The notes beneath the pieces were generated by a model that saw nothing but the letters and a program-made list of their open reading frames with translations, searched no databases and had not been told where the DNA came from. 54,732 nucleotides of DNA, taken from NCBI RefSeq assembly GCF_010093815.1, contig NW_022985574.1, forward strand, positions 89,696-144,427, written 5' to 3'. Below, one piece after another: positions 1 to 54,732 of this stretch. This DNA comes from Pseudovirgaria hyperparasitica. Its lineage: Eukaryota; Ascomycota; Dothideomycetes; Acrospermales; Acrospermaceae. Position numbers and translations under genes: made by a program. Within the stretch, counting starts at the first letter, position 1. Each line of letters starts with the position of its first letter.

Positions 1-376
1 GCGAGCTAAGCCGGATTAGGGTAGATAAGGCCCCGGTATATAGTGAAAATTCTATGATTCGAGCTAAGCTAGTTATGGGTCTAGCCGCTCTAGGCGTCGC
101 TCTTACCACTTAAGGTGGCTTGGTAGGTGGCTATATTAGGTAATTCTTATCATGTAATGACGGTATAGTCATTTTCATATTACCTAATGGTCGCTTAGGA
201 CTAAGTAGTTATGTGACGGTAACCTTCACGTTACGTGCTCGCTTAGCCCTATACACTTTTAATAGAGCGTGCAAAAACTAGTGTGTGAAAAGGTGGCCGT
301 TATAGGATTCGAACCCACGACGTTAGATGACAAACGCTTCTAGTAACGTAGCATACTACTACTACGCTACCTGGCC
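1..376 (-). mobile_element. SINE copy 1, cut by the window edge
   Basis: This is the reverse complement of the first 376 bp of the complete SINE at 12307-13250, base for base in length. The 5' end (GGCCAGG, tRNA-like head) lies at 376 and the body runs leftward off the window. It keeps more CpA and TpG than copy 2, so it is probably closer to the active sequence. It sits in Gypsy-A copy 1 just before the chromodomain; the uninterrupted site is at 13680 in Gypsy-A2. Only one flank is visible, so no target duplication can be checked. Confidence 0.85.
305..369 (-). promoter_or_regulatory. Pol III A and B boxes of SINE copy 1
   Basis: Read on the minus strand, 369-359 gives an A-box-like TAGCGTAGTAG (two G-to-A changes relative to copy 2) and 315-305 gives GGTTCGAATCC, a perfect B box. 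The spacing is that of a tRNA gene. The acceptor-like ends GGCC...GGCC can pair over 4 bp. The anticodon arm is not clear, so I do not assign an amino acid. Confidence 0.75.
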
Positions 377-3048
377 TAACTACTTTATATAGTATCTATT
401 TAGAATGATCCGGTAATAATAAGATATAAAATAGCTTAAGAAGCGTAATATAGAATATATTATATATCTTTAACGTAGAAGGGAGTTATAACTCGTACGC
501 CTAGTTATTAATTACACGAGTAATCTTATATAGATCTATTATTATATAGTTAAGCTTCTTCTTTGGCCTAATACTACGAATATTCTTACTATTTAGTAAA
601 ACTTTATCTCTAATATTAAAGATTATAGGTTTTCTACCCTTATTATAGTGCGATTTACTATAATTCGTAGTATCTTATAGTAACTTTATAACGCTTCTTT
701 AGGTTTAGAATAGTTCTATAGTAATTTCTATTACTTTAACGTTAGGTCGTTCTACTTTAAACTAAGTCCCTAAGAACTATATATTATAGTTCTAACCGAA
801 GTTTACTTCGAACGGACTTACGTAGGTTAATGTATATCGGCTATTATTATACGCGAATTCCGCGATATAGACTAACCTTATCTAGTTATTCTACTTATAG
901 TTATAATATACACGTAAATATACCTCGACTATCTAATTCTACCGCTCTATCTATCTATCTATTTATAGGTAGAACGTAGTACTAAGTTTCCGCTTAATTC
1001 CTAGCGTATAGTAGAAATCCTTCTAAAATTTAGACGTTATCTACGGACCTCTATCTAAAACTATACTATTTAGTATACTATAGAGCCGGACTACGTCACG
1101 GAGTAGTATATCTATAAGATCCGGTGCTTAGATTATCTTTCTTATAGGGATATAGTATAATATCTTCGTAAATCTATCTAGAACTATAAGTAAACTATTA
1201 TAAATATACCTAGAATACTTACTTAGGGGTAGATCTATAATGAAATCCATTAATAATTTCTTCTATGCCTCCTTTAGCATAGGTAATAGCCTTAATTTAC
1301 TATATAGTAAGTGTCTATATACTTTCGTATACTGGTAAACGTTATACGTTTTTATGTAGTCTTTTATATATTTATAAAGACCTAGCTAGTTATACGTCCT
1401 TCGGATTAAATCGACCGTTCTTATAATACTAAAGTACCCTACTAACGTGTAATCGTGCTATTCCCTTAATACATTAATTTATAAGCCGCCTTCCGGCACG
1501 TAGAGTCGGCCTTAGAAGTAGATCGCGTCTAATTATCGTTTCTACCTTAATAACCACGGTAGATCTATAGCGCTTCCTTTTATACTTATAACTTTCTTTA
1601 CTAATATATTAGAATTCTAGGTAGATTTAATTAAGTCTTCGAGGGTTTTCTTAGTTTCTTAGACATTTATTTAGATTACTTAATACCCGCTCTAATTCCC
1701 GCGGAGAATCGCTGAAAGTATCCTAGCTTCTAGTATTCTATTAGATAACTAGTCTTATAGTATCTAAAGTATAGTATAGTCTAACTTACACCGACTATCT
1801 ACGTTATTCTATAACGATTTCTTATAATCTTTATACCGCGATAGAGGATTAGCTTTATTCTCTCTTCTAGCTTTATATAAGATTTTAAAGTTAAATATTA
1901 ATATCTACTTAGCCTAACGTACTTATCGGCGATTAAGGACCTTAGTTAATATAAAGTAATATAGATTTACGTAATCCGATAATAATTTAATCTAATATAT
2001 AGAGCCTTCTAAATAATATCGCTATTACTTAAAACTCTTAATAATTACGAGTAGTTTCTAGTCGTGCGTGTTATAACGCGTCTCTATATCCGCCATTTTA
2101 TAGGAAAAGAAAGCGACCGGGTGCTATTACACCTTATCTTTCGTATCTTTATACGGTTAACTAATAATTCTAGTAATTATAAATTCTAACGCGTTAGTTT
2201 CGACCCGAATATACTTCTTAGAATTAAAATACCTAAGAATCGGCGTAGTTATAAAGTAATTCTTTAATAATCGGAACGTATCTTACGCTTCCGGCGTTAA
2301 CTATATCTTAACCGACTTAGCTTTATACTATGCTCGCCTACCTATAGAGATTTTACCGCCATTCTCTATAAGTTTATTAAGCGACGCCGTAATTCATAAG
2401 AAGCCTATAATAAATTTATAATAATAGTTTATAAAACCTATAAATATTCTAATTTAACGTATAGTAGTAGGTTCTAGCCATTCTATAATAGTCTTTACAC
2501 GCTCCGGCTCTATTTTTAGGCCGCTATATATTATAATAAAGCTAAGAAACCCAACTTCTTATTAGTAAAACTCGTATTTAGATAATTTTACGTAGATTTT
2601 ATACTACCTTAGACGATTTAGTACTAATTTCACGTATTCTTTATAATCCTATATACTATCGGAGTAAATTAGTATATTATTAAGATAAACTACGTAAATC
2701 ACGTTAAGTAATCCTATAAGTATAGTATTAATATATCCTTAAAACGCTCCTAGCGCATTTATTAGCCCGAATAGTATAATAGTATACTTAAAATAACTAT
2801 ATCTAGTCCGAAATGCGGTTTTCTACTTATCTCTGCGACGAATTCAAAGCCGGTAATATATATCTTATAAATCTAGCTTCGTAAAGTACTTTACCTTTAT
2901 TAATTAGTCTAAAGATTTACTAACTAGCGGTAATAGATAACGATTCTTCTTAGTTACCGTATTTAGTATCTAATAGTCGATGTATAGATGTAAACTTCCG
3001 TCTTTCTTCTTTATAAAGAGAATAGATATACTAGCCGATAATATACTA
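377..3048 (-). mobile_element. Gypsy-A copy 1 (A1), internal pol fragment
   Basis: Ty3/gypsy pol remnant on the minus strand, collinear with 13680-16293 of Gypsy-A2. From right to left it holds reverse transcriptase up to the (A)PILF-KKKDGS region near 3000-3040, RNase H, the integrase zinc and DDE core (around 920-1090 the HPQTDGQTER-type motif is readable with stops), and the start of the integrase C terminus. It is more heavily mutated than A2. It keeps 58 bp (2404-2461) that A2 has lost; these encode the conserved G-F-x-N-Y-Y-x-x-F-I segment between RT and RNase H. The left end is cut by SINE copy 1 and the right end stops abruptly at LINE-1. No LTR of this copy is in the window. Confidence 0.85.
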
Positions 3049-3285
3049 TAATAATAATAATAATATTAGTAAACTAGGTAGAGTACCACTCTATAGGCGC
3101 ATGCCTCCTCTAGTCTAAGCTACTATATAAGAAGAAACCTATAAATAGGAAAAACTCCCTTATATCTATAACTACGCTCTGTCTATCCTCTTATTCTTTA
3201 TATATATATAGCCCTAGGGGCTACCTATAGGCCTATAGCCTATATTATAATAGTTTACCCTTAGGCAGCACGTGTAGGTGCGGAG

Positions 3286-3318
3286 ATTATTAGTTAAGGG
3301 CTACCCTTAACTAATAAT
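3286..3318. repeat. Hairpin at the ORF2 stop of LINE-1
   Basis: Perfect inverted repeat: 15-bp arms (ATTATTAGTTAAGGG and its complement) around a 3-nt loop CTA (TAG in LINE sense). It is one of six copies. On the minus strand the left arm supplies the last codon and the TAG stop of ORF2. Confidence 0.95.
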
Positions 3319-6300
3319 CGCGGTTCTCCCGGGGTTCTTCCGACGTATACCGGGGTTCTTCTAGTATATATTAGGCTTCTTCCGGCATATATACGCGGGT
3401 CTACTAGAACTAGGGGAGAGGAAGGTATATAAGTATCTATCGGGCGACGTCCTTAGAGTACTTATTAAGCCATCGCGTAATATTAGAGGTCCTTATTATA
3501 CGGACGAGGGCTTATCTTAGGGTATAGAGGCTAGAGCACGTCGCGAGGTAGTAGCGTATTATACCTCTCCGGCCATAGTCCTCGTACTAGAGAGATATAT
3601 CTAGAACGCCTCTCTAGTAGAGGTAATATAGAAGATCTATAGCGTCTATTCGGGCTTAGAGGAGTATAGATACTTAGGCCTTCGTTAGCCCTTTATATAT
3701 CTATTTACTTAGTTCCTTCTAAGACCCTTAGATCTATTCTAGATACCTATCCTATTAGGAGGCCTACTAGGCTTTAAGTACCTCCCTCTATTTATTCTAG
3801 ATCCACGACCGTATAACGTGGCTAAGCTTCTTAGGGCTCTATTAGCTTAGGATGGTATCTAGGTTATTTTGAACCTCCTACGCGGTCTAGCTTAAGTCCG
3901 CCTCTATATAGTATTTATATTATACTCGAGTTTATTCTATAGTAGGGAGGGCCTAGTAATACACGGGGATACGTGTACGTAGTATAGCGAAGGTATATAC
4001 CCTATCTCCTCTACGTTCTTATACTTATTATTTAGTAAAGTATATAAGTCTCTATATCTAGTAGAAGTTCTATATACTTATTACGTTTGTCTCGCGTCGG
4101 AGGAGTATTATATTAGTAGCTTTATATACGCCGGAGATAAGATGGAGTATATGGTTTTATATAGACTTAAGCTTTACCCGCCGAGCTTATATAAGGGCCG
4201 TATACTAGTACTCGTATCTATATATAAAGGCTAGGCGTGCTAGGGAGACGTATAGCTATCTCGCCTTATCCTAGGCTATTCCCTACGTAGATGCCGTAAT
4301 CTAGTATATAGTGGTTTCTACCTAGAGGGCTCTAGAGATAGCGTGTGCCACCTATAGTCTCTATTTTAGCTTATTATCGATTATAACGCCGAGTGCGCGT
4401 ATACTCTATACTAGTAGTTCTATAAAGGCGTCGATTTAGAGGTGACGTGCCCCCTTCCTAGTAGCCTATCCTCTATAGCGGTTAATAAAGTATATAAGCT
4501 AGTATTTTTTAGGTGCGATTTTTACTCTATGGCGCTTTACCCACTAGATACATTTCTCGTGGTCTCGTTTAAGTCGTGTATATATTCTACTAGTACTACT
4601 ATCGACCGCGAGGAGGTATATATTATCCGTGTATCCGACTACCTCTATATATTCTATTCCCTAAAGGAGATCTACTATAAAGAAGAGGAAGAGGATCGGG
4701 GAGATAGTGCTCCCTTATAGGATGCCGTATACTATCTCCTTATATTCGCTTTGGTATCTAGGGATATATATTTAAGTAGTCCTTTACGCGAGGAAGGACT
4801 ATATAAATCATATAATCTACTTAGGTATTCGCCTTATCCGGAGGTTATAGATAAGTCTTATATAGTTTACCTTATTAAACGCCCCTACTATATCTAGGGA
4901 GAGTAGCGTAACGACTCGTCCTTATTTCTATATAGTCTAGATAACCTCGAGGATGTATTAAATAGCTATAATTAGGGAGCTTCCTACCTTCGCCTTCTGG
5001 TTTACTAGGAGAAGGCCGTATACCTATACTACTATACTTATCTTCTTAGTAATCGTGGCTTCTAGTACCTTACTAAGGTAGGAGAGAAGGGTAATCGGCC
5101 TCCATCCCTTCGGCGTGTTTAGGCTCTTCCCTAGTTTTAGGAGTATAACTATATATATAGTTTAGAAGCTCTATAGGTGGTATCCTATACGGGCGCACGC
5201 TCGGAATCTATAGCCTATAATTAGTAAGGTCGCCTATATAGTTCTCTTAAGGTATCGATTCGGAATTCTACCTAGCCCGGGCGCTTTATCGTTCGGGAGT
5301 GTCTTAATAGCGCCGAGTATATCGTCGTCCATGATTTCTCTAGGGATACTTATAGCTTCCGGGTATTCCGTGCCATTAATATCTAATAGGTCTACGGGTT
5401 CTAGGAGAGAGAATATAATCTCTTATAGGATCTCTATTTTCTTAAGGCTCGTGGAGTACATCTTTTCTTAACATATAAGAGGGGGTATAAGTGGTATAGG
5501 TGTCGGGGAGACGGTGCTTTTAGCCTATTTTACTATATACTATAGTCTAGTAGTATTACGTGTGTATCTATCCGTAACTATATACTACTATTTACGTTAC
5601 TTATTACGGAGGACCTTATCTCGTTATCTTCTCGCCTCTCTCTATTTATCCTACGCTTTAGATATATAGTTATAGTATACGCGTGTATATAATCTCCGGA
5701 CTTCTCGCCTATGCTCTCGTACTTAAGGTATACTTTTTAGGTCTAGGGGTCTATATATTCGGTACGGCACGTGTTTATCTCTTACTCCCTAGTACGCCTA
5801 TAGGAGTATATTTACGGCCTGGTTAATAGCCGGGCCATTAGATACGTCGACTATAGACGGGTCTAGAATCGTCGATTCTAGGTTCTTTAGGTACTTTTCC
5901 TAGTTAGTATCCTTCTATAGCTATCGCCCTCGTTAGTCTTAAGGGGTAGATACGTCTATTACGGTCTCTATATATTTATAGTCGGAGTCTATCTATATAA
6001 GGCTTAGGTAGTAGTATTAAGTTCTATTATAAATATATCTAGTGGCTAGGGTAAGGTTAAGTATAGATCCGCCCTTATCTTATTTATGTTTTCGCTAGGT
6101 AATCTATTCTACTAGTATAAGAAGATATAGGAAGCCGTAGTATTAGATGCGTAGTTCTCTAGCTCGAAGCTCTTCGCGGGTAACGGTTAGTCTACCCTAC
6201 TAGCTATAATAGAGGTTAAAGTCTCCTAGAAGGATATGTTATCCTAGCTCGGTAGTGCCCTTAAGTATATTATCCGCCTAAAGTAATCGGTTCTAATTAT

Positions 6301-6640
6301 ATATATTATATATATAGAGGGGTCCGATATTCGTCTAGAGGTGTAGTGTTATCCGGAGGTTATCCCGTTTAGTATACGACCATAATAAGAGTAGAATAGA
6401 CTTATAGATATAGAAGAGGACTCTCCTCTCCGGTCCTAGGGGGTGTATTATATAATATTCTAGGTGTGTTATTGGTTTATTCGTCTAGTAGTATTTATAT
6501 AGCTCCTATATAGCGAGTATTATAGCTCCGGTCTCCTCGAGGAGTATTACCTAGCTCTTATATTTATACTATACGTTTACTTATATAATTAGGAGTATAT
6601 CTTAGTCTCTTATTAGGTGCTAGAGAATATATAGGCCTAT
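3311..6640 (-). pseudogene. LINE-1 ORF2 (APE endonuclease, RT, terminal zinc motif), broken
   Basis: Polyprotein that in intact elements nicks the target DNA (APE-type endonuclease) and copies the element RNA by target-primed reverse transcription. Limits are transferred from LINE-2 by collinearity and are approximate at the 5' end. The frame around 5400-5265 reads cleanly through the RT 'fingers' block, including K-A-P-G and an acidic run before it. Many TAG stops lie elsewhere at Gln/Trp positions, as expected from RIP. The TAG stop (3313-3311) lies inside the left arm of the 3' hairpin, as in the other two copies. The strand is minus, so plus-strand reading frames in this interval are shadows. 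Confidence 0.78.
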
Positions 6641-6669
6641 ATATTTATTCCTCTAAGACGCGACTATCC

Positions 6670-7970
6670 TCGTATGGCGACGGCCTTAGTAATTCCTTAG
6701 GGCCGTCCTATTATTAGCTTTCTCGGGATAGTTTACTATTTCTAACTACTTCCTTATAAGGAGGTAGTCTATAGTAGTAGTATTATAGTAAAGAGAGAAA
6801 CGGTAGTAGGTCGTATCGTTTATAGCTACCTTACTCCCTTTATCCGGATTAAGTAGATATATTTAGTAATCTATTTACGTTTCACGCACGTAGCCGACTA
6901 TAACGGGTACTTACTATCGTAGTTAGAGTACTTCGCCGTGTCTCTATCCCTCTAGCCCTCTCCTTATATCCCGTAGGGGCACTTCTAGATACTATATTCT
7001 TATTAATACTATCTATACCTAGTCTTTTAGGAGTACCGCTATACTATATACCTATATCCCTAATAGTTAAAGTACTATATTATCGCCTATGCTCTATCCT
7101 ATAGTTCCGCTATAAGAAGCTCCCCTTCCGCTAGGAATCCCTCTTATATAATTTAATACGCGAGGGCGGGGTCCTTAAGCTCTACTATTATAGTAGAGTA
7201 TACCTTCGATCTAGTTTTAATCCCTTATATATTCTTCTACCATGCTCTTACGATCTTAATCCCTAGGTATTTTCGCTCGTTTAACTATTCTATCTATATA
7301 ATATCCTCTTCTCTAATAACCTATCCGCTTACGGGTATAGAGTATACCTATATCGGGTATATAGCCGCCCTAATAGAGGCGCCTAGAAAGATACTACTAA
7401 TCGCGTTCGGATTACGCGAGATAGTCTACTACGTGATATTCGTTATTATAGTAAGTACTACTCCTCCTAGCGTGAGTTTAGCGACGATAATATTTAACTA
7501 TATTCCCTTTTATTTATTAATCTTACTTACTATATCCTTTAGGGATGCTTACTAGATCTATACTAGGGTGTCCTTATCCTAGATTATAACGCGTATACTA
7601 TACGCCGAGTCGCCGGTCTAGGGGGCCCGTAGTATAGCCTCCGGTATTACTACTATTTATACCTATATACTAGGGTACTTACCTTAAGTAAGTTCCTCCT
7701 AGATTCTACGTAGGCTAGCCTCTATTTAGTTAAGTCTACCCTCCGGTTCTCCTAGTTATATCTTCTTCTTCTCCTCTATAATTCCCTTTAGATTCCGGAT
7801 AAGGTCCTAGAATATATATAGAAGGGTCTTCTAGCCCTCTCCGGCTTCCTTCTCTATACGTACTACCTAGTAGTTAATATAATCTAGGAGGGTTTCCCCT
7901 CTCGGGGTCCCCTTTATTCTATCTATCTATGGCGGCGTGCGTCTTTAGATATATTCTACGTTTTAGATAG
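6670..7970 (-). pseudogene. LINE-1 ORF1 (gag-like RNA-binding protein), broken
   Basis: Collinear with ORF1 of LINE-2 (23840-25140), from which the approximate limits are transferred. In the family this protein binds element RNA to form the transposition particle. The coiled-coil and Cys/His regions described for LINE-2 lie in the matching positions. RIP-type stops interrupt it. Confidence 0.6.
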
Positions 7971-8075
7971 GTATATAGTTACTCTCGGTAATATTACTAT
8001 ATGGCCTTTTCTATTATACCGGTAGGGGTATATCCGGTATATGCTAGGGTATGTCGGTGCCTAAGGCCGCTATAT

Positions 8076-8106
8076 TTATTAGTTAAGGGCTACCCTTAAC
8101 TAATAA
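8076..8106. repeat. Hairpin in the 5' leader of LINE-1
   Basis: 14-bp perfect arms TTATTAGTTAAGGG around loop CTA (plus strand), TAG in LINE sense. It lies about 245 nt from the 5' end of the element, before ORF1. The same position in LINE-2 has loop CTA in LINE sense, so the loop looks inverted between the copies. Confidence 0.95.
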
Positions 8107-8350
8107 AAGGGGGTCGGCGTGTTAGTATTCTAGTAGCGTAGTCCGTGCCTCTATCTCCGTGAGGATTTTAAGAGGGTATATATATATCTTTACACGGCGA
8201 TAACGTCTTGGTTTCGACGCTGCACGTACGTGTATATAGTAGTAGTTAGTGTACTCGGTATACTCTATCGATTAAGGTGTGTATCTCGCTATATTACCCC
8301 GAATGGACTAAGTTAGCCTCTTAGGGATGTAAAAGAAGTTTTTATTTCTA

Positions 8351-10382
8351 CTTCGTACTAGTATCTATAGATAAATTAAGATATATTCTAAAATAAAAGG
8401 AATTCTATATAAAGATTCTATTTATAGTCTCTAATAAATACCTTTAGAGAAGTAAAATCTCTATAGATACTAAATAGAATTTTATAGTTATAATACTAAA
8501 GGGTATAAGAATTATAGTAGAAGAAGTATTAGAAAGTATTATAATTATATAGCTTCTAAAGCTAGAAAATAGATTTTTTATAAGAGAAATTACCTAGATA
8601 GTCTACGCCTAGATACCCGCACGATATTTTATAATAGATACTACTAAAGAAATTTAGAACTACTATAGCTATAATTAGAATATACTAATAACTTAGCTCT
8701 AAGAGTTAAATAAAGAAAATATTTAATAATATAGTATATAGCGTAGAGTAGATAGATTAATCTAGATAACTATTACTATATAGCTACTAACGAACGTTCT
8801 ATAGTTATAGATAATTAGTTAGCTAGATCTAGTTATATAGTAGCTATAGTAGAATTTAGAAGCAAGTCTAAACGCTTATAAGTATTAATAATATATCTTA
8901 TATAAATATATAAGAGTCTAGTATATTATATAACGTCTAAAAAGTCTTAACAAAAACTAGACTACTATAATTTAGTCCTTAGGATACTAGCTCTAGTTAA
9001 TCTATTAACTAAGTACTCTAGAGAATAAAATTTAAATTATTAAGAACGTCTATAAAAGGCGGTTATAGATACTACTTAATAAAAATACTCTATATAACTT
9101 AGTTTAAAAATAGAGTCTAATTAAAAATATAATAATTACTAAATATAAAGTAGTATATAAAAAGCTACTTAAAGAACTCTATATACTTTATACTAAAGAC
9201 TTAGTCTATATATGGCTTATTTCTATAGCTTTACTTAAGGACCTTATATAGAAACTTATACTAGTCTATAAAAAAATACTATAGTTTACTAATCTATTAA
9301 TCTATAGAGAAAATCACGGTTTTAATCTAGAGATAATAATAGTAATTATTTAGAACGGCTCTAGAGATAATAGAATGGCTTTAGATATAGAGATTAATAT
9401 ACTTCTACTACGGTATCTAATAAATAGTAGTATACTATACTTATCTAAGATATATACTCTAGAAGTCGCTATTAAACTACTACCACAAATTAATAACGTT
9501 AAAAATATTAGAGTAGTTAAGAGTCTTATAGATATTACTAAAGTATAGCTAATTATCTTAGTAAGAGAGATTACTAAAGAACTAAAGACTAGGGTATCTA
9601 TCTTATATAACTAAGAAGGCTTAATAAAAGCTATTAAAGTCCCGTTATCTATTATAAAATTAGTACTAGCTACTACTACGAAAAAAGTAGCGCTAGTTAC
9701 CCTAGTAAAAAAGGTAAAGCTAGCTACTATTATAAGAAAAGTAGTAGTAAAGCTAATTACTACCGCGTCTAATATAGCTTCTATATTATCTAAACTTTTA
9801 TTAATCTCTATAATCTTAACTACCTTAATCTCTACTATAATTAGTTAATATAAAGCGGAGATAAAGATACTTATCTTAGCTTATAAAAAAGAGATAGAAG
9901 TATAGATTAAAGAAATTATAATAGAAGCTCTAAAAAGGTTCTTAGTAGAGGTATAAAAGATCGCTATATAAAAGATAGCTATAACTATAGTAGTAGCTAT
10001 AATAGTAGTAGTAGCTACGTCTATAGTAACTACTATATCTATAATAACTACTACGCCCGCGATAAATACTTCGTCTAAGAGAGAATTAACTAGATAAACT
10101 CTAAGAATTACTAACTAGATATAAAGATTTATAGAGATAATTATAAATCTATAATATTCTAATAGTATAATAAAAACTATAGAGTATACTATAGAAGTAG
10201 ATATATAGAATATTAATAAAGTAATTAGAAGATACTAGTAATATATCTAAACTAGCTTTAAAAATTTACTCGCTAAGAAAGAGAAAGAGCTAGATAAAAC
10301 TTCTATACTTTTTAATAAGATAGTAGCCGCTAGTACTTATACTTAGAGTTACTATTCTAAACTAGATAATATTTAGACAGAG
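8351..10382 (+). pseudogene. Family C Ty3/gypsy, 5' segment (gag-like, degraded)
   Basis: One plus-strand frame can be followed from about 9270 to 10382 with only TAG/TAA interruptions. It encodes an Ala/Val/Thr/Lys-rich protein with a charged helical stretch around 9860-9970. I do not recognise a specific domain. I join it to the family C pol at 32287 by nesting logic: Gypsy-A2 inserted after 10382 and resumes at 18666, Gypsy-B1 inserted after 18965 and resumes at 32282, each with a target duplication. A gag N-terminal region would fit this place. No 5' LTR is seen; the left end meets LINE-1. At 8351-9200 I see only AT-rich degraded sequence. Confidence 0.5.
10378..10382. repeat. Target-site duplication of Gypsy-A2, left
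   Basis: CAGAG here and TAGAG at 18666-18670, immediately outside the two LTRs. The single difference is a CpA-to-TpA change, the RIP signature. 5 bp is the usual size for Ty3/gypsy integrase. Confidence 0.85.
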
Positions 10383-10610
10383 TGTAAGAATAGGGTTATT
10401 AGATAGTAGTGTAGTTAGATAGAATAATAGGGTGTATTCTATTATAGAACGAATTACTACCGAACCCTTTCGGTAGGAATCCGAGAGTATATATATAAAG
10501 GGACGCCGATCTATCTAGTACGTGACTATTTACCGCCCTTTACGTTACCTTCTAACTCTATTAGCTAAGGTATATATAGATTAGGTCCTACCTAAGGCTA
10601 AGTCCTAATA
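10383..10610 (-). repeat. 3' LTR of Gypsy-A2
   Basis: 228 bp, nearly identical to 18438-18665. On the plus strand it begins TGTAAGAATAGG and ends CCTAATA (CA turned to TA). It contains a TATATATAAAGGG stretch near 10487-10502. In plus orientation this points toward the antisense gene at 11246 and could serve as its promoter (inference). Confidence 0.92.
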
Positions 10611-10812
10611 ATTATCCCTTCCCTCTAGGAAGCTACCCTTAGCGACCTAGATCGTTATCTATCTCTATATCCCTATCCTAAGTCTCGTAAGACCTTAGTC
10701 GTTCTCCATGCTTCGTCTTAGATACTTACTAATATTTACCGATCTAAGATTTACATAAGCGTTTTCCTAATAAACTAAATTTTATCTATCTTAACTTCTT
10801 ATATAGGTGAGA

Positions 10813-10855
10813 TTACCTAATTAGGCCTAGCGTATCACGTGATGTGATTAGGTAA
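10813..10855. promoter_or_regulatory. Dyad with CACGTG core upstream of the antisense gene
   Basis: TTACCTAAT (10813-10821) and ATTAGGTAA (10847-10855) are inverted arms around the perfect palindrome ATCACGTGAT (10834-10843). The site lies in the 635-bp leader between the LTR and the antisense start, so it may bind a factor or be the 5' control region. The rest of 10611-11245 is AT-rich with nothing else I can name. Confidence 0.4.
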
Positions 10856-11245
10856 GCCTAGGTACTACCTATATTAAAATCTTTTCTTAGAAATATTCCT
10901 TTCTTTAAAAAACTTCTTAACTCTTTATAGAGTTTTTTAGATTATTAGATATATCACCCGATCCTTATAGATATAGATTTATATAGATTTACTATAATTT
11001 AGTATGATTTATATAATTTACTAATTTTTCTACCGTCCTTAGCTAGTAATAACATAATTCGTAATAATCTATATAAATTAATAATAATCTTAATATAGTT
11101 TCCTAAAATCTTAATACTCTAAAGTAATTAGCGCGGAAATAGGCGCCTTTAAATAATCCCTATCTTATATATGTTACCGACATATCGAAAGCTATTAATC
11201 TACCCCGACCTAGGCCGGGCTCTAATAATCTAGCTATATATTATT

Positions 11246-12076
11246 ATGGTTATTGCTTTCCGTCGTATATTACTCACGGTAGTACTAAATCTATAATATA
11301 CGGTACTTATATAACTAAGAAGCGTTATTACTTATAGATATTTAAGTAAGTTCGAAGAACTTTACGTAGATTTACTTATATTAGTATAGATTACTACTAG
11401 GCCTCTAGTAACCTCTACTAATAAGGAGCGTGGTACTACCGATCGTAACGCCTTAGAGAAGGCTTTCTACGAGCTATATACCTAAGGTAAGGGTTACGCC
11501 TAGGAGTACGATTCTAATAAGATCCGTAAGGATTTATCGGAATCTACTATAGCTATTATTACCGCGATTACTAGGTAACATTATTTTTCTTAAATTATTA
11601 TAGATTCTTACTAATATATATTAATCTCTATAATAGTACTAAAATCTCTACTACTTCGGACTTCTTTCTATATACCGGCGATATTAGAATTCCTAGAAAA
11701 GGTTCTAGTGAAAAGGCTAAGGTTCCTTCCTCGCGCGTACTAAAGAGCTATAAATTTAGGGAAGATAGCTCTAATCTAGAAGTTTCTATACTAAAGGTAT
11801 ATGGTTCTATACCGATCGTTAAATCTTTTCGCTGATTTATATAATTACTAGCGTGCCCGCGCCGTTCCGTCCCTCTCTATCCCGGGTTCTACCGCTCTAT
11901 AGGTTTCTATAGAGGAGTTTATAGCTATAAGGCACGCTATATAGAATTTATAGCGTCGGAACGAAAGGCTAGAGACTTATATTATGAAGCTCTATACTAT
12001 ACTAAACAAGAACTAGCGGAAGGAATTAGATGTAACCATCGCGGTAATTAGTACTTCTACTCCTACTCTAACTTAA
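11246..12076 (+). pseudogene. Antisense spliced gene of Gypsy-A2 (unknown 237-residue protein), broken
   Basis: Plus-strand gene inside a minus-strand retrotransposon. ATG at 11246; exon 1 to 11574; intron 1 11575-11636 (62 nt, GTAACA, TTACTAAT branch at 11608-11615, TAG); exon 2 11637-11796; intron 2 11797-11851 (55 nt, GTATAT, GCTGAT branch with A at 11835, TAG); exon 3 11852-12076, ending TAA. The exon lengths 329+160+225 sum to 714 nt, 238 codons, in phase at both junctions. Exon 2 is open throughout; exons 1 and 3 carry only TAG/TAA stops at likely Gln/Trp codons. Exon 1 has a charged segment around ALEKAFYELY. Exon 3 has a predicted coiled coil (IRHAI-NL-RRNERLETYIMKLY). I do not recognise the family; it is not gag, pol or an obvious envelope. 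Promoter may be the LTR. It is convergent with pol. Confidence 0.7.
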
Positions 12077-12293
12077 TCGGTTTAGATCTACACCGATTAG
12101 TACTAATATATCTCTTTTATCTAGCGTTTTTAGTTTTTTAGTTTTAATTTTAAAGTGATCTTACTTCTTCTAGATAGATTAGTACGAGTTTATATAGATC
12201 TATATAGATCTTTATATTTTCTTTTAGCTTTCTTAATTTTATCTTTCTTTAATAATAACTTCTTTAATCTCTTTAGTAATCTATACCGATCTA

Positions 12294-12306
12294 TACTAAT
12301 TAGCAC
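12294..12306. repeat. Target-site duplication of SINE copy 2, left
   Basis: TACTAATTAGCAC, repeated exactly at 13251-13263 right after the (ATT)n tail. 13 bp is typical of LINE-type target-primed insertion. Confidence 0.95.
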
Positions 12307-13250
12307 GGCCAGGTGGCGTAGTGGTAGTATACTACGTTACTAGAAGCGTTTGTTATCCAACGTCGTGGGTTCGAATTCTATAACGGCTACCTTTTTACAT
12401 ACTAGTTTTTACACGCTCTATTAAAAAGTATATGGGGCTAAGCGAGTACGTGACGTAAAGGTTACCGTTATATAACTACTTAGTCCTAAGCGACTATTAG
12501 GTAATATGAAAATAACTATACCGTTATTACATAATAAGAATTACCTAATATAGCTATCTACTAAGCTACCTTAAGTAGTAGAGCGACGCCTAGAGCGGCT
12601 AGACCCATAACTAGCTTAGCTCGAATCATAGAATTTTCACTATATACCGGGGCCTTGTCTACCCTAATCCGGCTTAGCTCGCGCTTACTCCGGCTCGGTA
12701 ACCACGAAATAGACGGTAATACCTAATTAAGTATCCCGCCTACCTATAGACGATTATATAGCCCCGAAGAATAATTTCCGAATTCGGCCTAGCTAGGGTT
12801 AGTACTAAGGCATGGACCTATTAGATATACACCCCCTCCGGTATTAGTCATCTTAATTAATAACTACTACCTAGCGTAAAGCTATATTCCTATAGATAGG
12901 AAAAAACACGGTAACATAGGAATAAAAGACTAGGCCTAGCCTAGCGACCTACCCAATCACAAGAAAGGTAATACCTACTATAGTTGGTTAGGGCGTTATT
13001 AAGAGCCGGTACTAATATAGTAATAAAAGCCTAATATAAGGATAAGAAGTAAGTTTATTACCCAATGGGATTCGAGGACTTAGACTAGGCTAGGTTAGGT
13101 TAGTAATAGGGTCTAGTTAGGGAGCTAATCATAGGAGGTTTTCTTATATACATAGCAGCCAATACTAGAGGAGGCCTGAGCCTATGGAGCATATATATAG
13201 CTATATATATAGTTCTTCCTAGTTAAACACTAATATTATTATTATTATTA
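12307..13250 (+). mobile_element. SINE copy 2, complete, tRNA head and LINE-like tail
   Basis: 944 bp, flanked by an exact 13-bp target duplication. The 5' head (about 12307-12391) is tRNA-like with Pol III A and B boxes. The body (about 12400-13130) matches nothing else here except SINE copy 1 and has no ORF; it contains a 10-bp inverted repeat (12496-12505 / 12540-12549). The 3' about 110 bp (13139-13250) resemble the LINE 3' end: TTCTTATATA, CTAGAGGAGGC, GCCTAT-GAG, CCTAGTTA, then (ATT)n. This suggests the LINE RT recognises this tail and moves the SINE (inference). It is unusually long for a SINE. It sits between the convergent pol and antisense genes of Gypsy-A2. Confidence 0.88.
12314..12378 (+). 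promoter_or_regulatory. Pol III A and B boxes of SINE copy 2
   Basis: A box TGGCGTAGTGG at 12314-12324; B box GGTTCGAATTC at 12368-12378 (one base from the consensus, kept intact in copy 1). Seven bases precede the A box, as in a tRNA acceptor strand. Acceptor pairing is only partial, so this is a tRNA-derived promoter, not a functional tRNA gene. Confidence 0.85.
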
Positions 13251-13263
13251 TACTAATTAGCAC
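13251..13263. repeat. Target-site duplication of SINE copy 2, right
   Basis: Exact repeat of 12294-12306, directly after the (ATT)n tail at 13234-13250. Confidence 0.95.
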
Positions 13264-13389
13264 CGATTTTCGATGTCCATTTCTCTTAGTAAATCATTTT
13301 TCTAAGTCTCTTTTTTAGTTAAATTTTTTAAAGTTCTAAGTTTGAACTTTCTAAGGAAGTTCCTTAATTCCTTAGAATGTTTTAAAGAT

Positions 13390-16300
13390 CTATGTCTCTT
13401 TCACCTTCTTCCTTTTAGGCGGCCGTCCTTAGCGCCGAACTATACTAAAAAACGTTAAATCGCCGTACTTTGGTATAATTCTCTGCGATTCCGTGGCTTC
13501 CTTTACTAATCGCTACTTATATACTAATATCGCTGCTTTACTAATGTTTATTATAGGTTCCTAAGTATCTTTATTAGGATTATATTCTTTCTAACGAATT
13601 TTATATAGCCACGTGCCATCTTCGGCGTGTTACTAGCTAAGTATCTACTTAACTTTATAGATATCTATACCTTCTTACGTAACTACTTTATATAGTATCT
13701 ATTCGGAACGATCCGGTAATAATAAGGCATGAAATGGCTCGAGAAGCGTAATATAGAATATATTATACATCTTTAACGTAGGAGGGAGTTATAACTCGTA
13801 CGCCTGGTTATTAATTACACGAGTAATCTTATATAGACCTATTATCATATAGTTAAGCTTCTTCTTTAGCCTAATACTACGAATATTCTTACTATTTAGT
13901 AAAACTTTATCCCTAACATTAAAGATTATAGGTTTTCTACCCTTATTATAGTGCGATTTACTATAATTCGTAGTATCTTATAGTAACTTTATAACGCTTC
14001 TTTACGTTTAGAATAGTTCTATAGTAATTTCTATTACTTTAACGTTAGGTCGTTCTACTTTAAACTAAGTCCCTAAGAACTACGTATTATGGTTCCGACC
14101 GAAGTTTACTTTAAACGGACTTACGTGGGTTAACGTATGTCGGCTATTATTATACGCGAATTCCGCGATATAGACTAACCTTACCTAGTTATCCTACTTA
14201 TAGTTATAATATACGCGTAAATACGCCTCGACTATCTAATTCTACCGCTCCGTCTATCTATCTATTTATAGGTAGAACGTAGTACTAAGTTTCCGCTTAA
14301 TTCCTAGTGTATAGTAGAAATCCTTCTAAAATTTAGACGTTATCTACGGACCTCTATCCGAAACTATACTATTTAGTATACTATAGAGCCGGACTAGGTT
14401 ACGGAGTAGTATATCTATAAGATCCGGTGCTTAGATCGTCTTTCTTATAGGGATATAGTATAATATCTTCGTAAATCTATCTAGAACTACGAGTAAACTA
14501 TTATAAATATACCTAGAATACTTACTTAGGGGTAGATCTATGATAAAATCCATTAATAATTCCTTCTATACCTCCTTTAGCATAGGTAATAGCCTTAATT
14601 CGCTATATAGTAAGTGTCTATATACTTTTGTATGCTGGTAAACGTTATATATTTTTACGTAGTCTTTTATATATTTATAAAAACCCGGCTAGTCGTACGT
14701 CCTTCGGATTAAATCGACCGTCCTTATAACGCCGAAGTGCCCTACTAACGCGTAATCGTGCTATTCCCTTAAAACATCGATTCGTAAGCCGCCTTCCGGT
14801 ATATAGAGTCGGCCTTAGAAGTAGATCGCGTCTAATCGTCGTTCCTACCTTAATAACTATAGCGGATCTATAGCGCTTCCTTTCATGCTTATAACTTTCT
14901 TTACTAATATATCGGAATTCTAGGTAGATTTAATTAAGTCTTCGAGGGTTTTCTTAGTTTCTTAGACGTTTATTTAGATTACTTAATACCCGCTCTAATT
15001 CCTGCGGAGAATCGCCGAAAGTATCCTAGCTTCTAGTATTCTATTAGATAACTAGTCTTATAGTATCTAAAGTATAGTATAGTCTAAATTACACCAACTA
15101 TCTACATCATTCTATAACGATTTCTTATAATCTTTACGCCGCGATAGAGGATTAGCTTTATTCTCTCTTCTAGCTTTATATAAGATTTTAAAGTTAAATA
15201 TTAATATCCACTTAGCCTAACGTACTTATCAGCGATTAAGGACCTTAGTCGATATAAAGTAATATAGATTTACGTGATCTAATAATAATTCGATCTAATA
15301 TATAGAGCCTTCTAAATAATATCGCTATTACTTAAAACTCTTAACGATTACGAGTAGTTCCTAGTTATACGTATTATAACGCGTCTCTATATCCGCCATT
15401 TTATAGGAAAAGAAAGCGACCGGGTGCTATTACACCTTGTCTTTCGTATCTTTATACGGTTAACTTATAATTCTAGTAATTATAAATTCTAACGCGTTAG
15501 TTTTAACCTAAATATACTTCTTAGAATCGAAATGCCTAAGAATCGGCGTAGTTATAAAGTAATTCTTTAACGATCGGAACGTATCTCGTGCTTCCAGCGT
15601 TAACTATATCTTAACCGACTTAGCTTTACGCTATACTCGCCCATCTATAGGGATTTTACCGCCATTCTCTATGAGTTTATTAAGCGGCGCCGCAATTCGT
15701 AAGAAGTAGTAGTAGGTTCTAGCTATTCCATAATAGTCTTTACACGCTCCGGCTCCATTTTTAGGCCGCCATGTGTTATAATAAAGCCGAGAAACCTAAC
15801 TTCTTGTTAGTGAAACTCGCATTTAGATAATTTTACGTAGAGTTTATACTACCTTAGACGATTTAGCACTGATTTCACGTGTTCTTTATAATTCTATATG
15901 CTATCGGAGTAAATTAGTATATTATCGAGATAAACTACGTAAATCACGTTAAGTAATCCTACGAGTATAGTGTTAATATATCCTTAAAACGCTCCTAGCA
16001 CATTTATTAGCCCGAATAGTATAATAGTATACTTAAAATAACTATATCTAGTCCGAAATGCGGTTTTCCACTTATCTCCACGACGAATTCGAAGCTAGTA
16101 ATATATATCTCGTAAATCTAGCTTCGTAAAGTACTTTACCTTCGTTAATTAGTCTAAAGATTTACTAACTAGCGGTAATAGGTGACTATTCTTCTTAGTT
16201 ACTGTATTTAGTACCTAATAGTCAACGTATAGATATAAACTTCCGTCTTTCTTCTTTATAAAGAGAATAGGTGCGCCGGCCGATAACGTACTACGACGTA

Positions 16301-18437
16301 TCTAGCCTCTTTTAAGGTATTCTTTAATGTATTTACGAAGAACTTTGAGTTCTAGTCTCGAAAGTAGGTAAAGTAGACTATAAGGGACGTCTACTCCCTC
16401 TTTAAGTACGATCTTTAGCTTATGCGGCCCGTGATTAGGGAGAAGTAATGCATCTCCTACCGAAAATATATCCGTATACTACGAATATACGTCGGGTAGC
16501 GTATCTTCGCCCCGATTATTACTATCGTCCTCGTCTTTATTAACGATTAATAAGAATATAAGATAGATTAGCGACGATCGGGTCCGTATGGTAAGGTTCC
16601 ATGCCTTCTTACTAATAGTTACGACTTACTAGTATAATTTACCATAGTACTATCGGAACGTTAATATCTCCTTCTAAAAATTAAGGATGGGGTTTAGGCG
16701 TCTAAGCTAAGGCATCCCTAGAATTATATTCTATTAGCTAATATTAGCCACGATAAATTCATTAGACATCTACTATTTTATTATCTTCGAGTCATGAACT
16801 TCGTAATTCGTTATAGCTTTACCCAAAGTTCTAACTTTATATCTATTAACTACGATAGTTCGGCTAACTTTACCAAGATCGTACGATAATCTATACTCCT
16901 TTATAAGAATCGACGAAATATAGTTATCTTCTATACTAGTGTCTATAAGGGCCTATATAGTTTTATTACCATTTACTATAGGTAACGATACTTTTAGTAA
17001 TATTAGGTCTTTACTCGCCGGAAGGCGCTACGGCTCCTTCTAAGTATATATAATTTAGCTAAGGACGCGGTTAGATCTCGTGTACTAGCCTATTCTTTTT
17101 TTAGATTCTTATAGTTAGGTAAAATATATCCTATTTCTCTATACTTATAGTAACGAAGTACGCTATAATCCTACTATTTTATGATAGGCGTTATATTTAA
17201 GCCTATGCCTTATCCTTTTCCGCGTTAAGAAGCACCGCCTTAATTGTTTCGGTATCCTCTTAACGCGTTTCTACCCCGATTTACGCTCTTCTAGCGCTAA
17301 TCGCGGTAAGGTTACTCTTAATCGAACGTATTCGATTGACCTCGTTTCTAACCCATATAGGGTTCGTCAGTTTTACCTAGAGAGCCGCGTTCCTTAAGGA
17401 TGCGGTAGTATTTATTAGCTTTCTCCTCTAATTCGTGTAGATAGTTAAAACTTAATAATACTATTCCTAGTCTTTCGCGGATTAACGGAAGTAGTACTTC
17501 GCGAAACTAGAATATATGAATATTTTCCTATAGCGTAGGGATATTATCCTATAGGTTTTAGAGGTATTATAGTAGTTAAGTAGGTGTCTAGTTCGGTCGT
17601 TATGCCACGCTTCTTAACTTAGATAGTACCTTTCTTTTACGTTCTCTATCCGTTCCGAGGGTGTTTAGTATAAATATAGCTAAATATTCCTAGGTTATCG
17701 TAGATAGTAGCTATACTTCCTTCTATCTATCCTATTAATCGCGGGATTATAAGTCTAGGTATCGTTCTCCGAACGAAATGCGTTATACTTTAGTAGAAAA
17801 GAGTAGAGGGTTATCGAGGAAGTACTTTTCGCAGTCTCTCTTCTAGTCTTTCTACTCCTTTTAGTTCTTCCCTATAAATATAGTCGGGTCTTTAGGTTTC
17901 GGCATACCTAGAGAAGGAGTAGGGTAAATCGGTAACGAAGCGGCTGGGTATACGGTAGATTATCGTAACTCTAATAGTAGGTAAACTAATTCCGCCTAAA
18001 TTAGTATAGGAAGTCGTCCACCTACTATCGTTCGGCGTAGTTCTTTAAGAGACTCCTTAAGTTCTCGTCTCTTTGCGAGGAGTTTCGCGCGTTCTATCTA
18101 TTCTTTAAGGGTTTGAATCTCTTAAGCCTAATTCATGATGTATTCCTAAAGTTCGGCGATGGTTTATTATAATATCTTACGTGGCTCCGCCACGACTCGT
18201 TATCCGGCTTTATATTATTAGAAGTTACTCGGCGTATCTACCATTTCTTCGTCTAAAAGCTCCGTGATTTAGTCTAATATTTCCACTTCTCGGTTAGAAA
18301 CGGCCGGGATTAATGCCGATTATAGAGGATCCCTATTATTTAATATAGTGTTACTTATCCCTATAGTGGATCGTGTCGACCTTCTCGGTTCTAGTTAGAC
18401 TATCTTAACTATAGTACTATATAGGGAGTAATTTGAA
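13390..18437 (-). pseudogene. Gypsy-A2 gag-pol with chromodomain, broken
   Basis: From right to left on the minus strand: gag (about 18400-17160); zinc knuckle 17152-17111, where the C-x2-C-x4-H-x4-C positions read Tyr because TGY and CAY became TAY; protease with ALIDT-x-x-EDNYIS near 16960-16900 and ILGMP-LRRLNP near 16730-16690; RT with GAPILFIKKKDGS near 16290-16240 and VYLDNILIYSDS (YxDD box, D to N) at 15938-15896; RNase H; integrase core with FTSKF, RKLSTT and TDGQTER-type motifs at 14390-14225; chromodomain at about 13650-13563 (YKIR-KEYNPNKDT-EP, Trp as stop). A basic GRPPKRKK tail at 13438-13405 resembles an AT-hook; the stop is at 13392-13390. A 58-bp deletion at 15706/15707 removes the GFxNYY block. 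The chromodomain fits chromoviruses, which target modified histones. Confidence 0.88.
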
Positions 18438-18665
18438 TATAAGAATAGGGTTATTAGATAGTAGTATAGTTAGATAGAATAATAGGGTGTATTCTATTAT
18501 AGAACGAATTACTACCGAACCCTTTTGGTAGGAATCCGAGAGTATATACATAAAGGGACGCCGATCTATCTAGCACGTGACTGTTTACCGCCCTTCACGT
18601 TACCTTCTAACCCTGTTAGCTAAGGTACGTGTAGGTCGGGTCCTGCCTAAGGCTAAGTTCTAATA
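18438..18665 (-). repeat. 5' LTR of Gypsy-A2
   Basis: 228 bp. Begins TATAAGAATAGG on the plus strand (TG turned to TA relative to 10383) and ends CTAATA. It is less mutated in its right half (GCACGTGACTG, TAGGTCGGGTCC) than the 3' LTR. The matching duplication TAGAG follows at 18666-18670. Confidence 0.92.
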
Positions 18666-18965
18666 TAGAGATACTAATTTCTAGAATCTCTATATCTAAG
18701 TACTAGTTTAATATATCTAAGTACTAGTTTAAACAACTACTAGAATAAAATAAATAGAAGAATAAATTCTATAATATAGAAGACTTCTAAATGAAAGAAG
18801 CTACTACTATAGAAACTAAACTAATTATTAAAACTAATAAAGTTACTACTACTATCGATACTACTACCAAAACTATTTTAGCTACTTCTATAATTATTAT
18901 TATAGCTCTAGAACCGGTAGTTACTATAATTAGAAGCTAATTAACTAATACTTACTTAACTTAGC
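18666..18965 (+). pseudogene. Family C Ty3/gypsy, middle segment
   Basis: 300 bp between Gypsy-A2 and Gypsy-B1, including one duplication of each (TAGAG 18666-18670, TTAGC 18961-18965). It has a short direct repeat (AAGTACTAGTTTAA-type, 18698-18736). From 18791 a plus-strand frame reads as a Thr/Lys/Ala-rich linker. It is a piece of the same reading unit as 8351-10382. Confidence 0.6.
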
Positions 18966-19205
18966 TATAAGAATTATAGACGTAGGATAGTAGTCTAACA
19001 GGTTATAGGAGGATTCGGGAATATATTTAAAAGGGTAGTCTACTCTTCTAACGAGGTTAATTCCTAAAGAGTAGAAATTAAGTATATACGGCCTACTTAT
19101 ATAGTAGTCTCGCTTATTCTAGCTGGCTTAACCTAGGTCCACCTATTACGGACCGTACTAGACCATAGTAGTCTAGTTAAGTCTATCCTAGTATTAGCCC
19201 TAATA
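18966..19205 (-). repeat. 3' LTR of Gypsy-B1
   Basis: 240 bp, TATAAGAATTATAGACG to GCCCTAATA on the plus strand. The terminal TG and CA have become TA. The same 240 bp recurs at 32042, 45716 and 53487. Confidence 0.95.
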
Positions 19206-19692
19206 ATATCCTTCTTCTTTTTATACTTCGCCCCGAAGTACTTAGCTATATATAAATCTATAATTCTATAAGCTTTATATTTATACGCGCATCTAATTAA
19301 ATCTATATAATATTATTAATAGTCTTTATATTAGTAAACTTAAGCTCTAGTTTACTTTTATTTATATACGCGCTTATCCCTTACTTTATAGCTACTACCT
19401 TAGAGATAGCTCCGTGGGTTATATAACCGCTATATTAACTAAGCTTATATTTAGTTCTCTTATTCTAAATTTTCTTCTCTAGTATATCTACCTTACTCTT
19501 AAGGTAAGTCGTTAATTTATATACTATCTTCTTTAGTTTAGATCCATTCGGGTCTAGAGTAGTCTATTTTTATTAGAGCTGGTCCTATATAATCTATTCG
19601 TGTTATTATAGTTACTAATTTAGCTTCTTTAATTACCTTTAAGACTAAACGAGTATTCTACTCTTAGATCTCTAGCTAATATATATATATAG

Positions 19693-21165
19693 ATATCTAA
19701 TACTAGTTCTATTCCTAAGCCTACCTCCTCCTCTTATAAGACTTACTCTAAAGAGATTATCTCTACCCCGGCTATACCGGCTAAAAAATCTACTTATTAT
19801 AGTAGTATAAAGGCGCGCTCTAAGTTAGAGAAGAAGGTAGCTAAGGCTACTACTACTATTACTACTAACGTAGCCACTAGTCGCTCTAATCTAGATAATT
19901 CTAGTACTAGTATTGCGGAAGAGATAGCTATAAAGCCTATCTATACCTACTCACGCTATCTATCTACTCTACCTTCTTTAGAGGATAAAGAAGATCTTAT
20001 TATAGATAATAATCGAGAGTTTACGTCTTCGCCGCCTTACTCTAAACGCCGTTCCTCTTTTCGGTCTAATATAGACTAACTTAGTCGCTCTAGGTCCTTT
20101 TAGGACCTTAATATTCGCTCTAAACCTAGCCCTAGTAATAATAAGGCCTAGGTCGCTAAAGATACTAAACGTAGTTACGGTTTACGCTATAGGAAAATAG
20201 CGAACTACGGTTCGATATACTTTAAGTATATTTAGGCTTATACTACTAGCTCTAAATATCTCTTCCGCTCTAACTCTAGTATTAGCTACTACTCTACTAA
20301 CCGCGACGGGCCTATATACCTAATCTTTAAGCTCCCTACCCGCTACTACCGCTATACTATCCTTAGTAAAGTTTATCTTTAGGTAAGTCTATTAGACTAT
20401 TTTAGTCTAGGGTAATCTAAAGTTATCTATACTAATATATTTTTAGGTTTCTATTTATATATAAGATATATATAACGATCTTCGTGTCCGTAAGACTCTC
20501 GGCGGTTCTAGTAGTTATCTAGCTTCTATATATAGGGAGTTTAGAGAGCGCTATAAGTTCTTTCTAGAGGTTATTAAAGTATAAGTTTAGAAACCGTTAA
20601 TTATTATTAACCTTAGCTTATAATTTTTAGTCGCCGCGAGATTCCTAGCACTTAGGCTACCTATTCTAGGGAGTCGGTTTTAGCTACTAAGGCCGTAGAA
20701 GAGATTCGTACTATTTCTTTCTACCCGCCTTATACTACTAACGGGTCTTATAAGAGATCTACTAGTTCTCCTTCTAAGTTACCTTATAAGAGGGTATATA
20801 TTCTATTCTAGATTATTCTAGACCGCGTTAGCTAACTTTAGGTCTAGTCGCTCCGCTCTAGCGCTTAGTTATTGTCTTACTAGGCTCTAACTAAGCGCGT
20901 GGTTACTCTAGAGAATAAGGTCTCTAACCTCCGTCGCTCTATTACTTAGTTAGTTCGTTTACCATACTCTAAGAGTAATAATAAGATAGAGGAGTAGCTC
21001 TATAGCTCTATTTACTAGGGTTTCTATATAGTATATATTAGCTCTATCTACCTAGTTTCTATCTATTTTAGTCCTTTTTAGACCGTTTAGATATCTATCT
21101 ACTAGTTTTCTAGTAATTTAATTCTTAACTTAATAATATTATATACGTTCTTATTTATTCTATAA
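19693..21165 (+). pseudogene. Antisense gene of Gypsy-B1 (unknown protein, at least one intron), broken
   Basis: Plus-strand gene opposite to gag-pol. Exon 1 runs 19693-20382, 230 codons, starting at an ATA that is probably a mutated ATG. Its stops (near 20077, 20101, 20149, 20233, 20380) are all TAA/TAG at likely Gln codons. The intron 20383-20446 (64 nt) has GTAAGT, a TACTAAT branch (20430-20436) and TTTTTAG, and joins in phase 0. Exon 2 continues from 20447 to about 20578 (YREFRERYKFFLEVIK). A second frame change lies within 20579-20631 (GT at 20579, AG at 20616 or 20630; boundaries not fixed). The last part, from 20632, has ATKAVEEIRT and a coiled coil (KRVVTLENKVSNLRR). The N-terminal part is Ser/Thr/Lys-rich. 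I do not recognise the family. It is convergent with pol, as in Gypsy-A2. Confidence 0.7.
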
Positions 21166-21254
21166 CTATTAAATTTTAGGTTCTAATTTCCTTTAAGTTA
21201 CTTAAGTATAGGTATTATATATAAATTAGTTTATCTCTCTAAATTATATTAGAG

Positions 21255-21292
21255 TACCCGAACTAGTAGCCTAGTAGTTATTAGTTCGGGTA
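21255..21292. terminator. Hairpin between the convergent genes of Gypsy-B1
   Basis: TACCCGAACTA (21255-21265) and TAGTTCGGGTA (21282-21292) form an 11-bp perfect stem with a 16-nt loop. It lies between the antisense gene and the 3' end of pol, so it may mark the end of both transcripts (inference). In Gypsy-B2 (48005-48042) the right arm is mutated. Confidence 0.4.
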
Positions 21293-21680
21293 CCCTAACT
21301 TTTTATATTATATATTACGAGTTTAATTCCGTAGTAGGGTACCTTTTTAGTTTCTTAGTTCTATATTCTTCTCGTGGATAATAGTCTATATTAGTCTATT
21401 CTAGACTTCTCTATATTATTCTATTATAATATATCGCGTCGCGTATCTATAACGGTTATTTACGTTTTCTTCGCGTTTAGTAACCGTACATCGCTTGAAT
21501 TATAGGGCTACCTTATAGAGTTTTCCTAGTATACGTTTAGGATTTATAATTCGATACTTTGTTCTCTATAGTATCCTTCTTCTTTTTATAACGGCCCTAA
21601 TAGCGCTAGGTTTACGGTAGTAACGTATTATCCTATAACCTCTATTTATATATAGCTATCACGGTACTTAAGATATATAC

Positions 21681-23446
21681 TATAGGTTCCTAGGTATTCT
21701 TATCCTTGGTGTAGTTCTTCTAACGGATTCGATACTTTTAGACACCGTTCTTATTAAGTCTATGTTCGATAATATAGTCTACTTTATATACGTCTAGTCT
21801 ATCTTAGGGTATAATACAGTATAATTATACATTTATACGTTTATATATATTAGGTCGAAACCTTTCAAGTAATATAACGTGGAACATATTATAGACTTTT
21901 ATATTATTTCCTAGGTCGAGCTCGTAGACTCTTATACTAATATAACGTTTGATTTAGAAGGGACTAGCCATTTTATAATTAAGCTTTTTATTTACTTATA
22001 ACATTTATATATTATAGATATTAAGAAGGACTTCGTCTTCCTTCTCGTACGCTTAATCTTTAACTAATCTATTATAGTACTTTATATATAACTTATTTAC
22101 TTACTAGATTATTACGCGATAGTTATATATAGTTTTAAAGATTTTAATTACTAGTTCCTACGCGTAGACGTTAACATCTATCGTTTAGTCGAACTAGACC
22201 GTATAAGGTTCGAAATCTATCCTTAGACTATATCCTAGGTTCGCCTAGAAGAGCGTGACACCTATTATACTATAACGACTATTATTATACGCGAATTCTA
22301 CTATACTTAGTAGAGAGGCCTAGTCGTCTTATTTAAAATTATAGAATATATGAAGGTAGGCCTTGAGCGTTTAGTTCTATCGCTCTATCTAACCATCTAT
22401 TTATAGATAGAATACTATTAACATATTTCTATTTATACCGGCTATTTCGTAGAATAACATCTAGAATTTAGACATGAATATACTCCCTTAGTCTATAACG
22501 ATCCTTTTCGGTATACTATAGACCTTAATAATCTTATTCTAGAATACTTATGCTAGTTCTTTTAATATAATTATCTTCTATATAGGGACGTACCTAGATA
22601 TCTTTATAAGTCTATCTACGATAATAAGAATTAAATTATAACTTATTCTAAGTATCTTACTTAGAGGTAAGTTAACTATAAAATCTATAGTAATATCTTC
22701 CTATATAAAGAGGGGGACTAGTAGAGACTATAAGTTCCTATATAGCTTATATCTAGGTGCCTTTATTCTTTAATAAATTAGATAAGTAGCTATCTATTCT
22801 TCGATATACTTAGATATATCTTTCTAAAAATAGTACTAACGAATCGAGCTTAGGGTGCGTATATACCCGAAATATTCTACTAGGTTAGCGTTATGGTATC
22901 GGCTAACTATAGTAAATCATGCGTTACCTATCGGTATATAGTACTTTCTATTATAGTAGAGCAAGCCGTCCACGAAGGTCTACTTATAGTCTACTTCGGT
23001 CTATAAGAATCTATCTTACTATATTTTATATAACTTTAAAACTATTAGGTCTATCTTTTATAGATCCGCGATTAACTAGGCGAGCTCTACTTAATATACA
23101 CGCTAGGCACTATCGCCCTCCCTAATAGCGCCGATAAATGGCTTACTAGGGACTTTAGTACCGTGTCTTTAGTTACTAGCTTCGGTCTTATAAATTTAAT
23201 TACTAGTATCGGCGTTAGTATCTCGCTAATTATTAGATAACTTATTATCTAACCTCGTCCTTAAGAGTTAGATCTATAGCTACTCTAGGACCCTATAGCT
23301 ACTATAATCCTAGGCGCCTTCTTTATAGTTAGGTCTTCTTAATATTCTATTAGCTAGGTTTATACTTCTAGGTCGATAGTAGATTATAAAGTAGAAATTT
23401 ATAAGCTACTTAGCCTATTAAACCTATTAACGATTTAAAACCGTTA
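21681..23446 (-). pseudogene. Gypsy-B1 pol, 3' part (RNase H end, integrase, chromodomain)
   Basis: Downstream of the LINE-2 insertion on the minus strand. The RNase H terminus (YRP-x-S-I-N-x-A-N-R-I-L-R-R-P-type, about 23380-23330) is followed by the integrase with its zinc region. The core HPQTDGQTER-type motif is readable with stops near 22510-22370. A C-terminal FHV-LLE-FRPN-type block lies near 21900-21850. The chromodomain is at about 21795-21681 (VDYIIEHRLNKNG, then KYRIR-KNYTKDKNT-EP with Trp as stop). Plus-strand frames here are shadows. Confidence 0.85.
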
Positions 23447-23458
23447 TACTTATAAACC
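23447..23458. repeat. Target-site duplication of LINE-2, left
   Basis: TACTTATAAACC, repeated exactly at 28752-28763. The single-copy empty site is at 50197-50208 in Gypsy-B2. Confidence 0.97.
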
Positions 23459-23703
23459 ATATTAGAAAAAAAACTTCTTACACCCCAACGGACTAAACTA
23501 GTTAATTCGGGGTAAAATAGCGATTTATATACATTAAACGATAGAGTACACCGAGTATAATAACCTCCGACACACGTATATACGTATAGTATATAATACG
23601 CGACGATACTAACGTGTAGAGATACTATATATATATACTTAAAGACTCTTCGATAACATGAGTATAGACTATATCTAATAAACGCCGACACGCCGACCCT
23701 CTT

Positions 23704-23734
23704 TTATTAGTTAAGGGCTACCCTTAACTAATAA
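23704..23734. repeat. Hairpin in the 5' leader of LINE-2
   Basis: 14-bp perfect arms around loop CTA, 245 nt from the element start. Identical arms to the other five copies. Confidence 0.95.
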
Positions 23735-23839
23735 CCATAGCGGCTTTAGGTATCGTAATACCCCGGTAGACGCTAGATATACCCCCACTAGTACGGTAGA
23801 AACGGCTATATAGCAATATTAATGTGGATAGCTAGACAC

Positions 23840-25140
23840 CTATCTAAAATATAGGAACTAACTAAGGGTGCGAAGCGCTATAGATAACCTAGACTAAGGG
23901 GACCCTAAGAGGGGAGACCCTTCTAGATAAAATTAAATACTAGGTAATACGTATAGAGAGGGACGCCGAGAAGGGAAAGAAGACCCTCCTTTATATATTC
24001 TAGGACCTTATCTAGAACCTAAGAGGAATTATAGAGGAAGAAAGGAAGTCGCTATAAGAGGAACCTAGTAGTAGACTTAACCGAATGGAAGCCAGCCTAC
24101 GGAGAATCTAGGAAGAGCTATTCTAAGGTAAGCGCTATAATACGTAGGCTTAGATTATAGTAACACCCGGAGCTACTATACTAAGGACTACTAGAACCAT
24201 AGATAGAGCATATAGTATACGTATCGTAATCTAGGATAAGGACATGCTAGCGTAGGTCTAATAGGCATCCCTAAAGGAAATTATAAATAAGATTAATAAA
24301 TAGAAAGGAATGTAGTCGAGCGTCGTGGCTACTAAAGTTACGCTAGGTAGAGTAGTACTTACTACTATAACGAATACTACGTAGTAAAACATCTCGTAAG
24401 ATCCGAATATAATAGGTAGTATCTTCCCCGGCGCGTCTATTAGGGTAGCTATATACCCGATTATAGTATATATAGTATCTATACGGGGATAGGCTATCGG
24501 AGCGGAGGATATTACGCGTATAGAATAATCTAATATACAAAAATACCTAGGGATTAAGATTGTAAAAGCGTGGTAGAAGAACCCATAGACGATTAAGACG
24601 ACGGTGAAAAAACACTCTACTATAATTATAGAGCTCTAAGACCCCGCCCTTATATAACGCATTATATAGAAGGGATTCCTAGTAGAAGGAGAGCTCCTTA
24701 TAGCCGAGCTATAGAATAGGGCATGGGTAATAATATAGTACTTTAACTATTAAGGGTATAGACATACTATATAAAGGTACTTATAGAAGACTAAGTATAG
24801 ATAGTACCGTGGGGACCACGCTATCTAGAAGTACTCTTATAAACCGCGAGGAGACGGACTAAGAAACAGGGATATAGTATAGTATTTAAACTATGACGGG
24901 AAACACCCGTTATGGTTATTAACGTGTATAAAACGTAAATAGATTATAGAATATATTCGCACGATAAAAGCGAGAGGCGCGAGATAGTTATAGAATATAA
25001 TACCTACTACGGGCCCTTCCTTTATAATACCCCTAACCTCCCCTCTAGAAGGTAGTTAGATAGAATAGTAGACTATCCCGAAGACGATAGGACAACTAAA
25101 AGGCATAGTTAAGGCCGCTGCCGCGCGAGGATAGTCGCGC
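23840..25140 (+). pseudogene. LINE-2 ORF1 (gag-like RNA-binding protein), broken
   Basis: A long plus-strand frame with TAG/TAA at Gln-like positions; the start is not fixed. A coiled-coil region (LRGIIEEERKSLQEEP-type, about 24010-24120) comes first. A central Val/Ile-rich part follows, and near 24890-24950 a zinc-knuckle-like stretch (YDGKHPLWLLTCIKRK; one Cys and the His kept, others mutated). In Tad/I-type LINEs this protein packages the element RNA. The minus-strand frame at 24343-24540 is a shadow. Confidence 0.7.
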
Positions 25141-25169
25141 CTCTAAGGAATAAGTATATAGGTATATAT

Positions 25170-28100
25170 ACTCCCTAGTATCTAATAAGGGACTAGAATA
25201 TACTCCGAATTATATAGATAAACATATAATATAAAAGGGAGAACTAGGCGACGCTCCTCGAAGAGACTAGGGCTATAATACTCGCTATCTAGGAACCCTA
25301 TAAATACTACTAGACAAGTAAACCAACTATACACCCCGGATACTATACTATACACCCTCTAGGACTAAAAAGACGAGTCCTCTTCTATATTTATAGGTTA
25401 ATACTACTCTTATTATAGTCGTATACCAAGCGCGATAACCTTAGGATAATACTATACCTATAAATAGATATAGGCCCCCTATATATATATAATATATATA
25501 ACTAATAACGTATACTTATACTAGACGAGATGCTCGAGGGTACTACGGAACTAGGGTAATATAACCTCCTAGGAGACTTTAACCTCTACTACTAATAGTA
25601 GGGAGGCCTAGCCGTAGTAAGGGAAGAACTTAGAGTAAGGGAACTACGTACCCGCTACCACGACTTCCTATATCTACTTACACCTATAGAATAAGTTATA
25701 TAGAAAAAATATAAATAGGACGAAGACGGGTCTACGCTTAACCTTACCTTCGCTACGGAGTATATTAGTTACTAGATCTAATACTACCGCCTAAGCTAGG
25801 TATAGATGGATTCCGACTATAAATATATAGAAACCGTAATAAACGTATATACCCCGAATGAATAACGGGGATAATAGATATAGAAGGATACTAACTAGGA
25901 AAAGTACCTAAAGGACCTAGAATCGGCGATCCTAGATCCCTCTATAGTCGATATATCTAATAACCTAGCCATAGACTAGGCCGTATAGATACTCCTATAA
26001 ATATACTAGAATACGAGAAATAAACACGTGCTATACTAAATATACCGGCCCCCGGAAGTAAAGGGGATTCCTCGAGTATAGGAAAGTAGATAAGACGCCT
26101 AAAGGCTATATAGACGCGTATACTATACGAGAATACCCGAGTCGTAGAAAGAATAGAAGGAAGTAATATAATAACGTGATAAAGTCCTCTATAATAAAAG
26201 GCGTAAATAGTAGCGTATAATTACTAGTTAATAGACACGATACGTAATAGAGCTATGGCGTATAGCGAAATGGGCTAAGGGTATAGATACTCCGACACCC
26301 CCGCTACTTATGCCTCCCCTAATATATTAGCGGAGAATATACTCTACGGGCCTTAAGAAAACTAAGGCCCTATAGAAGGCCATGTTCCCTCTTCTAGAAC
26401 TAGTAGACCTATTAGATATTTATGGCGCCGAATATCTATATATAGTAGATATCCCCGAAGGAGTTACGGAGAAGGATATACTTAATATTATTAAGATACT
26501 CCCAAATAATAAAGTACCTAGACTAGATAGAATTCTAAATCGATACCTAAAAAGTACTATAAAAGTAACCCTACCACTTATTACTTATATATTCTAAGCA
26601 TACGTCACGTAGGGGTACCACCCCTAGAGCTTCTAAGTCGTCTATACTATTATACTCCCGAAACTAGGAAAGAGCCCTAACTCCCTAAAGGGATAGAGAC
26701 TAATCGCCCTTCTCTTCTACCTAGGTAAGATACTAGAGACTATGGTAGCGAAGAAGATAAGTACCGCGGTATAGAAATATAATCTCCTCCCTCTAAACTA
26801 GAAGGTAAAGGTAGATAGCTCTCTAATAATAGCTATCTAATATATTATTAAAGTCGTCTAGGCCGTATAGAAATAGGGACGGGTAGTATTACTCCTCTCC
26901 CTTAATATGGCCGGAGTATTTAATAAGGTAAACCATATAAGACTTATTTATAACCTCTAGATAAGACGAATACTAGAATAGATTACACGCTTTATATAGT
27001 TATTCCTTATAGGAAGAATAACTTAGATATATATCCCTAGGTACTAGAGCGAATATAAAGAGATGGTATACGGCATCCTATAAGGGAGTACCATCTCTCT
27101 AATTCTATTCCTCTTCTTTATAGTAGACCTTCTTTAAGGAATAAAGTATATAGAGGTAGTCGAATACGCTAATAATATATACCTCCTAGCTATTAATAAT
27201 AATACTAACTGAACGTATAGACGACTAGAATAGAACTATAAGAGGTACCTCTAGTAGATAAAACGCCACGGAGTAAAGTTCGCCCCGGAGAAATACTAGC
27301 TTATATACTTTATTAACTATTAAGGGAAATAGATAACTAGGGAAGGCGAATAACGCCCCCGAATCGACGTATTTAACGAATTACTAGTATAAAGTATACG
27401 CGCGCTCGGAGTTATACTAGATAGTAAGCTTAAATAGGGACCATAAGTGGCATACGCCGTATCTAGAGCCCTCTAGATAGAAGCCGCTATACGACGGATT
27501 ATAGCCTCTATATAGGGAACCGCCCGGGATAAGGCACGCCAGCTATATATATCTATAGTATGACCCGCCTTTACGTATAGATACGAGTGCTAGTATACGG
27601 CCCTTATATAGACTAGGTGAATAAAGCTCGAATCCATATAGAACCGTATACTCCGTCTTATATTAGGTATATATAAAGCTACTAACATGGTACTACTACG
27701 ACGCGAGATAGACGTTATAAGTATATATAACTTCTACTAGATATAGAGGGTAGTATACTTTACTAAATAATAAGTATAGGAACGCATAGGAAACGTAGAA
27801 TATACTTTCGCCGCGCTACGTGTACGAATTAGTATATATTACCGTATACTTCTATATATAGGCTAGAATCGAATACGGTATAGATACTTAATAGAAGCTA
27901 ACTCTAGCTAAGTAGTATAAGAAGTCTGAGATAACCTAGACGCTCTCCTAGACTAGTAGAGCCTTTAAGAACTCGTAAAAAATATACGGTCGTAGACTTA
28001 AGATAAGTAGAAAGAGGTACTCTGTACCTACTAGACCTTCTAGTAGGATAGGTACCTAGAGTAGATTCGAGGGCCATAGAAGGAACTAAGTAAATAGATA

Positions 28101-28487
28101 TATAAAGGGCTAATAAAAGCCTAAGTATCTATACTTATCTAAGCCCGAACGGGCGCTATAGAACTCCTATACTATATCTATAAGAGAGGCGTTCCCGATA
28201 TCTCTCTATAGTATAAGGCGTGCGGCCGGAGAGGTATAATACGCTACTATCTAGCTATATACCCTAACCTCTATATATAACGGTAATAGCTTATCCACGT
28301 TACGAAGACTTTAGATATTATATAATAGCTTAATAAGTACCCTAAGGACGTCTCCCGATAGATGCTTATATATCTACTACTTCTCTAGTACTAGTAGACC
28401 TAGAAATATATACTAGAAGAGACCTAGTATACGCTAGTAGTAACCCGATATATACCGGAAGAACCCTAGGAGAACCCCGATTATTAG
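25170..28487 (+). pseudogene. LINE-2 ORF2 (APE endonuclease, RT, terminal zinc motif), broken
   Basis: APE-type endonuclease at the N terminus (about 25190-25850; the block ILAIQEP near 25275-25300 is the family's AI-EPW motif). RT follows: an open stretch at 26382-26597 contains ILPNNKVPRLDRILNRYLK, the family's K-A-P-G-P-D-G-I-P-N block with RIP changes. Then comes LSLNMAGVFNKVNH (about 26900-26940) and EYANNIYLLA near 27160-27190, the Y-A-D-D box with both Asp read as Asn. Later come a conserved thumb region and a C-terminal Cys/His motif (about 28190-28275: TIRH-LAT-PNL with Cys as Tyr). No RNase H was seen. The TAG stop at 28485-28487 lies in the hairpin. Confidence 0.88.
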
Positions 28488-28511
28488 TTAAGGGCAGCCC
28501 TTAACTAATAA
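28481..28511. repeat. Hairpin at the ORF2 stop of LINE-2
   Basis: 14-bp perfect arms around loop CAG, probably the unmutated loop; the other copies have TAG, CTA or TAA. Contains the ORF2 stop. Confidence 0.95.
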
Positions 28512-28751
28512 CCTCCGCACCTATACGTGCTACCTAAGGGTAAAATAACGGTAATATAGGCTATAGGCTAATAGGCGTACTCTATAGCTATATACTTAAG
28601 ACGAAACAGAGGTTTAACGAGATGTAGTTATAGATATAAGGAAGTTTTTCCCTATAGGGTTTCTTCTTATATAGTAGCTTAGACTAGAGGAGGCATAGGC
28701 CTATAGAGTACTACTCTACCTAGTTATATAATATTATTATTATTATTATTA

Positions 28752-28763
28752 TACTTATAAACC
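28752..28763. repeat. Target-site duplication of LINE-2, right
   Basis: TACTTATAAACC, exact match to 23447-23458. The Gypsy-B1 sequence resumes here without loss. Confidence 0.97.
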
Positions 28764-31700
28764 CCTTTAAGTTATAGTAATTAGTTAGTAACTTAACATT
28801 ATATATAGTACCTTTAAGATAATATTACTACTACTTAAATAACTCTACTATTACTAGTAGCTCTTAGTTATAAATAGTATATCTAGTCTTGACGTCGGCT
28901 ATCTTACGTAAGAAGAACGTAACTAGATACTATTAGACCTTTTTAGACTCTATTAGTCTAGGCTAGGAGAGTATACCCGAGATTATAAATTCTAATATAT
29001 TAGTTTTAACGTGAATAGGTTTAGTTAGGTCGAAGTATACTAGTAATAGAGCGGTTATAAATGCTTCTTTAATCTTCTTAAAGGATATTCTTTCGACCTT
29101 AGTTAATTTAATAGATTATAATTTAATATTACGCTATTTCTATCTACCACGGACTATAATAGATAAGTTAGTAGTAGTAGTATATGTATTAAGTAGTGCG
29201 GCTAAACGGGAGAAGTATTTAATAAATTTTCGGTAGTAGTTAGCGAAGCTAATAAAGACACGTATATCTCGAACGGATTTTAGTTTAGACTAGTCTATAA
29301 TAGTAGTAACTCTATCTCTCTCTATAGTTATACCTTTATTAGTAATAACGAAGCTAAGAAAGTTAATATAGTTCTAATGGAACTCGCATTTAGATAGCTT
29401 AATATATAGATTATACTTTTCTAGCCTATCTAGAACTATACGTACATGCTAGATATACTCCTCCTTATTATCTAAGAAGATAAGGATATTATCTAGGTAC
29501 ACGATATATATCGTGTCGAGTAGGCCTACTAGCGCGTTATTAATATACGCTTAGAAGGTGTCTAGCGCGTTAGTTAGTCTAAAAGAGACCACGGTATACT
29601 TAAAGTATCTATAACGGGTCCTAAAAGCCGTTTTCTATTCGTCGCCTTCCTTAATACAAAGGCGATAGTAGGCGTTATATAGATTAAGCTTAGTAAAGAT
29701 CTTTATACGTTCTAGTCTATTAATAGACTCGGAGATAAGAGGTAGTAGATAACGATTCTTTCGCGTAATATTATTTAGACTATAGTAGTCGATATATAGA
29801 CGGAGGCTCCTATCCTTCTTCTTTATAAAGAGAATTAGAGCTCCGGCTAGGGATATACTAGGCCTAATCTATTCTTATATAAGGTTCTTTTTAATATATT
29901 CTTAAAGGGCTTATAACTTAGGTTCTAAAAGAGAGTAGATGGGTCTATATAGAGGTTACTAGCCGTCTTTAAGATTAATAGTAAGGTCGGTAGATTAGTA
30001 TTAAGGTAGTTTAGAGAAATTAATCGCTAACACGATATATTAGTATATTTTATACTAATATAGTAGGTTTTTATCTACTTTAATACTAAGCTCGCTATTT
30101 TACGTAAGTAAGAGTACGTAGATAGTAGAGATTACCTTCTTATAATCTTTCTAGAATTATTTATTATTAATAAGCTATACTAGTTCCTATTAAGGTAGGT
30201 TTATACGCTAGCTAGCTATCTTCTTAAGGAAGTCTAGTTTTAGATTATATTTCTTAAGCTATAGTATACCTAGGATTATATTAAAGGGACTATCTACTAT
30301 AATAAAGGTTAAGTAGTAGAGTTTCTATTTCCCTCCGCTATCCTAGATACTATATTTAATAGTATAGATACCGTATAACTTAATAGAACCGTTAATACCA
30401 TGGAATATAGTATCTATTAGAGCTTAGATATTAGCGTTAAGTTCTTATACTCGTTAGGTTAATATAACGTTAGTAGCCGACCTACTATTAAGTATTATAG
30501 TCTAATATTATCCACGAGGGACCTCGATAGATCTAGCCTATAGTTTAATATACTATTTAGCGGATTATCCCTCTATTATAGTCGCGTCTATAAGTCGCGA
30601 GGGTTTCTCGTAGGCTATTAGTTTTTTATATTCTATACTAGGTAGTTAGGCGCGATGTGTTCTAGCTACTAGCACTTATAGTATATAACTAGTTAGTTAG
30701 TTATATTAGTACTTAGTAGCTTCCCTAAACGGTACTTAGATACTATATAGTCTATTCTACTATAGGTATAGTAAGTAACTTTAGGTTATTTATATAAGTC
30801 GGTCCTTATATCTTAATATATTAATTAGTAGAGAGATTCACGATATAATCCGCGTGGTTTTAAATTTAAGATATAGTAGTAGCCTTATAACGTCCCGCGA
30901 GATCTATTACTAAATTAGTTTTAGTTAGACGATTTTATATTAGATTAGATTATTAGAGATAGTCATGTACTAGCACGGTATTAATTATTTATTATATGCT
31001 AGTATCGCTCCGCGAGGTTTATAAGAGCTTAGAGGTCTATAGAGATTATCGTTATAAGGTTAAGACGGTTCTTTATATTTAGGGCGAGGGACCGTTTAAA
31101 GTCGTTATACTATTAAATTATATAATCTTCTTTAGCTTCTCTTTAGAGGGGCCGAAGGTATTTAAGGAGTTATAATAGTAACTAATTATCTCGTTATCGA
31201 GTCTTAAAGATATAGCCCTAGGCCTAGTCGCGTCGTTTAGCCCTATTACTAAAATATTAGAGGAGAAATTTAGTAAACGTGTCCTAGTTATAGGCATCCT
31301 TAGAATATTTAATTTAGTATACTATCTAACGTTCTAAAGGCGTCGGGTCGAGATAGTTCTAGGCGAATCTAATTTTATTACTATCGTTCGTGAATAGATA
31401 GAAGAATCGGCTATATTAGTAAGTCTATACATGGAAACTCTTTCTACTTTTACCATTAAAGTAAGGTAGTTTCTTAGGTTAGGGTAATTAGGATAGTAGT
31501 AGACTAGGATAGATCGTTTTAGTTAGTATAGGTCTATATAAATATAGATTAGTCGTTACTAGAACTAAAGCGTATAATATAGCTTTAAGTCTCGTAGTAT
31601 ATCCTTAAGCTTCGTCGAGTTCGCGTAGTTATTACTCGAGTTAAATATATTATTACCTCTCTTTATATAGTCTAGTATATACGTTATTATACGGTATAGT

Positions 31701-32000
31701 TAATATTAGGCGATTCTAATAGATTAACTCGTTAACGTTAATAAGGTCTAGCCTTATATTAAGGTTAGGTCTAGTATAGTTTAAACTAGACTAAGATAGA
31801 GTATAATAGACTCTATCCTCGTGTTCTATAATATCTTCTATAGTTATATAGAATATCATGCGAGTTATTAGTGCGATAGTCTATAAGGTATAGTTATTAG
31901 TAGGGGTAGTTATAGATAGACTATTCTTCTTATTTAGGTTAGGAGAAGGTCTACTATAAGAGGCGGTACCACGAGTATTATAACGAGTGGTTAGAGCCAT
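28764..32000 (-). pseudogene. Gypsy-B1 gag and pol, 5' part (gag, protease, RT, RNase H start)
   Basis: ATG at 32000-31998 begins gag; the first 60 or so codons are open (MALTTRYNTRGTASY), then TAG at Gln-like codons. The zinc knuckle is at 30773-30732: in C-x2-C-x4-H-x4-C every Cys and the His reads Tyr. A protease region follows (about 30500-30200). RT has LAGALILFIKKKDRSLRLYIDY near 29850-29790 and YLDNILIFLDNKEE near 29500-29458 (YxDD with D to N). The RNase H start runs up to the LINE-2 insertion. The 41 nt between LTR and ATG should hold the primer site; I cannot match it to a tRNA. Confidence 0.88.
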
Positions 32001-32041
32001 TTCTATAAACTACCGTCGTGCTATATAAAGAGGAATTAAAA

Positions 32042-32281
32042 TATAAGGATTATAGACGTAGAATAGTAGTCTAATAGATTATAGGAGGATTCGGGAATAT
32101 ATTTAAAAGGGTAGTCTACTCTTCTAACGAGGTTAATTTCTAAAGAGTAGGAATTAAGTGTGTACGGCCTACTTATATAGTGGTCTCGCTTATTCTAGCT
32201 AGCTTAACCTAGGTCCACCTATTACGGACCGTACTAGACCATAGTAGTCTAGTTAAGTCTATCCTAGTGTTAGCCCTAACA
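32042..32281 (-). repeat. 5' LTR of Gypsy-B1
   Basis: 240 bp, TATAAGGATTATAGACG to GCCCTAACA on the plus strand, keeping the terminal CA. Followed by the TTAGC duplication at 32282-32286. Confidence 0.95.
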
Positions 32282-32286
32282 TTAGC

Positions 32287-35200
32287 TAAGAAAAGATAAT
32301 AGTATATATAAATAGTTATAGATCTCTATAGCTATACTAATACTATAAATAGATTAAATAGATATAAAAGAAATAAGAGTAATAAGAATAGTTCTAAATT
32401 ATATATTTAAATACTCTAATAGCTAATTTAACGCTCTTCTTGAGATTTATAATAGACTTTAGATAGTTACTATAAATCTAAAGGTAATTAAAGCTATTCT
32501 TACGTAAGAACCTAAGAGATATAGAGCTATATTATAATAATACTATTAATACTTCTACTAACACCTAGGAACTAACTTAGTATAGTATCTATATAATTAT
32601 CTAATGGAAGCTAGCTTACTAAAGTAAGTACTATAACGAAACTTATTACTTTAAATTACCCCTAGTAGCTATTATAGAAAGTAATAAGAAGATAGATAAC
32701 GGTAAGAACTACGGACTAAAGGTCCTATATATATAGCCGTAGATTCTATAAAGTAGCTAGTAATAATTAATCTTATACTTAACTAAGATATAATAACTCT
32801 ATCTTCAATAAGAATAGTATACTTAGAAATAGAACCTTTAGATTTAGTCTTAATAGGAGAATACTAATAACTATAATTAGATATAGCGGAACTAGAATAA
32901 TATAACTTAATTCTAGAAATACTATAGCTTAAAGAAGTTAACCCTATAATTAATTAGAAAACTAAGGAAATTATACTATAGAGAATATTAAAACTCTTAG
33001 AAACTATTAAAGAGAAGTTAGAGATTAATAAATCTATTAAGGCGCTAATAACTAGAAATTCTATCTACTATATTTAAAGACTTAATAATAAGTAAGATAA
33101 CGTAGAAAGCGGACCCTTATATAAGAAATATATAGTATAATAAGATATATCTATAGATAAATAGATTTAAAAAATAAATAATATATTTATACTAGAAAAA
33201 TATTACTAATATTATATTATATTTAAAGAAGAACTTAAGATAGAACTACTAAAGTATAGTCTATATAATTATATAATAATCCTCTAACTAGGAATATTAT
33301 CTATATTTAAAAGTATATATTAACTAACTAAAAAATAATTAGAAATAATATAATAATATATTAAGAAAATAGAAGTAAAAGAATATATCTAACTATCTAA
33401 ATTATCTATAGAATATCTAATACTCTTTATACTAAAGAAAGATAGAAGTAAATAACTCTATATAGACTATTAATACTTAAATAATATTACTATTAAAAAC
33501 TAATACTCTTTACTCTAAATTAATAAGCTATAGAACTAACTTATAGAAGCTAAGTACTTTACTATAATAGACTTAAGAGAAGTCTATAATCTTATATATA
33601 TAGTAGAAGAAGCTAAATAGAAAATACCTTTTAGACTTAATATAGATACTATAAATATCTAATAATACTATTTAGACTAACTAATATACTAGCTATATTT
33701 TAGATACTAATTAATAATATATTAAGAGAATATATTAATTACTTTATAATAGTCTATCTAGATAATATATTAATTTACTTAAAGAATCTATTAGAATATA
33801 GAGAATATATATCTAAGATACTTTAGATATTATAAATAGTAAATCTACTAGTAGAATTAAAGAAGAGTATCTTTTATATATAGAAAGTTATATTTCTAGA
33901 ATTTAAAATTATATTTAGAGGAATATAAATAGATCTAAAGAAGATTAAAACTATTAAAAATTAGAAGTAATCTAAAATTATTAAGGAAATCTAAGGACTT
34001 ACTAGATTTATAAACTTTTATAGGAAATTTATATATAACTATTCTATAAAAATAGCTCTACTATATAAACTTATAAAAAAGAATATAATATTTAAATAGA
34101 GACTAAAGTAAGAATAAATATTCTAGTAATTAAAGAAGTCTATTATAACTAAACTAATATTAAAGATATATTTAATAGAAAAACTATATAAAGTAGAGAT
34201 AGATATATTAGAATTTACTATTAGAGAGTATTAATCTAGATAGATAGATAAGGGAAAAGATACTCTATAGTATTTTATTTCTAAAAGTTTTAAGAATTAG
34301 AAATAAACTAGCTAATCTATAAAAAGAAACTCTATATAATTATTAAATATCTTAAGAAATAGAGAAGCTATCTCTATAGATAAGATTATATAATAAAAAT
34401 ATAGACTAACTATAAGAACGTTACTACTTTTACTATAATAAAGAAACTATAAAAGAAGTAAATTAGTTAGTATAAGATTCTTATAGAATTTAATATCTAG
34501 ATTATATACTATAAAGAATCTAAGAATAGAATAGCTAATACTCTTAGTAGATAGATAGAATATAAGTAAAAGAAACCTACTATAGTATAAGCTATATTAG
34601 AGATAACTAAAGATAGAAACCTCTAACTAATATAATATATTATAATAATATAAAAGAAATTTATATTTAAAGACCCTAAGGGAAGAAGTATAATCTCTAG
34701 AGATAAGATCTACTACTTTATTAAGGAATTTTATAAAGATCTAATATATAGATACTAAGAAGAAATAAAAACCTATAAAAGATTTAAAAGATACTATATA
34801 ATCTATAAGAAAAGATAAATTATTAAGAAAGTTATATAAAACTATATTCTATATTATAAAAGCTAATCTAGTAGATGAAAGCTCTATAGAGAACTCTAAC
34901 TAATTCCCCTACTATTATATACTTAGAAAATAATCTCTATAGACTTTATAATAGATCTACTACTCTTAAGAGAACTAGTCTTATAAATATAGTATAATAC
35001 TATACTAGTAAGAGTTAATAAACTTATAAAGTATACTTACTTTATACTATATTAAAAGAATATAGATATAGAAGAAATAGTATATATATTTCTATAAGTA
35101 GTTATAGTAAACTATAGATTATCTAATAGTATTATATTAGATAGAGATAAGCTCTTTATATTAAACTTTTAGAAAAGCCTAGTATAATAACTTAGAATAA

Positions 35201-35800
35201 GCTACTAACTATTAATAGTTAATTATCTATAGATAGATAGATAAATAGAGATTCTAAATAGAATACTAGAATAATATCTTTAATACTATATTAATAAATA
35301 ATAAGATAACTAGATAGAACTACTACTACTACTAGCTTACTTTATCTATAATAATATAATAACCTTAATAACTAAAACTTTACTATTCTATATGAATTAT
35401 AGATTTAACTCTATAACTAGCTATAATTATAAACTAGAATAATTAGTACTAAAAGTAATAATTAAGGTAGAATAACTATATAAGCTATACTTAGAACTAT
35501 AAACTAAACTTTCCTTTATTAATAAAAGAATAGTAAAATATATAAATTAGAAAAGAATAAAGAGACTATCTCTAAGAGAGAGAGACCTAATATTTCTTAT
35601 ATAAAAATATTAAGATATAACAACTAAATAATAAATTAGACTTTAAGAAGATTAGACCTTTCTAAATAAAATAAAAAATTTTAGAAGTTAATTATAAACT
35701 ATCTTTACCTTAGAATATAAGAATATACCTAGTATTCTCTATCTTATTACTAGAACTAGTACTATATCATTAAGGGTAGACCCTAGATATACTTAACGCT
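32287..35800 (+). pseudogene. Family C Ty3/gypsy pol (protease, RT, RNase H, integrase), heavily mutated
   Basis: Plus strand, very AT-rich. A protease-to-RT linker (YNLILEIL-LKEVNPIIN) lies near 32900-32965. RT: LFILKKDRSK-LYIDY-YLNNITIKN near 33420-33510 and EAKYFTIIDLREVYNLI near 33545-33595; the YxDD box reads YLDN at 33754-33765. RNase H (EIDILEFTIREY onward) spans about 34195-34560. Integrase: core about 34930-35300 with ISIDFIIDL-type, ILDRDKLF and a QIDRQIERLNRILEQYL block. A C-terminal NIPSILYLI block lies near 35720-35750. It has no chromodomain that I can read. It is split from its 5' part by Gypsy-A2 and Gypsy-B1. No LTR was found. Confidence 0.82.
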
Positions 35801-36085
35801 AGTATACTACGTCTATACTACTACTCTCTCCTTACTTAATAAGACTAAGTAAGTCTCTTTTTAATAGTATACTCTATTCTATATCTTAAGAAAGCTAAGT
35901 AGACTCTAGCTTTCTCTCTTATTAAACTTACTATATTCTATAAATACTCTTGTATCTATATATATATTATATTTCTATAATATTAAGTTTAATTCTATTT
36001 TACTCTTTAAGTATTTTACTATAGACTTTAGAGATAATATATAGAGTAATACTAGGGGTAAGCCGGGCTAAGATCTAGGTCTAAA
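35800..36085. other. Unassigned junction between family C and LINE-3
   Basis: AT-rich sequence after the family C integrase end. It may hold the 3' LTR of C or the 5' region of D, but I find no second copy in the window to prove an LTR. Confidence 0.4.
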
Positions 36086-36097
36086 TATAGAGTTATA
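36086..36097. repeat. Target-site duplication of LINE-3, left
   Basis: TATAGAGTTATA, repeated exactly at 39126-39137 after the (ATT)n tail. Confidence 0.92.
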
Positions 36098-38857
36098 GAA
36101 TCTATACTTAACCTTACCCTAACTACGGAATATATAAGCTATAGAGTATAATACTACCGCCGTAGTAAGACGTAGATAGACTCTAACTACGAGTATATAG
36201 AGACCGCGATAGATATATCTATATTTAATAAATAATAGAGGAGATAGCTCTAGAAAGATACTAACTAGAAGAAATATAGAGAAGACCTAGAATTAGTAAT
36301 TCTAGATCTCTCTATAGTTAACGTATCTAATATCCCGGCTATAGATAGAGCTATATAAGTCCTTCTTTAAGTCTTCTAAGACTTAAGAGATAAATATATA
36401 CTATATTAAATATATAAGCCCCTAGATATAAAGAGTATATCTTAAATATATAAAAGTAGATAGGAAGCCTAGAGACTATATATTCGTATATACTATATCT
36501 AGATAGCTAAGGCATAGAAGAAATAGAAAGAGATAATCTAATCTTATAATAGAACCCTCTATAATAAATAATATAAATACTAGTATATAATTACTAATAA
36601 ATATACACGCTAGGCTATAGAGCTATAGTATATAGTAAAGTAGGCTAAGAGCGTGGACGTGCCGACGCTACTACTACTAATACCTTCTCTAATATACTAG
36701 AGGAGAATATATACTATAAGTTCTAAAAAGATAGAGATTCTCTAAAAGATTATATTTCCCCCCCTAGAGCTAGTAGACCTATTAGATATTAATAATACTA
36801 TATATCTAGATATAGTTAATATCTCTATAGAGATTATAGAAGAGAATATACTTAATACTATTAAAGTACTTCCGAATAATAAAGTGCCTAGACTAGATAG
36901 AATACTAAATAGATATCTTAAATATACTATATAGGTAACTCTACTACTTATTAGTCTTATCTTCTAGATATATACTAAGAATAGATACTATCTCTAAAGC
37001 TTCTAGACTACTTATACTATTATACTTCTAAAGCTAGAGAAGAATTCTAACTCTCTAAAAGGATAGAGACTAATTACCCTTCTCTTCTATCTTAGTAAGA
37101 TATTTAAGACTATAATTATAAAGAAGATAAGTACTATAGTATAAGAATATAATCTTCTTCTAGTAAACTAGAAGATAAAGATAGAGAGCTCTCTAATTAC
37201 TACTATCTAATATATTCTTAAAGTTATTTAGACTATATAGAAGTAGAGATATATAGTAATATTACTCTCTCTTAATATAGCTAGTATATTTAATAAGGTA
37301 AACTATATAAGACTTATCTATAATCTATAGAAGAGATATATACCCGAATAGATTATAAAGTTTATATAGTTCTTCCTTACTAAAAGAATTACCTAGATAT
37401 ATATCTCTAGATATTAAAGTAAATATAAGAAGATAATATATAGTATTCTATAAGAAAGTACTATCTCTCTAATTCCCTTTCTCTTCTTTACTATAGACCT
37501 TCTATAGAGAATATAATATATAGAGATAGTAGAATATACTAATAATATATACCTTCTAGCTATTAATAATAATACTAGTTTAATATATAAATACCGTAAA
37601 TAAGACTATAAGAGGTATATCTAGTAGATAAAGCGCTATAGAGTAAAGTTAGCCCCTAAGAAATACTAACTTATATACTTTATTAACTACTATAGAAGAT
37701 AGACTACTAGAGAAGAAGAGTAATATTCTATAATAGATACTTTCTCTAAACTACTAACATAGAGTATATATATACTTAGTATTATAATTAATAATAAACT
37801 TAAATAGGGTCTATAGATTACTTATACTATATCTAGGGCTCTTAAGATAGAAGCTACTATATACTAGATTACGGCCTCTATATAGGGAACCGCCTAGAAT
37901 AAGATATACTAGCTATATATCTCTATAGTAAGACCCGCCTTTATATATAGATATAAGTACTAGTATATAGCCTTTATATAAGCTAGGTAAATAAAGCTTA
38001 AGTCTATATAGAACTATATACTCTATCTTATATTAGAAGTATATAAAGCTACTAATATAGTACTACTATAACACGAGATAAATATAATAAGTATATAGAA
38101 CTTCTACTAGATATAGAGAGTAATATACTTTACTAAATAATAAGTATAGAAACACGTAGAATATATAGAATATACCTTTACCACGCTATATATATAAGTT
38201 AGTATCTACTATTAAGTACTACTATATATAGACTAGACTTAAATATAATATAAGTATCTAATAGAGATAGACTTAAACTAAATTATATAAGAGATTAGAG
38301 ATAATCTAGATACCTCTCTAGACTAGTAGAACCCTTAGAAGCTTATACGGGCTATATAGTTATAGACCTAGAATAAATAGAAGAAAGTCCTCTAAATCTA
38401 TTAGATATTCTAATAGAATAGATATCTAGAATAGATTTAAGGACTATAGAAGAAACTAAGTAAATAGATATATAAAGGGCTTATAAAAGTCTAAGTATCT
38501 ATTCTTCTCTAAGCCTAAATAGAAGCTATAGAACTTCTATACTATCTATATTAGAGGGGTATCCTAGATATATCTTTATAGTATAAAGTATATAGCTAGA
38601 GAGATATAATATAGTACTATCTCTCGATATATCTAGACCTCTATATATAGAGATAGTTACTTATCTATATAATAAGAATCTCTAATATTATATATTAGCT
38701 TAATAAGTACCCTAAGAAGATCGCCTAGTAAATACTTATATATCTCTCTCTCTCTTAGTACTAATAGACCTAGATATATATACTAGAAGAGACTAGATAT
38801 ATACTAGATAGACCCTAGTATACGCCGGAAGAACCCTAGAAGAACTCTAATTATTAG
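36098..38857 (+). pseudogene. LINE-3 ORF2 remnant (APE end, RT, terminal motif)
   Basis: Collinear with ORF2 of LINE-2. The RT block IKVLPNNKVPRLDRILNRYLK is readable near 36855-36920, and the Y-A-D-D position reads Tyr-Thr-Asn-Asn near 37535-37550. TAG stops are very dense. The end codons AAT TAT TAG (38849-38857) run into the hairpin as in the other copies. Confidence 0.82.
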
Positions 38858-38881
38858 TTAAGGGTAACCCTTAACTAATAA
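38851..38881. repeat. Hairpin at the ORF2 stop of LINE-3
   Basis: 14-bp perfect arms around loop TAA. The arms are untouched although the surrounding LINE is saturated with mutations. Confidence 0.95.
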
Positions 38882-39125
38882 CCCCTATACTATATATATA
38901 CTATCTAAGAATAAAATAATAGTACTATAGATTATAGGTCTATAGATATTTCTAATAACTATATACTTAAGATAATATAAAGATTTAATAAGATATAGTT
39001 ATAGAGAGAAGGAAGCTTTTCCTTTTATAAAGGTTTCTTCTTATATAATAGCTTAGACTAGAGAAGATATATACCTATAGAGTAAACTACTCTATCTAGT
39101 TATATAATATTATTATTATTATTAT

Positions 39126-39137
39126 TATAGAGTTATA
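39126..39137. repeat. Target-site duplication of LINE-3, right
   Basis: TATAGAGTTATA, exact match to 36086-36097. Confidence 0.92.
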
Positions 39138-42100
39138 AAGCTCTAAAGAGACTATCTTTAATCTACTATAATACTAGAAGCTCTTAAATAAGAGATTCTT
39201 ACTATAAGAAATAAAGTCTTCTAGAATTAATTAAGTTCTACTATAAATAAACTACTAAAGTCTCTACTTAAAAAAATAATTATAACTCTATAAACTAACT
39301 AAAAACTATTAGAACCTAGAGACTAGAAACTACCCTTCTAGAATAGTAAAGTAGCTACCTTTAAAGACTATCTATTATAGTTATATAGCTTCTATAAGAT
39401 ATAATCTATACTTAAGCTAAAGCTATCTCTAGAATACTACTAGAATACTATCTATAATACTCTACTAGTATATAAGAGAAACTAAATATAATACTTCTAG
39501 AAAGGGGGGAACTCTATAAAAGATAAGGACTCTAAAGTCTTCTTTATATAACTTAAGTATATATTTATAGATAGTAATAAGAAGGCTTAGACCTTAGAAA
39601 AGCTTTTATTACTTAAATATATAGATAGCTAATCTTAGTATAAATACTAACTTAAATTTAATAGACTTCTACTAAGTACTAGTAGAGATAACTAGAAAGA
39701 TAGTATAAAAATTAGCTATCTCTAAAATACCTTCTTAAACTCTACTTATATATATATAGTCTCTATACTAAGAATTATAGACTACTATAGCTTTATAGAA
39801 GAGATTAAGAGAATTATAATAAACTTAGAAGATACTAAGTAGTTTAAGATAGCTAATAAGAAATAGAAAAAGAATATAGTTACTATAATAAGAAGTATAG
39901 TAGCTCTAAGATTATATAAGTATTATACTATACCTAAAAAGAATAAGAATAGATATACTATTATAGACTCTATATATATAAGTAGAGACTAGAAGAAAGA
40001 ATCTAGATTCTACTATAAGATAGAGAAGATACTAAAGATAAAGTAGATTAACTAAGTAGAAAGAGATAGATATAGAAAAGAAGGGCTCTACTTCTATTAT
40101 AGAGTATTAGAATACTAGATTAAAGACTATCTATATACTATTCTCTTCTTAATCTCTAAAAGAATTATAAAGATTAATTAAGTTAAAATTATACCTCTAT
40201 TAAAGATTAAAGATAATCTTATAGATTCTAGTAATAAGTACTTAGAAAATATATAACTCTCTCTTAAAGTTAAGAATAGAAAGTAGAGAATATACTAGTA
40301 GATAGATAGACTAAGTTCTAAAGTATAATAGATAGAAACCTTATATATATAGATATAGTCCTCTAAAAAAGCTATTAGAACTTTTATACTTATTAATAAA
40401 GGCTACTAGTACTATACTATAATTTAAGAAGACTTAATAGAAGGTCTAGAACTTCCCTATATAAATTATAGAAAGTATATAATTAAGGGAGTAATAGATA
40501 CTATATATAACTCTAAAATTTAGAGAGTTATTATATTTTATATAGAGATATATAATTATAAATAAGATATCTATATCTATATAGTATCTAACTTAGTCTT
40601 TCTACTTATTCTTAGAAACTCTTAGAAAGTATATAATAAGATAAGAACTATATCTAATAAATAATAGTACTACTATAGCTAAGTAAAGTAATAGATAGAT
40701 AAAGATCTTAACTACTATAAGCTAGAGACCGCTAAAGAATAGATAAATCTAGTAAAAGAATATAAGAACTCTAAAGGGACCCTTATAGTAAATATAGTAT
40801 CTATAGAGAATATCTATAAGATACTAGAGAAGAAGAAAGAGCTATTACTAGAATAGATATAGAAAATACTATCTCTATAGCTTTAGAATATAGCTCTACT
40901 ATTTTCTAAGAGAGAAGTAGATAAACTTATATTATACTAACTAGATATTAACTATAAAATTAAGATATATAAGAAAGTAGATAGAATACTAATAGACTTA
41001 CTATAGAGATAGCTATTTAGTATAGTAAAAGATAAGCTTCTTGTACTAGTTAAACTTCTAAGAGATCTTCTAGTAAAAGGGCTTATTTAGTATACTATAT
41101 TAGAAGCTATAGTCTCTATATTATTTATAAGAAAGTCTAGTAGAGAACTCTAGTTCTATTATAACTACTATATCTTAAATACTATTACTAAGTCTAACTA
41201 GTATCCCTTACTACTAATACTAGAGACTCTCTAAAATCTAATAGATACTAAGTAGTTAACTAAGATAGATATAGTTACCGCCTTCTACTAGACTAGTATA
41301 GCCCCTAGCTATAAATATAAGATAGTATTTAAAATATAGTTAGGGTTACTTAAATAGATAGTATATCTATTTAGATTATTAGGGGCTCTAGTAATCTTCT
41401 AATAGTATATTAACTCCTTACTATAAGAATAGCTAGATAACTTTACTTTAGTCTATATAGATAATATAATTATTTACTTAAATAGATTAAAGAAAGACTA
41501 CTTTAGTAAGATATATATTATTCTCTAGAAGCTCTAGAATAGAGATCTCTATCTAGATTCTAGGAAAAGTAAGTTTACTTATAAGAAGATTAAATATCTT
41601 AGATTTATTATATATACTAATAGAAAAGATATAGACTCTAATCTAAAGAAGCTAGAAGTAGTAAAAGACTAGTAGAAGCTAAATACCTAGAAGAAAGTAT
41701 AATAGTTTCTTAGGTTCTATAACTACTACTAGATATTTATTATAAACTATTCTAAACTAGCTAGACCTCTTATAGCGCTTACTAATAAGAATACTCTATT
41801 CTTCTAGAGAAAGAATAAGAATAAGTTATTCTAGACTCTAAAGAAAAAGTTCTTAGAGACTCTAGTTATAGTATACTAGAACCCTTATTAGAAGATATTA
41901 CTTAAAATAGACTATAGTAGATTTATACTTAGAGAGATACTACTTTAGAAAAATAAAGGAACTCTTAGATCTATTAGATTTTTCTTATAGAAGCTAAATA
42001 AAGTAGAGATTAACTATAATATCTATAATAAGAAGATACTTACTATAATCTTCTACTTAAAGTTCTAGAACCCTAAGTTAAAAGTATATAGTCCCTTTAC

Positions 42101-44000
42101 TATATAGATAGACTATAAGAATCTTAAATACTTTATAATAAAATAATACCTATTAGAATACTAAATATATTAATAAAATCTTATCTAAATACTAGTTCTC
42201 TCTAGTTTATTAACTAGAATCTAAAGTAATTATCTCTAATACTCTATTAAGATAGAAATAAGATAATATACTTAGAGTAGATAATAAAGAGTCTAGGTTC
42301 TATAGGTTTCTAGACCCTAAAGATATAAAAGATTAGCTAGTCTCTAAGGTAAGACTAGTAGTAGTCTATACTACTAACTTACTATTTAAGAATATATTAC
42401 TAGAGACTAAGCCTATCTATAGAGAGCTAGCTTCTCTAGAACTCTTCTAGAAGTACTCTCTAAATAATCTATAGACTATAATAGTAGAGAAGAACTTAAT
42501 ATACTAAACTATACTCTATATAGTAAAGAAAGAAGTATAGTTAGTTCTAAGTAAAGTAAAGCTAAAAGTCTAAGTAGTAGATTATAATATTAATTTAGAA
42601 GACTATCTTAATTACTATAGAAAGCTATAGATACTAGATATAAAGATAACTATAGAAGCCGAGTATAAAGTACTAGAACCTAGTAATTTAGAAGAGAATA
42701 TTCTTTAGACTAAGCTTATCTAGTCTATATATAACTTACTACTCTATAGCTATCTAGACTAAGACTCTATTAATTCTATACTAGTATAAAGCTTTTACTA
42801 GCTACTATAGATAAGATATATAAGGTAGTTTCTATATAACTATAACTCCTATAGATAGAATAAGATATAGTAGAAATAAAAATATAGACTTCTAAAGTCT
42901 CTTCTAGTATCTAATTACTTCTTCTAGAAGATCTTAATAGACTTTATTACTAATCTATCTAGCTTAGAAGAGAACTATTACTTATAGATTATTAAAGACT
43001 ATATAAATAAGACTATAGTATTATAAGTAATATCTACTATAAAGGTAGAGAAATATACTATAGCGTTTATAGATTACTAGATAAGATACTATAGTATATC
43101 TATAGTAATAATAAGTAATTAAGAAATAAAATAGACTAGCTATTTCTAGAAGACCTTTTATAGTCTTACTAGAGTAATCTAGAGACTAAGCTTTATATAC
43201 TATCTATAAATAGATAGAGACCTAGAAAAAATAAACTAAGAGAGATAGAGCTACTTATAAAACTTAATTAATTAGAAATAGTCTAATTAGAAAACCTAGC
43301 TTCTAATAGTATAACTAGTACTAAACGTATATTACTAAGTAGAGCTAGAAATAAGTCTATTCTTTACTATCTATAGATATAATCTATTATTCTCTATAGC
43401 TCTATAGATAGAAGCTAACTCTAATTTCTTACTCTCTACTAAGTAAAGAGTAGTAATCTTTATAAAGAAGATAAAGAATATTACTAAGCTATATAAAGTA
43501 AATATAGTAGAGGCTATCTAGAAGTAAGAGGAGTCTATAAATAGAAAGTAAACTCTAGTACTAGTATATTATATAGAAGATAAAGTATAGCTTAACTTAA
43601 GAAACTATATAATAAGTTAACTAAAGAAGAATCTAGACTTAAAGTATATAAAATAAACTATAGATAAAGTTCTATTACTAGTATCTATTAGACTAAGAGG
43701 GCTTTCTAATAATATCTATCTAGTATTCTATATATATCTACTTAGACTAGCTAGTAAAGACCCTTTATCTAGATAGAAGACTAATAATAAATAACTAGAC
43801 TCTATACTTATTAAGATATATAAAGACTAGTAAGTTAAGAAAATACTATATACTAGAAATAAAGAGCGAGGATAGAAAAGAGAAGTCCTAGTAAAATAAA
43901 TAGAATACTATAATCTAATATAGAAACCCTTAGTAAATCTAATAGATACTACTATATTAGATAAGTTAAAATAGAAGTTTAGATCTACTAAGATAAATAA
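39138..44000 (+). pseudogene. Family D Ty3/gypsy gag-pol with chromodomain, heavily mutated
   Basis: Plus strand. Gag-like charged sequence to about 40080. The zinc knuckle at 40089-40130 has Tyr at most of its ligand positions (GLYFYYRVLEYQIKDY for C-x2-C-x4-H-x4-C). A protease region follows. RT: LQFYYNYYILNTITKSNQYPLL near 41150-41220, FRLLGALVIF near 41370-41400, YxDD as VYIDN at 41451-41465, then YLRFII, FLRFYNYY and FINYSKLARPL blocks, the order of Tf1/Ty3-type RT. RNase H (KIDYSRFILREIL) starts near 41900. Integrase core about 42905-43300 (ILIDFITNL, QIDRDLE). Chromodomain about 43831-43978 (EVEKILYTRN-type, REVLVK-I-YYNLI-KPLVNL). No flanking LTRs were found, so the element ends are open. 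Confidence 0.82.
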
Positions 44001-44610
44001 TAGTCTACTAGAGTAGTAGACTATAAAGAAAAAGAAGATATCTATTTAGTAATATATAGAATATATAGATAAAGAAGAGAAAGACTATATAGTATAGTAA
44101 GCTATTCTTAGGCGTATGCCTTTAAAGGAATAGATTTACTTCTTAATAAGATAGATATAATAAAATTACGTCTATCTTCTCTATATACTATAAGTACTCT
44201 TTAACCTTATAACTACTTATTAGTTCTCTTATATAATAGAACGGGTCTATATAATACTTATAATTAATTCCTTAATAACTATATCTATTAATTAATACCT
44301 ATAGAAGCCTAAAAATATAAAGAAAAGCTAAATAGTTAAATATAAGTAATAGAAGTATATATCTATCCTAAATAAGTAGAGAAATATCCTTCTTAAGTAT
44401 ATAAATATACTATATAATTAAGCTAGAGATATATATATATAGGGCTATAGATACGGCCTTTTATATATATCTCTCTAGTCTATAGAGCTACTACTCTTAA
44501 TAGTATAATAGCTATTATAGAAACTATATAGAAAATATATAAGGAAACTATCTATAAAATAAAGGAAAAGACTAATAATAAGTAGTTATTATAGATAAAT
44601 ATTAGTCTAG
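44000..44610. other. AT-rich stretch without a recognised feature
   Basis: Downstream of the family D chromodomain. It contains a short inverted repeat (TAGTCTACT / AGTAGACTA, about 44000-44025). Otherwise I see no ORF, LTR or repeat that occurs elsewhere in the window; it may be the 3' UTR or LTR of family D. Confidence 0.35.
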
Positions 44611-44643
44611 ATTATTAGTTAAGGGTAGCCCTTAACTAATAAT
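44611..44643. repeat. Solo hairpin outside any LINE
   Basis: Same 15-bp arms as at 3286-3318, loop TAG. Neither flank matches LINE sequence. On the minus strand it directly follows the end of the unidentified reading frame at 44644-45715, the same position it has relative to LINE ORF2. Confidence 0.93.
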
Positions 44644-45715
44644 TAGATAGATTTAGATATCTATTCTTAGTTCTTAAGATCCTAAGCTAGCTCTTTAAGA
44701 ATTATATTACTTAATTTAGATAGAATAGAATTATTATTATTAGAGATTCTATTAGACCACTCTTATCTATAGAAGTTCTCTATATTATTAGATAGTATAG
44801 TATTAGATAGGTATTTCTTAAAGTTAATAGACTACTTCTCGCCTCTAGCCTTATTAAACTCCTTCTAGAATAATCTATCCTTATAGACCTCTCTCTCTAG
44901 TTCTACTATCTTTATAAAAGTTTCTATAAATACCTTAGTAGTATCTTTAAACCACGCGTTAGTCTTTTACTTTAACTTCTAAGATCTAGTATTAAGCTAT
45001 ATAGCGGCCTCCCTATATACTTTCTAGCTATTCTATCTTTTCTAGCTAATTAGAGCTTTACTTACTATATTAGAATTTAAGAGCTAGATAGTAGCTAGAA
45101 AGACATATAGAATAGCACTATACTTATTTAAGAAACTAGATAGAGATATAGACCCTAGCATTAGATTTCTATATACTACTATAAGCTACTTCTAAATATC
45201 TATTTCTAGTATCTCTATTATTATATAGTTAGAGCTAATAGAGATATACTATAGAAATATTATATATCTTACCCTCTTTACTAGCTCTAGAGCACTATAT
45301 ATTATAAGAGGGCTAGATATATAGATCTTAAGGGCCTTATAGGGTATAGATATAAATAGACTAAACCTCTACTTATCCTCTATATTATAGATCTTATTAT
45401 TAATAGTAATAACTATACTATATCTATTAACTTCTAGACAGAGCTTTATCTAGATCTACTATTCTTCTAGAAACTTATATAATTATAGAATAATAATAGT
45501 AAAGTTATCTTTTACTTATTATTAAAACTAATACTTTCTTAGATTATATTAGTACTATAATAGTTATTAGAGTTAAGTACTCTATTAATTAAGTTATCTA
45601 GATACTAGAATATAGTTCTATCTTCTAGTCTCTAGAACTTTATATAATATAGATATAAAATTAGATAATAGTTATAGTTAGATCTATAGACTATATAAGA
45701 AAGCTAGTATATAGA
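44644..45715 (-). pseudogene. Unidentified minus-strand coding-like sequence, 3' part
   Basis: A minus-strand frame can be followed from about 45160 to 44660 with only TAG/TAA interruptions. It encodes a Lys/Glu/Asn-rich, largely helical protein; a readable core is TNAWFKDTTKVFIETFIKIV, followed by ELEREVYKDRLF and GEK-SINFKKYLSNTI. I do not recognise it: not gag, RT, integrase or LINE ORF1 of the families here. It could be a DNA transposon protein or a decayed host gene. Gypsy-B2 inserted at 45716 splits it; the upstream part should lie at 53732-54732. The last 5 bases (45711-45715, ATAGA) are the duplication of B2. Confidence 0.4.
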
Positions 45716-45955
45716 TATAAGGATTATAGACGTAGGATAGTAGTCTAATAGGTCATAGGAGGATTCGGGAATATATTTAAAAGGGTAGTCTACTCTTCTA
45801 ACGAGGTTAATTTCTAAAGAGTAGGAATTAAGTATGTACGGCCTACTTATATAGTGGTCTCGCTTATTCTAGCTAGCTTAACCTAGGTCCACCTATCACG
45901 GACCGTACTAGACCATAGTAGTCTAGTTAAGTCTATCCTAGTATTAGCCCTAATA
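45716..45955 (-). repeat. 3' LTR of Gypsy-B2
   Basis: 240 bp. The polypurine tract (minus strand) lies just inside at 45961-45973. Confidence 0.95.
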
Positions 45956-46442
45956 ATATCCTTCTTCTTTTTATACTTTACTCTAAAGTACTTAGCTATA
46001 TATAAATCCGTAATTCTATAAGCGTTATATTTATACGCGTATCTAATTGAATCTATATAACGTTATCGATAGTCTTTATATTAGTAAACTTAAGCTCTAG
46101 TTTACTTTTATTTATACACGCGCTTATCCCTTACTTTATAGCTACTACCTTAGAGATAGCTCCGCGGGTTATATAACTACTATATTAACTAAGCTTATAT
46201 TTAGTTCTCTTATTCTAAATTTTCTTCTCTAGTATATCTACCTTACTCTTAAGATAAGTCGTTAATTTATATACTATCTCCTTTAGTTTAGATCCGTTCG
46301 GGTCTAGAGTAGTCTATTTTTATTAGAGCTAGTCCTATATAATCTATTCGCGTTATTACGGTTACTAATTTAGCTTCTTTAATCGCCTTTAAGACTAAAC
46401 GAGTATTCTACTCTTAGATCTCTAGCTAACGTGTATATATAG

Positions 46443-47915
46443 ATATCTAATACTAGTCCTATTCCTAAGCCTACCTTCTTCTCTTATAAGACTCGCTCTA
46501 AAGAGATTACCTCTACCCCGGCTATACTAGCTAAAAAATCCACTTATTATAGTAGTATAAAGGCGCGCTCTAAGTTAGAGAAGAAGGTAGCTAAGGCTAC
46601 TACTACTATTACTACTAACGTAGCCACTAGTCGCTCTAATCTAGGTAATTCTAGTACTAGTATTACGGAAGAGATAGCTATAAAGCCTATCTATACCTAC
46701 TCGCGCCGTCTATCTACTCTACCTCCTTTAGAGGATAAAGAAGATCTTATTATAGACGATAATTAAGAGTTTACACCTTCGCCGTCTCGCTCTAAACGCC
46801 GTTCCTCTTTTCGGTCTAATATAGACTAACTTAGTTACTCTAGGTCCTTTTAGGACCTTAATATTTACTCTAAACCTAGCCCTAGTAATAATAAGGTCTA
46901 GATCGCCGAAGATACTAAATATAGTTACGGTTTACGCTATAGGAAAACGGCGAACTATAGTTTAATATACTTTAAGTATATTAAGACTTACGCTACTAGC
47001 TCTAAATATCTCTTCCGCTCTAACTCTAGTATTAGCTACTACTCTACTAACCGCGATAGATCTATACGCCTAATCTTTAAGCTCCCTATCTACTACTACT
47101 ACTATACCGTCCTTAGTAAAGTTTATCTTTAGATAAGTCTATTAGACTATTTTAGTCTAGGGTAATCTAAAGTTATCTATACTAATACGTTTTTAGGTTT
47201 CTATTTATATATAAGATATATATAACGATCTTCGCGTCCGCGAGACTCTCGGTAGTTCTAGCGGTTATCTAGCTTCTATATATAGGGAGTTTAGGGAGCG
47301 CTATAAGCTCTTTCTAGAGGTTATTAAAGTATAAGTTTAAAAACTATTAATTATTATTAACCTTAGCTTATAATTTTTAGTCGCTGCGAGATTCCTAGCG
47401 CTTAGGCTACCTATTCTAGGGAGTTAGTTTTAGCTACTAAGGCCGTAGAAGAGATTTATACTATTTCTTCCCGCCCGCCTCGTGCTACTAACGGGTCTTA
47501 TAAGAGATCTACTAGTTCTCCTTCTAAGTTACCTTATAAGAGGGTATATATTCTATTCTAGATTATTCTAGATCGTGTTAGCTAACTTTAGGTCTAGTCC
47601 CTCCGCTCTAGCGCTTAGTCGTTATCTTACTAGGCTCTAACTAAGCGCGTGGTTACTCTAGAGGATAAGGTCTCTAACCTCCGTCGCTCTATTACTTAGT
47701 TATTTTATTTACTATACTCTAAGAGTAATAATAAGATAGAGGAGTAGCTCTATGGCTCTATTTACTAGGGTTTCTATATAGTGTATATTAGCTCTATCTA
47801 CCTGGTTTCTATCCGTTTTAGTCCTTTTTAGACCGTTTAGATACCTATCTACTAGTTTTCTAGTAATTTAATTCTTAACTTAATAATATTATATACGTTC
47901 TTATTTATTCTATAA
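46443..47915 (+). pseudogene. Antisense gene of Gypsy-B2, broken
   Basis: Same plus-strand gene as 19693-21165, same length. Exon 1 46443-47132 has the same frame with RIP-type stops. The intron's 5' site at 47133 reads ATAAGT instead of GTAAGT, so splicing would fail in this copy; branch and 3' site are kept. Having two copies allows substitution patterns to be compared codon by codon. Confidence 0.68.
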
Positions 47916-48430
47916 CTATTAAATTTTAGATTCTAATTTCCTTTAAGTTACTTAAGTATAGGTATTATATATAAATTAGTTTATCTCTCTAAATTATATT
48001 AGAGTACCCGAACTAGTAGCCTAGTAGTTATTAGTTTAGATACTCTAACCTTTTATATTATATATCACGAGTTTAATTCCGTAGTAGGGTACCTTTTTAG
48101 TTTCTTAGTCCTATATTCTTCTTATGTATAATAGTCTATGTTAGTCTATTCTAGACTTCTCTATATTATTCTATTATAATATATTACGTAGCGTACCTAT
48201 AACGGTTATTTACGTTTCCTTCGCGTTTAGTAACCGTGCATCGCTTAAATTATAGGGCTACCTTATAGAGTTTTCCTAGTATACGTTTAGAATTTATAAT
48301 TCGACACTTTATTCTCTATAGTATCCTTCTTCTTTTTATAATGGCTCTAATAGCGCTAGGTTTACGGTAGTAACGTATTATCCTATAACCTCTATTTATA
48401 TATAGCTATCGCGGTACTTAAGATATATAC

Positions 48431-51400
48431 CGTAGGTTCCTAGGTGTCCTTATCCTCGGTATAGTTCTTCTAATAGATTCGATACTTTTAGATACCGTTC
48501 TTATCGAGCCTATATTTAATAATATAGTCTACTTCGTACACGTCTAGTCTATCTTAGGGTATAATAGAGTATAATTACACGTTCATGCGTTTATATACGT
48601 TAGGTCGAAACCTTTTAAGTAATAAGACGTGGAATACGTTATAGACTTTTATATCATTTTCTAGGTTAAGCTCGTAGGCTCTTATACTAATATAACGTTT
48701 GATTCGGAAGGGACTAGCCATTTTATAATTAAGCTTTTTATTTACTCGTGATATTTATATATTATAGATATTAAGGAGGACTTCGTCTCTCTCCTCGTAC
48801 GCTTAATCTTTAACTAATCTATTATAGTACTTTATATACGACTTATTTACTTACTAGATTATTACGCGATAGTTACGTGCGGTTTTAAAGATTTTAATCG
48901 CTAGTTCCTACGCGTGGACGTTAACATCTATCGTTCGGTTGAACTAGACTATATAAGGTTCGAAATCTATCCTTAGACTACGTTCTAGGTTCGCCTAGAA
49001 GGGCGTAACACCTATTATACTATAATGACTATTATTATACGCGAATTCTACTATACTTAGTAGAGAGGCCTAGTTATCTTATTTAAAATTATAGAATATA
49101 CGAAGGTAGGCCTCGAGCGTTTAGTTCTATCGCTCTTTCTAACTATCTATTTATAGATAGAATACTATTAATATATTTCTATTTATACCGGCCATTTCAT
49201 AGAATAACGTCTAGAATTTAGACGTGAATATACTCTCTCGGTCTATAACGATTCTTTTTAGTATACTATAGACCTTAATAATCTTATTCTAGAATACTTA
49301 TACTAGTTCTTTTAATATAATCGTCTTCTATATAGGGACGTACCTAGATATCTTTATAAGTCTATCTACGATAATAAGAATTAAATTATAACTTATTCTA
49401 AGCATCTCGCTTAGAGGTAAGTTAACTATAAAATCTATAGTAATATCTTCCTATATAAAGAGGGGGACTAGTAGAGGCTATAAGTTCCTATATAGCTTAT
49501 ACCTAGGTGTCTTTATTCTTTAATAAATCGGATAAGTAGCTATCTATTCTTTAATGTACTTAGGTATATCTTTCTAAAAATAGTACTAATAAATCGAGCT
49601 TAGGGTGCGTATATACCCGAAATATTCTACTAGGTTAGTGTTATAGTATCGGCTAACTACGGTAAATCGTGTGTTACCCGTCGGTATATAGTACTTTCTA
49701 TTATAGTAGAGTAAGCCGTCCACGAAGGTCTACTTATAGTCTACTTCGGTCTATAATAATCTATCTTACTATATTTTACGTAACTTTAAAACTATCGGGT
49801 CTATCTTTTATAGATCCACGATTAACTAGGTAAGGTCTACTTAATATACACGCTAGGTACTATCGCCCTCTCTAATAGCGCCGATAAATAGCTCGCTAGA
49901 GACTTTAGTACCGTGTCTTTAGTTACTAGCTTTAGTCTTATAAATTTAATTACTAGTATTAGCGTTAGTATCTCGCTAATTATTAGATAACTTATTATCT
50001 AACCTCGTCCTTAAGAGTTAGGCCTATAGCTACTCTAGGACCCTATAGCTACTATAATTCTAGGCGCCTTCTTTATAGTTAGGTCTTCTTAATATTCTAT
50101 TAGCTAGGTTTATACTTCTAGGTCGATAGTAGATTATAAAGTAGAAATTTATAAGCTACTTAGCCTATTAAACCTATTAATGATTTAAAACCGTTATACT
50201 TATAAACCTCTTTAAGTTATAGTAATTAGTTAGTAACTTAACGTTATATATAGTACCTTTAAGATAATATCGCTACTACTTAAACGACTCTACTATTACT
50301 AGTAGCTCTTAGTTATAAATAGTATATCTAGTCTCGACGTCGGCTATCTTACGCGAGAAGAACGTAACTAGATACTATTAGACCTTTTTAGACTCTATTA
50401 GTCTAGGCTAGAAGAGTATACCCGAGATTATAAATCCTAATATATTAGTTTCAACGTGAATAGGTTTAGTTAGATCGAAGTACACTAGTAATAGAGCGGT
50501 TATAAATACTTCTTTAATCTTCTTAAAGGATATTCTTTTAACCTTAGTTAATTTAATAGGTTATAATTTAATATTATACTATTTCTATCTACTATAGACC
50601 GTAATAGATAAGTCGGTAGTAGTAGTATACGTATTAAGTAGTGCGGCTAAACGGGAGAAGTATTTAATAAATTTTTAGTAGTAGTTAGTAAAGCTAATAA
50701 AGACACGTATATCTCGAACGGATTTTAGTTTAGGCTAGTCCATAATAGTAGTAACTCTATCTCTCTCTATAGTTATACCTTAATTAGTAATAACGAAGCT
50801 AAGAAAGTTAATATAGTCCTAATGGAACTCGCATTTAGATAGCTTAATATATAGCTTATACTTTTCTAGCCTATCTAGGACTACACGTACGTGCTAGATA
50901 TACTCCTCCTCATTATCTAAGAAGATAAGGATATTATCTAGGTACACGATATATGTCGTGTTAAGTAGGCCTACTAGCGCGTTATTAATATATACTTAGA
51001 AGGTGCCTAGCGCGTTAGTTAGTCTAAAAGGGACTACGGTATACTTAAAGTATCTATAACGGGTCCTAAAAGCCGTTTTCTATTCATTACCTTCCTTAAT
51101 ATAAAGGTAATAGTAGGCGTTACGTAGATCGAGCTTAGTAAAGATCTTTATACGTCCTAGTCTATTAATAGACTCGGAGATAAGAGGTAGTAGATAACGA
51201 TTCTTTCGTATAATATTATTTAGGCTATAGTAGTTAATATATAGACGGAGGCTTCTATCCTTCTTCTTTATAAAGAGAATTAGAGCTCCGGCTAGAGATA
51301 TACTAGGCCTAATCTATTCTCGTGTAAGGTTCTTTTCGATGTATTCTCGAAGGGCTTATAACTTAGGTTCTAAAAGAGGGTAGATAGGTCTATATAGAGG

Positions 51401-53445
51401 TTACTAGCTATCTTTAAGATTAATAGTAAGGTCGGTAGATTAGTATTAAGGTAGTTTAGAGGAATTAATCGCTAACATAATATATTAGTATATTTTATAC
51501 TAATATAGTAGGTTTTCGTCTACTTTAATACTAAGCTTACTATTTTACGTAAGTAAGAGTATATAGATAGTAGAGATCGCCTTCTTATAATCTTTCTAGA
51601 ATTATTTATTATTAATAAGCTATACTAGTTCCTATTAAGGTAGATTTATACGCTAGCTAGCTATCTTCTTAAGAAAGTCTAGTTTTAGATTATATTTCTT
51701 AAGCTATAGTATACCTAGAATTATGTTAAAGGGACTATCTACCACGATAAAGGTTAAGTAGTAGAGTTTCTATTTCCCTCCGCTATCCTAGATATCGTAT
51801 TTAATAGTATAGGTACTATATAACTTAATAGGACCGTCGATACCATGGAATATAGTACCTATTAGAGCTTAGATGTCGGTATTAAGTTCTCGTGCTCGTT
51901 AGATCGATATAACGTTAGTAGCCGACCTACTATTAAGTATTATAGTCTAATATTATCCACGAGGGACCTCGATAGGTCTAGCCTATAGTTCGATATACTA
52001 TTTAGTAGATTACCCCTCTATTATGGTCGCGTCTATAAGTCGCGAGGGTTTCTTATAGGCTATTAGTTTTTTATATTCTATACTAGGTAGTTAGGCGTGA
52101 TGTATCCTAGCTACTAGCACTTATAGTATATAACTAGTTAGTTAGTTATATTAGTACTTAGTAGCTTCCCTAAATAGTACTTAGGTACTATATAGTCTAT
52201 TCTACTATAGATATAGTAAGTAACTTTAGGTTATTTATATAAGTCGGTTCTTATATCTCGATATATCGATTAGTAGGGAGATCCACGATATAATCCGCGT
52301 GGTTTTAAATTTAAGGCATAGTAGTGGCCTTATAACGTCCCGCGAGATCTATTACTAAATTAGTTTTAGTTAGATGATTTTACGTTAGATTAGATTATTA
52401 GAGATAGTCGTGTACTAGCGCGGCGTTAATTATTTATTATATACTAGTATCGCTCCGCGAGGTTTATAAGAGCTTAGAGGTCTATAGAGATTATTATTAT
52501 AAGATCGAGATGGTTCTTTATATTTAGGGCGAGGGACCGTTTAAAGTCGTCGTACTATTAAATTATATAATCTTCTTTAGCTTCTCTCTAGAGGGGCCGA
52601 AGGTATTTAAGGAGTTATAATAGTAACTAATTATCTCGTTATCGAGTCTCGAAGATATAGCCCTAGGTCTAGTCGCGTTATTTAGCCCTATTACTAAAAT
52701 ATTAGAGGAGAAATTTAGTAAACGTATTCTAGTTATAGGTATCCTTAGAATATTTAATTCGGTATACTATCTAACGTTCTAAAGGCGTTGGGTTAAGGTA
52801 GTTCTAGACGAATCTAATTTTATTACTATTATTCGTGAATAGATAGAAGAATCGGCTATATTAGTAAGTCTATACGTGGAAACTCTTTCTACTTTTACTA
52901 TCGAAGTAAGGTGGTTTCTTAGGTCGGGGTAATTAGGATAGTAGTAGACTAGAATAGATCGTTTTAGTTAGTATAGGTCTATATAAATATAGATTAGTCG
53001 TTACTAGAACTAAAGCGTATAATATAGCTTTAAGTCTCGTAGTACGTCCTTAAGCTTCGTTAAGTTCGCGTAGTTATTACTTAAGTTAAATCTATTATTA
53101 CCTCTCTTCGTGTAGTCTAGTATATATATTATTATAAGATATAGTTAACGTTAGGCGATTCTAATAGATTAACTTATTAACGTTAATAAGGTCTAGCCTT
53201 ATATTAAGGTTAGGTCTAGTATAGTTTAAACTAGACCAAGATAGAGTATAATAGACTCTATCCTTATATTCTATAATATCTTCTATAGTTATATAGAATA
53301 TCGTACGAGTTATCGGTGTAATAGTCTATAAGATATAGTTATTAGTGGGGGTAGTTATAGATAGACTATTCTCCTCGTTTAGGTTAGGAGAAGGTCTACT
53401 ATAAGAGGCGGTGCCACGAGTGTTATAACGAGTGGTTAGAGCTAT
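48431..53445 (-). pseudogene. Gypsy-B2 gag-pol with chromodomain, broken
   Basis: Uninterrupted version of the B1 polyprotein: gag start region 53445 (ATG lost to ATA), zinc knuckle 52218-52177 (Cys/His as Tyr), RT near 51300-50900, RNase H across the LINE-2 empty site at 50208-50197, integrase to about 48600, chromodomain about 48545-48431. All breaks are TAG/TAA stops; I saw no indel relative to B1. Confidence 0.88.
50197..50208. other. Empty LINE-2 target site
   Basis: Single TACTTATAAACC, flanked by CCGTTA and TCTTTAAG, exactly where B1 has two copies around LINE-2. Confidence 0.95.
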
Positions 53446-53486
53446 TTCTATAAACTACCGTCGTGCTATATAAAGAGGAATTAAAA

Positions 53487-53726
53487 TATAAGGATTATAG
53501 ATATAGAATAGTAGTCTAATAGGTTATAGGAGGATTCGGGAATATATTTAAAAGGGTAGTCTACTCTTCTAATAAGGTTAATTCCTAAAGAGTAGGAATT
53601 AAGTATATGCGGCCTACTTATATAGTGGTCTCGCTTATTCTAGCTGGCTTAACCTAGGTCCACCTATCACGGACCGTACTAGACCATAGTGGTCTAGTTA
53701 AGTCCATCCTAGGGTCAGCCCTAACA
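53487..53726 (-). repeat. 5' LTR of Gypsy-B2
   Basis: 240 bp. Ends ...GGGTCAGCCCTAACA on the plus strand, the least mutated LTR end in the window (keeps TCAG and CA). Confidence 0.95.
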
Positions 53727-54732
53727 ATAGAATATTAATAGACTAGCTACTAGATATAAGAGTAGTAGATAGTATATAGCTATCTATAGTTTAACTTATT
53801 ATTATATCTCTACTAGTAGTATTTATATATCTTAAACTCTAGTCTACTAAGTTTAAGAATACTTTTATTAAGAATAGTTATTTTAGACTTAAGAGGTTTA
53901 AATATTCCTATAATATTAATACTTCTAGTCTTATTCTATTCTATAAGAAGCTAATCTTCTAATCTCTTATTATACTTCTAGATAAGAGATAGAATACTAT
54001 TAAGTATCTTCTATATATCTATAACTAGTTTAGATATATTAGAGATATAAAAGTAATAGATCTCTAATACCTCCGTAGAGTATGGTAGCTAGATATACTT
54101 AGTAAAGTATATATAATACTTATTATCTACTTTAAGGGCTCTAATATTATCTCTAAAGTTAAATATCTTCTTAAGTCTTACTACTAGGTTTATATAGAAT
54201 ATACTAACTAATATCTTATTTTTTCTAGCTATATTCTAGTAATACTTAAAGTAGACTCTATAGGGGGTAGCTCTATTAATTATCTATTTCTTTTATTTAA
54301 CTAGTAGAGCTATACCTTTAGCTATTATAAAGTTCTTCTTTAAGGATACCGCGGCTTTAAATATCTTTATTATAGAGGGTATATACTTATAATACTTAGA
54401 GTCTTCTTCCTCTTTCTTCTACTACTACTACTAGATTTATTTTAGACTATAAGACTTTAGTAACTAATAGATATTATAAGTATATTTTTAGTAGGTATTA
54501 AGGGTCTACTAATAAGATATATCTATAGATAGACTTTACTAAGAGAGATATAATAGATACTAATAAAGTCTAAGTATAAGTAGGCGGCGAATATATCTCT
54601 ATAGTAGATAGATAATATATTTCTAATCTAGAAGGTTTACCTTATAGAGGTAATTTTACTATAGATATTACTTATATTTACTTTAGTAATAGTAGTTCTA
54701 GAGATAGAGATAATATACTTATCTTCTTAATC
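53727..54732 (-). pseudogene. Unidentified minus-strand coding-like sequence, 5' part
   Basis: Begins with the B2 duplication ATAGA (53727-53731). A minus-strand frame can be followed over about 54350-53740 with TAG/TAA breaks (readable: RLKKIFNFRDNIRALKVDNK, STEVLEIYYFYISNISKLV, FKPLKSKITILNKSILKLS). I do not recognise the family. With 44644-45710 it probably forms one split unit. It runs off the window edge. Confidence 0.38.

What the first reader, a model, noticed from the sequence alone, without database searches (positions are those of the whole stretch)
11246..12076. Spliced antisense gene inside a fungal chromovirus (Gypsy-A2)
Between pol and the 3' LTR a plus-strand gene runs against gag-pol. 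ATG, two short introns with good 5', branch and 3' signals, correct phase at both junctions and a stop give 238 codons. All breaks are RIP-type, so it was once coding. Antisense extra ORFs are known in some plant Ty3/gypsy elements (for example Grande); I know of no described fungal chromovirus gene with introns on the opposite strand. An intron read on the strand opposite to the genomic RNA would survive retrotransposition, which explains why it can exist in a retroelement. The protein ends in a coiled coil and has no family I recognise.
Basis: partly seen in the sequence, partly recalled or inferred. Interest (0 to 1): 0.88.

Follow-up and report, generated by a model that had tools for sequence, protein, structure and literature searches.

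The report
Spliced antisense gene in fungal retrotransposon
A fungal jumping gene carries, on the strand opposite to its own replication genes, the mutated remains of what looks like a small gene with introns; similar backward genes are already known in Botrytis and in plants, so this is a good new example rather than a new kind of thing.

Summary
The window holds a RIP-saturated Ty3/gypsy element (10385-18665, gag-pol on the minus strand). Between pol and the 3' LTR a plus-strand gene-like stretch runs against gag-pol, as reported; it is in 20 of 20 further copies fetched.

Limits: stop counts alone favour an unspliced stretch; two of seven pol controls lack the purine bias; no intact copy in 27 rows; one stop is unchanged in all 103 copies matched. 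The 5' end is uncertain: a four-exon model from 11182 has 7 stops instead of 9. 'Chromovirus' is untested.

New: the window's second gypsy family has a similar spliced, zipper-ending candidate, but the opposite strand scores higher there. No homologue in 5.8 billion proteins, Pfam or PDB.

Most likely an accessory coiled-coil regulator, analogous to BRTN, Grande gene23 and HBZ; the function is inferred. RNA evidence is lacking.

The parts
10385..10610 (-). 3' LTR of element A (by eye it begins at 10383; flanks CAGAG and TAGAG look like a 5-bp target duplication)
   Evidence: 92.9% to 18440-18665 over 226 bp; flanks read from the sequence
18440..18665 (-). 5' LTR of element A
13260..18430 (-). 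gag-pol region, RIP-broken; approximate limits
   Evidence: minus-strand piece 13792-13977 like SH3_Tf2-1, E 3e-6, below cut-off; homologous stop-free pieces of copies L015 and L026 pass the cut-off, 55 and 60 bits against 30
10611..11181 (+). leader between 3' LTR and antisense gene; likely promoter region (inferred)
   Evidence: no codon periodicity in 10611-11245: 0.44/0.44/0.42
   Evidence: ATG in 10 of 26 rows, fewer stops; composition favours neither model
11346..11400 (+). possible extra intron, 55 nt
   Evidence: GTAAGT in 19 of 27 rows, TAG in 27 of 27, in phase; not chosen by the model search
   Evidence: purines 0.67/0.49/0.35; best of six frames by composition
11575..11636 (+). intron, 62 nt
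   Evidence: chosen by model search; GT in 22 of 27, TAG in 26 of 27
11637..11796 (+). exon without stops in the window copy
   Evidence: purines 0.64/0.47/0.40
11797..11851 (+). intron, 55 nt, CTGAT branch-like motif
   Evidence: chosen by model search; GT in 23 of 27, TAG in 27 of 27
11852..12076 (+). last exon, coiled coil, TAA stop
   Evidence: purines 0.61/0.39/0.45; heptad periodicity, 4 and 5 of 400 shuffles as high in two copies
12297..13259 (.). later insert, separate ~945-bp repeat; not part of the element
   Evidence: 18 of 20 copies join ~12296 directly to ~13249-13260; 23 other copies over 750 bp at 92-96% in the genome
19693..20382 (+). family B candidate antisense gene, exon 1 (second copy at +26750)
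   Evidence: 128-codon open run; strand uncertain
20447..20580 (+). family B candidate, exon 2, between introns 20383-20446 and 20581-20630
   Evidence: first donor GT in 11 of 15 rows and TAG in 15 of 15; second donor GT in 3 of 15, read from the hexamers listed
20631..21015 (+). family B candidate, exon 3 with four leucines spaced by seven; 3' end uncertain

Best explanation
Element A carried an accessory gene transcribed against gag-pol from a promoter in or next to the 3' LTR, spliced at two (probably three) short introns, and coding for about 240 residues that end in a leucine-zipper-like coiled coil. The genomic RNA is the other strand, so these introns are not removed from the retrotransposition template and persist in the copies. 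The protein probably formed coiled-coil oligomers and regulated the element in the nucleus, as proposed for Grande gene23 and known for HTLV-1 HBZ. Shown by sequence: place, orientation, codon periodicity, intron positions, multicopy presence. Inferred: transcription, splicing, nuclear role. RIP has since broken each of the 27 copies examined. I give about 0.8 to 'was a spliced antisense protein gene' and about 0.35 to the regulator role.
For: Purine periodicity, 0 of 5000 and 0 of 1400. A purine model from family B gives the proposed frame 10.1 and the other five -46.5 to 2.6. 20 of 20 fetched copies; no indel in the exons in 26 of 27 rows. Coiled coil. Precedents: brtn, Grande gene23 (PMC7264820, passages).
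Against: Stops alone favour an unspliced plus-strand stretch. Two of seven pol controls lack the purine bias. In one search the last exon scored higher in another plus frame. Five stops unchanged in 27 of 27 rows and one in 103 of 103 copies. The minus strand of A also beats shuffles, 12.5, though less, and copy L017 has a 92-codon minus-strand open run opposite the gene. No homologue, no RNA data.
Confidence: 0.45

Rival explanations
1. The region makes a spliced antisense non-coding RNA or dsRNA that regulates the element; the frame is a decayed relic or incidental.
For: No intact frame in 27 rows; fixed stop in 103 of 103 copies. PMC7264820 (passage) raises this for plant elements.
Against: Codon periodicity and coiled coil.
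Confidence: 0.2
2. A host gene or a piece of another mobile element was captured once in the ancestor and amplified with the element without a role.
For: Introns, and no relation to gag or pol; no homologue found.
Against: Conserved in both subgroups of the family, with a weak codon-position-3 excess of shared transversions; genome-wide no un-RIPed copy matched at the one site tested.
Confidence: 0.2
3. The coding strand is the minus strand (an extension or env-like gene after pol), and the plus-strand periodicity is its mirror image.
For: The purine pattern is partly self-complementary; minus beats shuffles in A, and in family B exceeds plus (26.2 against 22.4; stops only 12.5 against 8.6). 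L017 has a 92-codon minus-strand open run here.
Against: In A plus exceeds minus, 17.5 against 12.5; 0.62/0.43/0.43 fits plus better than its mirror 0.57/0.57/0.38; exon 11402-11574 favours plus by composition; the plus introns shift frame in phase.
Confidence: 0.08
4. Chance: no gene was ever there.
For: Stop density is only modestly low, 10 of 300 shuffles; RIP makes all stops excusable.
Confidence: 0.07

Closest known systems
brtn of Boty-like Ty3/gypsy retrotransposons (Botrytis cinerea, Sclerotinia sclerotiorum; Zhao et al. 2011, seen only as title and in citing passages)
   Same: Fungal Ty3/gypsy, extra gene in antisense; PMC7264820 (passages) places it between pol and 3' LTR
   Different: Sequence not available here, so homology untested; intron content unknown to me; Boty gag-pol has a chromodomain (PMC4227169, passage), not shown here
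Antisense aORFs of plant Ty3/gypsy elements (Grande gene23, RIRE2, Retand, PvRetro13)
   Same: [quoted passage not shown] Grande's protein is nuclear and transcribed from its own promoter (PMC7264820, PMC11963269, passages)
   Different: Plants; no similarity found; introns not mentioned in the passages read
HBZ of HTLV-1
   Same: Antisense proviral gene for a nuclear protein (PMC11963269, passage); spliced, 3'-LTR-driven, leucine zipper (recalled)
   Different: Vertebrate retrovirus; analogy only

Membership tests
Ty3/gypsy LTR retrotransposon | paired LTRs around gag-pol | tested here: met
   LTR pair 92.9% alike; integrase SH3_Tf2-1 above cut-off in two sister copies
Chromovirus | chromodomain at the integrase C-terminus | tested here: inconclusive
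   none among the pieces sent to Pfam; pieces listed were not scanned
Antisense accessory gene between pol and 3' LTR (kind of brtn, Grande gene23) | position and orientation in most copies | tested here: met
   20 of 20 fetched copies hold the interval, 19 of 20 adjoin the 3' LTR
Antisense accessory gene between pol and 3' LTR (kind of brtn, Grande gene23) | protein-coding frame | tested here: inconclusive
   periodicity and model search for; no intact copy
Antisense accessory gene between pol and 3' LTR (kind of brtn, Grande gene23) | own antisense transcript | not testable with these tools
   no RNA data
BRTN protein family | sequence homology to BRTN | not tested
   BRTN sequence not held; database searches gave no relative of any kind

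The most novel reading that the evidence does not exclude
Two gypsy families in one fungus, without detectable similarity in this region, each carry a multi-intron antisense gene ending in a leucine zipper: either a very old, fast-evolving class of spliced antisense regulators in fungal Metaviridae, or convergent acquisition. Antisense placement would then be a general way for an RNA-copied element to keep an intron-containing gene.
Probability: 0.3. Interest if true: 0.7.

Novelty: new member of a known kind. Interest (0 to 1): 0.45.

Why it matters
It would extend antisense accessory genes of LTR retroelements to a further fungal family and give intron positions for one. It also shows that purine/pyrimidine codon periodicity can point to genes in RIP-destroyed DNA, where stop codons say little, with the caveat that some pol controls failed. 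If the second family is confirmed, spliced antisense regulators would look recurrent in fungal gypsy elements, and stranded RNA-seq could test this directly.

Tried and rejected
The four-exon A protein came after the third search and was compared only with Pfam and PDB (no Pfam family; PDB E 0.5 and above). PDB with the nine-copy alignment: one match, E 0.33. Pfam on the alignment: one weak match in 1 of 9 members, E 0.094.

Family A against B: no significant match.

Codon model trained on pol: training frames were guesses. With the B-pol model the proposed frame was best of six in 3 of 3 exons, with the A-pol model in 2 of 3; family B's exons were not favoured. Given little weight.

The first led to the four-exon model; the second stays unexplained.

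Reading the fixed stop at 11900 as a 3' splice site would remove it; not excluded, judged unlikely because the branch-like motif would be about 70 nt away (inference).

tRNA-like look of the insert: ARAGORN and Rfam report none in the window. The bacterial promoter scan does not apply to a fungus.

Composition test: supports exon 11402-11574; ties or near-ties with minus-strand frames in the next two exons; does not favour either first exon; for family B a minus frame scores highest in exons 1 and 3.

Full report
WHAT IS THERE. The window lies in a 35-Mb, 59-contig genome without a name; that it is a fungus is taken from the RIP-like pattern and the short introns, no call names it. Element A has LTRs at 10385-10610 and 18440-18665, 92.9% alike over 226 bp. 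Pol pieces are on the minus strand: 13792-13977 resembles the Tf2-1-type integrase SH3 domain (E 3e-6, below cut-off); homologous pieces of two sister copies pass the cut-off (55 and 60 bits against 30), and a third copy shows a weak integrase core. So the left LTR is the 3' LTR, and the reported gene lies between it and pol, on the other strand.

IT BELONGS TO THE ELEMENT. The interval matches at 94-95% over its whole length in 39 other places (40 scored of 132 candidates, window included). I fetched the 20 best. The interval is present in 20 of 20; 19 of 20 adjoin the 3' LTR (L020 is truncated); 18 of 20 join ~12296 directly to ~13249-13260 (not L020 and L027). So 12297-13259 of the window is a later insert. 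An older subgroup, 82.8-86.8% identical, has it too (8 loci).

IS IT CODING? Stops are weak evidence. Over 10611-12296, stops fixed in 21 rows per frame are 51, 35, 26 on plus and 50, 30, 47 on minus. RIP makes only transitions, so purine/pyrimidine is unchanged by it. Controls in the same call: of seven pol stretches, two of them overlapping, four show a clear position-1 excess in some minus frame, one a weak one, two none (14310-14700, 15800-16480); so lack of bias does not exclude coding, and the measure is not uniform. A model search with stops, purine frequencies that I set from recall, and loose intron signals, told no frame or intron, chose introns 11575-11636 and 11797-11851 exactly: score 17.5, shuffle maximum 12.1, 0 of 200; minus strand 12.5, also above the shuffles, as the pattern is partly self-complementary. 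I take a former plus-strand protein gene as likely (about 0.8).

THE 5' END. The model search begins at 11318, not at 11246. A start at 11182 in another frame, with an intron 11346-11400, joins in phase to the later part; it has 7 stops instead of 9, and its start is ATG in 10 of 26 rows against 7 of 27. Shared transversions fall at position 3 in 10 of 18 (p 0.043) against 9 of 18 (p 0.108) (uncorrected). Against it: purine bias is slightly lower (0.179 against 0.196), and the model search reads through that intron. I prefer four exons, about 60:40.

THE STOPS. Of 32 rows (31 and the window) 5 partial ones were dropped (two second copies in L021, one in L018, L033, L034). In the other 27 the four-exon model has 6-10 stops each; ten stop columns occur, five of them a sense codon in at least one copy and five stops in 27 of 27. 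For one of the latter a RIP-tolerant pattern found 103 copies with the stop and 0 with either of two sense forms. At variable sites mean retention of CA was 14% and of TG 20%, but 206 of 291 TA-type sites never vary; so this neither proves nor refutes RIP origin. No intact copy was seen.

SECOND FAMILY. Family B (18966-32279, interrupted by a nested element, and 45715-53729) has a plus-strand low-stop frame in the same place, with a 128-codon open run at 19693-20079. Three exons can be drawn with introns 20383-20446 and 20581-20630, the last with four leucines spaced by seven. In 15 rows the first donor is GT in 11 and its acceptor TAG in 15; the second donor is GT in 3. The model search found the first intron exactly and a second at 20579-20640, score 22.4, but the minus strand scored 26.2 (stops only 8.6 against 12.5), and composition does not favour plus. 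Shared transversions at position 3: 8 of 17, p 0.172; all transversions 20 of 41, p 0.029. I treat B as a candidate. A and B show no sequence similarity here.

PRODUCT AND MECHANISM. The A product has no relative in Pfam, PDB or the protein database at useful scores; RIP-changed residues reduce the reach of these searches. Its last exon has heptad periodicity, 4 and 5 of 400 shuffles as high in two copies; in B 12 and 1 of 400. I infer a coiled-coil regulator made from a spliced antisense mRNA whose promoter lies in the leader or 3' LTR. Introns on that strand are not seen by the splicing of genomic RNA, so they survive retrotransposition (inference).

KNOWN OR NEW. Zhao et al. 2011, seen only as title and in citing passages, reports 'the additional antisense gene brtn' in Boty-like elements of Botrytis cinerea (PMC8365987, passages). 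[quoted passage not shown] PMC5987419 (passage) mentions a BRTN-like transcript in Monilinia. PMC2864245 (passages) marks an additional ORF of unknown function in an element figure, orientation not stated in what I saw. Among the listings I saw no other fungal antisense gene, and the passages I read mention no introns in one; the library lacks most subscription journals, so this does not show that none is in print.

Noticed in passing
18966-32279 and 45715-53729: A second gypsy family with a plus-strand spliced candidate gene in the same place; the minus strand scores higher there, so the coding strand is open.
   Followed up: partly
12297-13259, and inverted in part at 1-376: A ~945-bp repeat with a tRNA-like start and a TAT-rich end (by eye), SINE-like, inserted in this copy of element A; 23 other copies over 750 bp at 92-96%. 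ARAGORN and Rfam call no tRNA.
   Followed up: partly
L045, L046, L048, L049; window 20361-20765: In these four family B copies shared transversions cluster in one ~400-bp block, as if exchanged with a diverged subfamily.
   Followed up: no
3038-8350, 23463-28758, 36100-39125: A third repeat family, about 75% alike among its copies, one copy nested in family B; not identified.
   Followed up: no
377-3025: A second, partial copy of element A's pol region, about 93% identical.
   Followed up: no
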